From the IMG/VR virus record IMGVR_UViG_3300010354_007082, positions 1 through 54,266 of that record: 54,266 bases of DNA; one strand, 5' to 3'. Positions 1-54,266 of the stretch are shown here, piece by piece; positions within the stretch are counted from its first letter, which is position 1, and each line of letters begins with the position of its first letter. Under the pieces are notes generated by a model that made no database searches, was not told where the DNA came from, and was given only the letters and a program-made list of their open reading frames with translations. Origin of the DNA: a virus. Made by a program: the position numbers and the translations under genes.

Positions 1-149
1 GTCGAAACCATGTCTGGCCCATCAGAAGTATACTGCACTAGCCAGTTGAATACAGCCGACCAGTCTTCCTTATCAGTGAAGTGCAATATACTTCTGGTGG
101 ACCAGGGGGCATCGAAGCCCCGTCCGCAATACTTTTCCATCAACTTCAT
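1..149 (-). CDS. Unknown protein, N-terminal part only (runs off left edge)
   Basis: An open frame starts with ATG at 149 and continues without a stop to base 1, giving 49 visible residues that begin MKLMEKYCGRGFDAPWS and are rich in Trp, Asp and Phe. An ACAGG-type ribosome site lies about 9 bases upstream, and the gene follows the stop of its upstream neighbour by 18 bases on the same strand, as expected in this operon-like run. I do not recognise the family. The opposite strand is also open over the same bases, so strand choice rests on context and on the more protein-like composition of the minus frame. The region is visibly richer in G+C than most of the window. Start and product are uncertain. 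Confidence 0.5.
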   Translation of the reverse strand, partial: MKLMEKYCGRGFDAPWSTRSILHFTDKEDWSAVFNWLVQYTSDGPDMVS

Positions 150-167
150 ACAACAATACCTGTAATA

Positions 168-740
168 TTACTTTATCTTTATCCCTTTGTCAATCTCAAA
201 TGGAATATTATATTTATCGGCATATTCTTTAACATACTTAGCGGCTCTAACAAATAGTCTTTTGGGCACGTCTCCTAAGTTGTGTGTAAATCTTGTGTCT
301 AATCGTAACTCAATTTTTACTATCTTATTATGTAAATTCTTAATATCACCAATTACAAATTCTTCTTGTAAAAATTCTTCTGGAGTTTTTTTAAATCTTG
401 TATGTGGACTAATCTGACTTCTATCACTTATTCCAGTATTCCATGGTATAGGTTTTTCTGATTTGTTAAACCGTTGTAGATGTACATAGTCCGCATCTAA
501 AGGAATAATCTTGTTATTTTGTGCTAACTTTTGTTGGTCAACTGTGAGTTTTACAAAGCCCCAACGCAATAACTTGTTTCTAGTGAAACTATTACCTTTT
601 ACTCTACCTATACCAGGTATATTGTGTTCCCATTGAGCAGGCATCATGTCTTTTTTAAATACATTTATAGCCTTATCCAATTCCATTCCGTGATACAAAT
701 ATCCTTCACGACCCTCTGTAATAAATTCTTTAATAAGCAT
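168..740 (-). CDS. ADP-ribosyltransferase-like protein with putative capsid-targeting N-terminus
   Basis: A 190-residue protein. It begins MLIKEFITEG, which resembles the capsid-targeting peptide of T4 internal proteins (MKTYQEFI-x-E) including an I-x-E site of the kind cut by the gp21 prohead protease. After it comes YLYHG with His17, then SFTR at 51-54, and an EEF-V-G element around 126-131, in the order expected for an H/S-T/E ADP-ribosyltransferase-like fold seen in many phage proteins beginning with a YLYHGT motif. The role inferred is a protein packaged in the head and injected to modify a host target, as T4 Alt is; the target cannot be read. Its start follows the stop of the next ART-like gene almost immediately (TAAATG), so the two are probably co-translated. 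Catalytic activity is inferred from fold-level motifs only. Confidence 0.6.
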   Translation of the reverse strand: MLIKEFITEGREGYLYHGMELDKAINVFKKDMMPAQWEHNIPGIGRVKGNSFTRNKLLRWGFVKLTVDQQKLAQNNKIIPLDADYVHLQRFNKSEKPIPWNTGISDRSQISPHTRFKKTPEEFLQEEFVIGDIKNLHNKIVKIELRLDTRFTHNLGDVPKRLFVRAAKYVKEYADKYNIPFEIDKGIKIK

Positions 741-1094
741 TTACAAGCCCATTAATGGCTCATCGCCTAAATTTGTAATACGATTGGCAGGAATATCCTG
801 TGTTGTTGTGTACCAACCAAGATATTTTTCTAATGGAATACCTTTGATATCTACTTTTAACATTGTTAAAGGGTCTTGGGTTTCGTCTGTTTTAGCTAGC
901 ATCCAATTGTATACAATAGATAAATCATCTATTAATTTCTTTTTATCACCTGTGTCTACAACTACCCATATTCTACCTTCTTCACCTGTTAATAATCCAT
1001 CACGCATAATGCTATAAGCAGCCCATTCAGGAGTAATATGATAAGCAGTGGTATAATTATGTTCTGATTCGGTGAGGATTTCTTTGATACGCAT
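741..1094 (-). CDS. Small ADP-ribosyltransferase/2'-phosphotransferase-like protein with putative capsid-targeting N-terminus
   Basis: A 117-residue protein beginning MRIKEILTES, again like a T4 capsid-targeting peptide with an L-x-E cleavage site. Next comes AYHITPEWAAYSIMRDGL (His19), then GRIWVV and, near the end, IPANRI. This H-x-T ... GL ... IP-x-RI layout is typical of small ART-like/RNA 2'-phosphotransferase-like proteins in phages and toxins. It is shorter than most such enzymes, so it could be a minimal catalytic domain or a non-catalytic relative. It is the first gene after the terminator at 1114-1134 and has a perfect TATAAATA word ending 4 bases before its ATG, implying late expression from a very short or absent leader. 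Function is inferred, not shown. Confidence 0.55.
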   Translation of the reverse strand: MRIKEILTESEHNYTTAYHITPEWAAYSIMRDGLLTGEEGRIWVVVDTGDKKKLIDDLSIVYNWMLAKTDETQDPLTMLKVDIKGIPLEKYLGWYTTTQDIPANRITNLGDEPLMGL

Positions 1095-1098
1095 TTAG

Positions 1099-1106
1099 TA
1101 TTTATA
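1099..1106 (-). promoter_or_regulatory. Late promoter word TATAAATA before the ART-like gene pair
   Basis: The minus strand reads TATAAATA, identical to the T4 late promoter consensus. It ends four bases before the ATG at 1094, so initiation 5-7 bases downstream would give an essentially leaderless message. The word is continuous with the T-tract of the preceding terminator, so chance A/T richness could contribute. Confidence 0.5.
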
Positions 1107-1134
1107 AAAAAAAGGAGTAAGCTAGGCTTACTCC
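1106..1134 (-). terminator. Intrinsic terminator of the glycan/BMP operon
   Basis: GGAGTAAGC at 1114-1122 and GCTTACTCC at 1126-1134 form a perfect 9-bp stem with a 3-base loop. On the minus strand the stem is followed by eight T residues (complement of 1106-1113). It lies 23 bases after the stop codon of the BMP lipoprotein gene and is the clearest rho-independent terminator in the window. Confidence 0.9.
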
Positions 1135-1157
1135 CAAGTACTACAAAAACTTTATTA

Positions 1158-2279
1158 TTACTTACTGCTTGGAACCTTACCCTCTACACCTTCTATAAAG
1201 AAGTTAATCTTACCCTTCCATGCATCATCACCAACTTGGTCTTTTTCTAGTACAACTTTACCTGTGTTGTCTTTGATTGGACCCACAAATACATTAAATG
1301 TTCCTGCTTTTAGACCTGATTTTACTTCTTCAACTTTTTTCTTTGCTGAATCACTAACTACATCATTAATCTTAATCAAGTCATTAGCACCCTCTTTAGT
1401 ACCCCACTTAGTATCCGCAGTTTTCCATGTATTGTTTAATACATCGTTTACTGCTTTCTCATAATATGGTCCCCAATTAACAACTGCTGATCCCAAATGT
1501 GCCTTAGGAGCAAACGCACTCATATCACTATCCCAACCAAAAGCATACTTACCATTCTTTTCAGCGGTTTGTAATACTGCTGTACTATCTGTATTCTGTA
1601 ACAGTACATCTGCCTTTTGATTAATCAATGCTTGTGCTGCTTCACTTTCTTTTGGTGGATCGAACCAAGTATTAACCCATACAACTTTTGTAGTTACTTT
1701 AGGATTTACACTGCGCGCTCCTAAGGTGAATGCGTTAATATTACGCAATACTTCAGGGATAGGGAAACTACCTACAAAACCAATTGTATTTGTTTTAGTC
1801 ATAGTACCAGCTACAATACCTGCCAAGTAAGCATCTTCATAAAACTTTGCTTCATAGACACGTAAGTTTTCACTTGTTTTATAACCAGTAGCATGTTCAA
1901 ACTTAACATCAGGATGATCCTTAGCTACTTTTTCCATAGCATCACCAAAACCAAATGATGTAGCAAAAATCAATTTATGACCTTGTGACACTAGGTCACG
2001 GATAACACGTTCTGCGTCAGCTCCTTCAGGTACTTTTTCTACAAAAGTAGTTTTGATTTTATCACCAAATTTACTTTCAATATGTTTACGACCATTATCA
2101 TGGGCAAATGTCCAACCAGCATCTCCAACTGGCCCAACATAAATAAATCCAACTTTTAACTGCTCTGCTGCTTTTGCTGGTTCAACAGGTTTATCTTCTT
2201 TCTTACTACAGCCTGCCAATCCTAATACAGTAAATCCAGCCATTACTATACGCAATAAATTCCTTTTATTAAATGTCAT
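1158..2279 (-). CDS. BMP-family (PnrA/Med-type) substrate-binding lipoprotein
   Basis: A 373-residue protein with a lipoprotein signal: basic start, hydrophobic core, and lipobox L-A-G-C with Cys24; Ser follows Cys, so outer-leaflet or outer-membrane sorting is possible. The mature part matches the basic membrane protein family of ABC-transporter substrate-binding proteins: VGFIYVGPVGDAGWTFAHD, FEHATGYKT, GSFPIPEVLRNINAFTLG, LLQNTDSTAVL, FGWDSDMSAF, and GSAVVNWGPYY. Known members bind purine nucleosides. No transporter permease or ATPase is nearby, so it would need host partners. A strong AGAGGAA ribosome site lies about 7 bases before the ATG, and the gene is the last of the long operon, followed by a terminator. 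It looks like a host gene taken up by the phage. Ligand is inferred from family only. Confidence 0.93.
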   Translation of the reverse strand: MTFNKRNLLRIVMAGFTVLGLAGCSKKEDKPVEPAKAAEQLKVGFIYVGPVGDAGWTFAHDNGRKHIESKFGDKIKTTFVEKVPEGADAERVIRDLVSQGHKLIFATSFGFGDAMEKVAKDHPDVKFEHATGYKTSENLRVYEAKFYEDAYLAGIVAGTMTKTNTIGFVGSFPIPEVLRNINAFTLGARSVNPKVTTKVVWVNTWFDPPKESEAAQALINQKADVLLQNTDSTAVLQTAEKNGKYAFGWDSDMSAFAPKAHLGSAVVNWGPYYEKAVNDVLNNTWKTADTKWGTKEGANDLIKINDVVSDSAKKKVEEVKSGLKAGTFNVFVGPIKDNTGKVVLEKDQVGDDAWKGKINFFIEGVEGKVPSSK

Positions 2280-2300
2280 AATTTGTTCCTCTAGAGTTAA

Positions 2301-5300
2301 TTATTTAATGTTACCGTATTTGTTATAAAAATATTGTTTACACCATGGCCAATCATAGCTGAGTTTAAGTTTATCGATATCACCATTTACATTATTATAG
2401 TATTCTACTCCATCATTAGCACCTTTAGTACTATATTCAGCAAAGTTACCCTCGGCTTTTTCACACCAAATATCCAATCTTAACTTATCAACAGGCAATT
2501 CACTAGCACTAAGTTTTATAGTTTCACGAAACGATGTACGCCATGTACTGAATTCGTCAGTGTTAAACATAGCTATACCTGAATTAATTCTACAAACTTC
2601 ATGCTCACTATCAAGGGTAAAATCTAATCCTACACCCGAGTTACCTAACACTAATTTTTTATTATAAGCAATCATTGCTTGATGACCATATACTAACCCA
2701 TTAACTGGATTCAATGCGTGAAATATATAATGTTTAGGCTTTTGTAATCTATCAGGTTGCCAACTAAAATCAAACTTTGGATTAATCTTTAATTTAGCAA
2801 ATACTGTAAACATCCATGGAGTATTACTAGCAATAGCAGCAGCATGGTATGATTTAACTCTACCATTTACACCGTCAACTCTTATTACTCTATTATCTAA
2901 ATGTTTAGTATGTTCTATCAAATATTCATAATGCTCGTCAGCTAGTTTTTCGCCATTACTTAAAAATACAATGTCTAATGGTCTGCTACCTACACAAGTC
3001 TTACTTGTTATAATATATGGGTAATCATATAGTTCATCCTTGACATAACTTACTACATCATATGGGATAATACAATTACTTGCCCCAATACTATTAATAA
3101 TAATATTTCTGTCCTGAACTGTCCAAAAACTCATTGGTTCATCTATTTTTACTTTTGTGTCGGCATTATCTATCGTTACAAAATTAATGTATGGAAAGTT
3201 AAATTCACTATTAACAGAATCTACCATTGTATCACTATCAAGCGTAACTATAGGACATTCTACTCTACGTGTTCTAAAGGTTTCGTTAAAATTAATTTTA
3301 TCAAATTTTGATAAATCATCCAAGTCTTTTAACAAATTTAAATTAACAAATATCGTATCGCCATATTTTTGTTTATCACATGGAAATGTATGTAATTGGT
3401 CTATTGCGAATGGATCCACGACATAGGTAAAATCAAAATCAGTATAATCACTCAGTGTACTTACTATCCATACAAAATTATCTGTTTTTGTTTCTTCAAT
3501 AAGTGGTAACAATGTTTGATATAAGTCAACACAATAACGTAGTGTATGTTTTACTTTATTACTTGTTTTATTATTAATATTATCAAAAAAAGCATTTATA
3601 TTTGTATTGCCAAAATCAATAACAATAACATCATATAGACAATTTGTAATAGCTGCCCTACGTGTTTTTACATGATTAATATTAGGCAGATGCTCAATAA
3701 TTTTTATATATTTGGTATCTTCTTCAAACTTTTCACAGTTAACTAGATATGTTGTGCCCCAGTGATTCCATTGTGTACCAAATACATTTACCATACTCAT
3801 TTGCCATGGATTAGGATAATAATTAAAGTCAAAATTAGTATAATCTAATTCGCTATTCAATATCCAACACAATTCTGTTTGTGACTTTTTGGTACATCTA
3901 ACAATAGTATCTACCCAAGTATTTAAAAACCGTGTGCGTTGTATGTTTGGATACAATTCTTTAAGTTTGCTAAAACGTTCTGAACTTTCCTTATTCCCAC
4001 GATCAACAAAAAACATATCAGGTTTTTTGAACGATTGTACTAGAAATTCTTCAGTAATTTGTGTATCATGTTCAACAAAATTAATTAACTTATGGCCTTT
4101 AGCAATCATCTTGCCGTTAACAAGATATGTACATGTTAATTCGCTTTCTGGACTACCAAACGCATTGATATGATAACTGTTATCTTTGTTAGGTCTCCAA
4201 CTAAAATCAAAGTTATCGTAATTTAAATTGCTACGACATGCCCAAAATAACTCATTCTTATGTTTTTCAATAAGTTCATCTAATGAGTTATCAATGTAAT
4301 ATCTAGGAATATCAGTTGGATTAATTTCCTTGCGTAGTATTTTAATAACAGTTCCATCATTACCGGGCGTTATATATCTTGGTCCATCATTCTCATCAGT
4401 TGTAGTACCAAATTGATATATGTATGGTGGACTAGTTCCATCAGGATGCCAACTAAAATCAAAATTGTCTACACGAATATTTTCAGGAATTTCCCAGTGC
4501 TCATTACTTGGTAATACTTCTGCTATAATATCTTCGACATATTTTATTACAGTAGCATCTTTGACAACATACCTTGGCCCATGTGTTTTAGCCCATTGTG
4601 TTCCAAATTGGTATATGTAAGGATCATCATTTGGGTTTGGTATCCAGCTGTAATCAAATTTTTTGACTAAACGTGTGTTTTCAAAATGTTCAGGTCTTTG
4701 CTTTATTGTAGCTATAACATCATGAACATACTTTATTGTTGTGCCTTTTTTATTAACATATTTTACAGTAGGCATAACTTCAGGACCATACCATTGATTT
4801 CCAAACACATACGTCATTGGTGGGTCATATGGATCGGGTACCCAACTATAATCAAATTCTATATCAGTAATTAATTTTTCAAATAAATCGGGTTTATGTT
4901 TAAGTTTTACTGTTATATCATTTATGTATTTTTTATCAGTTGCTCCCTCGACAACATACTGTAATGTGGGCATTTTTTCAGCACTATATTGTGTATTTCC
5001 AAACACATAGATAAATTTTGGTTCCCATGGATCAGGTCTCCAGCTAAAATCAAAACTATCTTCATCAACATCATGTAATAAAAACCAACGATCCCATTCA
5101 GGTTTAACTGGAACATCATCAGTCATGTATTTACGTTGACTACTACCAGGCACATGGTATTCTAGTGTGGGGGTTATAGCACCTGGTATGTATTTATTAC
5201 CCCATGTATATATAAAAGCAGGTTCACGTGGATCAGGTCTCCAAGACAAATCAAAGTTTTCATTATCAACTTGCTGAACCTGTACCATGTATTTGCTCGG

Positions 5301-5816
5301 CAATAATTCAACAATATTATCCATGTACTTTACTTGAGTTGCCCCTGGAACTACATATTCTAATACATGTTGTAATTCATTTGGATAATATTTACAGCCC
5401 CAACGATAGATAAAACTTGGTTCGGTAGGATCAGGATGCCAACTGAAATCAAATTTATTTGTGTCAACATCTTCATAAAACTTCCAGTTACTTGTAATAC
5501 TTACAATGCGGTATACAGGTGTTACATCATTTCTATAAATTTTATATTGTTCATTGGTATTATTTGAAACAAGCCAAGTTCCACTATCTTTTTGATGTTG
5601 ACTAGGCCATATGTTAATATGGTTAATTGCCCACATATCTTCGTCACGTAAACTATCAAAATTAAAATCAAAATCAAAATTAGAATAGTCACAAAACTCG
5701 TTTATTATCCAAAAGTGTTCCGTAGTGGCTAGGCTTTTCGCATGTTCAAAGTCACTAGCCTTACGTTCAGTTGGGTAAACATTAGGTTTTGCCCCGTAAT
5801 AAAATACATCTCTCAT
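2301..5816 (-). CDS. FDFSW-repeat protein with a degenerate C-terminal glycosyltransferase-like domain
   Basis: An 1171-residue protein with about eleven copies of a unit centred on FDFSW-x-PDP followed by I-Y-x-FG, at residues near 47, 122, 188, 255, 321, 387, 452, 536, 662, 793 and 1015. Copies 122-452 are evenly spaced at 65-67 residues. The C-terminal part (about 946-1100) resembles the glycosyltransferase-like protein at 16137-17093: D-I-V-F-LS, RVDGV-x-G, H-AA-x-A-S, FDF, then N-x-V-N-G-L-x-YG and DF-x-LDS. At the place where that protein has DGDN, a likely metal-binding DxD, this one has no DxD. It may thus be a binding or scaffold protein grown by internal duplication from an enzyme. 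No signal peptide or membrane segment is seen. It sits between the carbamoyltransferase and BMP genes, 24 and 21 bases away. Confidence 0.7.
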   Translation of the reverse strand: MRDVFYYGAKPNVYPTERKASDFEHAKSLATTEHFWIINEFCDYSNFDFDFNFDSLRDEDMWAINHINIWPSQHQKDSGTWLVSNNTNEQYKIYRNDVTPVYRIVSITSNWKFYEDVDTNKFDFSWHPDPTEPSFIYRWGCKYYPNELQHVLEYVVPGATQVKYMDNIVELLPSKYMVQVQQVDNENFDLSWRPDPREPAFIYTWGNKYIPGAITPTLEYHVPGSSQRKYMTDDVPVKPEWDRWFLLHDVDEDSFDFSWRPDPWEPKFIYVFGNTQYSAEKMPTLQYVVEGATDKKYINDITVKLKHKPDLFEKLITDIEFDYSWVPDPYDPPMTYVFGNQWYGPEVMPTVKYVNKKGTTIKYVHDVIATIKQRPEHFENTRLVKKFDYSWIPNPNDDPYIYQFGTQWAKTHGPRYVVKDATVIKYVEDIIAEVLPSNEHWEIPENIRVDNFDFSWHPDGTSPPYIYQFGTTTDENDGPRYITPGNDGTVIKILRKEINPTDIPRYYIDNSLDELIEKHKNELFWACRSNLNYDNFDFSWRPNKDNSYHINAFGSPESELTCTYLVNGKMIAKGHKLINFVEHDTQITEEFLVQSFKKPDMFFVDRGNKESSERFSKLKELYPNIQRTRFLNTWVDTIVRCTKKSQTELCWILNSELDYTNFDFNYYPNPWQMSMVNVFGTQWNHWGTTYLVNCEKFEEDTKYIKIIEHLPNINHVKTRRAAITNCLYDVIVIDFGNTNINAFFDNINNKTSNKVKHTLRYCVDLYQTLLPLIEETKTDNFVWIVSTLSDYTDFDFTYVVDPFAIDQLHTFPCDKQKYGDTIFVNLNLLKDLDDLSKFDKINFNETFRTRRVECPIVTLDSDTMVDSVNSEFNFPYINFVTIDNADTKVKIDEPMSFWTVQDRNIIINSIGASNCIIPYDVVSYVKDELYDYPYIITSKTCVGSRPLDIVFLSNGEKLADEHYEYLIEHTKHLDNRVIRVDGVNGRVKSYHAAAIASNTPWMFTVFAKLKINPKFDFSWQPDRLQKPKHYIFHALNPVNGLVYGHQAMIAYNKKLVLGNSGVGLDFTLDSEHEVCRINSGIAMFNTDEFSTWRTSFRETIKLSASELPVDKLRLDIWCEKAEGNFAEYSTKGANDGVEYYNNVNGDIDKLKLSYDWPWCKQYFYNKYGNIK
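4317..5519 (-). repeat. Six regular ~66-residue (198-bp) coding repeats
   Basis: Within the repeat protein, residues about 100-500 hold six consecutive units with motif FD(F/L/Y)SW, then PDP or PNP, then IY-x-(F/W)G, then (P)TL-x-Y-VV-x-GAT and KY-x-x-D. The central motifs start at residues 122, 188, 255, 321, 387 and 452. Units are clearly diverged at the DNA level, so they are old duplications under protein-level selection. Confidence 0.85.
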
Positions 5817-5840
5817 AATTATATAGGCAGTTATAAAATT

Positions 5841-7331
5841 TTAATTTTCATACCCTGTTAGAACTTTAGTTTTATAAAAACTTTCAAATCTTTTCGCATC
5901 TTCAACATCATTAACCATTGGTTCCCCTCTTATGTTAAGTGATGTGTTTAATAACATAGGGCAATTTGTTTTTTCATACCATGCTTCAAGTAGTTTTCTA
6001 ATATTAGAATTATCTTTGGGCACAGTTTGAACACGACTTGTTCCATCGTAATGTGTAATGGCAGGAAATTTTTCAGGATAGGAACATTTTGCTATGACCT
6101 GCATATATCTACTATTAGTCCAATTTTTAGGCATAACAAAATATTCATTAACAAATTCTTCAAGAATCACAGGAGCAAAAGGTCTGAATTTTTGCCTACG
6201 TTTTATTTCATTTACTTTATCTTTTATTTCATTACCTCTAGGATCAGCAAGTAAACTACGATTACCTAAGGCCCTTGGACCAAACTCAGCACGTCCGTTA
6301 GCTACTCCTACAATTTTATTAGTTTCTAATTCATTAATAATTTTATTAATAGGATATGCTGCTACAATGTCTTTTCCAAGAAAAGCATTTTGCCAATTTA
6401 ATCTTTTTCCATAACCCAAAGCACAAGCCCCTAAACTAGAACCAGCATCTCCTGGATTTGGCATAATCCAAATATCATTAAAATATTTACCCAACAGTCT
6501 GTTAGCCAAACAATTTAAAGCAACTCCGCCCATATAAACAAGGTTAGAACTTTTACCAATAATATTGGCTTTTGAAATTATTTTTTCTATACATATTTCT
6601 GTTAACAATTGAGCACTTGATGCTATATCCATTTCATTAGCATCTTGTAAAAATTCTCGCTCGATACCTGCGTGTAAATTTTCCTTAAAATCTAATGTAT
6701 CTTCATCTAAAAATCTATTAATCATAGCATTAGTATGTATAGGATTACCATATGCTACCATACCCATTAAAATATATTCTTCATCTAATGGTTTTAACCC
6801 TACATGTTTTGTCATAGCACTATAAAATAATCCAATACTATTTGGATATTTTTTACTATATAATTTTTTATATTTGGCATATCCATTATTATCGTAGCTA
6901 GCGTCCCATATAGTTATTGTATCAAATTCTCCAATAGCATCAATTACTACAATAGTTGCGTCACTAAAATTACTTGTTTGAAAACCGGCGGCAGCGTGGC
7001 TTAAATGATGATTATGTGTGCGTATTTTATCAGTACCAATTAAATTAATAATTTCGTTACCAATCCGTTGTTTGGTACTACTAAAATCAATAGATTGACC
7101 TGCTCTAATTTGTCTTAATTGAGTTAACAATGGACGCTCATAATAATCAATAACTTTAATTTTATCAGTTTTGTAGTTTAGAGCGTCTAGCAAAATATCA
7201 ACATTAAGTTCTTTATCATGTTTTAATTTACTATATCGCTCAGTATGACCTGCGAACAATATATTTCCTTGGTTGTCAACCAACGATATACTAGCATCAT
7301 GAAAGTTATTACTAATACCTAAATAGTTCAT
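5841..7331 (-). CDS. NodU/CmcH-family carbamoyltransferase
   Basis: A 496-residue protein of the usual family length class (slightly short). It starts YLGISNNFHDASISLVDN, the typical N-terminal ASKHA-fold strand. It has the HNHHLSHAAAGF element (His108, His109, His112) of the Kae1/TobZ-like carbamoyl-adenylate part, and the C-terminal YrdC-like signature GRAEFGPRALGNRS at 346-359. These enzymes transfer a carbamoyl group from carbamoyl phosphate through carbamoyl-AMP to a hydroxyl on a sugar or other small molecule. In a cluster with glycosyltransferases and sugar-activation enzymes the likely acceptor is a glycan sugar. Its ATG overlaps the stop of a 37-residue gene (ATGA), indicating translational coupling. 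Acceptor unknown. Confidence 0.92.
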   Translation of the reverse strand: MNYLGISNNFHDASISLVDNQGNILFAGHTERYSKLKHDKELNVDILLDALNYKTDKIKVIDYYERPLLTQLRQIRAGQSIDFSSTKQRIGNEIINLIGTDKIRTHNHHLSHAAAGFQTSNFSDATIVVIDAIGEFDTITIWDASYDNNGYAKYKKLYSKKYPNSIGLFYSAMTKHVGLKPLDEEYILMGMVAYGNPIHTNAMINRFLDEDTLDFKENLHAGIEREFLQDANEMDIASSAQLLTEICIEKIISKANIIGKSSNLVYMGGVALNCLANRLLGKYFNDIWIMPNPGDAGSSLGACALGYGKRLNWQNAFLGKDIVAAYPINKIINELETNKIVGVANGRAEFGPRALGNRSLLADPRGNEIKDKVNEIKRRQKFRPFAPVILEEFVNEYFVMPKNWTNSRYMQVIAKCSYPEKFPAITHYDGTSRVQTVPKDNSNIRKLLEAWYEKTNCPMLLNTSLNIRGEPMVNDVEDAKRFESFYKTKVLTGYEN

Positions 7332-7441
7332 TTGTAAATATATGGGTCTTGTTCTTTCATTTTCTTAAGGCGTTGTCTAAACTTATACTCACGTATAATT
7401 TTTCCTATTGTAAAATGATATAATCTTCTAAACAAATTCAT
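7328..7441 (-). CDS. 37-residue basic protein coupled to the carbamoyltransferase
   Basis: ATG at 7441 gives MNLFRRLYHFTIGKIIREYK, then FRQRLKKMKEQDPYIYK and a TGA that overlaps the ATG of the carbamoyltransferase gene (ATGA). Its start overlaps the end of the GatZ-like gene by 14 bases. The protein is strongly basic, mostly helix-forming, and ends with DPYIYK. The tight overlap on both sides is the main support, since a 97-base gap would otherwise stand out in an operon with almost none. It may be a small partner or translation-coupling peptide. I do not recognise the family. Confidence 0.6.
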   Translation of the reverse strand: MNLFRRLYHFTIGKIIREYKFRQRLKKMKEQDPYIYK

Positions 7442-8450
7442 GGTTCATAGCCCCTAACCTATATTGATCCAGTTCTAAAATTAATATTTCACGCATGGTT
7501 TTTGTAAGTTGCTCGTTGTCAATCGCTCTATGAAGTTGAATACCCAATTTTGAATTAAAGAAATAATGTGCGCTTACTAAAAACTTAGTTTCGTCATCTA
7601 TAACTTCACTCGTAATCCACTTGTTATAATATTTTTGCGACAATACAAAATTAACAAAAAGATCATAATACTCTTTAGCTTGAGTTGAGCATTCACGTAA
7701 TGCTTTTGTATGTATCATACCTAACTGTGGAGCGATATTAAAACAATCTACTCCTGCGTCTAACCTTAAATTAACTTCTCTCGCATGTAGGTAATCAGCA
7801 TTATGTTCTTTAAATAAAAGATTGTTATTGTGTACTAATTCAGTAATTTTTGTTGTAGTATAATTATCAAAATTTCCCACTTGCTTGTGTTTGGTAAGAC
7901 TTCCCGTTTTGGCAACGAAATATTTAAGATTTGGTTTATATTGGTTTAAAAATGACATTTGGTTGTGGTAATAAGAAAAATCACCATTCGTATTACCGTT
8001 GTTATCCTCACTCCCGTATTCAAACATAACATTAGGATTATGTCTCAGGGCAAAGTTAAACAATCGTTCAGCAACTTGTATTTGCTCATTTTGTTCTACT
8101 CTGCTAACATCAATATGTAATAAATCAAAACCATTGTAAGTATCTGTTTGAATTGTGCCAAAACAACGATTTAGTGCTTGTTCTAAATCTAAACCAACAT
8201 CTTTATCACTAAAGTATGGACCACAATGGTCACGGCAAATTAACACATTTTCTTTTACATAATTTTTGTTATTTTTAATAAATTTTACAAGATTTGGTGT
8301 GCTAAAGGCATAACCACCATCATAATCAACTTGATTTCTGCTTGAAATAATTAATAAAGGAAAATCATTCTTAAAACTATATTCTAAACATAAATCTGTA
8401 ACTATAGGACTCATAGGTCCAACACCTAATTTAAATTTTTTCAAGTCCAT
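7428..8450 (-). CDS. GatZ/KbaZ-like (tagatose-bisphosphate aldolase subunit-like) TIM-barrel protein
   Basis: A 340-residue protein that lines up with the GatZ/KbaZ family: S-S-R-NQVDYDGGY at 36-47 (family NQVN..GGYTG), RDHCGP at 73-78 (family GDHLGPN), HIDVS at 112-116 (family HLDAS), KEHNADYLHAR at 214-224 (family EAHSTDY), NIAPQLG at 238-244 (family KVGPALT), and a C-terminal YRLGAM. GatZ and KbaZ were described as non-catalytic partners of class II tagatose-bisphosphate aldolases; no GatY/KbaY partner is present here. In this setting it may be a stand-alone lyase or aldolase for an unusual sugar. It overlaps its KdsC-like neighbour by 20 bases. Family assignment is good; reaction is unknown. 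Confidence 0.75.
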   Translation of the reverse strand: MDLKKFKLGVGPMSPIVTDLCLEYSFKNDFPLLIISSRNQVDYDGGYAFSTPNLVKFIKNNKNYVKENVLICRDHCGPYFSDKDVGLDLEQALNRCFGTIQTDTYNGFDLLHIDVSRVEQNEQIQVAERLFNFALRHNPNVMFEYGSEDNNGNTNGDFSYYHNQMSFLNQYKPNLKYFVAKTGSLTKHKQVGNFDNYTTTKITELVHNNNLLFKEHNADYLHAREVNLRLDAGVDCFNIAPQLGMIHTKALRECSTQAKEYYDLFVNFVLSQKYYNKWITSEVIDDETKFLVSAHYFFNSKLGIQLHRAIDNEQLTKTMREILILELDQYRLGAMNHEFV

Positions 8451-8913
8451 TAATTACCCTTTCCAAATAGATACACGCATCTAATACTGCCCCACTGCCC
8501 GCATCACTTGGTGTAACATATTTAGCAGCTTTTTTTGCTTCTATTCTAGCAGTGTTAGGAGCTATACCAACCTTTACCTTTGATAATATGGGAGCGTCAT
8601 TATACCCATCTGCTATAAAAGCTGTAGTTTCTAAATCACAGTTATCGTAGAACCACTGTAATCTTTCTTCTTCACGCACTAAAATTAATTGATCTGGTCT
8701 ATATTTCCAATCTCTTACAATTCTACAATACGTAATATCCCATCCAGTCTCGTCGGCAGTTATAAACGTAATATCTTTAAGATATTTGGTAATTATTTTA
8801 AAACCATCTTTGTCATGTGGCCCAAAAACTTTAAAGGTTTTTCCATACTTGTTATATAAAATATGTCCAGTATTTAAAACTCCATCAACATCTAACACTA
8901 ATTTTTTAATCAT
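8431..8913 (-). CDS. KdsC-like HAD phosphatase
   Basis: A 160-residue, cap-less HAD protein of the KDO-8-phosphate phosphatase class, with the usual length for that class. DVDGV at 8-12 supplies the nucleophile Asp8 and acid/base Asp10; the flanking VLNTG and later KDGFKI fit KdsC and the NeuA phosphatase domain; ITADE occupies the motif II region at 51-55; ADGYNDAP at 101-108 is motif IV binding magnesium. The family removes phosphate from an eight- or nine-carbon sugar acid or similar compound. No KDO or sialic acid synthase or CMP-transferase is nearby, so the substrate is probably the product of an adjacent enzyme such as the GatZ-like protein. It overlaps both neighbours (4 and 20 bases). 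Confidence 0.85.
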   Translation of the reverse strand: MIKKLVLDVDGVLNTGHILYNKYGKTFKVFGPHDKDGFKIITKYLKDITFITADETGWDITYCRIVRDWKYRPDQLILVREEERLQWFYDNCDLETTAFIADGYNDAPILSKVKVGIAPNTARIEAKKAAKYVTPSDAGSGAVLDACIYLERVINGLEKI

Positions 8914-9629
8914 TTTTCTAAATAAAATTTGTCATACACTTTTGTATCTATGTCAATATCTGTATATAATTTGAATTGTTTTATAAATTGTTGTTTATAA
9001 AATACCTGCCCACTAACATAATTTATATTACGTGCCTGATCAGTAAGCTTGTTTGGATTAATAGACATATCAATAACGCATTTTACTCTATCGGACAAAT
9101 GTTTAAATGGACTTATATTTTCTATGGTTCCCAATCCTGTACAATTAATAACTACATCAAACTCTGAATGTCTTTGTTCCCAGTTGTTCAAACTTCTGCT
9201 GAATACTGATAGATTAACATATTTATTTGCTGTCAGGAAGGTTATAAACATTCTTCCTATTGACCCATTGCCCAAAATACACACATTACTGAAGCTGTTT
9301 ATATTATTACAAACATAAGCTACACCAAAAACATCGGCATTATAACCATGTAGTTTACCAGTTTTATTTATAATAGTATTACAAGACATATAATCTGTCA
9401 CACTTTTATCAACGTAGTCTAACTCTTTGATAACCAAACTTTTAAAAGGCATACTAATTGATATGCCCTCATACTTTTTTTTAGCTTCTAATAAATCCTT
9501 TTGTATATTTTGAATTGACGAACTTTTGGGCATATAAACACTATCGCAATTATAATAGTTAAAAAACTTATTATAAAAATACTTACCCTGTGTTCCTGGA
9601 TTTGAACTATAGCTCACATATGTTTTCAT
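8910..9629 (-). CDS. AroE-like shikimate/quinate dehydrogenase-family protein
   Basis: A 239-residue protein, slightly shorter than AroE (about 270). SMPFK at 59-63 matches the family V-T-x-P-x-K with catalytic Lys63; CNTI at 83-86 matches the NT motif; GYNADVFG at 95-102 matches GxNTDxxG with Asp99 kept and Thr changed to Ala; ILGNGSIGRM at 118-127 is the nucleotide-binding glycine loop. Key catalytic residues are thus present, while the C-terminal region is weakly conserved. Within a glycan cluster it is unlikely to serve aromatic amino acid synthesis and may reduce or oxidise a cyclic or keto-sugar intermediate. It overlaps both neighbours by 4 bases. Confidence 0.82.
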   Translation of the reverse strand: MKTYVSYSSNPGTQGKYFYNKFFNYYNCDSVYMPKSSSIQNIQKDLLEAKKKYEGISISMPFKSLVIKELDYVDKSVTDYMSCNTIINKTGKLHGYNADVFGVAYVCNNINSFSNVCILGNGSIGRMFITFLTANKYVNLSVFSRSLNNWEQRHSEFDVVINCTGLGTIENISPFKHLSDRVKCVIDMSINPNKLTDQARNINYVSGQVFYKQQFIKQFKLYTDIDIDTKVYDKFYLEK

Positions 9630-9955
9630 CTTTTAAAAGCATGTATAGAATAGATTTTTCCATCTTTAAAAGTAATTACGTCAACTACATTTAAAAAGGT
9701 TGATTGTCCGTTTACAATAATATTGATTAATAACTCTGAAAAAACGGTTTGATCTTCACAGGCATTCTGTAATATAGTAACTTTAACACTGTCAACCTTA
9801 TCAAATATTTGTTTATTTGCTTCTAATACTTTATCACGACCTGATACATTATTGTCCCAATCAATTAATTGTACATTAGGATGAAACATTTTCTCTAATC
9901 CTAACAAATCTTTGTTGCTAAATTTATTAAAATATTGTTCAACTTTATTTTTCAC
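9626..9955 (-). CDS. NTF2/SnoaL-like small protein
   Basis: A 109-residue protein with the NTF2-like cone-fold pattern: N-terminal helices ending in LEKMFHPNVQLIDW, then G-R-D-K-V, and C-terminal strands VDVITFKDGKIYSIHAFKR. The start is GTG at 9955, sharing one base with the upstream TAG stop; a strong GAGGAA ribosome site lies just upstream and supports GTG rather than the later ATG at codon 23. Members act as isomerases, dehydratases, hydrolases or simple binding proteins. Its place between the nucleotidyltransferase/kinase and the AroE-like gene suggests a step in the same pathway; the reaction is unknown. Confidence 0.75.
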   Translation of the reverse strand: MKNKVEQYFNKFSNKDLLGLEKMFHPNVQLIDWDNNVSGRDKVLEANKQIFDKVDSVKVTILQNACEDQTVFSELLINIIVNGQSTFLNVVDVITFKDGKIYSIHAFKR

Positions 9956-11478
9956 TATTGTTCCTCAAATAACTTTATACCTAAATACCAAAGTAATAAA
10001 TCAAAGTCAGGAGTATGTAAGGGAGCCATATTCCAAAATATGATCGGCACTAACAATTTTGTTTTTTTAACACTATAATTTTTACTAATTAAAAAATCCT
10101 CAACTATTTTAATATATTGTTCGTAGTTTTGAATATGAGGAATGGTTAATTTAACATGACCATTATTGTACTCATATTGAAAGTTGTTGTTTTTTACTTC
10201 ACTGTAATTAATTATAAATCCACCCAATAATTTAGCAAAATCATAATATATGTCGCCAACCTCAACTAATCCAGCAAATTCATGTCTCCAATCAATTATT
10301 TTAAAATGTTGCGAACTGTCTATAATAATATTATCAAATTGTAAATCCCCGTGTATGAAACCAGGCATGTTTATATTTTCAAGCATATCCCAATCAATAT
10401 TATTTAAGTAATAATAGTATGGTTTAACAGGAATATTGTTAACAGTGTGGGCATTGCCTATATTTGGATACTTTTTTAAAAATAAGTTAACACGTTGTAA
10501 TGTTTTTTCTTTATAAAACTTTTTACAATAGCTATCCAAAGATATATTTTTTTTATTCCAAACTTTGCTATCAAACCAATTTAATAAATTTAGAAGTATA
10601 TCTACGGAGTAATTTTTATAAACAACCTCGCCTTCAAAGTAATCATATACCAGCCATTGCCCAATATTGTTTACATTATTAGGAAATATATTAGTGTTGA
10701 GTTTTGTTTTTTCATATTTTTTCTTTGGTATGGATTCGTCCAAAAACCACTTGATAACTTTATTACTAGTAAAATAAGTAATTTCGTCAGTTTTGGTAAA
10801 ATCGTATTTTTGTGTTTTTTTTACTTCACTATTATATATTTCTAAATTACCAAAATCTTTCCAAGAATTTAAATTAACTTGATTAGTGTCTTTTTCTATA
10901 GCAAATACAATTTCATTACTCTGTGAGGATGACAATCTATGTTTAAAATTAACATAATCTTTGATAAACATAACACCAGTAAATGCTTCCCAATCCATAG
11001 TCTGTTGTATCTTAAACGTCATGTCCTTTACTTTGTTGTTTTGAATTTTAAACATTGTGTAGTGTTCAGACATTTCAGTTGGAACATTTTTTGTAAAAAC
11101 AGTATCGTGCTTTAAGTTAAAACTAGTTAAATCTTCATTATAATATGTATCACAAGGTATATACCAAAATTCACTATTCAAAATATCAAAACACTTACTT
11201 ATTGTATAACCTGGGCCCGATTTTTCACTAACGTAATCATCGATTATAACAAATTTTATTTTTAAAAAAGGATAAACTAACTTACAATAATCAATAACTT
11301 GTTGTGATTGATATCCAATTGGAATTATAAATTGTGTATCTGTAGGAAAACTTTCTATAATATGTGAAAGTATGGGTTTATTTTTATAAGGAATTAATGA
11401 TTTGTTTAAAAATTGAGTAAGTTTTCCTAACCTACTACCCAATCCTGCAGTTGGTATGACTACTGTATTTTTATTCAT
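9955..11478 (-). CDS. Fused sugar-type nucleotidyltransferase and APH/choline-kinase-like kinase
   Basis: A 507-residue two-domain protein counted from ATG 11478, chosen because VVIPTAGLGSRLG follows directly and the start overlaps the upstream stop by 8 bases. The N-terminal half (about 1-235) is a nucleotidyltransferase: GLGSRLG at 12-18, Lys26 of the signature, and YIPCD at 106-110 for metal binding. The C-terminal half (about 270-507) is an aminoglycoside/choline kinase-like domain: HGDLQFDN at 376-383 and IDWR at 395-398, the catalytic and magnesium-binding motifs. The fusion suggests sequential phosphorylation and nucleotide activation of one substrate, as in LicA/LicC (choline) or AmgK/MurU (amino sugars). 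Substrate is unknown. Confidence 0.85.
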   Translation of the reverse strand: MNKNTVVIPTAGLGSRLGKLTQFLNKSLIPYKNKPILSHIIESFPTDTQFIIPIGYQSQQVIDYCKLVYPFLKIKFVIIDDYVSEKSGPGYTISKCFDILNSEFWYIPCDTYYNEDLTSFNLKHDTVFTKNVPTEMSEHYTMFKIQNNKVKDMTFKIQQTMDWEAFTGVMFIKDYVNFKHRLSSSQSNEIVFAIEKDTNQVNLNSWKDFGNLEIYNSEVKKTQKYDFTKTDEITYFTSNKVIKWFLDESIPKKKYEKTKLNTNIFPNNVNNIGQWLVYDYFEGEVVYKNYSVDILLNLLNWFDSKVWNKKNISLDSYCKKFYKEKTLQRVNLFLKKYPNIGNAHTVNNIPVKPYYYYLNNIDWDMLENINMPGFIHGDLQFDNIIIDSSQHFKIIDWRHEFAGLVEVGDIYYDFAKLLGGFIINYSEVKNNNFQYEYNNGHVKLTIPHIQNYEQYIKIVEDFLISKNYSVKKTKLLVPIIFWNMAPLHTPDFDLLLWYLGIKLFEEQ

Positions 11479-11908
11479 GTTCACTAGATATTTTACCGTG
11501 TGTTCTTCCTTGATCGTCCTGTAGTCTAAAAACATCATCTAATTCAGGGGTGCTTGCTTCCATAAACTCTAAATCTGTGATAGCAACAACTCTATGTACA
11601 TAATTAGGAAAAACATTAAATATCACACCAGGCATCAAGTCAACTATGTCCATTGATTTTTCATAATCATTGACTTGTTCATTTGACATACCTTTGGTTA
11701 AAAAAGTATTGATGTTAAAAACATCCCTACTTATGTAAAGTTTACCTGAGCCACTTAAAACATAATTTGTTTCTGTTTTAAATTGATGAACTTGTAAACT
11801 TGTTCTATTTCCTGCTAAAAACAAAATTCTTTTTAATGCGTATGGAGTTTTAATTCCGTCGGCTATCCAAAGTTCCTGTCCCCAATGTTTTTTAACAACT
11901 TTTGTCAT
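11471..11908 (-). CDS. Mannose-6-phosphate isomerase type II-like cupin
   Basis: A 145-residue single cupin. ATG 11908 is chosen over an upstream in-frame ATG at 11926 because AAAGG lies about 6 bases before it and it then avoids overlap with the upstream gene. Features match the C-terminal cupin of ManC/AlgA-type proteins: HWGQELW near the start, SLQVHQFKTETNYVLSGSG (cupin motif 1), VFPNYVHRV (motif 2) and ASTPELDDVFRLQDDQGR at the end. In such proteins the cupin isomerises or binds a phosphosugar. Here the nucleotidyltransferase is in the next gene rather than fused. Its stop overlaps that gene by 8 bases. Confidence 0.85.
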   Translation of the reverse strand: MTKVVKKHWGQELWIADGIKTPYALKRILFLAGNRTSLQVHQFKTETNYVLSGSGKLYISRDVFNINTFLTKGMSNEQVNDYEKSMDIVDLMPGVIFNVFPNYVHRVVAITDLEFMEASTPELDDVFRLQDDQGRTHGKISSEHE

Positions 11909-11918
11909 AAAATTACCT

Positions 11919-12677
11919 TTAATCATTATATATCAATCTTTCACACAACCAATTTAAACTATAACCTGATTTTGTCTGATACCAAAGATGGCTTAATTGT
12001 TTTATACTTTCATAGTCATTTAGATAATAATTTCTAGATATGCTTCTCAAAATAAAAATATCACTTATTGGTGTGATATGTTTAATGTTTGTAAAAAATT
12101 CTTTGAAAATATTTGCTAAATGGACATGTATATTGCTATGATCGGATATTGTTTGAATGTCTTGGTCGATGTTTTTAAGTTTTAACATCTCTTTGTATTT
12201 TCCAATTAATATCACATCTTGCATATGAAAACCATTACGTAGATTTTCATTACTTTGTCCTATATAACCATATATACAATTATCTTCTATCTCATCTAAA
12301 AATTTATCCCACAAAGTTAAATCGTTTTTGAATACTAAATCAGGTCTTAATAGAATAACAACATCATAAAGTATATTGCTTTTTAACATTAAATCTAATA
12401 CGCTATGCCAACGATTTAACATAAGCTTATTAGTAAAAAGGTAGTCAACGTCATTTTTATTATCAATTTTACTATCAAAACAAAGTAAAACATCATTAAT
12501 TTTTTCCGTTGTAATTTTTTCTGAAAGATTAATGTTTAACTTTTCGTTATACTCTGTTGAAATATCCCAAGTACTAAAATAGTAATGAACATAATCTGAA
12601 AGTTTATTAAACTCCCAGTATTTGTAAGCTCTATCGAATTCTCGATACTCTCCAGCTATTAATACTGCTATCTTCAT
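11919..12677 (-). CDS. Glycosyltransferase-like protein of the KIAV-L-x-GE/QPR family
   Basis: A 252-residue protein beginning MKIAVLIAGEYREFDRAYKY and containing VHYYFSTWDIS and VVILLRPDLVF. The layout matches the protein at 13402-14208 (KIAVCLSGQPR, YYFCHAWDYN, FVIKSRYDLVF), so the two are paralogues. Proteins of this type occur in capsule and surface-glycan loci and in phages and are usually annotated as glycosyltransferase-like; the R-x-D-L element is the likely nucleotide-sugar or metal site. No signal peptide or membrane segment. It overlaps its upstream neighbour by 4 bases. Donor and acceptor cannot be read. Confidence 0.6.
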   Translation of the reverse strand: MKIAVLIAGEYREFDRAYKYWEFNKLSDYVHYYFSTWDISTEYNEKLNINLSEKITTEKINDVLLCFDSKIDNKNDVDYLFTNKLMLNRWHSVLDLMLKSNILYDVVILLRPDLVFKNDLTLWDKFLDEIEDNCIYGYIGQSNENLRNGFHMQDVILIGKYKEMLKLKNIDQDIQTISDHSNIHVHLANIFKEFFTNIKHITPISDIFILRSISRNYYLNDYESIKQLSHLWYQTKSGYSLNWLCERLIYND

Positions 12678-13405
12678 AAATCCACATTAGATAACAAATT
12701 ATTATTACTTATATAGTCTAATAAACGTTCTGCCCAAGCATTATGTCCTTCAATAAGAGGATGATGATTTGGGCCACGTGGGAATTTGTTTCTATCAGAA
12801 AACATACTAAATGAATCGTTAACTATAAATCTGGGAGTCAATCGTTGATTAAGAATATAGCTGGGTACATGTTTTATCTGGTCATCAAAAATAGTTTTAT
12901 AATGAAATGAATAAGTTAAAAGATAAGGGATTTTGTGTTGCCTTAAAAAATTCTGTATGCCCAAAATCATTAATTGATCAAATTCATGTTCACTTTTATC
13001 ACTTGAAAAACTTTTTACCATAAGCTCCCATAGTTTATGTTCATCTGTATAGTCAGGTGGTTCATGTGTAAGCATGTGAACATAATACTTATTACGTTCA
13101 CTATTAAAAAATTCTCTGCGTAAACAATGTGTTATACTTACGTTGACAAAAATTTCACTAGGATCATAGTTTGTAAGTGCTTCACTAATGTTCTCTACTA
13201 ATTTTCTATAAGCACGTTGATTACTACCTCCAGGAAGTGCGGTGTTTTTATAGTTAAGATACCCCAATTTATCGGACATGATTCCACTATAACAATGTTT
13301 ACGTTGAAAGTTACTAAAATAATAAAGATTTCCTGGTTCTCTTGGACCGTCTAATTCTTGTCCAAAAGCATAACTGTCGCCTGTAACGTAAAATAACTTG
13401 GTCAT
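12674..13405 (-). CDS. SGNH/GDSL-type hydrolase-like protein
   Basis: A 243-residue protein. GDSYAFG at 9-15 carries the candidate nucleophile Ser11; ALPGGSNQR (about 56-64) fits the Gly/Asn oxyanion blocks; and PNHHPLIEGHNAWAERLLDY near the end fits the terminal block with the catalytic His. Such enzymes remove or transfer acyl groups on glycans. There is no signal peptide, so a cytoplasmic role on a sugar intermediate, or an acyltransferase-type use, is plausible. It overlaps both neighbours by 4 bases. Family is fairly clear, substrate is not. Confidence 0.75.
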   Translation of the reverse strand: MTKLFYVTGDSYAFGQELDGPREPGNLYYFSNFQRKHCYSGIMSDKLGYLNYKNTALPGGSNQRAYRKLVENISEALTNYDPSEIFVNVSITHCLRREFFNSERNKYYVHMLTHEPPDYTDEHKLWELMVKSFSSDKSEHEFDQLMILGIQNFLRQHKIPYLLTYSFHYKTIFDDQIKHVPSYILNQRLTPRFIVNDSFSMFSDRNKFPRGPNHHPLIEGHNAWAERLLDYISNNNLLSNVDL

Positions 13406-14208
13406 TTATAAATCTCATTATTTAATTGAACTATTTTATCATAGTCATTAACTACATGTAATCCTATTCCATCTTTGTTCACTGCGTCTTTACGGTATAC
13501 ACACTCACTTAACGATTTTGCTGAACGAAAAAATTTAATGTTAGTATGTCTCAAGTATTCACTCATTAGCGTGCCTGGACCTAGAAAATCACAATCTTCA
13601 GGTATATGGTATTTGCGTTCACTTACCATAAACCAATATATGTCACTAATTACATCCATTACTTCACTACTACCATAATATATTACATCACTAATATTTA
13701 CTCTGTCATACTCCATACCCATTCTACCATTATGTGTTCCATAAAAGTCATAAGGTTTTTTATAATCATATGGATCGTTTAGTCTGTAATCTAACTCAAA
13801 TGTATGGTATGGAATAAACACAAGATCATATCTAGATTTAATAACAAAATCAAATTCAAAGTTATGTTCTAACTCATATTCTCTTTTCAAGTAATTTGCT
13901 CTCATTTGACTATAATAAAGTGAGTCCCACGGAATTATATCATTAGGTAAATCTTCTCGTGACTCTATTACAATTTTTTTAGGATTTAATAAATTGGTAA
14001 TTTCTTCTATTAAAACATTTTTTGGTACTACTTCATGTTTCCAACTTAATACATTATCTTCTCGAACCTTGTAGGTATTATAGTCCCAAGCGTGGCAAAA
14101 ATAATAATATGAGTAATTTTCATTGTTCTGAAAAAAATTTAGTGTACTTGGTAACGCATATTTGTACGTGCGAGGTTGACCACTTAAACATACAGCAATT
14201 TTATACAT
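13402..14208 (-). CDS. Glycosyltransferase-like protein, paralogue of the 11919-12677 gene
   Basis: A 268-residue protein starting MYKIAVCLSGQPRTYKYALP. It shares with its paralogue the early KIAV-x-x-x-G-x-x-R motif, a YYFCHAWDYN strand, and FVIKSRYDLVFIP, a likely catalytic or donor-binding element. It is a cytosolic-looking protein without membrane segments. The neighbours are an unknown 167-residue protein upstream and an SGNH hydrolase downstream (4-base overlap). Family-level glycosyltransferase assignment is from resemblance to proteins of surface-glycan loci; specificity is unknown. Confidence 0.62.
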   Translation of the reverse strand: MYKIAVCLSGQPRTYKYALPSTLNFFQNNENYSYYYFCHAWDYNTYKVREDNVLSWKHEVVPKNVLIEEITNLLNPKKIVIESREDLPNDIIPWDSLYYSQMRANYLKREYELEHNFEFDFVIKSRYDLVFIPYHTFELDYRLNDPYDYKKPYDFYGTHNGRMGMEYDRVNISDVIYYGSSEVMDVISDIYWFMVSERKYHIPEDCDFLGPGTLMSEYLRHTNIKFFRSAKSLSECVYRKDAVNKDGIGLHVVNDYDKIVQLNNEIYK

Positions 14209-14210
14209 AA

Positions 14211-14714
14211 TTAAAACTCAACAAAAAGTTCCTTATTGTTTTTAGTAAGACAAATAGTACTTATTTGTCTTGACTTTAAAAACTTATAAAAATTTAATTC
14301 ATGTGGTTCTTGACGGAAATAACATCTATAGTATTCACAAGCATGATTAAAGGTTAGTGAATTAGCACAAAACATAGACGGGAAAATACCCGTTCCAAGT
14401 CCAGGTCTCCAATTACCTTTGTAATAATACAAAGTCCTAAAATGTAAATTATTTGGCAGTTCAAAGTAATCAATTAAAGAATCTGAGCAATCATACAAAA
14501 TGTTTATATAGTAGGTAAATCTATGATTGATTTCATATAATCTCTTATCAAACGCGGTATTAAATATTTTTGTAAAGTAATCAGCTTGTTTTTCTGTATA
14601 GAAAAAGTCTAATTTATAATTTGGCAAAAGATTACGAAACTTATCTTTTATTATAGGTATATAATCATTATTTTGATTTACCAAACATATCCCGATTTTA
14701 TTTAATACAATCAT
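14211..14714 (-). CDS. Unknown protein, possibly distant relative of the KIAV-type glycosyltransferases
   Basis: A 167-residue protein that begins MIVLNKIGICLVNQNNDYIP. The strand pattern K-I-G-I-C-L near the start and its place directly before the 14208 gene suggest a short or diverged relative of the two KIAV-type glycosyltransferase-like proteins, but no catalytic motif such as RxDL is visible. It is rich in Tyr, Phe and Asn. Its start overlaps the radical SAM gene by 4 bases and its stop is two bases before the next start. I cannot assign a function; a truncated paralogue is one option. Confidence 0.55.
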   Translation of the reverse strand: MIVLNKIGICLVNQNNDYIPIIKDKFRNLLPNYKLDFFYTEKQADYFTKIFNTAFDKRLYEINHRFTYYINILYDCSDSLIDYFELPNNLHFRTLYYYKGNWRPGLGTGIFPSMFCANSLTFNHACEYYRCYFRQEPHELNFYKFLKSRQISTICLTKNNKELFVEF

Positions 14715-16165
14715 GTATATTCACACTGTTTATAAAAATCAACAAATTCAGGAAAATAATCAACAAACTTGGTATTGTTTCTACGATCATATTCACTGTA
14801 AAACAAATAAAAGTCTTTCATAGCTGTTTGTAAATTAAAATCTATAGGTCCATTTATCCAATCTATAAGTCTTTGAATCTTACTTATTTCAAAGTCATAA
14901 AATCCCTTAAACAAATTGTCTTTTGTTCTTTGATTATTCTCCATAAATTCTTTTGTTTTATAAAGTTCAGGTAAAAAATCTTTGTTAATTTTAGCGTTAA
15001 GCCATATTGGGTATTCAAGTTGTGGCATATCAAACCAAACCAGCTGGCGGTCTGTATTGTATTTAAATCTTAAATCTAAAATGTTTTTAATATATTCGTA
15101 GAAACCAACATAACTTAACACATTAAAGGTAATAATAAAAGTCAAACTATGAGCAGAACCTTCACTTAAATATTGATTTATATTTTTATATAATAAATTA
15201 AAGTCCATTCCATTTCTTATATACTCAGCTTGCTTGCCCCAACTATCAAGACTACAAAACAACATAAAATGCTCAAAAGAATCTGTGCTAGTCATATCGT
15301 GAAGGGAAGTCATAAACTTACTCCATTGGTTTCCAGGTGGACAGCAATTGCTTGTTATACTAAGATGTAAATCTTTTTTTGGATTTTTCTTTACATAATC
15401 AAAAATCCTAAAAGTACTTTTATCCATTAATGGTTCGCCACCAGTCATTCTAAATGTTTTTAGTGTGGGATATATTGTAGGGAACCATTCCCAAAAAGCT
15501 AGCAAGTACGGATTATCAGGCCCATTTTGTGGCCACATATTAGCATTTTTCATCCATATGGTATCATTGTGTTTTGTATTACTTAATTGATATGGACCGT
15601 TTTTATCTATATCTTTCATCCACTCAGTGCTTAAATGCGGGCTACAATAACTACATTTAAAATTACATGCTTGGTTAAAATTTACTTCAACATACCTAGG
15701 GCGAGCGTTCCCAACATAACCTAATTTAAGTGCTTCTTTGATTATTCCTTCTTCATAGATATCATTACTACGATAAGCTCTATCACTTAGTTGTTCTCCG
15801 CTGTCCTCTATTCTCCAACAAAATTCACATTCATTTGGACGAACTCCATCCAACATTAATTTTCTTTGTTCTTTTTTATATTTTGTATTATGTAAAGCAC
15901 TTACATCTATTTCAATTTCTTGTAAAGGTATATGATGACTGCGTGGATGATAACAGCTATGTGTTTGACCTGTAGGAATATGTATACTTACATTAAACCA
16001 CTTAGCCAAACAAAAACTTGGGCTAACCTCATTTAACTTTTCAAATACTTTTTTTGTGTTGTGACCATAGTAACTTTCAAATTGGTCATTATTTACAACT
16101 GATTCATTACCTTTCGTACCCTGTATTTCTGACAATTTACCATCCTTCAATTTGGCGTATAACAT
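14711..16165 (-). CDS. Twitch/SPASM-type radical SAM protein
   Basis: A 484-residue protein. The SAM-binding iron-sulfur cluster motif C-x3-C-x2-C is at Cys167, Cys171 and Cys174 (QACNFKCSYC), with MTGGEPL at 240-246 as the GGEP motif. Ahead of it, Cys71 and the pair Cys113/Cys116 (NECEFCW) look like an N-terminal twitch-type auxiliary-cluster region, as in a common phage family of twitch-domain radical SAM proteins. Substrates of this phage family are not established; modification of a peptide, sugar or cofactor is possible. The start overlaps the upstream gene by 29 bases, with AAAGAG as ribosome site; no better start exists before codon 104. Confidence 0.85.
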   Translation of the reverse strand: MLYAKLKDGKLSEIQGTKGNESVVNNDQFESYYGHNTKKVFEKLNEVSPSFCLAKWFNVSIHIPTGQTHSCYHPRSHHIPLQEIEIDVSALHNTKYKKEQRKLMLDGVRPNECEFCWRIEDSGEQLSDRAYRSNDIYEEGIIKEALKLGYVGNARPRYVEVNFNQACNFKCSYCSPHLSTEWMKDIDKNGPYQLSNTKHNDTIWMKNANMWPQNGPDNPYLLAFWEWFPTIYPTLKTFRMTGGEPLMDKSTFRIFDYVKKNPKKDLHLSITSNCCPPGNQWSKFMTSLHDMTSTDSFEHFMLFCSLDSWGKQAEYIRNGMDFNLLYKNINQYLSEGSAHSLTFIITFNVLSYVGFYEYIKNILDLRFKYNTDRQLVWFDMPQLEYPIWLNAKINKDFLPELYKTKEFMENNQRTKDNLFKGFYDFEISKIQRLIDWINGPIDFNLQTAMKDFYLFYSEYDRRNNTKFVDYFPEFVDFYKQCEYT

Positions 16166-17093
16166 CCATCTCTTTAACTAACAATCCTTTGTTATACTTA
16201 TCTGCACCATAATGACGTTTAAAGAATTTACTTTGCTCAATATTAAACATACACATAGGTAATCCTAACTTATCGTGTAATTCTATACCAATCTGTTCTG
16301 ACATTTCTGTAGGATCTTTTTCCTTACAATGTTCATCCCATAATTTAGGATAATTATCAAACCACTGTACATTATTTGGATCCCAATCAGTTAACATAGT
16401 TAGATATGTACCTAATCTCGCTCCATATATCGCCCATATTCCGTTATCCACATCTGTCCCAACATTTTGCCATATAGTAAGATTGTTAAGATTTCTACTT
16501 GCCACACTTGTTTTAAACTCATCAATGTTTGGTACACGTCCACCATGTAATACCATTTTTACGCCTTCACGAAATCCAGCACGCCATGCTTGAAAACTTG
16601 TATAGTTTGGATATGTAATACTATAACAATCAGCCATAGCCCAGTAAATATTATCTCTACTATCTAAACAAAAATCTACTGTGGTTGTGCGGTTTCCATC
16701 ACTATGTTCATGCGTTTTCATATTAGCAACATAAGTTTTAGTCCAACTACTCATACCACCATTGCCATATCGTAATCCATTAATATGATTAATTGCTTTC
16801 CAACGATATTGTGCTATTTTATAAACAGGATCTTTACCACGAAAATCAAACTGCCCATTAAAGAATTCAGGATGTGGCATGTTATCACCGTCAATCAATA
16901 TAAAACGTTCAGTATCACTTGCTTCTCCTGCTGCTTTATGAGCAGCATCACTACCTTTTACACCATCAACACGCTTTGCCCATGGCACCATGTTTTTTAT
17001 TTTTAACCAAAATTCTTCTTTTTGTGGTTCATCATAGCTTAGATAGATACAATCTAAGTCAGCAATATCTATAATATCAAGTTCTGTACTCAT
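16137..17093 (-). CDS. Glycosyltransferase-like protein with DGDN motif
   Basis: A 318-residue protein. DCIYLSYDEP at 14-23 starts the fold, KRVDGVKGSDAAH at 40-52 and ILIDGDNMP at 65-73 follow, the latter giving a DxD metal and nucleotide-sugar site (Asp68, Asp70). Next come QFDF at 81-84, AINHINGLRYGNGG at 100-113, and VDFCLDSRDNIY. The same order occurs in the C-terminal domain of the repeat protein at 2301-5816, where DxD is missing. The family is common in marine and freshwater T4-like phages and is best read as a GT-A-like glycosyltransferase. It overlaps neighbours by 17 and 29 bases. Confidence 0.7.
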   Translation of the reverse strand: MSTELDIIDIADLDCIYLSYDEPQKEEFWLKIKNMVPWAKRVDGVKGSDAAHKAAGEASDTERFILIDGDNMPHPEFFNGQFDFRGKDPVYKIAQYRWKAINHINGLRYGNGGMSSWTKTYVANMKTHEHSDGNRTTTVDFCLDSRDNIYWAMADCYSITYPNYTSFQAWRAGFREGVKMVLHGGRVPNIDEFKTSVASRNLNNLTIWQNVGTDVDNGIWAIYGARLGTYLTMLTDWDPNNVQWFDNYPKLWDEHCKEKDPTEMSEQIGIELHDKLGLPMCMFNIEQSKFFKRHYGADKYNKGLLVKEMDVIRQIEGW

Positions 17094-17409
17094 AAACTTT
17101 TATACTCCAACGTTTTATATCAATAAAATCTTCATCAACAATAACACTAACATCATATGAATGACAAGATTTACCTTCTTTGCTAGGTACTAATTTCTCA
17201 ACAATTACAAAATCTTTACGTCTTACAATTTCTCCATCTATTACACGTACATCATATCTTGATTCGGCAAAAGTTTGACTATCAATAACAATATAATTAC
17301 CAGGCAAATCTTCTGTGGTATAATGTAATACACTTCCTTTCTCGTCATAATACAACCTAAATTCAGGTTTATTAATCTTAGGTGCTTCAAAAATGACTTG
17401 TTCACTCAT
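17077..17409 (-). CDS. Conserved phage protein of unknown function
   Basis: A 110-residue protein starting MSEQVIFEAPKINKPEFRLY, with YIVIDSQTFAESRYDVRVID in the centre. I recognise this pattern from hypothetical proteins of aquatic T4-like phages, but no function is known to me. It looks like a small all-beta protein with no signal or membrane segment. It is overlapped 17 bases by the DGDN glycosyltransferase-like gene and shares 4 bases with the gene before it, so its product may be needed together with the glycosyltransferases, for example as a partner. Confidence 0.65.
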   Translation of the reverse strand: MSEQVIFEAPKINKPEFRLYYDEKGSVLHYTTEDLPGNYIVIDSQTFAESRYDVRVIDGEIVRRKDFVIVEKLVPSKEGKSCHSYDVSVIVDEDFIDIKRWSIKVYEYRT

Positions 17410-18191
17410 AATAAATTACAAAAATTTTTATTTACATAATGCACAGGATATTTTTGTGCGTAACAATTAATCTTAAAACAATCATCACTTACTTCATAAA
17501 TTAAGTTTTCAGTCCAATCTTCACTAAAAATATTATTGATTTCCTTTTTCATATGAACAAAACTAAAATCAGTAAAACAATCTAGTGTGGTATGTTCATA
17601 TCCAACAATATGACTAGCTAAACTATATACCCAATCTGTTGTGGCAGGTTCATTTTTGTTACAACGTAAGATTTTTTTATACTGATCCCAATTTTCAAAA
17701 ACATTTCTAACAACTTTATAGAACTTTTCAGCTAGTTCTGATTTACGAAAATATGTTAACCCATTATATGTATCAGGTAATTTGTTGTCTGTAATAAACT
17801 TTCTATAGAACTTTACTTGGCTTAATTCTTGTCTAAAGGTTCTGATGTTAGTACAAACAACCACATCTTTGATAGATAATGCTTCCCAATAATAATCTAT
17901 ATTATATGGAACATAAATGTCTGCTTCAATTTTAATGGTATGTTTGTATGGACTTGCTTCATAAACTTGCCAATCATTTATTAATTTCCAATTACTATAG
18001 GGTGCTAAATCTCCATGTGGCAATTTTACAATATGATCAAAGTTAATGTCACTTATATCTTCATCTGTTAATAACGTTACATGACAATTGGGCATGTAAC
18101 TTTTTAAGCTTCTAGCACAAAGTTTGGCACAATCAATATAGTTTGTGTTTTTTGTGTTTTGTGCGTAGATTAGATAACCATATTCAATCAT
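17406..18191 (-). CDS. Glycosyltransferase-like protein (GT8-like), first of a tandem pair by similarity
   Basis: A 261-residue protein. It starts MIEYGYLIYAQNTKNTNYID, has AKLCARSLKSYMP, then VTLLTDEDI, and HTIKIEADIYVP, in which the E-A-D segment stands where GT8-like enzymes hold DxD. Its upstream neighbour has the same order (LLFAHNT, MAKHCAE, VTLITNTE, NTILLDVDYV), so the genes are tandem paralogues. Here the first Asp of DxD is Glu, which may alter metal use. Later YNGLTYFRKSELAEKFY and TTDWVYSLA fit acceptor-side segments. No membrane segment. Specificity is unknown. Confidence 0.68.
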   Translation of the reverse strand: MIEYGYLIYAQNTKNTNYIDCAKLCARSLKSYMPNCHVTLLTDEDISDINFDHIVKLPHGDLAPYSNWKLINDWQVYEASPYKHTIKIEADIYVPYNIDYYWEALSIKDVVVCTNIRTFRQELSQVKFYRKFITDNKLPDTYNGLTYFRKSELAEKFYKVVRNVFENWDQYKKILRCNKNEPATTDWVYSLASHIVGYEHTTLDCFTDFSFVHMKKEINNIFSEDWTENLIYEVSDDCFKINCYAQKYPVHYVNKNFCNLL

Positions 18192-18988
18192 AATAAACTC
18201 AACAATTTACTTTTATCCAACATATGAAAATCAATATCTTGTATTGTGATATATTCTTGTTTTGTTCTACCATAAATCGTTTTATCAAAGACTGCGGTAA
18301 AATCAGTACAAATTGTTGAATTATTATTTTTATAAAATTCGTGTATTTTTCCTACATGTAATAAATTCCATGGGATAACATCACAATGATTAAACAAATG
18401 CCCGTTCACAATATCTAGTGCTAATGTAAGAGCATAATCATTTCTAAATTGTGTAGGCATAAAGTTATGTATGTATCCATAATGACTGTAGTTGTTTTCA
18501 ATCATTTCCATACAATCAAAAACTTGTTTAGATTTTAAAGTTTTCTTAAAGGTGATGACGGTTGCCCAAAAAGTTTGATGACTATAATTTGATAAAAATT
18601 CTTGTTTATAATCATAAAAATTAACATACTGTACAGTATTATGAGCACATATATCAGTAACAAAATCAAACGTGGTTAATAATTGCTTAGAATTAATTAC
18701 ATAATCCACATCAAGTAATATTGTATTGTCATATGGACTAATCTCATAAGCAAGATATCTACCTTTATTGATCCAAACTTTATTACGTAATTGGTTACTA
18801 TCGTTTGGTTCTACAAAAATTACTTTGTCAAACTTGTGTGTTGTATCACTATTAAAAGTTTCTGTATTAGTAATTAGTGTGACTGGTAAATCTAAAAAAT
18901 AGTTTACACGTTCAGCACAATGTTTTGCCATACTATAGTAATCATAATTTATTGTATTATGAGCAAAAAGCAACACACCGTTTTTCAT
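18188..18988 (-). CDS. Glycosyltransferase-like protein (GT8-like) with DVDY motif
   Basis: A 266-residue protein. Strand LLFAHNTINYDYYSMAKHCA leads into VTLITNTETF, and NTILLDVDYVIN supplies a full DxD motif typical of retaining GT8-like enzymes. It is paralogous to the next gene and overlaps it by 4 bases (ATGA); the start also overlaps the stop of the 101-residue gene by 4 bases. The pair probably arose by tandem duplication and may add successive sugars. No signal peptide; expected in the cytoplasm. Donor and acceptor unknown. Confidence 0.72.
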   Translation of the reverse strand: MKNGVLLFAHNTINYDYYSMAKHCAERVNYFLDLPVTLITNTETFNSDTTHKFDKVIFVEPNDSNQLRNKVWINKGRYLAYEISPYDNTILLDVDYVINSKQLLTTFDFVTDICAHNTVQYVNFYDYKQEFLSNYSHQTFWATVITFKKTLKSKQVFDCMEMIENNYSHYGYIHNFMPTQFRNDYALTLALDIVNGHLFNHCDVIPWNLLHVGKIHEFYKNNNSTICTDFTAVFDKTIYGRTKQEYITIQDIDFHMLDKSKLLSLL

Positions 18989-19290
18989 CGTTTATTTTCA
19001 AGCTTCTTGTATTCTGTATACCATTCATCCATTACAGTATGATACCTGTTTTTACAAACTTCAAGCATTTGTTGTGTGTTTACACGTACTGGAACTTTAT
19101 ATTGGTCAATCATTACTACAAATTCTGTATTAACGCTTTCTAAAAAGGCAATTAAGTTAATATCAATTTTCCAAAGTCCTTGTTGTTCTGCTACAATAAG
19201 CTTACTTTGATATTTGTTTTGTAGATAATCGGTTGCTATTTGATGGGCAAAACGAAGTTTTGCTTGTTCAACCAATAGTTTAGTATCCAT
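18985..19290 (-). CDS. Conserved small T4-like phage protein of unknown function
   Basis: A 101-residue protein: LLVEQAKLRFAHQIATDYLQ, then LIVAEQQGLWKIDINLIAFL, and KVPVRVNTQQMLEV. I recognise the pattern from small proteins of aquatic T4-like phages that lie next to tail-fibre genes, but not a function. Helical and charged, with a basic C-terminus. GGAGTAA precedes the ATG as ribosome site, with a late-type promoter word upstream, so this gene appears to head the long glycan operon. It could be virion-related rather than part of glycan synthesis. Confidence 0.7.
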   Translation of the reverse strand: MDTKLLVEQAKLRFAHQIATDYLQNKYQSKLIVAEQQGLWKIDINLIAFLESVNTEFVVMIDQYKVPVRVNTQQMLEVCKNRYHTVMDEWYTEYKKLENKR

Positions 19291-19306
19291 AAATTACTCC
19301 GTAGAG

Positions 19307-19314
19307 TATTTACA
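19307..19314 (-). promoter_or_regulatory. Probable late promoter word TGTAAATA heading the glycan operon
   Basis: The minus strand reads TGTAAATA, one mismatch from T4 late TATAAATA, 16 bases before the ATG at 19290 and just upstream of GGAGTAA. It sits in the 46-base gap between a tail-fibre-like gene and the operon, the only gap of that size for many kilobases downstream. Confidence 0.42.
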
Positions 19315-19336
19315 ATTGATTATGTTGAGTGAAAAA

Positions 19337-20299
19337 TTATGAACCTGAAACTGTACCAGCAATTAGTACAGTGCCCCAACTATTACTAATATTATTTGTA
19401 CTAGGGGGTCTTACTACGCAAGTTGTTGATGATCCTGCTGAAATTGTTATTCCAGAAGGAATTTCATCCCATACAGTGTATAATGTAATAATATTACCTG
19501 CGTCACTATTACTACCTTGCGTACCATTTGATTTGGCTATTACTCTTATTCTTCCATTACCACCATAATAATAATAGTAATAATAACTAGAGCTTGCAGT
19601 TTGTGAGAATAATTGAGCGTTACTACTATTAAGTGCGTAATACCCATTATTAGTAGATATAATAGGAGTGCTTCCCCCTCCACCAATTTTTGTTACTCCA
19701 TTATAATTTGTACTAGCAACAATAATTGTACCTGACGTTGGCGCACTAAGCACAACTGTTCCGATAGCACCTGCTAATCCGCTCATTGTTCCATTGAATC
19801 CTGAACCAGCAGGATGACTACACGTAATAGCGATTTGACCGCCTGCGTTAAAAAAGTAACGTGCTGCGTCACCACTTACAAATGTAATATTATGTTGAAA
19901 AGTTACACTAGTTCCCCATGTTGAACCATAAGTTTGTACATTGCTGGTAGTTGTTCCTTGTGCGGTAGCGTTTAGCCTATTAGTATAAATTGTTGTAAGA
20001 TTTGTTGGGATAGCTGATAAAAATGTGATAGTACCACCAGATACAGGAGCACTTACACTTGTTATTGTTGATCCTTGATGTAATGCTGATAGTGCTGTAC
20101 TATTAATTAAATTAGCCCAACTAGTTGCGGTTACAACATCACCTACGTTTACTGTGGCTAGTGCTGTCTGACCATAACCTGCGCTTGAACCTCCTACAGC
20201 CCAAACCGTGTTTAATCTGTTAGCTGTAGTTCCGGGACTTGTCCCCACTAAATTGTTATAATCCGTAGCTTCAACTGAGCCATATTGTGCGTAGGTCAT
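19337..20299 (-). CDS. Tail-fibre-like virion protein, Gly/Ser/Thr-rich
   Basis: A 320-residue protein starting MTYAQYGSVEATDYNNLVG and then T-T-A-N-R-L-N-x-VWA-x-G, G-YGQTALA-x-V-x-x-GD-V-V-x-A, and W-A-N-L-I-N. I recognise this start from structural proteins near the tail fibres of aquatic T4-like phages. The rest is beta-rich and low in charge, as in tail fibres. A run of seven Tyr residues follows SSS in the C-terminal third, encoded by a TAT/TAC trinucleotide run. GGGAC before the ATG serves as ribosome site; it follows the preceding gene by 9 bases. Likely a fibre or receptor-side protein. Confidence 0.65.
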   Translation of the reverse strand: MTYAQYGSVEATDYNNLVGTSPGTTANRLNTVWAVGGSSAGYGQTALATVNVGDVVTATSWANLINSTALSALHQGSTITSVSAPVSGGTITFLSAIPTNLTTIYTNRLNATAQGTTTSNVQTYGSTWGTSVTFQHNITFVSGDAARYFFNAGGQIAITCSHPAGSGFNGTMSGLAGAIGTVVLSAPTSGTIIVASTNYNGVTKIGGGGSTPIISTNNGYYALNSSNAQLFSQTASSSYYYYYYYGGNGRIRVIAKSNGTQGSNSDAGNIITLYTVWDEIPSGITISAGSSTTCVVRPPSTNNISNSWGTVLIAGTVSGS

Positions 20300-20308
20300 T
20301 AGTGTCCC

Positions 20309-21517
20309 TTACTTAATGCTAACGATTGCCTCAATAGTCCCTACACCTTCTGTGTTTTTACCTGATAAGGCCCTTCCTATAGTGTTAAATGCGTTTGGTT
20401 CGCCACGTTTTGCTGCTCTTGCTATACCATTTCCAGCACTAACTAACCTATCTCCCTTTTTTATTACCCCTGCTACTTTAACTTGTACACGCCCACTTAC
20501 TGCGACTGGAGGATGTGTTGTATCATCTCCTGCTCCAGCATTCATTAAGTAAGCAGCAGTATCACTTATCACACCAAATATATCTTCACTTAGTTCATAC
20601 TTAACTGCTGTAATTTCTTTATCACCGCCCAATTCTACAACTGTACCAGCATCATAAAAACTATCAGCCTCAAATCGTTCTGCTAAGTCAGCGTATGTAG
20701 CTTGTAATCTACTACCACTACTTAATGTCCAATTACCTGTAATCGTACCTGCTGTTGCTGCTGCGCCTGTTGTTAATATTGGTGTTCTAACATTAGCACT
20801 AAGTATGTTTCCATTATAAACTGGCATATATGACGCAACGTTAGCATTGCTATAGCTACCACCGAATGGAATTGCTGTACCATTTGAATAGTAATAATTA
20901 TCACAAACAATTCTATATGTTGGAGCTACATATAAACCTCCTGTGTTTAATATAATAGCATTACCACTAGCACCACCTGTACCATTTACAGTCCAAGTAC
21001 CGGTTAGTGTACCTGAAGTAGTATTTGCTCCTGTTGTAATAATTGCTGTATTAGTTGTGCCACTGTTTAATGTAGTTATATTACCTGTTGCGATTGTAGC
21101 AGTATTTGTTACTGTAATATTAACAAATGTGCCAGTTGTTGCTGATATTGTGTTACCAACTGAAATATTACTTGTTGTTATGTTGCCTGAAACAGTAATA
21201 TTACCGAATGTTGTTGTACCTGTACTCGTACTGGTAGCAAGTGATACCCAATTAGCAGTATTTGACTCGTAATCGGTTGGGCATACATTTAGTGTGCTTG
21301 TACTAGTATTGTACCATAACTGCCCTCTAAGTGGATTAGCAGGCGGTGTATCATCCGCAAAGTTTTCTATGACATGAACGAAATTAGTATCTTGTGATTG
21401 TCCATATCCTGCGTAATTCCTACCTGGCAGTGCTAAACTGGTACTGGTTGTGTTGATAGTACCATCAGCGATTGTTGTTAGTATTTCACCATCGCTTTTA
21501 ACTATTGTGTATGCCAT
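20309..21517 (-). CDS. Tail-fibre-like protein with C-terminal peptidase-G2-like domain
   Basis: A 402-residue protein. Residues 1-95 (MAYTIVKSDGEILTTIADGT ... FVHVIENFADDTPPANPLRGQ ... LWYN) match a conserved N-terminal domain of aquatic myovirus tail-fibre-like proteins. Residues about 95-280 are Thr/Asn/Ile-rich repeats (N-I-T-x-S-G, N-T-A-x-I-x-T-G) likely to form a trimeric beta-helix. Residues about 284-402 begin YADLAERFEAD, then VVELGGDKEITAV, GVISD, VAVSGRVQVKVAG, GDRLVSAGNGIA and GRAL, like the peptidase G2 autocleavage/trimerisation domain of phage appendages. CGGAG precedes the ATG. Role: fibre with a self-assembly C-terminus. Confidence 0.75.
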   Translation of the reverse strand: MAYTIVKSDGEILTTIADGTINTTSTSLALPGRNYAGYGQSQDTNFVHVIENFADDTPPANPLRGQLWYNTSTSTLNVCPTDYESNTANWVSLATSTSTGTTTFGNITVSGNITTSNISVGNTISATTGTFVNITVTNTATIATGNITTLNSGTTNTAIITTGANTTSGTLTGTWTVNGTGGASGNAIILNTGGLYVAPTYRIVCDNYYYSNGTAIPFGGSYSNANVASYMPVYNGNILSANVRTPILTTGAAATAGTITGNWTLSSGSRLQATYADLAERFEADSFYDAGTVVELGGDKEITAVKYELSEDIFGVISDTAAYLMNAGAGDDTTHPPVAVSGRVQVKVAGVIKKGDRLVSAGNGIARAAKRGEPNAFNTIGRALSGKNTEGVGTIEAIVSIK

Positions 21518-21536
21518 TTTCTAGTTGCTCCGTACA

Positions 21537-21544
21537 TATTTATT
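21537..21544 (-). promoter_or_regulatory. Probable late promoter word AATAAATA before the tail-fibre gene
   Basis: The minus strand reads AATAAATA, one mismatch from T4 late TATAAATA, 19 bases before the ATG at 21517 and followed by a CGGAGCAAC ribosome site. It begins immediately after the stop codon of the preceding gene (21545-21547). Confidence 0.48.
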
Positions 21545-22165
21545 TTAAATCGTCACCAAATTTGTCAGTGATTGTATTCTTATTGTATAATCTATTTGTA
21601 TTTGTCTATTCAATGCTTTTTGAACAGGATGAAATATTACATGTGTCAATAATCTTGTAATAACATTTCCATTTTCATCTGTTCCGTAATACGCCTGCAA
21701 CCCCAACTCATCAAATACAAAACTACTATCTGTCTGTGTGCTATTGTCAAAAGCGTCTTGTCCAGGTGGCTCGCCATAATCTAATAAACACTGTACTAAA
21801 ATATCACTGTAAATTCTTCCAGCAGTATGAAATACTGTCATTTTATTACGTGCAGGATCAAGATTAAACACGCTTGTATCATCAACAACTTTTTGATAAG
21901 TTTGATTGTATAACGCAGCGTTTTGTCCAGTTGTGTTTGGTGGCAAGTATGTGATAATTCCAGTATCACTAACACTGGCACCACCGTTACCAAATGCCAT
22001 TTGGTAAATTTCACCATATCCACGACTTGATAATGTATCAGCAATCGCTTCACTCATGTTTTCGTAGTTAATAGCATTCTTTTTATCTACAAAAACTTCA
22101 TGGTTATTAGGGTCATAAATCTTTAAAAACCCTTCTACTTTATATGATAAATTAATAATTGACAT
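21545..22165 (-). CDS. Conserved virion-associated protein of aquatic T4-like phages
   Basis: A 206-residue protein. It opens with VEGFLKIYDPNNHEVFVDKK and NAINYENM, then IYQMAFGNGGASVSDTGIIT, YLPPNTTGQNAALYN, and later LVQCLLDYGEPPGQDAFDN. I recognise this arrangement from proteins coded beside baseplate and fibre genes in aquatic T4-like phages; it is probably structural, joining baseplate to fibres, but its exact role is not known to me. Its ATG overlaps by one base the TAA of a 52-residue gene that shares the K-I-x-DP ... V-x-V motif. No signal peptide or membrane segment. Confidence 0.7.
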   Translation of the reverse strand: MSIINLSYKVEGFLKIYDPNNHEVFVDKKNAINYENMSEAIADTLSSRGYGEIYQMAFGNGGASVSDTGIITYLPPNTTGQNAALYNQTYQKVVDDTSVFNLDPARNKMTVFHTAGRIYSDILVQCLLDYGEPPGQDAFDNSTQTDSSFVFDELGLQAYYGTDENGNVITRLLTHVIFHPVQKALNRQIQIDYTIRIQSLTNLVTI

Positions 22166-22323
22166 TAGGTATCTGCCCTTTTCTGCACATAAACTTTCTT
22201 ACTCTCTGGATCATGTATTTTAATATGGCTGGAAAAATAATAGCCAATATTCTCGTCAGGCTTCTTACTGTCAATAGGTTTTCTTAATTCTGATAATTTA
22301 ATTGGTGTATTTTTCTTGTCCAT
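22165..22323 (-). CDS. 52-residue protein sharing the K-I-x-DP motif with its neighbour
   Basis: ATG at 22323 (start MDKKNTPIKLSELRKPIDSK) reads through GYYFSSHIKIHDPESKKVYV and QKRADT to a TAA at 22165-22167, sharing one base with the ATG of the 206-residue gene. The segment HIKIHDP-x-x-x-KVYVQK parallels FLKIYDP-x-x-x-EVFVDK at the start of that protein, so this looks like a minimal copy of that domain. GGGAG lies about 13 bases before the ATG. It fills what would otherwise be a 175-base gap. Function unknown; probably a partner of the neighbouring virion protein. Confidence 0.75.
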   Translation of the reverse strand: MDKKNTPIKLSELRKPIDSKKPDENIGYYFSSHIKIHDPESKKVYVQKRADT

Positions 22324-22327
22324 ATTA

Positions 22328-22335
22328 TATTTATC
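22328..22335 (-). promoter_or_regulatory. Possible late promoter word GATAAATA
   Basis: The minus strand reads GATAAATA (one mismatch to TATAAATA) between the stop of the giant gene and the ATG at 22323, with only four bases to the ATG, the same close spacing as at 1099-1106. The GGGAG ribosome site overlaps its upstream edge, so an RBS-spacer role is equally possible. Confidence 0.3.
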
Positions 22336-22340
22336 TCCCA

Positions 22341-25300
22341 CTACATACCACTTTTTAAGAACTCAGCTGGATATGTATTACTTATTTGTAATGGCATAGT
22401 TAAGTCAGTGTCGTATGTATTTGTGCTGTTCCAATCAGTATCATAGTACTCTGGTCCTAATAAATTACTATCAAATATTGCATAAACACGGTTATACTTT
22501 TCAACAAACGTTAATGTTGGGGTAACATTAACACCTCTTGTTAATCCAGTAATTTCATTAGTACCAAGATTATAGCTAGTAAACTTAATTTGTTCTCCAT
22601 TAACATATATCAAACCACCAATAATCATAGTAATCGTAACACTGTTTCCTGCTGCTATATAAGTAGGATTGTTTTCAATCTCTAAGATAGGTTGATTTCC
22701 ATTAAATGTTTGTGTTACAATATTATTTGGAATAGCTACTGCCAACGTATTATTATATAATGTATATCCCAATATCTTATTGCTATTTTCAGTTAATTGT
22801 AACGTAAACACATTATTTGCTAACGCAGGCACAGTTTGTGTACTTTCTACATCTTGTAACAACTTACTAGCATCATATACAGTAATTGTTGATGTAGTAT
22901 CTGTGATATCCTCAGTTAACCAAGTGGTTGTGCTTTCTGCTGTTCTATAGATATTTGGAGTATTGTCAACAAACACATTATTAAAGTACAATTCGTTATT
23001 TGGTGTTGCGCTAGGCATCATACTTAAAATAGTGACATAATCACTTACATTGCTTAAAGCAACTTCAATTCCAACAAAATTATTATTATAAACTTGTAAT
23101 TTTTCACTAGGTACACGATAACCATTTACAGTTACCCATAATCTATCAACATCATCTTGTTTAAATTGACTAATGTTTACAACTCCAACTGCGCTAGTTA
23201 ATACATATTCATTACCATCTTGTGTACTGCTAATCGTTATTGATTTAGCAAAAGCTGTTCCATCTCCTGAACCTGCCCCAGTAGCAATAAATGTGCCTCC
23301 AGTGACTGGAGCACCAACATAACCAATTGCGTTCCAATTAGTTGTACCCAAATCTTGAATGATATATTCTTCATTTACAATGAATGATCCTGCTGTGATA
23401 CTTGGACCAACTTCTAATATCCAATATAAATCATTGTCAACAATACCACCAACTAAACTATCTCCATTGACAGTAGTTAGGCTTGTAAAGTATACAGGAG
23501 TTCCCGGTACTAACTTATCTATACTTGAAACACTGATTCTATTAACTGTAGCAAATGTTCGTACTGTAGTAGCTGTTGTTAATGTGAATGTCCTATCATT
23601 CCAAGCGAATCCTGTTCCTGTATAAGCATCAAATATACTAACTGCGTCTGCTGCGTCTAATCCAGGATCTGTAAACAATTCATAACTTGTTGGGCTAACA
23701 ACACTTACGTACAGTGTTCTATCATTAATTTGTGAGGTACCAGTTACACCGCCGAAACGTATAGCATCACCATTGCTTAATCCTAAGGTAGCACTTAGGT
23801 TGACTTGTGCTCCTAAGTTAGGACCTGTTGTGATAGAAGAAATTGTTACTACAAGTCCTTGTATATCAAATTGTGTGTTTAGGTATTGTCTAAATGTTTG
23901 ATTAAACGTAGTTACAGCTACAATATCGTTTAATGACAATGGAGTTACAAAAGTCAAGCTAGTTGTAGCAAAATCAATCGTATACCCTGAACTTACACGT
24001 AATCCATTTACTTCAACAATAGCATCTGTTTCATTGTCATACGCACTATAATTGCTTAGTATAAACACAGTTTGACCAGCGGTAGCAGTAAATACCTCTG
24101 TTTCAGGTAATGTGTAACCATATTGTTCTGGCTCAGTTTCACCAAAGAAACTATAAGCTAAGTAATCTGTGCTTGCGTCATATTGACTAGCAAACACGAC
24201 TTTTGCTTGTACTCCATTTGGTTGTAATCCAATAGCATAATCATTAGTTACAAAAACACTGCGTCCTGTAGCATTTGTTAATGTTAGTGGATTACCTGGA
24301 CTTAATGGATCTTCTAATCTAAACTTAGTACCATCTACAATATTTAAGATGTTATAGCTTGTTTGTGGTGTAACAACTCCAAACATGTTATCATCAAAAA
24401 TAATTGTGTCGCCTGCGTTCAATCCACCTGTTGTACTTACTACAACTGTATTTGTACTAGAACGTGTAGCCAACGCAACATTAGTACGTCCAACTAATAA
24501 CCTATCACCATTATGTTGAACATATGGGTCAGTCCAAGGAACACCTGCTCCTGAACTTAATATTGCTGTCATGTTTCCTGTAGCATTACTTAATGCAAAT
24601 ACAGGACCAGCAATACCACTAGATATTGTAGCACTTATTACAATTGAACTGGTTGCTGTGTTAATGAACTTAACATAATAATTCGTATCAGCAACGATAT
24701 TACCAAAAACTGTACCTTGGAATCTTACTGTAGCATTTAATGTAAACGCTGAAACATTATCTACTGTAATCGTATTGTAGGTACTTTCTGTTTGTGTACA
24801 ATTTACATTTGTAACATAAGGTAAGTCTTGTATCAACCCACTACCATTTGTAATTGTCTTACTATAATTACAATTTAGATATATTTCATCAAATCCTGTA
24901 TTATCATCAGTTCTGATAGGATCAATAAATGTATTACTTTTAACTAGTTGATCGCCATTTCCAACTTCATAAACATCAATACGTAATTGATCACCTACTG
25001 TTAATGTACTGTTCAATGTGACAGTTTGTGCTATCCAATCTACAGTATAATCATTGGTTACATATATTGATGTTGATAGTCCTGTTGCTCCATCAATAAC
25101 AAATAATGCTAATTGAGCAGGAATTTCAACCAAATTAGCAAAACTATATATAACTTGATTGCTTGGACTTGGTGTATATACGTTGCTAACAACATTGTAT
25201 CCAACGTGTTGATATAATGTAGCATCCCAATTTGTACCAGGGCGTGTATTAACTTGAATTGTTAAATTATCTTCAACAATACCAGGAATCATTTCTTCTG

Positions 25301-28300
25301 GACCATATCCACTTAAGAATGAATCACCTTGTACTGTATAGATTGGTTCAGGTACATCGTAAGTTGCTTCTTTATCCCATGTAACTCCATTATCACTACT
25401 TGTTAAAATTACATTGTTATCACCAACTACTACCCACTTACTATTAACACTATCATAAATGATACTGTTTAGATTATTTGGAACATTGCTACTTACTATA
25501 CTCCAAGATAATGAATCTGTACTTACTTTAATTAATCCCTCACCCAAATATACATCACCGACTGCTATAAATTTACCATTAGCAAATTGTACACTATTCA
25601 AGTTACTTGTCTGTGGGTACAAGTACATGTACGATGATACAGTAGGACTTGTTAAGAAAGTTACCGCTGTAAGTTGTAATTGTGTACTACTAATGATATT
25701 ACTAATCGTGTATGTTGTAGTAGTGTTGATAACGTCAAACGCACTACTAAATCTCACACTATCGCCAACTTGGAAGCCTGCTGTACTTGTAACATTTAGA
25801 TAGTTACTTGGAACGTTTGTGCTAAACGCAAAAGTTTCATTAACACCATACCAATTTACTAAATCTGTACTACGTGAAATAATACCATTTTGTCCTACAC
25901 CAACTATAACTGTACCGTTACTTGCTAAACTATAGTTAAAATATCTTGAATCTGGGATACTACCACTCCATGTTGTAGCATTTGTACTATATAAAAATAT
26001 TGGGAACGGCTCATACTGTGTTCCAGAAACAACATATGCTGATCCAACTACACCATAATAGTTTGTACTACTTAAAGAAACTTGTTTTGTTTCATTCATT
26101 ACAACAGGAAGTGAGCTAGAAAAGTTTGCTGTAACTGTCCAAGTATTACCGTTTGTACTTGTGTAAACCTCTTCACCTACAGCAACATATTTTCCATTAT
26201 AATACATGATGCTGTTAATTGGTTCTGAAGTTAATGAACTTATATTAGTATTAACATTCCATGTAACACCATCAGTGCTTTCAATGATTGGAGCACTGCT
26301 ATCAGTTGTTGTTATGATATACTTTGTACCTGAATAAACAATATCAGTAAAACCAACATCTATTACAGTAATATTTTCAATATCATACGCAAGTGAATCA
26401 GCACTTCTAAACAATCCTGAATTATTAGCAGTGTTAGTAGTAATTAATATATCTGTTCCATCATTTATAACACTGGTATTTGTATAACCATATGGTATAA
26501 ATTCTTGTCCTTGTAGATTTGTTTCTACTGTAAACTGATATGCTGGATTGAATTGATTTCCATAATATGTTGTGTTTGGATACTCAAGACCTGTCATTAA
26601 CTGTGGTAAATTAATACCTGGCATATTAATAGTTGGGCTGTAATACCCAACAACTCTGTCTAATGCGTTTAGTTTTCTGCTATCACTATTAACAAGTTCC
26701 CATTTTCCAATAACAAATTCATCATCATTATTACTAATCAAGCACTCATAAACATTGTTGTTGTAGCGTACTAAACTTTGATTATACAATAATGGAGCTT
26801 GTTTGTAAGCAATTGATCCAAGCTTACTGATATACATCTCACTATCAGTATCAAAGGTAGTTAATGTTTTAGCTGGTCCACCTGGATAGTCACTTAATCT
26901 AATCAAATAATCAGAAGTAATACTATGAATATAATATGGAACATACTCTAATAAACCACCACCAACATTACCTGAGAAAAATACTTGGTCATATACTTGA
27001 TAGAAACTTGTATTAGGATCTACCAAACGTAGTCTATTTGCTTCACCTGTATCACTAATATATTCAACAGTTTGTGTTGTTAATCCGTTATATGGTATAG
27101 CAATGACTGAAGCTGTTCCTGTACCTGTTCCTATTCCCGTAGCAACAAATTGTCCACCTTCAACAGCAGTACCAATATATCCTATGCTATTCCAATTAGT
27201 TGAACCCAAGCTTACGATTGTGTATAACTGTCCAATTGTAAATGATCCTGCTACTTCGATTGTTTGTCCAACAACTGGTATAGTCAACAACGGATCACTA
27301 TATAATGCTAATTGATTAGCTCCTATTGTTTTAACATAATAATTATTGCTGATTGTAGGAGGTGTGCCTGAAACAATTACGTTTGTAATTGCACCAAAAC
27401 TGTCTACATTACTAACATATATCGTACAATCATTATCAGGGCTTATTCCGCCCATAGCAGTACCTGAGATTGTCAATAAATTACTTTCAGTATAACCTGA
27501 TCCCTGATTTGTAATTATTACACGATATCCACCTAATATTGAACTTAAACTAAACTGTGGTATACCTAGTGTAGCAGTATTTTGACCTATAGTTTGTGGA
27601 CCTAAAGCTTGTGATAATGACACACTTGTGCCTGCTCTACTCGTAGATACTTTGATAAATTGTTCACCAACACCACGCATAATCCCTGTATCATTAGTAA
27701 CAGTAACAGCAGGTCCACCTTCAGTAGCACTAATTGTAAAGCTATTATTGCCTGGTGTATAACTTATTGAATTAACAAAATACTCAACACCTACACTAAC
27801 ACCACCTAAGCCTTCTTCACTGAATACTATTGGCATTCCTACATACAAATCTTCTGCTGTAATACATGACAGTGTATTTGGAGCAACTGTTTGCGTAACA
27901 TCAACTTTAAGACTTGGCGTTGTCAATCCAGTTTGTGGATTAACATAACCACTATAATCTATAATATAATATGTTACTCCAGTGCTAAGTCCACCTATAC
28001 TTGAACCAGTTAATCTTAATGGCATATTAATATAAACATAGTCAGTAGCATCAATGCTAGGACTTGGTTTTCCTAATGCGATTTTATTAACTGTACTGTC
28101 TGGTGAACCAATTGTAGCATTTATTGTTCTACCCCAAAGTTCAGTGTTTGTAGCTGTTAAGTTTGGATATTGCTTAGTGCTCGGATATAAAGTAAATTCT
28201 TGACCATTGACGATGCCAGGACTGATTGGTAGTGCTACCATCATAGTCATATTTCCTGTACCATTTGGTAATGTATCAATTAAACTTTGGTCATAACAAT

Positions 28301-31300
28301 AACCTGTACCTTGTTGGTTAGTTAATGTCAAATCACCAGCACCTGGACTTGTACTAATCTTTAATTGTGTACTACTAACAATAGCACTGATATAATAAAA
28401 CGTACCACTTGAAATACCACCGAATGTTGTTGTACTTGCGGTGCCATTACCCTGTGTTGCTGTACCTGAACCTGAACCTGCCCCAGTAGCTATAAATTTC
28501 ACACCAACTGTGTTGCTGATAGCACCTACTAATGTAAAATCAGTGCTACCTACAGATTTAATTGTGTATAACAGTCCTGGTATAAACCCACCTGCTAAAA
28601 CTGTGCCTGAGGCTGTAGCTACAAACTTTTGTCCTACTGTATTAAATGGGCTACCTAATAATGTAAAGTCAGTTGTACCCAATGATAATATTGTATACGT
28701 TTGACCAACAACAAAATTACCTGAAGTGAATACGAAGTTAGTAAACACCACTGGATCATTAAAACTAAATCCATCAGTATTGTTTACAGTAATTATGTTT
28801 GTAGAACTTGTGGTTTGTGAAACTGTAGCACGTACTGTATTTTCACTATGACTAATTGTAAATGACTCATCATCAAACACAGCACTTACAAAGTAGTTTT
28901 CGTTAGGTATAATTGAACTAAACTGTGTACCAGTAAACAATAATGATACCCCAGAATATAATGAGTTAGTGCCACCTGTGCCAATTGGTGTAGGTATGCT
29001 ATAAACACGATTATTAATTACTTGTGTAACCTGTTGTATTCTTGGGTAATAAACATCCAACACCGCAGTATCAGTAATTGTGCCAGCGTATGCTTTTGCT
29101 CCAGGTATGACTGGAACACTTGATGTTGTTAATGTAAATGTTGGCCCAAATTGTTCTTCACTTATAGTAAATGTTGTATCACTTACTATACTTGCTACAT
29201 AATATGTTGTATTTGGAACAATACCACCTTGTAATGGGCCTTGGAATATAATCGGCATACCAATCGTAAATCCAAATGTTGACCCTGAAGCAGTACTAAA
29301 TCCTGCTCCATCATCATATGGTAATAGTACAACTGTGTTACTTCCACTATTTGTCCCAACTACTCGTCTTGCGAACTCGCTGTAAGTAATTAATCTATCA
29401 TTAGATACATTATTAATAATAAGTGGAACATCACTTATACTAGAAAAAATATTGTTAATCGGTGGTAGTGTGCTTTCTAGTGTAACACTGCTACTTGCGT
29501 ATGATACTAAACCTGTACTACTAGCAATTTCTCCAGCGTAAAAACTTCCAGATACCCAATCAGTAACCTGCGGTCTGTAACTTGTTCTATCAAATCTTAA
29601 AACAGGACTTAGTTCACGTGTTGGACTTGAAGTTGTTGTTGGTATTACTCTAGCACCCAAATTCAATGTGTTCGTACCTGTACCACTATCATAAAATTCT
29701 ACACGGTGATTATCTAGTGTAGCATCTTCTAATGTTGTATATAAACCAATAATACCACTTGGTTGTATAGCCAGTACATTAATATAATACCATTGATTAT
29801 CAATCAAACCACCTATTTTATTACCCGAAACATTTTTGTACTGTACTAAATCTCCTGTCTGTAAGTCAGGAGCAAAAACACGTATTACACTAAATGAACT
29901 ATTAACATCAGTGCTACTAAATGTTACAACTAAGCTTGGTTCAACATTAATCACAGGAGCTGTCATGTATCCTTGACCTGGATTAATTACATTTACACTC
30001 AACAACACATCATTGTCCATTACAGGCTCTAATTGAATATATTGTCTTGGGGCAGGATAGATACTTGTGTCATATTCGACTGTAATTCTTGGTGGTTCAG
30101 TATAACCACGGCCGCCATATACTACGCTAACCTCAGGTAATTGTAAATATACCATAGTATTAGGTAAGTGTACAGCAATTTCTGTTCCATTTAATCCACG
30201 AACCAATTGACTTACTTTATTACTTGCTGTATCAATTTCATAATATCCAATTTGTTCATTATCAATTTGAATAACACCTGTAGTTGGGAATCCATATACA
30301 TTATCAACATACAAGAATGAACTACTTGTGTCAACATAACTATCTAACAATGTAGCTGGATAGTTGTCAATCGTTGTTAAACTAAGACCTTTATTTTGGA
30401 ACCATTGCTTATATGACACTGTATCCCATATAATGCTTGTAGGTAAGTATTGATTGTTTTGTGTTGGTGTATTATACACTAACATTGGAGTAATGAATTG
30501 TTGTTCACCTACACTGTATTGACTTGGTAAATCAAAATCAGTTACATTACCTTCATAGAATTCTGTACCTGTATATTTCAATAAGAAATCTTTAATTACT
30601 ACATGATATGGCTTAACTTCATTAATATAATTTTCTAAAAATACTTGATTATCTGTTTTGAAATTTTCAAAAGGTAGTAATTCACGTAATGTGTGACTAA
30701 CATCAACTAAGCTAGTCTTATTGAGCCATGGTAAGTAATTTTGTGATTGAATTGTTTCAGCTTGTATAAAGTCAAACAATAATATCAGTGATTTATTTCT
30801 GAAAATTAACAAATCTTCAGTATAAATTTGTTCACATAATGCTCTAATAATAAAATATGTTTCACGTGATGGATACTCATCAAAATCATCTACGTCAAAG
30901 AAGTTATCACCAAATCCTATTCTACCAGCTGGATAATCATATAAGTATTCACTAAACTCAATTGTTCCATTTTGTAATCCAATACGTCTCCAATTTGGAT
31001 TACTTGCTCTAGTGATAGCTTCAGGGCTACTACAAATATATGATTCAACTTCATTTAATGTAGCAAGACCATTTACTAAAACATTAACCCAATAATCAAG
31101 TCCTGCTTGTTCAGCATAACGCCCCAAACATGTTAGATAAACTTCGTTGATAATTGTAGCATATGTTGTAGCATTAGCTCCTGATATAGTTGTTGAAAGT
31201 TCTGTACCAACACTAAGATTAGGTTCGTAAATATAAAACTCTTGACTACCAACGTTTTGTCCTACTAACACAATTGTTCCACGTGGCACACTTAATGTAG

Positions 31301-34300
31301 CTAAATCAGCATAGTTTGATACTTGATATGCTGCTTTTGTATTATCATCATAACCAGGTGCCCACCAATTGATAGTAGTCCAATAATTAGTTACATCATA
31401 AGGAGTTCTACGTCCTTCAATTAATGCTTCAGGACTACTGCAAATTAAACCACGAACTTCGTCAAGTGTTAATGTATTGCTAACTAAAATTTCTACCCAA
31501 AAATCTAAACCACCTTGATCAGCATAACGTCCTAGACATTCTACGTAAATGTTATTAACTAAATCAGCATAATAATCAGCCAATGTATTGTTTACTGTAG
31601 TAGTTAATTTTGTACCCAAGCTAAATGATCTGTAAAGTAAACTTAGATCAGGCTTGATTTCCATTATTGGAAATTGCTTAACCACAGTGTTCGCATACTG
31701 TATATAATTTTTCAGTGCTAATAATCTGTCATAGAAAAAGCTTTGTCTTGGTCTTACTTCAATACCTGACTGTACAGCAGGAGGTAAGTAAAAATCAGGA
31801 ACAACTTGGTCATTGCTATCTACACCACTTAAGCTTGCTAATAATCTAGCGTATAAACCAGTTGGTTCTTGGTCGTAAATAGGAACCTGTGTGCCAGTAA
31901 CAATTTCAGGGACACCTGGTAAAAAGTCATCAGCAAAATTACTACGTACTAAAGTATATTCACTATGTGGGATATCACTACTACGTCCTGTAGTATATCC
32001 AACATGTAATATACTGTTTACACCATTTAAATATTGTTGAATGTTATACAATCCAAATGTATTTGGTAATAATGGTTCAAAATAACTAATACCAGATTGT
32101 AAAGGATTTTGTATATAACTAGCAACTACTGAATCAGCAAGCGTCTTATTAGTTTGTGTGAAGATTATATTTGTGTCTCTTACCCAAAAGTAATAAGTGT
32201 CTCCTAATTGATTAGCAGCATTTAGTGTTGGCTCAATTACATACAATGTAGGATCATAAACAGTGCCTGGACCAACATAAGCATTTGGTGGCACTGTGCT
32301 AGCTACCCAACTATAAACAGCAACATCACTGCCTGGGAAAACAGTACCCCAATATTTGCTATTGTACTTTACATCATTTTGATGGTAATTTACAAAACGA
32401 ACATTATTTGTGTCGAACCATAATTGTCCAACATTTTGTGGGCCCCACACCATTCCGTTAATTTCACTATCTGGGCTATTATACTTTGCTGGATCAATGT
32501 TAGATATATAATCTAAGTTTTGTCTAGCAGCACCTAAAATCTTACCTTGTAATGGATCAATATAATCTAAATTAACAAGTGTATTATTGGTTGTCACATC
32601 ATAGATTTGTATATTTTGTATGCGTTCTATATCAACAACTTGACTTGATGAACGATATACTGCCCAATCTTTTACTCCAACACTATTATTAAAGATGTTA
32701 ACTTTACCATCTACTGATCCTGAACTAAAGTTTGGACTACCAACAATCACACTATATTCATTGAAGTCAACACTACTTCCATATCTTGGGCTTGGGCCAA
32801 AACTTGAACTGGTATCATTAACACTTTGTGCGTATACAAAATTACCTGGATTACTTAAACTTTCATTGTAAGCTGGTAAGTAATCATACATATAAACAGC
32901 CCCAGCATTAGGATAATCATCAACAAATTGTGTTGCGTTGTTATCAAACACTGTGTCATTTTCAAAGTTTTCATCATCGGTAAAATCAAATGATGTGAAA
33001 ATATAACGTGTTCCTACTGGAGCACCAATCACTACACTATCAAAATCATTAAATTTAATACTACTACCAAATTGTGTAGCACCTACTGGATGTGGGCAAA
33101 GAATGATTTGCGTTTGATTATAAATGTTTATACCCAATTCATTCAATGTTGTCACAGCATTATCATATACTGTAAGTAGTAATTTTTCATTTGGTACTGC
33201 TAAATTACTATCAATTATACCAATCATTAACATTCCATTATTAGCAACTGCTTGAATGTTTGGTAATTGTAAACTATTAATAATGTTTGCTACATCACTA
33301 GCATTTAAGTTAGGTCCAGTTGGAGCTGGAATTATAACTTCAAATCCATTTAAATAAATCTTGCGTTGGGCAGATACGCTTACTGTGTTTGTACCAATAA
33401 TTAATCCATACTTTCCGCCTGCGTTTGTATAACGATATACGCTGCCTTCTTGAGTTTGGTTGTTTAAATCATATGGGGCACCAATTAATAATTCACTACC
33501 ATATCGTGTGGTGTCAACACTATAACCATAACTACTTCCTATTGTTGGTGTATTTGATGGTTCTAATGTTTGAATTAAGTTTAATTTACTATCACCCACA
33601 CTTAACAAATCGCCTGCCAACAAAGGAGCAGTAAATACAAACTTATCATCAACAACACCATAATCACTATTTTGTACAACTACACCATTCTTAACAACTT
33701 GTAAATCATTTGTTTGGAAGTATGCGTATGGTAAAGTAGCAAATATAGCACTGTCAATATTTAAAACTGTTGAACTGTTTCTATCTTCTTTGATTGTAAT
33801 TGTGAAAGTAGTGTTTATTATTGCTTCTTCAATCGTATAAACAAAATAAACTTTATATTGTTGTACTAAACTATCTAATAAATTGCCCTTGAATATAACA
33901 GGTTGTAGTGGTCTATAGACTTTACCTGTGCCTGTACCAACACTAGTAGCAGTGAATGTTACACCAACTGTGTTTGAACTTGCTCCAATACTAGTAAATG
34001 ATGTGCTACCAACACTTAGGATTTTATAATCAAGACCAGGTACAATACTTGTTGCTGGAATAATTACATCTGCTGTATAGTTACAAAGTATTTTATCGTT
34101 GATACCAGTTGTGCTTATAACAGTTGTACTAGCTTGATTTGGTGTCCAGCCTAAACTAAACTGTTGATATCCAAATAATATAGAATTATATTGTACTTCG
34201 TATTGTTGTGTAGTTCTGTTATAAACATAACTTCTACCAGTATTATTAGTGTTTATGTCAAAATCATAGCTAGGAGCACCTACTATTAATGTGTCACCAT

Positions 34301-37300
34301 TATAATCAGTTACTACACTATATCCAAAATCTATTTGATTTGTTGGAGCTACAACATATCCATTATTGTATGGGCTTAATCTATAAGTAATTTGATTTGC
34401 TGTACCTGTACCTGTACCAACTCCTGTCGCTACAAACGTTATTCCAACTAAATTGTCTGTACTACCAATCGTTGTAAAGTCAGTTGTGCCAACACTAGTA
34501 ATTGTGTAAACTTGTCCTGGTACAAAATATCCAGCAGCTAGTGGAACATTTTCTTTAACATAAACATATACTCTATCATTTGTTCCACTATTGTAAATTT
34601 CACTTATATATAAATAATTACCATCACGACTAAAATCAATACTACTACCAAAATTACTTGAACTACCTGGGTTTAGTATTGTTTGTATTTCTATTAAGTT
34701 ATTGGTTGTTTCACTATTAGTGTTAGTAACATAGATATAAACTTTTGGTGAGCCACTACTTGGTTCACTTACAGCAATAAAGTTGTTATGATATGTAATA
34801 CTTGTACCATAACTTGTACCTTCTGTAATTGTTTCAGTAAGTTCTAGTTCATTTGTAAATGTGTTTAAAGTATAACGATAAAGTTTACCATCTAAACTGT
34901 CCCCAACCAAATAACCAAAACTATTGTCATAAGCAACACTAGTTCCATAATTAGTTGTGTTTGGCTCGTTAAATGAATTTGTACCGTTGTAATTTAAAGA
35001 TTTACGATATACTGCCCAACCACCATTAGTATCAGTTTCTACCCAAGCTTTATTTTTAACAAACTCACTTGTTAATAAATCTAAGTTTATGATATCACTA
35101 GGATTTTGTACCTTATGTGAGGTAAATTTTAATACAATACCCTGACCTGTTAAAACATTATTATTAACATCAAGTGTAAGATTGATAATAACTTCATATG
35201 GATTAACTACAGTAGTAACAAAATAATACCCATTAGCAGCACCGTCAAAATTAATGATACTGATAGGATCAAGTCTTGATAAGTTGTGAACATTAGCAAA
35301 ACGTATTGTAGTGCTACCGTTTAAGTTACCACGCATTGTTACTACACGTCCAATTGACTGCCAGCCATAAACTTGCCAATCACTTAAGAAGTTAGCTAAC
35401 CAAACATAATCACCTACATAAAAATCAGTGATTGGAACAACTACGTTATCAGTATTAACAGCGTTTGGTAAGTCACCATAAAAGTAACTTGACATTTTAA
35501 CATCATTAAAGTTTACAAATCCAGCAGTTGGATATAACTCACTAGGCGTGTAACTTTCAATTGTTGGCAATACATTAATATTAGTAATTGGTGTAATATA
35601 GTTATAAATTTGATACAACGGTACGTATTGTTGTGCTCCAATTGTTGGAACACCATTAGTCAAACTTAATATACTAGGATTACCTGTTAACAAACTTTCA
35701 CTAAGTCTTACTTCAAAAAAGTTATCATTTAATGTGCCACCAAAATCAGCAGTCTTAATTGCCCAATTTTCATAAACATCATAATTAATACCACCTTGCG
35801 GTAATTGTGCCCCACGGAATGTATCTACACTTAATCTGCTACCCTTATTACGTATAAAGTTTTTATATACCTGTACTTGTGCTGTATCTGTCAAATCAAT
35901 CGTTGACAAATAATCACGTGGTCTATAGCCTATCAAACTATATGCTAATAAATTACTATCTTGTTCTAGGTTAGCTTGGTTGACGTTATAATATAGTGCT
36001 GACTCATAACTGCGTGTGCTACTATTGGGTAATAATCCTTTTTGTATTTCATTATAATCTGTTTCTTTCCAACCTAACTCATCAAATATTGCGCTCGGTT
36101 GTAGTTTCTTTAATGCTGTCCAATATTTGTTTTTATACTTGACTATCTCGCCTTTTGTATAAGCTTTGGTTTTGTCCCATTCTGTTATATTATCTTGGTT
36201 AAGTATAAATCCACTAGCAGTAACAGTGCCGTTCCAAGCTGCTGTTTTTACACCTTTTAATAAGATTCTATCTTGTCTTAGTCCTGTTACAAGATTGTAT
36301 ATAACATCATCAAATAATGTAATATTATCAAATACAACACCATGCTCAAAATTACTTACATTAAATTGTGCGTAACTAATCGCATCACCGCGATTTAATG
36401 GCTTGACTATAAACTCTGTTTGGTCACGTTCAATACTTAAATCATTTAATTGTATTGGATATAAGTTTTGATTTAGTACAAAATTAGTACGCTGAATAGT
36501 TAATGGTTGTACTATATTACTATCTTTATTAAAGTATAACTTGTTAGCAGCAGCATTAATAGTAATAATGTTACCTAACTCCCAACCTGTTTGTGACCAA
36601 TATAAAAACTCACCAATTAATTGTCTAACATTAATTTCTAAACCGTTTTCAATTTCATCAAACAATAAACCTTGATATTGTAAATATGCTCCGTAACTAG
36701 CTAAAAATTGTGATAATTCTTGTACTGTATTGAAAACTGTTCCATATGGAACAATTGATGTATTATTACTATAATCATTTGCTACTCTTACAGAAACATT
36801 TTCAACAGTAATACTATCAACATTACCATTGTTGATTGGATTTAATATTGTAAAATAAGCAATGTTTTGTGAATTACCATATACTGCGTATCCATTGTTA
36901 ACAATTTGTACAACTACGGAACTATAAACAATTCTGTTGAATGGTTGATTTTCATACAATAATAATGCGTAGCTTTCATCAGGTATTAGTAATGAAGCAT
37001 TAACACTATTTGGTGTTCCCTTCTCAACAAAAAACTTTAAGAAAGTTTTATCACTATACCCTGCTAATCTATAAACCAAACGTACATCTAAGTTTTTCAA
37101 TAAATTAGTTATGTTTGTGGTAGCATTGATACCTACCTGTTTTTCATAATCTACAATCCAATTGATGTAACTTGTTTTAGCAACCCCGTTGCCATATATT
37201 TGTACATCACTTAGTACAAGATGACTACGTTCATTAACAAGATATTGGTTAAATTCTTCAACGTATTTGTAGTTGTCTAAATCTATACCAAGATTAAAAA

Positions 37301-40300
37301 ATTCTGCAGGTTTGGTTAGTGCGAATATACGCATTAAATCAAATGGCCAAGTAGAACTTTTTCTATAACTGTACTCAACAGGGGCAACATCGCCCACTTT
37401 CCATTCACGTTTAAATAAACTTTCAGTAAAATTACCTACTACAGAACTTAAAGGACTTAATAAATTACCAGCACTATCTACAGGAATTATATCAAGTAAG
37501 TTTGGTCTGATTGCTTGTTGTACAACATATGGATTACCATTGTTCCAAACTATACCTTGTGCCAAATCATTCCATAATACAAAGTTATCACTTGTATATG
37601 GGCTTGGACCATATCTAGTTTCCCACCAACTTGGTTTACTTGTTAGTCCTAACATTTCCCATGGTGTTGTGTTTGGTGTACTTGTGTCGTAGAAGTATAA
37701 ATTAATACCACGCCAAAACCCTTGGAAAATCTCATCATCATTTATTTTATTACCACTTTGCCAATAGTTGTATGAGAATTCATTATTAGCATTATATAGT
37801 TGTGTCTTATACTCTAATCTATTTGCTCCTACCCAATTTAAAAACATTTCACTATAAATTGTTAAGAAGTCATTTACGCTTAATGTAGTGTCTCTAAAGA
37901 ATCCAGGTAGTATTTCATAATCACGTAATAGTACTTCGGTTGAAAGTTTTAAATTGTTATAAACACGTTTTTCAAATTCTAGCAATGCTTGGTCACGAAA
38001 ATCTACAAGTGAATCAATTGCGTCATTATAAGTCCCATATAATTTATTATATGAACCATCGTGTCCTAATATAAAATAAGTTGGGGTTTGATAACTACTG
38101 TCTAAAATAACTTTTGGTTCAAAGCTTGGATACAATCCCAACTTAGTTGGTGTATTGGGAACATAACTACCATATGTCTGATTATATTCTTTAACAGTTA
38201 CTACATCACCTTGTAATAAATCAAATGTTACAGTTAAGCTTGGACTATCAGTGCTGATTGTATAGTCAAGACCCTTTACTAACTGCTTTTCAACTGTTAA
38301 GCCGGATTGTGTACGGAATACATAAACTAAAACACCATCATAATTTGCTGATGTAAAATTATATACTTTTGATAATGGAAAAATACTTGTATCAAAATCA
38401 TTATTGAATGTATATTGATTTGTTATATAAGCATTTTTATTTGGTATCATGTCACTCCAAAAGAATGACTGTGTATCTGTTTTATTACCATTTATAACAT
38501 CTAATGCGTTATCAAGTACACTACTAGGTGTGTATGTTTGATTCATTGTTATTTGTGCTACAGTATCAACTAACAATGTTTTAAATGTAATATATTGTCT
38601 ACTATTGTATAATAATGCGTCAAATAGATTATGGTTCTGTAGTCTTAAGAAACTACCCACACTTGCTAATGAACTACTATTTTGTATAATACTTGTCCCG
38701 TATGGTACTAAGTTACCTAAATCACGGAAGTTATTAGCTCCAAACAGTTGACCTGTTATGTTAGGAGTATTATAAAAAATACTTTGATATTGTGAACGAA
38801 TATCACCAATATTAACCGTAGTAATATCTGTATTAAATGGGTTATTACTTAAATTAATTGGAATAGTATAATAAGCATTTTCACTTACTACATTACTCAA
38901 TAATAAAACTTGTACTTTTGTATTAGTAGCACTATTAACGATTAATTGAATAGTGGTTGAACTAGTATTTGTTGTAACTGTGTAACTATTTGGTAATTGA
39001 AATTCATTATTAATAAAAACTTTTACACTTGGGAAAGGTGTGTTTTTCCAACTTGGGTCTAATGCTTCAGGACTACTACAAATTAATGTTTCAACCTCAA
39101 CGATTGTTAATGTATTGTTGACTAATAATTCTACCCAATAATCTAGTCCTGATTGTTCAGCATAACGACCTAAACAGTTAAGATAAATGTCATTAACTTG
39201 AATAGCATATTGCCCTGCTCCTTCTCCAACAACTTTTGTTTTTAACTCTATACCACTATATGCGTTTAATGGAACATCACAAACAAATGAACTTGTTGGT
39301 CTTGTTACATCAAAATCAAATTCAAAAACTTGATATTGAACACTGTCGCCTACACTGGTTTGCCAACCTAATTGTCTAGTAAAATCAGTACGTGTTGAAT
39401 AATTAAGTACATATCCAGTGTTAACATTTGTAGTAATTGGGTTTGTGTTAATAACATAATTAAACGTGTCACTGTTTAAAGAAACATCAAAACTAATATC
39501 ACCAACATTATCAATACTACTATAGCGAATAGGGAATCCTAATATTGGATCATCAACTCCAACATCAACACCATAATTAAAAAGTTTACACCCTACAAAA
39601 CTTGAACCAGGATAAAATTCAGTATTGCTAAAACTTATTCCAGCATTATCAAATACGTCAAACAATGGAGCTTGATTGATACTTGATTTTTCTTGTGCTA
39701 CTAGATATTCTGTACCTTGTAAATAAAACGTTCTACCTGTATACAATGCTCCACGGGTAGCAGTAAATTGATTATCCTCTAAAATTTGTCCATTAGGAAC
39801 TTCAGTCAATGTTATTACAGGAGGAATAGATGTATCAACAGTCTCAAAGTTGACTACATAAATTTTTGTTTTAGTTTCAGTGTTGCTATCATTTACAAAT
39901 ACAATTTTAGCTCCATCAAATAACTGATATGAACTTAATGGATCATCAGTGGCTACAAATTGAACATTTGTCTTTGTTGTGAAAGTTGCTGCTGAACTCC
40001 AAGAAACTGTAATCGTTAATGTGGTTGTACCTGTAATACTTGTAATTGTAGCATTATTTGGAATAACACTAACTGTTGGTGTTTGATAGATATCTTTAAT
40101 ATACTGACCAACAGCAAATGTACCAGTCACATTGTTTTTGTCAATTGTAATTGTTGTTGATGTACCTGCTACAACACCATTAATTGTTCCACTATATGTT
40201 GTGTAAACATTAGTATCAGGATAATAGTTATATTGACCAGCAACATAACTCAATGCGTCACCAGTTCTTGCGTCAACAAAGTCTACTAAACCTTTGCTTA

Positions 40301-41963
40301 GTGTTCCTGTATCAAATAATCTTAAGTTAGGATAAAACTCAATGATAGGACGTTTAGCTTTGTTTTCATAACTACCATATGTTGTTACAATGGTAGGATC
40401 ATTGTTGTATTCAGCAGTTGCTTTAATTACATCAATATGAAACCAACGATTACTACGACTCCATGGATTGTTATTAATAGCATTGCGTGCTATTGTAATA
40501 TAATCAGGTTCGGTAGGCACGTTAAGATTAAAATCAAAATTACCTATATCAAAAGGTAACAAATCATATAATGAAGGTAAATTACTTGTATATGCTTCAA
40601 AATTAACAAGATTACTTGTTTTTACTAATTCAATACTACTACCCACGCCTTGTACATAATATTCTCCAACACTATAACTTGTTGGAAAAATATCACCATC
40701 AAAAATTACTTTTAATCCATTGGTAAATACAACTCCGTTTGGACTGGTATAATTTTGTCTACCTAATATTTCTGTATCAACATTTATTCTGCTTAGTAAA
40801 TTGCTTTCAACTAATTTGATGATACCAACTTTACTTGGTTCAGTTCCATCTTGATAATATAGTGTGTCTAGTTCAGCACTAAGATATGGAATAAGTGTGA
40901 TTACACCAGCTACACTACGATAAAAACTTCTACCTAAATATGTTGTACCATATTGTACATTAAGTTTAACATTAGTTGGAATAGCTGTACCAGCACTTAA
41001 TGTTATTGTAGGATTACTTGTGCTACCACTAGTTGTAATTGTATAGAAGTTTGTAGTTTCAGCAGGGTTTCCTGATCCTGTATCATAAAATAATATGTTA
41101 AGTCCGTTAAGTGATGTTACGCCATCAATACTACCACCTATACTACTTAATGTTTGTCCATTTACTGAAGTATATGGTAATGTACAAACCAAATCTACAT
41201 TTAATGAAGTTGGAAAGTTATATTCATTTTGTGCGTTTTTTAATGGTACATCAAATGTAATTGTACCTGACTGTGTTCCATTATTAGTAACACCCAAAAC
41301 ATTGCGTACATTAAGATTTGGTTGTATTAAACTTGTACCATTTACTTCTGGTTCGCCTTGTATCCAAAAATCTGTATCTTGGTTAATTTCAAATGTATAA
41401 CTACCGCCACGCAATAATGTAATAGTAGGATTATTAGTTTCTACATCGTTGTTACCTTCAACTTGAAAGTTATATGTGGCATTTGTATTTGTAACAATAT
41501 AATTACCGTCAGGATAAACGATTCCACTTTTTACAATAACTGCAGGTGGACCTTCTGCTAACCAATAATATTCATTATAATTTATCAATGTGTCTAAATT
41601 ACAAAAACTGTCCCAACTATAGAATGGAGCACTAAACAAGCTACTATTATTGTCAACAATACCACCTTGTAGTTTTAATGCGTCTAAAATACCTGGGTAT
41701 GATAAGAAATCTTTCGCTACAGTTTCATTTGGTTTGGTGAAAATAACACCAGGATCTAATTGATAATCTGTTCTTGTTTTGTTTGGTTCTGTTACATAAT
41801 AATCATTAGCATTAATACCATACCCTAAACGACTTCCTATATAACCTTCAATTTTGTGTAACTCAGGACCATTTACTAATTGGTCAAGTGTAGCATTTAA
41901 AAATTGTTTATTGGTTGGGGTCTGAAAAATCTCAGGTAAAAAATTTAGTGTTCTTATTCTCAT
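22341..41963 (-). CDS. Giant 6540-residue modular virion protein after gp6
   Basis: One uninterrupted frame from ATG 41963 to TAG 22341. The N-terminus (LPEIFQTPTNKQFLNATLDQ, then EGYIGSRLGYG, DYQLDPG, NEYYWLAEGPPAV) matches a family of very large structural proteins of aquatic T4-like phages that follow gp6; in T4 the gene at this place is 7, a wedge protein of about 1030 residues. Modules seen: DUF4214 copies near residues 917-968, 3462-3514 and 3599-3648; an FG-GAP-like propeller at about 2334-3098; an Asp-box propeller at about 5181-5531; six copies of a ~40-residue DFT-x-IG motif; and several ~70-residue YYV-x-x-I ... FTIS units. Likely a baseplate wedge or attached long fibre. Start follows gp6 stop by one base. 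Exact location in the virion is inferred. Confidence 0.85.
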   Translation of the reverse strand: MRIRTLNFLPEIFQTPTNKQFLNATLDQLVNGPELHKIEGYIGSRLGYGINANDYYVTEPNKTRTDYQLDPGVIFTKPNETVAKDFLSYPGILDALKLQGGIVDNNSSLFSAPFYSWDSFCNLDTLINYNEYYWLAEGPPAVIVKSGIVYPDGNYIVTNTNATYNFQVEGNNDVETNNPTITLLRGGSYTFEINQDTDFWIQGEPEVNGTSLIQPNLNVRNVLGVTNNGTQSGTITFDVPLKNAQNEYNFPTSLNVDLVCTLPYTSVNGQTLSSIGGSIDGVTSLNGLNILFYDTGSGNPAETTNFYTITTSGSTSNPTITLSAGTAIPTNVKLNVQYGTTYLGRSFYRSVAGVITLIPYLSAELDTLYYQDGTEPSKVGIIKLVESNLLSRINVDTEILGRQNYTSPNGVVFTNGLKVIFDGDIFPTSYSVGEYYVQGVGSSIELVKTSNLVNFEAYTSNLPSLYDLLPFDIGNFDFNLNVPTEPDYITIARNAINNNPWSRSNRWFHIDVIKATAEYNNDPTIVTTYGSYENKAKRPIIEFYPNLRLFDTGTLSKGLVDFVDARTGDALSYVAGQYNYYPDTNVYTTYSGTINGVVAGTSTTITIDKNNVTGTFAVGQYIKDIYQTPTVSVIPNNATITSITGTTTLTITVSWSSAATFTTKTNVQFVATDDPLSSYQLFDGAKIVFVNDSNTETKTKIYVVNFETVDTSIPPVITLTEVPNGQILEDNQFTATRGALYTGRTFYLQGTEYLVAQEKSSINQAPLFDVFDNAGISFSNTEFYPGSSFVGCKLFNYGVDVGVDDPILGFPIRYSSIDNVGDISFDVSLNSDTFNYVINTNPITTNVNTGYVLNYSTRTDFTRQLGWQTSVGDSVQYQVFEFDFDVTRPTSSFVCDVPLNAYSGIELKTKVVGEGAGQYAIQVNDIYLNCLGRYAEQSGLDYWVELLVNNTLTIVEVETLICSSPEALDPSWKNTPFPSVKVFINNEFQLPNSYTVTTNTSSTTIQLIVNSATNTKVQVLLLSNVVSENAYYTIPINLSNNPFNTDITTVNIGDIRSQYQSIFYNTPNITGQLFGANNFRDLGNLVPYGTSIIQNSSSLASVGSFLRLQNHNLFDALLYNSRQYITFKTLLVDTVAQITMNQTYTPSSVLDNALDVINGNKTDTQSFFWSDMIPNKNAYITNQYTFNNDFDTSIFPLSKVYNFTSANYDGVLVYVFRTQSGLTVEKQLVKGLDYTISTDSPSLTVTFDLLQGDVVTVKEYNQTYGSYVPNTPTKLGLYPSFEPKVILDSSYQTPTYFILGHDGSYNKLYGTYNDAIDSLVDFRDQALLEFEKRVYNNLKLSTEVLLRDYEILPGFFRDTTLSVNDFLTIYSEMFLNWVGANRLEYKTQLYNANNEFSYNYWQSGNKINDDEIFQGFWRGINLYFYDTSTPNTTPWEMLGLTSKPSWWETRYGPSPYTSDNFVLWNDLAQGIVWNNGNPYVVQQAIRPNLLDIIPVDSAGNLLSPLSSVVGNFTESLFKREWKVGDVAPVEYSYRKSSTWPFDLMRIFALTKPAEFFNLGIDLDNYKYVEEFNQYLVNERSHLVLSDVQIYGNGVAKTSYINWIVDYEKQVGINATTNITNLLKNLDVRLVYRLAGYSDKTFLKFFVEKGTPNSVNASLLIPDESYALLLYENQPFNRIVYSSVVVQIVNNGYAVYGNSQNIAYFTILNPINNGNVDSITVENVSVRVANDYSNNTSIVPYGTVFNTVQELSQFLASYGAYLQYQGLLFDEIENGLEINVRQLIGEFLYWSQTGWELGNIITINAAANKLYFNKDSNIVQPLTIQRTNFVLNQNLYPIQLNDLSIERDQTEFIVKPLNRGDAISYAQFNVSNFEHGVVFDNITLFDDVIYNLVTGLRQDRILLKGVKTAAWNGTVTASGFILNQDNITEWDKTKAYTKGEIVKYKNKYWTALKKLQPSAIFDELGWKETDYNEIQKGLLPNSSTRSYESALYYNVNQANLEQDSNLLAYSLIGYRPRDYLSTIDLTDTAQVQVYKNFIRNKGSRLSVDTFRGAQLPQGGINYDVYENWAIKTADFGGTLNDNFFEVRLSESLLTGNPSILSLTNGVPTIGAQQYVPLYQIYNYITPITNINVLPTIESYTPSELYPTAGFVNFNDVKMSSYFYGDLPNAVNTDNVVVPITDFYVGDYVWLANFLSDWQVYGWQSIGRVVTMRGNLNGSTTIRFANVHNLSRLDPISIINFDGAANGYYFVTTVVNPYEVIINLTLDVNNNVLTGQGIVLKFTSHKVQNPSDIINLDLLTSEFVKNKAWVETDTNGGWAVYRKSLNYNGTNSFNEPNTTNYGTSVAYDNSFGYLVGDSLDGKLYRYTLNTFTNELELTETITEGTSYGTSITYHNNFIAVSEPSSGSPKVYIYVTNTNSETTNNLIEIQTILNPGSSSNFGSSIDFSRDGNYLYISEIYNSGTNDRVYVYVKENVPLAAGYFVPGQVYTITSVGTTDFTTIGSTDNLVGITFVATGVGTGTGTANQITYRLSPYNNGYVVAPTNQIDFGYSVVTDYNGDTLIVGAPSYDFDINTNNTGRSYVYNRTTQQYEVQYNSILFGYQQFSLGWTPNQASTTVISTTGINDKILCNYTADVIIPATSIVPGLDYKILSVGSTSFTSIGASSNTVGVTFTATSVGTGTGKVYRPLQPVIFKGNLLDSLVQQYKVYFVYTIEEAIINTTFTITIKEDRNSSTVLNIDSAIFATLPYAYFQTNDLQVVKNGVVVQNSDYGVVDDKFVFTAPLLAGDLLSVGDSKLNLIQTLEPSNTPTIGSSYGYSVDTTRYGSELLIGAPYDLNNQTQEGSVYRYTNAGGKYGLIIGTNTVSVSAQRKIYLNGFEVIIPAPTGPNLNASDVANIINSLQLPNIQAVANNGMLMIGIIDSNLAVPNEKLLLTVYDNAVTTLNELGINIYNQTQIILCPHPVGATQFGSSIKFNDFDSVVIGAPVGTRYIFTSFDFTDDENFENDTVFDNNATQFVDDYPNAGAVYMYDYLPAYNESLSNPGNFVYAQSVNDTSSSFGPSPRYGSSVDFNEYSVIVGSPNFSSGSVDGKVNIFNNSVGVKDWAVYRSSSQVVDIERIQNIQIYDVTTNNTLVNLDYIDPLQGKILGAARQNLDYISNIDPAKYNSPDSEINGMVWGPQNVGQLWFDTNNVRFVNYHQNDVKYNSKYWGTVFPGSDVAVYSWVASTVPPNAYVGPGTVYDPTLYVIEPTLNAANQLGDTYYFWVRDTNIIFTQTNKTLADSVVASYIQNPLQSGISYFEPLLPNTFGLYNIQQYLNGVNSILHVGYTTGRSSDIPHSEYTLVRSNFADDFLPGVPEIVTGTQVPIYDQEPTGLYARLLASLSGVDSNDQVVPDFYLPPAVQSGIEVRPRQSFFYDRLLALKNYIQYANTVVKQFPIMEIKPDLSLLYRSFSLGTKLTTTVNNTLADYYADLVNNIYVECLGRYADQGGLDFWVEILVSNTLTLDEVRGLICSSPEALIEGRRTPYDVTNYWTTINWWAPGYDDNTKAAYQVSNYADLATLSVPRGTIVLVGQNVGSQEFYIYEPNLSVGTELSTTISGANATTYATIINEVYLTCLGRYAEQAGLDYWVNVLVNGLATLNEVESYICSSPEAITRASNPNWRRIGLQNGTIEFSEYLYDYPAGRIGFGDNFFDVDDFDEYPSRETYFIIRALCEQIYTEDLLIFRNKSLILLFDFIQAETIQSQNYLPWLNKTSLVDVSHTLRELLPFENFKTDNQVFLENYINEVKPYHVVIKDFLLKYTGTEFYEGNVTDFDLPSQYSVGEQQFITPMLVYNTPTQNNQYLPTSIIWDTVSYKQWFQNKGLSLTTIDNYPATLLDSYVDTSSSFLYVDNVYGFPTTGVIQIDNEQIGYYEIDTASNKVSQLVRGLNGTEIAVHLPNTMVYLQLPEVSVVYGGRGYTEPPRITVEYDTSIYPAPRQYIQLEPVMDNDVLLSVNVINPGQGYMTAPVINVEPSLVVTFSSTDVNSSFSVIRVFAPDLQTGDLVQYKNVSGNKIGGLIDNQWYYINVLAIQPSGIIGLYTTLEDATLDNHRVEFYDSGTGTNTLNLGARVIPTTTSSPTRELSPVLRFDRTSYRPQVTDWVSGSFYAGEIASSTGLVSYASSSVTLESTLPPINNIFSSISDVPLIINNVSNDRLITYSEFARRVVGTNSGSNTVVLLPYDDGAGFSTASGSTFGFTIGMPIIFQGPLQGGIVPNTTYYVASIVSDTTFTISEEQFGPTFTLTTSSVPVIPGAKAYAGTITDTAVLDVYYPRIQQVTQVINNRVYSIPTPIGTGGTNSLYSGVSLLFTGTQFSSIIPNENYFVSAVFDDESFTISHSENTVRATVSQTTSSTNIITVNNTDGFSFNDPVVFTNFVFTSGNFVVGQTYTILSLGTTDFTLLGSPFNTVGQKFVATASGTVLAGGFIPGLLYTIKSVGSTDFTLVGAISNTVGVKFIATGAGSGSGTATQGNGTASTTTFGGISSGTFYYISAIVSSTQLKISTSPGAGDLTLTNQQGTGYCYDQSLIDTLPNGTGNMTMMVALPISPGIVNGQEFTLYPSTKQYPNLTATNTELWGRTINATIGSPDSTVNKIALGKPSPSIDATDYVYINMPLRLTGSSIGGLSTGVTYYIIDYSGYVNPQTGLTTPSLKVDVTQTVAPNTLSCITAEDLYVGMPIVFSEEGLGGVSVGVEYFVNSISYTPGNNSFTISATEGGPAVTVTNDTGIMRGVGEQFIKVSTSRAGTSVSLSQALGPQTIGQNTATLGIPQFSLSSILGGYRVIITNQGSGYTESNLLTISGTAMGGISPDNDCTIYVSNVDSFGAITNVIVSGTPPTISNNYYVKTIGANQLALYSDPLLTIPVVGQTIEVAGSFTIGQLYTIVSLGSTNWNSIGYIGTAVEGGQFVATGIGTGTGTASVIAIPYNGLTTQTVEYISDTGEANRLRLVDPNTSFYQVYDQVFFSGNVGGGLLEYVPYYIHSITSDYLIRLSDYPGGPAKTLTTFDTDSEMYISKLGSIAYKQAPLLYNQSLVRYNNNVYECLISNNDDEFVIGKWELVNSDSRKLNALDRVVGYYSPTINMPGINLPQLMTGLEYPNTTYYGNQFNPAYQFTVETNLQGQEFIPYGYTNTSVINDGTDILITTNTANNSGLFRSADSLAYDIENITVIDVGFTDIVYSGTKYIITTTDSSAPIIESTDGVTWNVNTNISSLTSEPINSIMYYNGKYVAVGEEVYTSTNGNTWTVTANFSSSLPVVMNETKQVSLSSTNYYGVVGSAYVVSGTQYEPFPIFLYSTNATTWSGSIPDSRYFNYSLASNGTVIVGVGQNGIISRSTDLVNWYGVNETFAFSTNVPSNYLNVTSTAGFQVGDSVRFSSAFDVINTTTTYTISNIISSTQLQLTAVTFLTSPTVSSYMYLYPQTSNLNSVQFANGKFIAVGDVYLGEGLIKVSTDSLSWSIVSSNVPNNLNSIIYDSVNSKWVVVGDNNVILTSSDNGVTWDKEATYDVPEPIYTVQGDSFLSGYGPEEMIPGIVEDNLTIQVNTRPGTNWDATLYQHVGYNVVSNVYTPSPSNQVIYSFANLVEIPAQLALFVIDGATGLSTSIYVTNDYTVDWIAQTVTLNSTLTVGDQLRIDVYEVGNGDQLVKSNTFIDPIRTDDNTGFDEIYLNCNYSKTITNGSGLIQDLPYVTNVNCTQTESTYNTITVDNVSAFTLNATVRFQGTVFGNIVADTNYYVKFINTATSSIVISATISSGIAGPVFALSNATGNMTAILSSGAGVPWTDPYVQHNGDRLLVGRTNVALATRSSTNTVVVSTTGGLNAGDTIIFDDNMFGVVTPQTSYNILNIVDGTKFRLEDPLSPGNPLTLTNATGRSVFVTNDYAIGLQPNGVQAKVVFASQYDASTDYLAYSFFGETEPEQYGYTLPETEVFTATAGQTVFILSNYSAYDNETDAIVEVNGLRVSSGYTIDFATTSLTFVTPLSLNDIVAVTTFNQTFRQYLNTQFDIQGLVVTISSITTGPNLGAQVNLSATLGLSNGDAIRFGGVTGTSQINDRTLYVSVVSPTSYELFTDPGLDAADAVSIFDAYTGTGFAWNDRTFTLTTATTVRTFATVNRISVSSIDKLVPGTPVYFTSLTTVNGDSLVGGIVDNDLYWILEVGPSITAGSFIVNEEYIIQDLGTTNWNAIGYVGAPVTGGTFIATGAGSGDGTAFAKSITISSTQDGNEYVLTSAVGVVNISQFKQDDVDRLWVTVNGYRVPSEKLQVYNNNFVGIEVALSNVSDYVTILSMMPSATPNNELYFNNVFVDNTPNIYRTAESTTTWLTEDITDTTSTITVYDASKLLQDVESTQTVPALANNVFTLQLTENSNKILGYTLYNNTLAVAIPNNIVTQTFNGNQPILEIENNPTYIAAGNSVTITMIIGGLIYVNGEQIKFTSYNLGTNEITGLTRGVNVTPTLTFVEKYNRVYAIFDSNLLGPEYYDTDWNSTNTYDTDLTMPLQISNTYPAEFLKSGM
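25370..26420 (-). repeat. Asp-box (BNR-like) propeller in the giant protein
   Basis: Repeated S-x-D/N-x-x-x-W motifs: STDGVTWNV, STNGNTWTV, STNATTWSG, STDLVNWYG, STDSLSWSI and SSDNGVTWDK, plus RSADSLAYD at the start. Between them lie strands such as YNGKYVAVG, NGKFIAVG and SKWVVVG. The pattern is that of sialidase-like or YCF48-like propellers. No sialidase catalytic residues can be assigned. Confidence 0.78.
31020..31165 (-). repeat. DUF4214 segment, copy 3 in the giant protein
   Basis: Residues about 3599-3648 read INEVYLTCLGRYAEQAGLDY, then W-V-N-V-L-V and ICSSPEAITRAS. It lies about 130 residues after copy 2. Confidence 0.8.
31430..31580 (-). repeat. DUF4214 segment, copy 2 in the giant protein
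   Basis: Residues about 3462-3514 read VNNIYVECLGRYADQGGLDF, then W-V-E-I-L-V and ICSSPEALIEGRR. DNA identity with copy 1 is partial but many codons match, for example in the ICSSPEAL stretch. Confidence 0.8.
32660..34965 (-). repeat. Seven FG-GAP-like blades (probable beta-propeller) in the giant protein
   Basis: Seven segments begin with (Y/F)G-x-S-(V/I/D) and continue to a strand like L-(L/V)-IG-x-P and then V-Y-x-Y or equivalent: NYGTSVAYD, SYGTSITYH, NFGSSIDFS, DFGYSVVTD, SYGYSVDTT, QFGSSIKFN and RYGSSVDFN, in that order. Seven is the blade number of integrin-alpha-type FG-GAP propellers. Other modules are inserted between blades 3-4 and 4-5. Confidence 0.78.
39060..39215 (-). repeat. 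DUF4214 segment, copy 1 in the giant protein
   Basis: Residues about 917-968 read VNDIYLNCLGRYAEQSGLDY followed by W-V-E-L-L-V and ICSSPEAL, the pattern of DUF4214 (LGR-x-A-x-x-x-GL-x-YW ... S-x-EA). This copy is about 2500 residues away from the other two. Confidence 0.8.
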
Positions 41964-41964
41964 G

Positions 41965-44900
41965 TTATCTTATCTGAAGTTGATTGGGTGTTAATGCCGG
42001 TATTACTTGTACATCATTTGCTGTAGCTGCGTTTACAAAAATTTCATAAGGTTGACATTTTATTTCATACAAATCTCCAAAAGTCATAGTAGGATCATTA
42101 GGAACTAATACAGCACTGCTTATTAGTTCACCACATTCATTATGTAAATAAGCACTTAATTCACTGAAATAAAATGTGTCACCAAAGTTCCAATTGTTTA
42201 TGTTAAAATAATTATTCATCGCTGTTAGTACCGCACTACGTATTTCACTATCACTAGCATTTGTTGTGCTGTCTTTAATTACTTTAATCGTGGCACGCAA
42301 AGCAGGAGCTGCTTTAGCACCAAATAATGGTTTAAACACTACACTATTCATAACAATACTATCACTTAACATTTTATAATCATTAAGCTGACCATATGCT
42401 GTTTGTAAATCATTTATTGTTGGCATATCAGGTTCAGGAATAGTGTTTGTACTATCCTGTATGTAATTTTGATATGCTGTATAATATGCTTGTGTTACCA
42501 CATAAATGTCAATAATGTTTGTTGTTGCTGGATCAATACGTGTTGTATTATTACTATTATGTCTATATTGGTAACTTAATCCTTGACGACCTGGTTGTAC
42601 ACTATAATTAGTTTGTTCAACTAAAATATAACTTGGAGTTAATACTGTTGTATCTTGTACTGATTTGTAAAATTTATTATCGCTATAAGCATAAAATAAC
42701 TGACCAAGTGGGTATTCATATTTTACTGTTTCAACTTGCGCTTTAGTTGGATATTGATATGCTACTGATGCGCTTGGTATAAGTTGTAATTTTGTTAAGT
42801 TAAGTGGATCTTGAACTGTTTCAAAAAACGCATATATCCCAATATTACTTGCGCCTGTTACGTATCCAGTTATTTCATTAAAGAAGTCAGGATCAACAAG
42901 TATTTGTGTGTTGTTAGTATCAGTACTTGCCACTTCTACTTCAAAATTATTTACGTATCCATCACTTTCAACTTGCTGCCCAACAACATTAACTCTGTAA
43001 TCAATACCTAAACTTGTAGTTGAACTTGGTTGTGTATTGATACTTAAAATATTTACAAAGTCTTGTAATACTTTGCCACTAAATGGATCATAAACTAATT
43101 CATTTTCACTGTAAACAAATCTTGTTTGACTAACACTACCAAACAAATATTCTAATGACCTATATTGTGTTGTATAAATGTTGCTACCATTAGATATAAT
43201 TTTCACAAACCAATTATTATTATCTAAATCATCAACACTCCAACGTTCTTGGTTGACTAGTAAAGAATTATCAAATACTAAAGTAAAGTCTTGTAACAAT
43301 TCCATTTTTAATACAATTTCATCAATTAGTGTATTGCTAAACGTATTATCAAAAACTGGAATTACTGTAGTAATAATAGCTCCAGACGGAATAAAACCAT
43401 TGACTACAACTGGACCTGTTCCATTAGCAAAATTACCTTGTCCATTATTTGTACCATCACCTATAACATTTAAGATTGCTGTCCAAACATGTGTAATAGC
43501 ATTAACAGGAGGTATGCCACTTACTAATCTATATTCATTATTAAAATAATATCCAGTTGGAGCTACAAATTTAACTAATGCTCCTGTTGTAACATATTTT
43601 AAGTTATTAGTTGCTAATGTGTTTACTGTAGCAGGAACTTTTGTTGAGCCACTTAATGTATAGAAGTATCCACTATTACTATTGGCATCAACTGTACTTG
43701 TTTGCCAATATACAGTTGAACTTATGCTATAACGTGTGTAATTTTGTACATAATACTGTAATGGATTATTACCGCCTAGCAATGATGCTAGTTCAACAAC
43801 AAATGCTCTAATACCACTAGTATTATTAAATCTTCTAACAATAACTGCTGGATCTGTGTTTTGATATAATGCCCCGTCTGTTCCAAATGTATTAATACTG
43901 CTATATTTTCCAGTTGGATCTAGTAAGTCTAAATTCTTACTTACACCGATACTACTACGGTTAATTGCCTTACTTTTAATAATACTATTATAAAGTGTAT
44001 ATGGGAAGTTATTGTAATCTTCACCGTTAACCATACGATTTTGTGTATAGTAACGTGTTGGAGCACGTAATTTAATTTCAGCTAATGTTTCACGTGCCTG
44101 TGCTGTGCTTACTGCTAATGGTAGTTCTAAAACAAATGTAATATTTTCATTACGTCCTGATCTACTAACATATGTAAATGTAACACTAATACCCTGCATT
44201 TCATTTGGATCAATCGTATATGTCAATGCGTTTCCAGCACGAACATATGCTCTAAAATTTCCAACTGGTATTTCACTAAAAACACCATCACCAAATATAT
44301 AACTTACTTGGTCATTAAATCTACTATCTACACTAAAGATATTACGTAAACTATTTTCAGTTTGTAGATAAGCATTTGCGTAAACATTCTCAACTTGTTT
44401 CCAAAGCAATCTAGTATTATTGTTTGTATTAAGCTGGTACAACCATGTATCAGTATTATTGATACCTTGAATATCAATGTTTAATACTTGATTTGCTATT
44501 TGTTGTTCATATGTAAAGTCTACTGATTCTAAATTTCCTTGTTTGAAATAAAAGAAGAAACCAGTTTCAGGGCTACCAAATCCTAATTGGTCATTACGAT
44601 ATAATATGTTAAATCTACCAATTGGAGCAGGTGGTATTTCATAGATATAATCTTCATTTAAACTTGTCACACTTACAAGTTCAAAATTCATTGCTAATCC
44701 ATCTACAGTAGATTGAAATGGTACAATAGGTAAGTTACCACTTGGTATACTTATTGAATATTCTTGTGTATTAACACCTAAAATATCAGCAACATTACCT
44801 GGTCTACCAACACGTTGTGGATTAATTAATGTAGCATTAATAATTGCGTTAAATTGTTCTTGCCAATTTGGGTTAGCACTGTCGTTCCATAATATGGGAG

Positions 44901-45318
44901 TATTTGATAAATTTAATCCATTTAAATCAATAACGTTTTCTGTGGTTCTTACACTTGTTACTTTTAAATAACCTTGACCAGCAATATTACGCTTTGGTGT
45001 GTAGCTTACTAAGTTGGCTAATTTAACAACGCTATCACGGCGTTCAGCAGTATCAATAAAATTTTCACGTGAGTTTAAATCATTACGAAATGCTAAACCT
45101 TGGCCCATAAATGCCATAACATCAAGCAATGCGATAAACTCACTACTTTCAATATAGTCATTAAATGTTTCAGGGTAATAAACTCTTAAGTAATCAATAA
45201 AACTTTTACGCAAAGTTTCATAATCGTAACTACGAAAGTCTGCTTCACGGAAAGTTTGATAGATAGCTTTCCAGTCGTTTACCCCAAAAAGTGCTGATTG
45301 TCGTGAACTTATAGCCAT
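41965..45318 (-). CDS. 6: T4 gp6-like baseplate wedge subunit
   Basis: A 1117-residue protein, longer than T4 gp6 (about 660). The N-terminal region is typical: LFGVNDWKAIYQTFREADF, then LRKSFIDYLRVYYPETFNDY, ESSEFIALLDVMAFMGQGLA and FRNDLNSRENFIDTAERRDS. The central part has the gp6/J-like fold pattern with QARETLAEIKLRAPTRYYTQ and EDYNNFPYTLY. C-terminal SDSEIRSAVLTAMNNYF and FGDTFYFSELSAYL also fit. It forms the inner wedge ring of the baseplate. It follows gp25 by 44 bases, a gap with a late-type promoter word, and its stop is one base before the giant gene. Confidence 0.93.
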   Translation of the reverse strand: MAISSRQSALFGVNDWKAIYQTFREADFRSYDYETLRKSFIDYLRVYYPETFNDYIESSEFIALLDVMAFMGQGLAFRNDLNSRENFIDTAERRDSVVKLANLVSYTPKRNIAGQGYLKVTSVRTTENVIDLNGLNLSNTPILWNDSANPNWQEQFNAIINATLINPQRVGRPGNVADILGVNTQEYSISIPSGNLPIVPFQSTVDGLAMNFELVSVTSLNEDYIYEIPPAPIGRFNILYRNDQLGFGSPETGFFFYFKQGNLESVDFTYEQQIANQVLNIDIQGINNTDTWLYQLNTNNNTRLLWKQVENVYANAYLQTENSLRNIFSVDSRFNDQVSYIFGDGVFSEIPVGNFRAYVRAGNALTYTIDPNEMQGISVTFTYVSRSGRNENITFVLELPLAVSTAQARETLAEIKLRAPTRYYTQNRMVNGEDYNNFPYTLYNSIIKSKAINRSSIGVSKNLDLLDPTGKYSSINTFGTDGALYQNTDPAVIVRRFNNTSGIRAFVVELASLLGGNNPLQYYVQNYTRYSISSTVYWQTSTVDANSNSGYFYTLSGSTKVPATVNTLATNNLKYVTTGALVKFVAPTGYYFNNEYRLVSGIPPVNAITHVWTAILNVIGDGTNNGQGNFANGTGPVVVNGFIPSGAIITTVIPVFDNTFSNTLIDEIVLKMELLQDFTLVFDNSLLVNQERWSVDDLDNNNWFVKIISNGSNIYTTQYRSLEYLFGSVSQTRFVYSENELVYDPFSGKVLQDFVNILSINTQPSSTTSLGIDYRVNVVGQQVESDGYVNNFEVEVASTDTNNTQILVDPDFFNEITGYVTGASNIGIYAFFETVQDPLNLTKLQLIPSASVAYQYPTKAQVETVKYEYPLGQLFYAYSDNKFYKSVQDTTVLTPSYILVEQTNYSVQPGRQGLSYQYRHNSNNTTRIDPATTNIIDIYVVTQAYYTAYQNYIQDSTNTIPEPDMPTINDLQTAYGQLNDYKMLSDSIVMNSVVFKPLFGAKAAPALRATIKVIKDSTTNASDSEIRSAVLTAMNNYFNINNWNFGDTFYFSELSAYLHNECGELISSAVLVPNDPTMTFGDLYEIKCQPYEIFVNAATANDVQVIPALTPNQLQIR

Positions 45319-45334
45319 ATCTTTCTCTTTTTAG

Positions 45335-45342
45335 TATTTATC
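45335..45342 (-). promoter_or_regulatory. Probable late promoter word GATAAATA before gene 6
   Basis: The minus strand reads GATAAATA, one mismatch from TATAAATA, 16 bases before the ATG at 45318, with an AAGAGAAAG ribosome site between. It lies in the 44-base gap after gp25. Confidence 0.45.
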
Positions 45343-45362
45343 ATACCAAAATAGTAGTGTTT

Positions 45363-45815
45363 TTATGACGTTAGTGCTGCTCTAGCTGTTTCTGTATTAA
45401 AAAACACACTTAATAATGTGGCTTCGTTAAATGGTGTTATGGCACACTCTACTTCAATTAAAATACCATTTTCTTTTGGATATGACTTAACATAATTAAG
45501 TTGTAATCTTGGATCTAAACTAGCAACTCGTCTGACTTCACTTTCTATACTAAATTGTACATCGGCAGTGTTTGGTTCAAAAACATAATCCCATAATGTT
45601 GTGCCATATTGAGGCTGTCCAACTTTTTGTCCTTGACGAATGTTAAACGCATTTACAAAATCTTGAATGACAAGTTGAGCATCTAGCATACGATATTTTT
45701 TACCAAACACTACAGGATTAGTAACACTACCAAATCCACCAGCATTACCCGCACTTACATTAGTGGTTTTTGGTTTATTTGCGTTTATCGTGCTAAATCC
45801 AATATATGATGGCAT
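45363..45815 (-). CDS. 25: T4 gp25-like baseplate wedge protein
   Basis: A 150-residue protein, near the T4 gp25 length (132). The GPW/gp25 domain is clear: DAQLVIQDFVNAFNIRQGQK, then PQYGTTLWDYVFEPN, FSIESEVRRVASLDPRLQL and IEVECAITPFNEA. The first 40 residues form a Gly/Asn-rich arm. It is a sheath-initiator and wedge component of contractile tails. AGGAT lies before the ATG. Position between the spike gene and gene 6 is the normal T4-like order. Confidence 0.95.
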   Translation of the reverse strand: MPSYIGFSTINANKPKTTNVSAGNAGGFGSVTNPVVFGKKYRMLDAQLVIQDFVNAFNIRQGQKVGQPQYGTTLWDYVFEPNTADVQFSIESEVRRVASLDPRLQLNYVKSYPKENGILIEVECAITPFNEATLLSVFFNTETARAALTS

Positions 45816-45832
45816 AACATATCCTAGTTTAA

Positions 45833-48800
45833 TTATTTACTTATCAAATCACGAAATTCTTTTTGTATGTCTAATAACTTTTTAACTTCATCATCATACT
45901 TTTGCTTTAGTTCTGCTACTGCTGGATCACCTTCTGGGAATGAATTTTTAGCTTCAAGCCATGCTACTTTTGCTGCTTTAGCCACTTCCAATTGTTTATT
46001 AAATCTATCGTTTACTATTTTTCGTTGAGCCAAGTCATCAAGAAGTTTTTGGTTTTGTTTTTCAAGTTCCTGTTGTACTGGGTCATTTTCAGGTGTAGAA
46101 CCAAATCTTGGAGGAGGAATCTTAGGATCACCCAACACATTTGTTATTTGCGTATCTAGACCTGCTCTGTTAAATGTATTAGTAGCAACTATAGGCATGC
46201 GTACAGGATTTCCGCCACCAAAGTTTAATGCGCTTAATGATCCTGTTAATTGAGCAACCGCACTTTGTGGTAAACCTAAATTAGCTAGACCTAATAATGC
46301 TCCTGGTGATTTTAATTGAGCATTACTTGGTAAGAAACTATTAGCTATATTAGTTAAATTGTTAGCAGCACCTAATATTGGAGTGATACTAGGGGCAAAT
46401 GTTCTAGCTGTAGCACTTAATAAGTTGCTTGGGCTTAATGCGTTTAATACACTAGTGCCTGTGTTTAATGCCGATCCAGCAACATTACTTACCCCAGGTG
46501 CTGTGTTAAATCGTATAGCATTATTAACTACCGCAGCAGCAACTCTAACCCCACCTGGCAAGTTACTCATGCCACTTGCTATACTTTGTGTAGCACCACG
46601 TAATGTATTCGTTAGTACATTGTTAGCTAAACTACCAAGATTACCTGGTGATAGTGTATTGCCCAAAACTGCGTTAGCGCCTGCTTGACCAGCTGCTGCT
46701 ATAACATTTTGTCTAGCAATAGCAAACAAGTTTTGTGGTAGTCCGGCTTTGAGTGGTTTAAATCCACCTAATATTTTATCAAACGCGGCAGCGGCAATTC
46801 CACGTGCTGCCATGTTTAATCCACCAAGTGATTGTATACGATTGGCTGCGTTTAAGGCTTGATTAATACCAGCCAATCCTTTTACTTTACTTTGTGCCAA
46901 ACTAGCAGCAAAAGTACCTGCTGCTATAGCACCCAATACATTACCATTAGCTCCTGCTATAGCTGCGTTAGCAATATTTGTAACACCTTGTACAGTACGT
47001 AATGTTTGTGTTACTTTGTTTATACCTTGTGTAGCACCTGCCATTACAGCACCCAATGATTGTACACTACTTTCTTTACCTGACAATACTCCAATTTGTT
47101 GTAATGCTCTTTGTGATTGTTGTAGATTTCTTACCACTCCAAATGCTTGACCTGTTACGTTAGTAGCAAGTTGTGTTAGATTTTGTACACCAGGTACACC
47201 TGTAAATAATGAACTTGGTAATGCTTGTTGTGGTGTTCTCCCGCTTTGTATTAATGATTGTACTAATGGGGCACTACCTGGTTTAATAAATCCACCTGCT
47301 TCCATTTGTTGTGGATTCATAGCAAAAGCACCAACTGCTAAAGTTTTGGTTGCCCCTGTAGTAATAACTCCTATTCCTTGTTTAACAGCATCTTTAGCAG
47401 GACCTGTTGCTGCGTCTACTGCCATTTGACTTACAGCAACACTAGTTGTAGGCTTATCAATAGCTTCACTAACAGCAGGAACACTTGGAACTGTTGAACT
47501 TGTTGACACTGTAGTTGGTGTGACACTACTACTTTGTGCTGCTTGATTAGCCTGCTCTACTGGCTGACTTGCTGGTTCAGGTAGATTGTCTGCTGCTGAT
47601 GTACTAACTTTAACATCAACACCTTGATTAGCATTTGCCCATGGAGCATGTGCTGGTGCTCTACTAACAATAGTTAATAACTTACCTGGAGCAGCAGCAA
47701 ATCCTTTGGTAGCATCACCTAATGTATCAGTTTGTGCTATAATTGGAACAGGCTTAACTTCTTTTGGTACATTACTTGATTTACCTGTATTAAGATTTAT
47801 TTTGGCTCCATTTACAAATGTATTAGCAGCACTGGCAAAACTACTATCACCTTTACTATCATAGCTCATGCTATCATCTGACTTTACAAGTATTTTACCT
47901 AGTGTATGTAAATTGTAATTTTGACCAACACGTTGATTAAATTCCTGATCGGTATTCATGTGAAAGTTTTCGCTTTGTATGCTTAACTTTTTACCTGCGT
48001 GTATGTTTACGTTATTATCAGCGTGTAGGTTAAGATCACCTTGCGTTCTAACATTAAAACTATTAGTTGAATAAATGTCAACAGTTCCCTCTTTACCTAG
48101 TTCAATATAACTCTGTCCATTGCTATGTATAATGAATAATGTTTGTGCGTCATCACTCATTAATATTTGATGACCTAACGCACTGCGTATTCTTACTAGT
48201 TGATCACGACCAATTAAGTCACCGTCATCCATTACAATAGTATGTCCACCTCGTCGTGCCACAACTCTTAATGAACTACGGTTTCCACTATCTTGTGCTG
48301 CTCCAAGTATACTTTCGTCAGTATACCCACCTTCATAAATAGGTCTCCCCGGTGTACTAACTCCCCAACCAACACGACTTGGGCTTTCACGTTGTGCGCT
48401 ACTACTGATTGTACCTCTAACAGGATCACGTATTAATCCTTGTTGTGTAAGTATAGCAGCAACATAACTGTGTATAGGTTTAGGAGCTGTGATAAAATCA
48501 ATACTATCAGCTACACCTGAATTATTTGTATTAATGTTTGTTACAGGTAATCTTACAGCACCACCATAGCTTTCAGCTTCACCACTGTTAGCAATAATAT
48601 TATCAGTAGCACCAATAGCAGGTACCATTTGTAATGTGTCGGGGTTAGGAATCGCTCCTAAATAAAATCCATAATTTTGATCACCGTTAATAAACAAACA
48701 AACAACTGTTGTTCCTAAGTCAGGTGGACTATTCCAAAAACCATAACTACTAGGATTTGCTTTATAAGTACCGAAACCAGTATCATTAGCATCGGGAATT

Positions 48801-49027
48801 GTTTGACCAAAGAAAGGACTTAAGTAACTGACTGATACCCAGTTGTTTCTATCATTTGGGTCTTTACCACTGTTATCACTTAGATAAACAAATATTCTTC
48901 CACTACGATTTGGATCAATATTATCTTTTACAACACCAAGTGTTGGCACTGTGCGAATTGGAGCTTTGCCACCACTGTCTGGTTTAGCAGATTGTAATGT
49001 TCCACTTGGCTTAAAAATATCTTCCAC
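45833..49027 (-). CDS. 5: gp5-like baseplate hub/spike protein without a lysozyme domain
   Basis: A 1064-residue protein from GTG 49027, preceded by AGGAG 7-8 bases upstream and overlapping nothing upstream. Residues 25-135 form the gp5/VgrG OB-fold (VPTLGVVKDNIDPNRSGRIF, WVSVSYLSPFFG, GTTVVCLFINGD, YGFYLGAIPNP). Residues about 260-415 form a spike beta-helix (GHTIVMDDGD, GHQILMSDDAQTLFIIHSN, NNVNIHAGKKLSI). Residues about 420-990 are Ala/Gly/Asn/Leu-rich helical sequence, and the last 70 residues are a charged coiled coil. No T4-lysozyme-like domain is visible between OB-fold and helix, unlike T4 gp5. Role: membrane-puncturing tip. Confidence 0.88.
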   Translation of the reverse strand: MEDIFKPSGTLQSAKPDSGGKAPIRTVPTLGVVKDNIDPNRSGRIFVYLSDNSGKDPNDRNNWVSVSYLSPFFGQTIPDANDTGFGTYKANPSSYGFWNSPPDLGTTVVCLFINGDQNYGFYLGAIPNPDTLQMVPAIGATDNIIANSGEAESYGGAVRLPVTNINTNNSGVADSIDFITAPKPIHSYVAAILTQQGLIRDPVRGTISSSAQRESPSRVGWGVSTPGRPIYEGGYTDESILGAAQDSGNRSSLRVVARRGGHTIVMDDGDLIGRDQLVRIRSALGHQILMSDDAQTLFIIHSNGQSYIELGKEGTVDIYSTNSFNVRTQGDLNLHADNNVNIHAGKKLSIQSENFHMNTDQEFNQRVGQNYNLHTLGKILVKSDDSMSYDSKGDSSFASAANTFVNGAKINLNTGKSSNVPKEVKPVPIIAQTDTLGDATKGFAAAPGKLLTIVSRAPAHAPWANANQGVDVKVSTSAADNLPEPASQPVEQANQAAQSSSVTPTTVSTSSTVPSVPAVSEAIDKPTTSVAVSQMAVDAATGPAKDAVKQGIGVITTGATKTLAVGAFAMNPQQMEAGGFIKPGSAPLVQSLIQSGRTPQQALPSSLFTGVPGVQNLTQLATNVTGQAFGVVRNLQQSQRALQQIGVLSGKESSVQSLGAVMAGATQGINKVTQTLRTVQGVTNIANAAIAGANGNVLGAIAAGTFAASLAQSKVKGLAGINQALNAANRIQSLGGLNMAARGIAAAAFDKILGGFKPLKAGLPQNLFAIARQNVIAAAGQAGANAVLGNTLSPGNLGSLANNVLTNTLRGATQSIASGMSNLPGGVRVAAAVVNNAIRFNTAPGVSNVAGSALNTGTSVLNALSPSNLLSATARTFAPSITPILGAANNLTNIANSFLPSNAQLKSPGALLGLANLGLPQSAVAQLTGSLSALNFGGGNPVRMPIVATNTFNRAGLDTQITNVLGDPKIPPPRFGSTPENDPVQQELEKQNQKLLDDLAQRKIVNDRFNKQLEVAKAAKVAWLEAKNSFPEGDPAVAELKQKYDDEVKKLLDIQKEFRDLISK
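45834..45841 (-). promoter_or_regulatory. Weak late promoter candidate AGTAAATA before gene 25
   Basis: The minus strand reads AGTAAATA (two mismatches to TATAAATA), 18 bases before the ATG at 45815 and partly inside the stop of the spike gene. Spacing to the ATG matches the better examples, but the sequence could arise from the coding context. Confidence 0.25.
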
Positions 49028-49028
49028 A

Positions 49029-51269
49029 CTATGCTCCTGGTAATGTTGAACTTAAATTGGGGTCATTATCATCATTTGCGGTAGTATTTGACCCAGATGA
49101 TCTAGTTTTAATATCAGTTTCAGTAGCAAGTTTTTTTACAAAAGTAGGATCATTCTTTAATCCAGTACTACCTGTTGTATTACTTCCACTGGCATTAGTA
49201 CCCGGTGCGTTTGGTGTTTGTTGTGTAGTAGCTTCACGTTGACTTGAGCTTTCTTCAGCAGGATCACTAAATGTGTTAATTCTACAATCCAATACTTGTG
49301 TAAACTTACCATTACTAAAACTGCTAGTAACTTTAATAACGTGATAACTTACTCCCTGTATTACTTTGCTTACATTTTCAGGATATCTCCAAAATAATAC
49401 ACTACTGTTAATATCATATAATCCAGTATTCGTATTGTAATCTACACCTTCTTTAAAATCTATTTCAATAAAAACTTGTCCACCATTTGCCTTGACAGTA
49501 AATCCATTAGGTCCATAAAATCTATTATACACTTCTTGTACACTTTGCGGTAATTCACTGTCTGGCATTAGAAAATCAGGATCACCTAATATAGTAATTT
49601 TAGCTTCTGCGAATCCTTTTGGATCAAATAAATTTGTTAAATAAGCATTTTGTGCCTCAGCACCAACATCTAACTTTCCAATATGTGGTTGATTTTGACG
49701 TTGGTTAGCTTTAATAGGAACATCAACTGCTCCTCCTTTACCTTGACTATCACTTACTTCGGGCTTAAGTGCTACATTAAAAAAGGCAGTATTTAATACT
49801 TGTTCATAAAAAATAATTTCTTGATTTTCACCAGTATACCAATACTTGTAACGTTTATGTGGACCATAATATCTACTGCCAGGTGCTGTATAACTATTTT
49901 GTATCACTGGTGTTTCATATGGAGTAATAATGTATTTTATTTTCATAGCAAAGTCAGCACGACTTTCATCCCATTCCATATTACTAATCACTGCGCTAAT
50001 ATTATACCAACTTACAGTTGAAGGTTTGTTATTTTGTTGTTCATTTTCTGTTTTCTTTTCTAAATTGGGCTCGACATTTGTCGTATAAACAACTTTTAGC
50101 GCATCTAACAAATATGTACTTTGACTAATTATTTGATTAATAGCTTGAACAATTGGAGTAGTTCCCTGTATACTAAATGTTCTAGTTTGACTATTTGGAG
50201 TGGCTTTTAATGCTGCTGCGTCATTACTTTGACTAACATTAGTAGCTCCTGAACCTGCCCAAGTATATTTTTGTAAATCTGCTTTACTAGCAACTGTAGC
50301 GGCTTTTAACAAATCATCCATTCCACCTAAATATTCAACTTCATATCTATCAGCAATTTTTATTGCTTGCGGGCTTTGGTTAACTAAATTTTGTTGGTCT
50401 TGATTAAGTTTATCAATAATTTTTTGTATTGCTTCGTAAGCATTACTTGCTTCAAAGTTTGCTCCCAAATCAATCAATCCACGTTTTGTTCCAAACGCTT
50501 CTTTACTAGGAACACTTGCCGCTTTAATTTCATAAGTTACAATTTTACCAGTTAATTTAAACTTTACTTCAGTTAATGCTATATCATAAAATGTTTCAAA
50601 TAATCCATTATTGTTTGCTGTATTAACATTTAATGTATCTTGTGTACTATCAACTATATTACCAAGTTTATCATAACCAATAAATCTAAGTCCTAGTATG
50701 AAAAACTGTCTAGTTGGGTTTTGTAAACCTTTTTGAGCACGACCAGTGCCTGCTACATATGCCTGTAATGCGTCTTGGGCCTTCTTAAGATTGTTTATAA
50801 AACTAAAACCATATTGTTCATATACATTAAAACTTATACTAGTGACGTTTGTACTTGTTCCTGTACTAGCGCCTTGGACTGCTGATACTAATTTTAAATT
50901 ATCAATGTAATAATCAAACTCAAATCCTGGTGCTCTTTTTTGTGTGCTGTTGTTTACACCACCACTTTGTGCTATTAAATAAACACCAGCTTTTAAATTG
51001 GCACTAGCTCCTCCACTTGCGTTTTGAAAAGCATAAATGTTTTTTCTACCAGTTTGTATAAAAGCATCATATGCTTCAGGAGTAATCATATACAAACTAA
51101 TATTGTAAGTATAACTGGCAAACTGACTTAGTGGATTATATAACCTGCGATCAGGGTTACTACCACTTTTATTATTACTTGTGCCAGTATTAGTCTGTGC
51201 TTGCCCTGCTACTGTTTGTGTGTTCAGTGCTCCATAATCACCGTCACTTGATCCTACTAATCCTGTCAT
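49029..51269 (-). CDS. Virion structural protein, probable baseplate hub
   Basis: A 746-residue protein. The first 45 residues and the last 80 are Gly/Ser/Thr/Asn-rich and disordered. The core has YNISLYMITPEAYDAFIQTG, VTSISFNVYEQYGFSFINNL, FFILGLRFIGYD, FYDIALTEVKFKLTG, WYNISAVISNMEWDESRADF, KITILGDPDFLMPDS and VSYHVIKVTSSFSNGKFTQV. The last two elements resemble hub proteins that precede the spike in T4-like phages (gp27-like place). I cannot confirm gp27 homology from sequence alone. It lies directly between gp53 and the spike gene, with a one-base gap to each. Confidence 0.65.
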   Translation of the reverse strand: MTGLVGSSDGDYGALNTQTVAGQAQTNTGTSNNKSGSNPDRRLYNPLSQFASYTYNISLYMITPEAYDAFIQTGRKNIYAFQNASGGASANLKAGVYLIAQSGGVNNSTQKRAPGFEFDYYIDNLKLVSAVQGASTGTSTNVTSISFNVYEQYGFSFINNLKKAQDALQAYVAGTGRAQKGLQNPTRQFFILGLRFIGYDKLGNIVDSTQDTLNVNTANNNGLFETFYDIALTEVKFKLTGKIVTYEIKAASVPSKEAFGTKRGLIDLGANFEASNAYEAIQKIIDKLNQDQQNLVNQSPQAIKIADRYEVEYLGGMDDLLKAATVASKADLQKYTWAGSGATNVSQSNDAAALKATPNSQTRTFSIQGTTPIVQAINQIISQSTYLLDALKVVYTTNVEPNLEKKTENEQQNNKPSTVSWYNISAVISNMEWDESRADFAMKIKYIITPYETPVIQNSYTAPGSRYYGPHKRYKYWYTGENQEIIFYEQVLNTAFFNVALKPEVSDSQGKGGAVDVPIKANQRQNQPHIGKLDVGAEAQNAYLTNLFDPKGFAEAKITILGDPDFLMPDSELPQSVQEVYNRFYGPNGFTVKANGGQVFIEIDFKEGVDYNTNTGLYDINSSVLFWRYPENVSKVIQGVSYHVIKVTSSFSNGKFTQVLDCRINTFSDPAEESSSQREATTQQTPNAPGTNASGSNTTGSTGLKNDPTFVKKLATETDIKTRSSGSNTTANDDNDPNLSSTLPGA

Positions 51270-51584
51270 TTAGATTCCTAGTACTGATTTAAGTGTTTCT
51301 AATTTTGGTACATAAATTTGTAATCCAGCAACAAAGTCAAAGTAAGGATCGTATCCCAATCTATTTGGATTTCTTTCAGCAAATACCCACCATAATTTTG
51401 GATCACCATATAAATCAAATGCTAACAAATCAGGTCTATACTGATAGGTTTCAGTCAATGTAATTAATACATCACTAGGGATAATTGGAATAGGTCTGTA
51501 ATTTAAAACATCTAAATATTTTGCCTCTATTACTCCCGTAGTATAGTATGGACTTGTCTGTGGATAAATTGAATTAATTGCCAT
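51270..51584 (-). CDS. 53: T4 gp53-like baseplate wedge protein
   Basis: A 104-residue protein from ATG 51584, chosen over an upstream TTG; the ATG shares one base with the upstream TAA and AGGA lies about 8 bases before it. Sequence NYRPIPIIPSDVLITLTETY, then YRPDLLAFDLYGDPKLWWVF and AERNPNRLGYDPYFDF matches the N-terminal LysM-like/base part of gp53-type wedge proteins. T4 gp53 is longer (196), so this is the short form common in aquatic T4-like phages. Role: joins wedges to one another and to the hub. Confidence 0.88.
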   Translation of the reverse strand: MAINSIYPQTSPYYTTGVIEAKYLDVLNYRPIPIIPSDVLITLTETYQYRPDLLAFDLYGDPKLWWVFAERNPNRLGYDPYFDFVAGLQIYVPKLETLKSVLGI

Positions 51585-53071
51585 TACCAAATTCCTGGAT
51601 TGTTAAGTTTACTACCACGTAGTAATCGACCACTAGCATAATCTTTAAAGCTAAACCTATCACTTATGTCTTTTCTACTTACTACAGGCATACATGATAT
51701 TTGAATTTGTAGTTTTGTTGGTACATATGTAGGTTCTGTTGTTCCTGACTGTGGATTACTGAACACTGTAGGAGTTGGATTTCCTCCTGGTGTTACATTA
51801 CCAGGCAATCTACTATTAGGATTTGATTGATTGTTTGTATCTTTACTAACACCTGATAATGTTGTTGTTGAACTTGCTCGTATATAATCTACATCATTAG
51901 GTAAATTATATGTGAAATTCTGAATTACTAATGGATGTTGATCAAATTGAAATGCTCCAAATCCTTTTAAAAATAGCATTGGAGGAGGTGTTCCTAATTT
52001 AGGTTTTTCATCTTGTCCATAAAACATTTTTGTACAACTACGTAAAAAATGTATTACTGCTAATAGGTAATTCGCTTCATAAGTATCTTGTGCTGTAAAA
52101 TCACCAGTAATTTGAATATTCTCAATCGCACTACTTTGATACTGTAAAATTTTATAATTGCTATGTGTTAAACTCGTTGGATCATAATTGGCAGTATATG
52201 TAACGTTAACTGTTGGGGTATAAGGAAATATAATACCTTTTGTAGCAATTAATGGACGTAGTATACCAGGATCACTTGCTTTATATAGATATCCATTAGC
52301 ACCCGGTGCTAATGTAAGCCTAACTCGCCAATCTTCTTGTAAATTAAAATTAACGCTGTCTTGTAAGTCAGCCTGTGATCTTGCGCTAAGACCTTCTCCA
52401 GATATACCTTTTGTATTGCTTGTAGCATATGGAGCATTACCATCATAGTCATACCCATATAAATCACTATTAACAGGAGCAGCGGCAGCACTAGCGGCAG
52501 CATCATCGGCAAAACTACTATTATAAGCAGGGTCATTATCAACAGCAGGTGCTTCATTAGCTTCTGCTAATTGAGATTGTTGTTGGTTAAATGCTAAATC
52601 TTGTTCGTTTTGTGGTTCTTGATTGGCTTCAAGAATTGCTGAATCATTTTGTATAGGCTCAGTAGTTGGAACTGTTGGTGTGTTTGGATTTCCCGGGTCA
52701 GCACTAGCAGGTGGAGTATTTAAATTAGTGTTAGGTGCTCCTGAATTAGCTATTACTACTTGTTCAGAAGCATAATTATAATCACGTTGTGCGGCATTTA
52801 AATCATCACGTAATGTTTGTTCAGCATTTTGTGCAGGCTTTAAAAATTCTCTGTAATAATTAATCCTTGCGTTTCTAGCAGCTTCATACTCAGCTACCTT
52901 GGTTGGATCATCTTTAAGTTGATTTTCAGCAAATGAAAGTGTATTAAATCTGTCATTGGCATTTTTTAAATTGGTAGTGGCTGTTCTTAATAGTGGTCCA
53001 ATACTATCAATATCTTTTTGGGCTTCATCCCTAACCGTTGCCCAATCTCGTGCTGTTTGTTGATTTGCCAT
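51584..53071 (-). CDS. Baseplate/tail structural protein with coiled-coil N-terminus
   Basis: A 495-residue protein. Residues 1-110 are helical, coiled-coil-like (RDWATVRDEAQKDIDSIG, AEQTLRDDLNAAQRDYNYAS); 110-220 are Pro/Asn/Gln/Ala-rich linker; 230-400 form the conserved core (DWRVRLTLAPGANGYLY, IIFPYTPTVNVTYTANYD, ILQYQSSAIENIQITGDFTA, NYLLAVIHFLRSCTKMFYG, FDQHPLVIQNFTYNLPNDVD). I recognise the core from proteins upstream of gp53 in cyanophages and related phages; it is structural, possibly a tube-end or hub protein. It is the first gene of the baseplate run and has a late-type promoter word upstream. Confidence 0.72.
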   Translation of the reverse strand: MANQQTARDWATVRDEAQKDIDSIGPLLRTATTNLKNANDRFNTLSFAENQLKDDPTKVAEYEAARNARINYYREFLKPAQNAEQTLRDDLNAAQRDYNYASEQVVIANSGAPNTNLNTPPASADPGNPNTPTVPTTEPIQNDSAILEANQEPQNEQDLAFNQQQSQLAEANEAPAVDNDPAYNSSFADDAAASAAAAPVNSDLYGYDYDGNAPYATSNTKGISGEGLSARSQADLQDSVNFNLQEDWRVRLTLAPGANGYLYKASDPGILRPLIATKGIIFPYTPTVNVTYTANYDPTSLTHSNYKILQYQSSAIENIQITGDFTAQDTYEANYLLAVIHFLRSCTKMFYGQDEKPKLGTPPPMLFLKGFGAFQFDQHPLVIQNFTYNLPNDVDYIRASSTTTLSGVSKDTNNQSNPNSRLPGNVTPGGNPTPTVFSNPQSGTTEPTYVPTKLQIQISCMPVVSRKDISDRFSFKDYASGRLLRGSKLNNPGIW

Positions 53072-53089
53072 ATCAATGATCCTATTACA

Positions 53090-53097
53090 TATTTATG
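53090..53097 (-). promoter_or_regulatory. Probable late promoter word CATAAATA for the baseplate genes
   Basis: The minus strand reads CATAAATA, one mismatch from T4 late TATAAATA, 18 bases before the ATG at 53071. It is on the left side of the divergent gap 53072-53191, opposite the sigma70-type promoter of the sigma gene. Confidence 0.55.
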
Positions 53098-53140
53098 ATA
53101 AATAAAAAAGCACTTTTTTACCCACATTTTACCCTAAATG

Positions 53141-53170
53141 TTGTGCCCTCCGCAACATATGTGTTATAAT
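53141..53170 (+). promoter_or_regulatory. Sigma70-type promoter of the gp55-like gene
   Basis: A perfect TATAAT at 53165-53170 preceded by TGT gives an extended -10 (TGNTATAAT). A weak -35 (TTGTGC, 53141-53146) lies 18 bases upstream. Initiation near 53177 would leave a leader of about 15 bases containing AAAGGA. Host polymerase could thus transcribe the late sigma gene before late genes are on. Confidence 0.7.
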
Positions 53171-53191
53171 ATTTCTAAAATAAAGGATTCT

Positions 53192-54088
53192 ATGAGTACC
53201 ACAAAAAAGCCTGTCAACTACCTTAATAATAGGGACATACTAAAAGAAATACACGAAAGCAAAAACAGTTATTGCTATTATACAAAACAAGAATACCATC
53301 ATTACGATTTAATAGTTGATATGCCTCAAGATACACTTGAGGCTTGTTTTAAATACGCACATAAACGTGATACGATTAAACAAGCAAAAGAAAATCGTGC
53401 CGCTAGATTATCAAACGAAACTGGCACAAAGATTGAACCAAAATCTATTCCAACTACTGATTTAGTATTTCGTGTTATGACTTGGGAACATATCCCACTC
53501 AGTCCAAAACTACAAAAGAAAACAGCAAAGAAAAAAACAGCAATTGATATCATGGAGTTTGATGATATTGATGAAGAAATCTTTGTTGATTTGGAAGACC
53601 CAACCACAGCAGGTGAGGTTGATGATATGGTACATATGAAAGTAAATTTCCCACCATTTCAACATTATAAAATTGATGATGAAGGAAGTTTTTATTGTGT
53701 AGGTAAAAGTCATTGGGTAGGTGGCATTAAGCGTGGTCATTTTAGCAAAGATCATGGAAATCTTACTGATAAACTAGCACGTATGTATATTATGTTATGT
53801 GAAAAATACGCTATGAAGTTTAATTGGCGTGGATATACATATAACGATGAAATGCGTAATTCAGCTATATTACAATTGACTTATGTTGGGTTGCGATTCA
53901 ACGAAGCAAAATCACAAAACCCATTCGCATATTATACAGCAGCAATTACAAATAGTTTTTGCCGTGTATTGAATACAGAAAAGCGTAATCAAAACATTCG
54001 TGATGATATATTAGAAATGAATGGACTTAACCCAAGTTATTCACGCATGAATTCAGGTATACGTGAAAAAGCTTGGTTAGAAGATTAA
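53192..54088 (+). CDS. 55: T4 gp55-like late-transcription sigma factor with a large internal insertion
   Basis: A 298-residue protein from ATG 53192, chosen because AAAGGA lies 4 bases upstream and the TATAAT promoter is just before it. Residues 8-24 (VNYLNNRDILKEIHESK) match the N-terminus of T4 gp55 (YNYVNNKELLQAI). Residues about 190-275 match its sigma region 2-like core: LARMYIMLCEKYAMKFNWRG, YTYNDEMRNSAI, NPFAYYTAAITNSFCRV. T4 gp55 has 185 residues; the extra is mainly residues 26-188, with a Lys-rich then Asp/Glu-rich stretch at 104-150. The C-terminus ends REKAWLED and lacks an obvious SLDFLYE-type clamp-binding motif. Role: directs host core polymerase to late promoters. Confidence 0.9.
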   Translation: MSTTKKPVNYLNNRDILKEIHESKNSYCYYTKQEYHHYDLIVDMPQDTLEACFKYAHKRDTIKQAKENRAARLSNETGTKIEPKSIPTTDLVFRVMTWEHIPLSPKLQKKTAKKKTAIDIMEFDDIDEEIFVDLEDPTTAGEVDDMVHMKVNFPPFQHYKIDDEGSFYCVGKSHWVGGIKRGHFSKDHGNLTDKLARMYIMLCEKYAMKFNWRGYTYNDEMRNSAILQLTYVGLRFNEAKSQNPFAYYTAAITNSFCRVLNTEKRNQNIRDDILEMNGLNPSYSRMNSGIREKAWLED

Positions 54089-54135
54089 TTAACCAATATC
54101 TTTGATTTAGTCAAACAAAAGATTTATAATATTGA

Positions 54136-54266
54136 ATGGCAAATTTATTTAAAAAAGCAGCATTTTATACCGATATACATTATGGTTTAAAGAGTAACAG
54201 TCTACAACATAATCAAGATTGTGATAATTTTGTAGACTGGTTTATTCAAAAAGCTAAAAAAGAAAA
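54136..54266 (+). CDS. 47: T4 gp47-like recombination nuclease subunit, N-terminal part only
   Basis: ATG at 54136 opens a frame running off the right edge with 43 full codons: MANLFKKAAFYTDIHYGLKS, then NSLQHNQDCDNFVDWF. FYTDIHYG is the first metallophosphoesterase motif (D-x-H) of SbcD/Mre11-type nucleases, and N-S-x-QHN-x-DC is typical of phage gp47. With gp46 it processes DNA ends for recombination-dependent replication. It follows the sigma gene by 47 bases, the usual order in cyanophage-like T4 relatives. No clear ribosome site is seen. Confidence 0.85.
   Translation, partial: MANLFKKAAFYTDIHYGLKSNSLQHNQDCDNFVDWFIQKAKKE

Follow-up and report, generated by a model that had tools for sequence, protein, structure and literature searches.

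A gene of host-operon origin for a substrate-binding protein (SBP) of the BMP/PnrA-like family is carried by a freshwater T4-like phage contig, and its product is probably a purine-base binder that is made late in infection and loads an importer of the host. The contig, an IMG/VR virus record of 54,266 bases analyzed over its whole length, is hereafter referred to as the window. In this mechanism, the best supported of those we considered, a host-derived, lipid-anchored periplasmic protein would bind purine bases of the adenine/guanine type. The phage would express it in the late phase, probably from a dedicated TAAATA promoter, and the protein would load the inner-membrane ABC importer of the host, composed of one ATPase and two permeases. 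Purine uptake would continue or rise during host gene shut-off and phage DNA and RNA synthesis. If true, the infected bacterium may go on taking up precursors for DNA even though its genes are shut down. Phage phosphate-binding proteins are already known; a purine-base binder would extend phage control of the infected cell to the direct uptake of nucleic-acid precursors. A search of the open-access literature on phage BMP, nucleoside or purine transport and phage porins revealed no paper on phage BMP.

An intact BMP lipoprotein gene in a T4-like phage

The features of the BMP locus are listed in Table 1. The open reading frame is intact and begins with ATG. Its product matches the Pfam Bmp family (PF02608) with an E-value of 3.5e-61 and a profile score of 207 bits, against a curated cut-off of 24.1, in agreement with the family assignment made in an earlier note on this DNA. 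No PHROGs family was found for the protein. The same note had called the product a lipoprotein with its own terminator, and both statements hold. A lipobox, LAGC with Cys24 in the window protein, recurs in all relatives of the main phage clade (see below) that have a complete N-terminus, and is absent from the BMP copies of L018 and L020–L022, which belong to two other captures. The terminator, with its 10-pair stem, starts 22 nt beyond the stop codon and has the longer stem of the 2 terminator-like sites that a scan of 6 kb gave; 1.9 were expected, so the count by itself carries no weight.

Table 1. Positions of features at the BMP locus and of the late sigma factor gene in the window
Positions	Strand	Feature	Basis
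1–155	−	Permuted tmRNA, cut by contig end	Rfam RF04321, 53.1 bits, 3′ truncated
168–740	−	190-aa ORF adjoining tmRNA, no assigned function	ORF call
741–1094	−	117-aa ORF between BMP gene and tmRNA, no assigned function	ORF call
1099–1106	−	TATAAATA, late-promoter-like site, may open next unit	Motif scan
1113–1135	−	Intrinsic terminator 3′ of BMP gene	10-pair stem, 3-nt loop, T-run
1158–2279	−	BMP/AtzT-type purine-binding lipoprotein (putative binder), 373 aa	Pfam match, AlphaFold model, fold match
1587–2114	−	Stretch with ligand-pocket residues W56, S108, F109, A150, E176, N180, W205, N229, D231	Alignment to AtzT
2208–2279	−	Predicted signal peptide and lipobox LAGC, lipidated Cys24, Ser next	Sequence
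2286–2292	−	Shine-Dalgarno-like AGAGGAA	Sequence
2301–5816	−	1171-aa protein with repeated FDFSWRPDP-type units	ORF call
2302–2307	−	Late-promoter-like TAAATA, 28 nt 5′ of ATG	Motif recurrence in subclade
53138–54088	+	gp55-like sigma factor for late transcription	phrog_12791, E 1.8e-72

The window is T4-like, since it carries baseplate wedge and hub genes together with a gp55-like late sigma factor gene; T4 gp23 is present in a 158-kb relative. A scan of IMG/VR revealed 22 phage loci with a BMP gene, 18 of which are 83–94% identical to the window BMP across the aligned region (L016, L017 and L023, all among the 18, are partial genes at contig ends). Because L004 and L005 are near-copies, as are L002, L003 and L017, there are fewer distinct phages than loci. 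The gene is thus phage-borne as had been proposed, and an assembly chimera is excluded, because many independent contigs hold the gene amid phage-type genes. Among GenBank phages, BMP relatives are less than 38% identical and come from unannotated records, nearly all of them from human feces; these records, titled 'Bacteriophage sp.', are MT836531, MT835719 and 12 others.

Host origin, repeated capture and selection

A maximum-likelihood tree of 102 proteins was built, with the fragment L023 left out. The window protein and 17 others form a single phage clade, the main clade (bootstrap/SH-aLRT 100/97; recovered in 998 of 1000 bootstrap trees). The enclosing clade (100/99) has 39 rows; apart from the phage proteins and three MAGs labelled Anaeromyxobacter, these are Burkholderiales or betaproteobacterial MAGs without closer placement. 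The nesting in one host clade that the earlier note had suggested looking for is thus observed, with all 18 phage copies placed inside Burkholderiales with a bootstrap of 100. BMP genes nesting among Burkholderiales are found on four MAG contigs that bear the label Anaeromyxobacter or Bordetella parapertussis (L049, L056, L065 and L059); these contigs are possibly misnamed or wrongly binned. The BMP of L018, a 167-kb contig, groups with Hydrogenophaga and other Comamonadaceae on a long branch that makes its position less sure, and those of L020–L022 adjoin alphaproteobacterial and other marine copies. Since the main clade, L018 and L020–L022 fall in separate places in the tree, phages appear to have captured the gene at least three times.

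Values of dN/dS among phage BMP copies are 0.04–0.15 with dS up to about 1.5. Such low ratios at high dS point to long purifying selection. The gene is nevertheless an accessory one at a variable place, because a phage that is close kin at the tmRNA and the 190-aa gene (90% identical), L112, lacks BMP in the interval from its FDFSW-repeat gene to its tmRNA and in the rest of the 20.6 kb covered. This would suit a passenger, i.e. recently acquired host DNA that does nothing for the phage. The dN/dS values already disfavor such a reading, and the age of the clade, the retention of a late-promoter-like motif and the repeated capture also stand against it; we regard it as highly improbable.

The ligand pocket matches that of purine-base binders

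The AlphaFold model of the window BMP (pLDDT 87.7) has the two-domain SBP fold, and a fold search with this model returned AtzT (PDB 6pi5) as the best match, at 54% identity and with a TM-score by target of 0.95. AtzT (1.6e-118) and the Brucella BMP lipoprotein 3s99 (50% identity) are its closest relatives of solved structure. While these base binders are 50–54% identical to the window protein, the nucleoside-binding PnrA, BmpD and Lbp are 17–24% identical, although the PnrA and BmpD lipoproteins share its Pfam family and fold. AtzT binds guanine with a Kd of 110 nM and adenine with a Kd of 2.5 uM, and Tyr45, Ser97, Phe98, Glu165, Trp194, Asn218 and Asn220 lie around the guanine (PMC6834077). 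Adenine is modelled in 3s99, as noted in the same paper (PMC6834077).

The nine pocket residues of the window protein correspond, in the order of Table 1, to AtzT Y45, S97, F98, T139, E165, N169, W194, N218 and N220. The pocket architecture is the same: S97, F98, E165, W194 and N218 are kept, the contact differences Y45W and N220D are as in adenine-bound 3s99, and T139A is a second-shell difference. The Brucella protein differs in having His at 218, where main-clade phage copies have Asn, and AtzT in being a bacterial protein with a reported Tat-type signal, compared with the lipobox of the phage-encoded protein. Of the 18 phage copies in the main clade, 17 agree at all nine positions, as do 37 bacterial copies; the remaining phage copy, L008, departs solely at second-shell position 139. 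The pocket is conserved across the three captures. Because the nearest solved relatives bind bases and the pocket matches theirs, the ligand is likely a purine base, and the nucleoside proposed in the earlier note is disfavored. With the three differences from AtzT, the pocket does not fix which base is preferred.

Phage BMP would depend on a host importer

The organization of bacterial loci was examined in the 50 that have 5 kb on both sides of the BMP gene. The gene comes after an ABC ATPase and two permeases in 39 of them, and a purine-catabolism marker (adenosine deaminase, XdhC, XdhA or allantoate hydrolase) is found nearby in 37. In contrast, permease PF02653 was detected in none of the 22 phage records, many of which are fragments but which include records of 138, 158 and 167 kb, and no operon partner was found near phage BMP copies except a Rieske oxygenase in two, L010 and L011. 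Lacking a phage permease, phage BMP, provided that it takes part in transport, must work through an importer of the host; that the putative hosts possess this importer is assumed.

Cyanophages carry pstS, whose product is thought to use host PstABC, and phages without pstS lyse late under low phosphate (PMC10976474). The parallel with PstS drawn in the earlier note stands: in both cases a host-derived periplasmic binding protein is encoded by T4-like phages, the permease being absent from the phage records in the case of BMP and PstS being thought to work with a host membrane transporter. Cyanophage PstS was acquired twice, and phage BMP was also captured repeatedly. PstS differs in its phosphate ligand, its protein family and its reported control by PhoBR of the host. 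Given repeated capture, strong selection and the missing phage permease, the proposed role is testable in one host–phage pair.

Because bacterial operons contain xanthine dehydrogenase genes, which point to purine catabolism, purine brought into the cell may be used for its nitrogen and not reach DNA. Phage BMP could then feed host purine catabolism by the xanthine dehydrogenase route, the phage gaining nitrogen or energy and not bases, as the XdhC/XdhA, allantoate hydrolase and adenosine deaminase genes of these operons and the Rieske gene in L010 and L011, which trails BMP in bacterial operons, would suggest. However, the Rieske gene is absent from most phage copies, the other catabolic genes occur in no phage locus, and the identical uptake step serves salvage too, so we consider a catabolic role unlikely and favor base supply.

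The Rieske genes (L010, 7563–8522; L011, 1947–2906) join BMP at the exact host junction. They share 99% DNA identity compared with 83% for the adjacent BMP genes, which makes a remnant of the original capture improbable, and their protein is 95% identical to that of the bacterial MAG L025. The Rieske gene seems to have come later than BMP, which suggests recombination with a host operon. HpxD was rejected as a name for it, since NCBIfam gave no match above the cut-off.

Late-promoter-like signals upstream of the BMP gene

The BMP gene is the last of a same-strand run that starts at the baseplate genes. A TAAATA motif lies 28–37 nt upstream of the BMP ATG in all ten phages of the window's subclade (in L002 with a second copy at −18). 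Within 50 nt it was present in 10/10 sense and 0/10 antisense regions, with shuffles predicting about 11% each; the ten phages are related and represent fewer than ten independent cases. The window copy overlaps the 3′ end of the upstream 1171-aa gene. In the 158-kb relative G013 the motif is enriched upstream of genes (33 regions, against 14 in antisense). No TAAATA was found within 100 nt upstream of BMP in L009–L013, L018 and L020–L021. The late unit described in the earlier note is borne out, and the motif would fit late transcription of BMP by the gp55-like sigma factor.

The longer sequence TATAAATA is depleted in the window (3 found, 16.4 expected), one copy being directly behind the BMP terminator. 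It was rejected as a marker of the BMP gene, which is marked by the shorter TAAATA instead.

Late expression had been taken as an argument for another role, such as changing the envelope. In T4-like phages DNA replication goes on in the late phase, so late expression is compatible with supply. The two captures without a lipid anchor argue that anchoring or envelope change is not the common selected feature and that ligand binding is what is kept.

The BMP gene lies in a cargo region

BMP is not a lone gene: it shares its cargo region with a permuted tmRNA, joined in relatives by genes for a porin, AhpC and TerC. Such a tmRNA was detected by Rfam or ARAGORN in 16 of the 22 BMP phage records. 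This two-piece tmRNA is close to BMP in L004, L006–L008, L014, L015, L019–L021 and L023, that is, in two independent BMP lineages. The contigs of L002, L016, L017 and L022 break off within BMP or shortly behind it, and that of L009 does not reach the position of the tmRNA in its relatives. The Rfam betaproteobacterial model matches several main-clade phages; the alphaproteobacterial model is the better match in L020, L021 and main-clade L011. A two-piece tmRNA is also known from aquatic phages of the Melnitz type, where it is of the alphaproteobacterial type with a glutamine riboswitch (PMC9004378), unlike the mostly betaproteobacterial type found near BMP. No riboswitch was found near BMP in the loci searched (L024, L032, L039, L060 and the phage loci).

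Porin PF13609 is present in 8 of the 22 records; the window contig is cut before the part where its relatives have it. Gram-negative porins of this family with a signal peptide were seen in L004 (17302–18321), L006, L008, L014, L015 and L019, and also in L112 (12067–12948); the L004 porin had no match in GenBank phages. Near the porin, several records carry genes for AhpC, a TerC-like protein, a CMD-family protein and an FAD-dependent amino-acid-oxidase-like protein, a cluster that lies behind BMP and tmRNA in T4-like phages (L004, 13873–16927, and equivalents). Related BMP loci also encode a glycine-zipper protein and a small secreted protein.

A tentative and rather doubtful extension of base supply is that freshwater T4-like Burkholderiales phages carry a kit that would rebuild the outer part of the purine-import path, with an outer-membrane porin and a periplasmic base binder, leaving the inner-membrane step to the host and harvesting bases late, perhaps from lysed neighbors. 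The same porin, glycine-zipper and secreted proteins could instead act with BMP to change the envelope or mask a receptor, for superinfection exclusion or envelope upkeep, ligand binding being incidental; phage PA-2 Lc is a phage-encoded porin that replaces a receptor porin. But the pocket is conserved over three captures, the copies in L018 and L020–L022 have no lipobox, and a protein in the periplasm is ill placed to mask a receptor, which makes an envelope role quite improbable next to purine supply.

Neither the 117-aa protein nor the FDFSWRPDP-repeat protein had a match in Pfam or PHROG. The repeat gene is directly upstream of BMP in the window and L016, and related repeat genes are upstream of BMP in L004, L005, L014, L015 and L019. 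A second window gene similar to it is located at 16137–17093 (minus strand). Between the two, at 5841–14208 (minus strand), lies a sugar-type cassette with Nol-like carbamoyltransferase, GatZ/KbaZ-like, HAD phosphatase-like, shikimate-dehydrogenase-like and nucleotidyltransferase-like genes.

Follow-up and report, generated by a model that had tools for sequence, protein, structure and literature searches.

The GatZ and KbaZ proteins of E. coli epimerise fructose-6-phosphate at C4, acting alone, and GatZ together with a HAD phosphatase leads from fructose-6-phosphate to tagatose (PMC11907403; papers are cited here from extracts of their text). In the same source D87, H88, E171 and H257 are named as the base and metal residues, on the basis of a modelled GatZ site, while E44 and K279 are described as conserved marks of the GatZ/KbaZ family (PMC11907403). 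For activated polyols, the closest published logic is that of CDP-6-D-glucitol (PMC10918830). Finally, 5-ketofructose reductase is related to the shikimate dehydrogenases, and one shikimate-dehydrogenase-like protein was inactive on 5-ketofructose when assayed (PMC7954740). Rare sugars activated by a nucleotide are a known kind, and so are sugar genes in phages. What is new in the locus described here is the combination of a GatZ-type epimerase, an AroE-type reductase and a kinase-nucleotidyltransferase fusion, as these proteins are predicted to be. We recognised no description of phage cassettes of this kind in the titles and abstract beginnings of the open-access papers listed by the searches.

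A gene run beside phage tail genes

The window, that is the whole stretch of 54,266 nucleotides that was analysed, comes from the IMG/VR virus record IMGVR_UViG_3300010354_007082. It carries a baseplate wedge gene (phrog_10646, 41965-45318, E 6.5e-257), and much of the remainder consists of baseplate and other virion genes, which we read as those of a T4-like phage. Because the record is viral and virion genes fill much of the rest of the window, the genes studied form a phage gene run next to tail genes, and not a bacterial capsule locus. The relevant features are the following.

5841-7331, minus strand: NodU-type carbamoyltransferase, a frequent downstream neighbour (Carbam_trans_C and Carbam_trans_N; phrog_1601, E 7e-100)
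7428-8450, minus strand: GatZ-like (beta/alpha)8 protein, 340 aa, predicted metal-dependent ketose (phosphate) C4-epimerase (PF08013, structure matches, kept residues)
8431-8913, minus strand: KdsC-like HAD phosphatase, 160 aa, optional cassette member (TIGR01670 under its cut-off, invariant Asp residues)
8910-9629, minus strand: AroE-fold NAD(P)-dependent oxidoreductase, 239 aa, predicted keto-sugar reductase (TIGR00507 under its cut-off, model, K63/D99)
9626-9955, minus strand: SnoaL-like small protein, optional (PF12680, 49.2 bits)
9955-11538, minus strand: nucleotidyltransferase fused to an APH/choline-kinase-type kinase (APH match); translation may start at 11478
11471-11926, minus strand: cupin like type II phosphomannose isomerase (PMI), predicted sugar isomerase (PF01050, TIGR01479)

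The GatZ-like, HAD and AroE-like genes (the trio) are indeed adjacent and overlapping, as had been claimed, by 20 bases between GatZ-like and HAD and by 4 bases between HAD and AroE-like. The run of overlapping or abutting genes extends from the trio to a radical SAM gene. A Pfam scan of 20 window ORFs, in a record that may be a fragment, gave no GatY-type aldolase above cut-off, no KDO or sialic acid synthase and no other shikimate enzymes, in agreement with the prediction that the GatY and shikimate partners were lacking. The missing GatY had been taken as a clue; it is actually of little value as such, because GatZ and KbaZ work alone as 4-epimerases (PMC11907403).

Distribution of the cassette in viruses and cells

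With the GatZ-like protein as query, IMG/VR yielded 71 loci. An AroE-like profile found 90 relatives there, of which the best 80 were used, and a HAD profile gave 40 loci; many contigs are common to the three sets, and most of those found with the AroE-like profile had already come up with the GatZ-like protein, so that the sets are not independent. Grouping at 90 percent identity reduced the 181 GatZ-like loci to 60 clusters, and the counts rest on the 47 clusters with at least 4.8 kb upstream, the 13 with less being excluded.

Of these 47 viral clusters, 46 have an AroE-like gene, the fusion and the cupin within 7 kb of the GatZ-like gene and on its strand. In the remaining one (L105) all three adjoin it on the opposite strand. 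The trio is thus part of a larger viral cassette made of cupin, fusion, AroE-like, optional HAD and GatZ-like genes, in which the cupin is as constant as the AroE-like gene, unlike the HAD, which is present in 23 clusters and missing from 24. Searching from the other genes gave a similar picture, with a GatZ-like gene in all of the best 80 loci of the 90 AroE-like relatives (in L105 on the other strand) and in 36 of the 40 found through the HAD, the exceptions being L205, L206, L207 and L208. The SnoaL gene occurs in 16 of the 47 clusters. HAD alone is found in 22, SnoaL alone in 15, both in one and neither in nine; the window itself has both. Although these counts look like an exchange, a sign test on the independent pairs of the GatZ tree (5 pairs) gave p 1, and we make no claim that HAD and SnoaL are functional substitutes. 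NodU was located within 7 kb of the GatZ-like gene in 36 of 59 clusters.

The recurrence of the same gene order over divergent viral contigs indicates that the association is not due to chance. The optional character of HAD and SnoaL is what could be expected if the genes were passenger copies without a joint role, an explanation to which we give hardly any credence, given that those divergent contigs have retained both the gene order and the catalytic residues. The joint pathway with the fusion that had been proposed is accordingly backed as a conserved unit (46/47), but two of its details do not stand: the HAD, being missing from 24 of 47 clusters, does not correspond to a fixed step, and the conserved PMI-like cupin had been left out. 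The fusion itself had a match in one of 50,697 phage records at E 1e-10 and none among plasmids at E 1e-8. A scan of viral contigs with the window fusion protein found no relative, probably because the patterns were overly specific, and the homologues were found through the neighbouring genes.

Some viral loci depart from this arrangement. L200, a cluster outside the 47, has a glycosyltransferase between fusion and HAD, at the usual place of the AroE-like gene, which is absent. The marine virus AG-345-E15 (L211) has matches to the GatZ-like protein, the fusion and the cupin, and the AroE-like and HAD profiles had no match there at E 1e-3. Since the AroE-like gene is absent in L200, L211 and the planctomycete locus L073 (see below), reduction would not always be needed.

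In L205, L206 and L207 a related HAD and fusion are found without any GatZ-like or AroE-like match. L205 and L207 carry, between HAD and fusion, a SIS gene and a gene of the ribulose-phosphate-3-epimerase family. The profile scores in L205 were below cut-off: 118.3 for the SIS gene against 6-phospho-3-hexuloisomerase (cut-off 160), and for the epimerase-family gene 124.5 against rpe (cut-off 212.6) and 108.7 against D-allulose-6-phosphate 3-epimerase (cut-off 271). L206 and L207 gave equal profile scores and are seemingly the same sequence, so we count two swap cases and not three. To judge from their families, the genes swapped in at L205 probably act on ketose phosphates. Other ketose-phosphate enzymes would thus replace the GatZ-like protein in these loci, and this is the best hint that its role is that of an epimerase module serving HAD and fusion.

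In order to look for cellular counterparts, 84,980 species genomes were scanned for two conserved peptides, which gave 12 GatZ-like loci, none of them with a match to the AroE-like profile. Adding L093 and L212-L215, the full trio was found in 0 of 17 cellular loci. In L073 (a planctomycete) the HAD adjoins the GatZ-like gene and the fusion is adjacent too, the sole case of HAD beside GatZ among the 12; reading its neighbours by eye, we saw polysaccharide export and sugar transferase ORFs. In L074 a weaker match to the HAD lies some 2.8 kb from the GatZ-like gene. A second planctomycete (L093) has HAD, GatZ-like, one more ORF and a cupin match. In these cellular loci the trio as such is thus missing, though the pair HAD-GatZ is present in two planctomycete loci, in one of them with the fusion. 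In planctomycetes, only 2 of 392 genomes matched at E 1e-15. In L080 the GatZ-like gene is accompanied by a 3-epimerase-family gene, a family 2 glycosyltransferase and an ORF whose weak likeness to HAD stays under cut-off. On plasmids, relatives of the GatZ-like gene are found in fructose-PTS operons with transaldolase (L212) or fructose-6-phosphate aldolase (L214); these fructose-PTS, aldolase and 3-epimerase surroundings of L212, L214 and L080 we counted for a ketose-phosphate reading. In L213 the genes after the relative are a cupin of viral type (E 1.1e-36), a DegT aminotransferase and one of the HAD-IA kind. A branch with support 87/89 in the GatZ tree (61 rows) has 49 of the 50 viral rows together on one side; the remaining viral row, L105, forms a long branch whose placement is uncertain.

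Enzyme types predicted for the cassette

The GatZ-like protein matches PF08013 (GatZ_KbaZ-like) with 46.7 bits, above the gathering cut-off of 26.7, and does not reach the equivalog cut-off of TIGR02810 (39.7 against 568.8 bits). Its residues D74, H75, E148 and H216, equivalent to D87, H88, E171 and H257 of E. coli GatZ, are kept in 31/31 viral rows and in the 6/6 cellular relatives aligned. At the positions of E44 and K279 of GatZ, 31/31 viral rows have I/V and N, and the 6 cellular relatives have I and N. With the quartet kept and these two positions replaced, the protein looks like an active member of a sister group of GatZ with an altered pocket, and the same replacements mean that its substrate or reaction may differ from those of GatZ.

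The predicted model (mean pLDDT 94.2) had 2fiq and 3txv as top Foldseek matches, and a second comparison with VIA-align was run over the 1000 best of Foldseek. Among these, the GatZ-type structures came highest (2fiq, Z 32.2, rmsd 3.0, 331 aligned; 3txv, Z 30.2, rmsd 3.1, 322 aligned). Then came the tagatose 4-epimerase/UxaE range, from Z 27.6 down to 25.0, including the tagatose 4-epimerase 9kcs (Z 27.6, rmsd 3.1, 324 aligned), 9lhw (Z 26.5, rmsd 2.8, 306 aligned) and UxaE 6il9 (Z 26.1, rmsd 3.0, 309 aligned). The best class II aldolase of the 1000, 1gvf, gave Z 23.4, rmsd 2.6 and 251 aligned, the other aldolases being lower or equal. Class II aldolases thus seem a poorer fit to the model than the C4-epimerases of sugars, a ranking that is suggestive and no more, since the aldolases are shorter and length lowers Z.

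The barrel is nevertheless of the class II aldolase type with a full metal site, and K279 of GatZ is N here. Both facts would suit a true aldolase that joins two pieces into a longer or branched sugar phosphate, which the rest of the cassette would dephosphorylate, reduce and activate. We consider this improbable, because epimerases outrank aldolases in the structure comparison and the metal set follows GatZ (His-His-Glu), where aldolases have three His (PMC11907403). A C4-epimerase is what we predict, and despite its name the GatZ-like protein need not be an aldolase helper.

The HAD matches the KdsC/YrbI subfamily TIGR01670 (E 3.1e-16, 59.7 bits) under its cut-off of 106.95, and D8, D10, T52, D102 and D106 are kept in 16/16 rows. 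The AroE-like protein matches aroE TIGR00507 (E 1.6e-24, 86.5 bits) below the equivalog cut-off of 200.2, and K63 and D99, corresponding to the catalytic K65 and D102 of AroE, are present in 29/29 rows. The statement that the main catalytic motifs are kept is consequently confirmed in the three proteins (D74/H75/E148/H216, D8/D10/D102/D106 and K63/D99). S14 and S16 of AroE are the serines that we take to bind the carboxylate of shikimate. The equivalent of S14 is Ser in 26/29 rows and that of S16 is Y, N, F or H in 29/29, never Ser, the alignment being uncertain near the N-terminus. That this is a shikimate enzyme appears unlikely. The model (pLDDT 96.4) has HI0607 (1npy) as its top match by Foldseek, as it is by sequence (E 1.5e-36); we know of no substrate for HI0607. 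5-Ketofructose reductase (7col, 18 percent identity) is also among the Foldseek matches, and we counted the presence of this enzyme in the AroE fold family for a keto-sugar reductase.

AroE enzymes reduce cyclic ketones, and with the K/D catalytic pair kept one may imagine the cyclitol product proposed originally, the GatZ-like protein cyclising its substrate through an aldol addition within the molecule, and the AroE-like protein reducing the cyclic ketone. This we regard as very improbable. The structures nearest to the GatZ-like protein presumably act on open-chain ketoses, no cyclase family was matched in the 20 window ORFs scanned with Pfam, and the equivalent of AroE S16 is in no row a Ser. 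No finding points to a cyclitol.

The fusion has an APH match in Pfam and an NTP_transf_3 match below cut-off; Arch_glmU and HddC also match below their cut-offs. IspD (PF01128) reached 11.6 bits against a cut-off of 27, and PF01370 had no match in the cassette genes in the Pfam scan. The PDB profile matches were sugar-1-phosphate and phosphocholine nucleotidyltransferases, including the CTP:phosphocholine cytidylyltransferase 1jyk. The nucleotidyltransferase half is thus closer to sugar-1-phosphate enzymes than to the polyol enzymes of the IspD/TarI type, and this would favour an aldose or a ketose-1-phosphate over a polyol as its substrate. As for the cupin, the window protein is only weakly like type II phosphomannose isomerase (E 0.0019), whereas in the cupin alignment 18/18 members match both PF01050 and TIGR01479 (E <= 0.01); PDB sequences gave no hit to the cupin profile at E 0.01.

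These two proteins suggest another route, in which C4-epimerase and PMI-like cupin would convert fructose-6-phosphate into a rare aldose phosphate (of talose or galactose type), HAD and kinase would shift the phosphate to C1 and the nucleotidyltransferase would give an NDP-aldose, with the AroE-like protein acting later or in a side branch. We see it as rather unlikely. The cupin is conserved like the fusion (46/47 each) with type II PMI matches in 18/18, a related cupin adjoins the GatZ-like gene in L213 and is nearby in L093, and the resemblance of the nucleotidyltransferase half to sugar-1-phosphate enzymes is the reason for retaining this route, even with 1jyk among the matches. It would leave, however, the near-constant AroE-like gene without a clear job, and the aminotransferase beside GatZ-like and cupin in L213 would probably act, like a reductase, on a keto group.

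A proposed route and its known counterparts

The reading that we prefer, with about the same chance of being right as of being wrong, is that the product of the cassette is an activated rare hexose derivative, destined for a glycan directed by the phage. C4 of a ketose phosphate would be inverted by the GatZ-like protein through metal-dependent retro-aldol/aldol chemistry, in the simplest case turning fructose-6-phosphate into tagatose-6-phosphate. The KdsC-like HAD would strip the phosphate, a task that would fall to a host phosphatase in clusters lacking the HAD, and reduction of the keto group by the AroE-like protein would yield a hexitol. In the fusion, the C-terminal kinase would put on a new phosphate and the N-terminal nucleotidyltransferase would produce the NDP derivative, to be used by a neighbouring glycosyltransferase-like protein. 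The PMI-like cupin, as an aldose-ketose isomerase, would feed or drain the same sugar pool. The order of precursor, dephosphorylation, reduction and activation had been anticipated, and fits both the enzyme types and the published parallel of GatZ and HAD (PMC11907403). Gene content, gene order, residue conservation, fold and enzyme types were computed, and from them we infer every reaction, substrate, product and acceptor as well as the order of the steps.

More specifically, but only tentatively, a phage-borne GatZ-type C4-epimerase and an AroE-family keto-sugar reductase would lead to an NDP-activated ketose or hexitol of the tagatose series, on a shared platform of HAD and kinase-nucleotidyltransferase with exchangeable ketose-phosphate epimerase modules. 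Against the preferred reading we counted the replacement of E44 and K279, the frequent absence of the HAD and occasional absence of the AroE-like gene, the sugar-1-phosphate-like nucleotidyltransferase, the best match HI0607, for which no substrate is known to us, and the inactivity on 5-ketofructose of one shikimate-dehydrogenase-like protein (PMC7954740). If the reading holds, phages have a complete pathway to an unusual activated sugar, for which GatZ-type and AroE-type folds have both been recruited into glycan synthesis, and the swap of epimerase modules may offer a way to predict the sugar from gene content.

UxaE and the tagatose 4-epimerases (6il9, 9kcs, 9lhw) share with the GatZ-like protein the barrel and the epimerase type, but they are larger (about 490-500 residues), with 10-12 percent identity to it, and their substrates are unphosphorylated. 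The AroE-family 5-ketofructose reductase (7col/7cok) and HI0607 (1npy) have the fold of the AroE-like protein at 18-20 percent identity. The CDP-6-D-glucitol and CDP-mannitol systems (HS5.18/HS5.17, Mnp1/Mnp2) are alike in starting from a ketose phosphate, in reduction, in nucleotide activation and in the surface glycan; in those systems a PF01128/PF01370 pair attaches the nucleotide first, and reduction comes afterwards (PMC10918830), whereas the phage cassette has no PF01370, matches IspD below cut-off and has kinase and nucleotidyltransferase in one fusion protein. The E. coli GatZ/KbaZ tagatose route is similar in fold, in metal and base residues and in the succession of epimerase and HAD phosphatase (PMC11907403). 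It differs in that the genes are here phage-borne, E44 and K279 are replaced, and the HAD is KdsC-like rather than HxpA (PMC11907403), and in the phage cassette the AroE-like protein, the kinase and the nucleotidyltransferase would come after these steps.

Other genes of the window

Features in the window
1158-2279, minus strand, Bmp/PnrA-like substrate-binding protein, full length (matches PF02608 at E 3.5e-61)
2301-5816, minus strand, 1171-aa protein with FDFSW-like motifs
14711-16165, minus strand, Twitch-domain radical SAM protein (NF033640, 303.8 bits vs 170)
22341-41963, minus strand, single open frame of 6540 codons

The Bmp/PnrA-like protein is here encoded by a phage. It has a lipoprotein-like start (LGLAGC), and its PHROG search gave no match at 1e-5. 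The 1171-aa protein contains ten FDFSW-like motifs, several of them followed by a FIYxFG-like stretch, and found no match in Pfam and PHROG searches. Homologues of the radical SAM protein were recurrent in related loci, at times with several per locus. The 6540-codon frame probably codes for a giant virion protein.

An alternative cassette and a plasmid gene set in other loci

Two viral loci (L205 and L207) carry an alternative cassette, and a Sinorhizobium plasmid (L213) a further gene set.

Gene sets in the other loci
L205, 2528-5791, HAD, hexuloisomerase-like SIS, 3-epimerase-like, kinase-nucleotidyltransferase fusion
L207, 7980-11285, HAD, hexuloisomerase-like SIS, 3-epimerase-like, kinase-nucleotidyltransferase fusion
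L213, 6013-9489, GatZ-like, viral-type cupin, DegT aminotransferase, HAD-IA

The product of the plasmid set might be an amino sugar.
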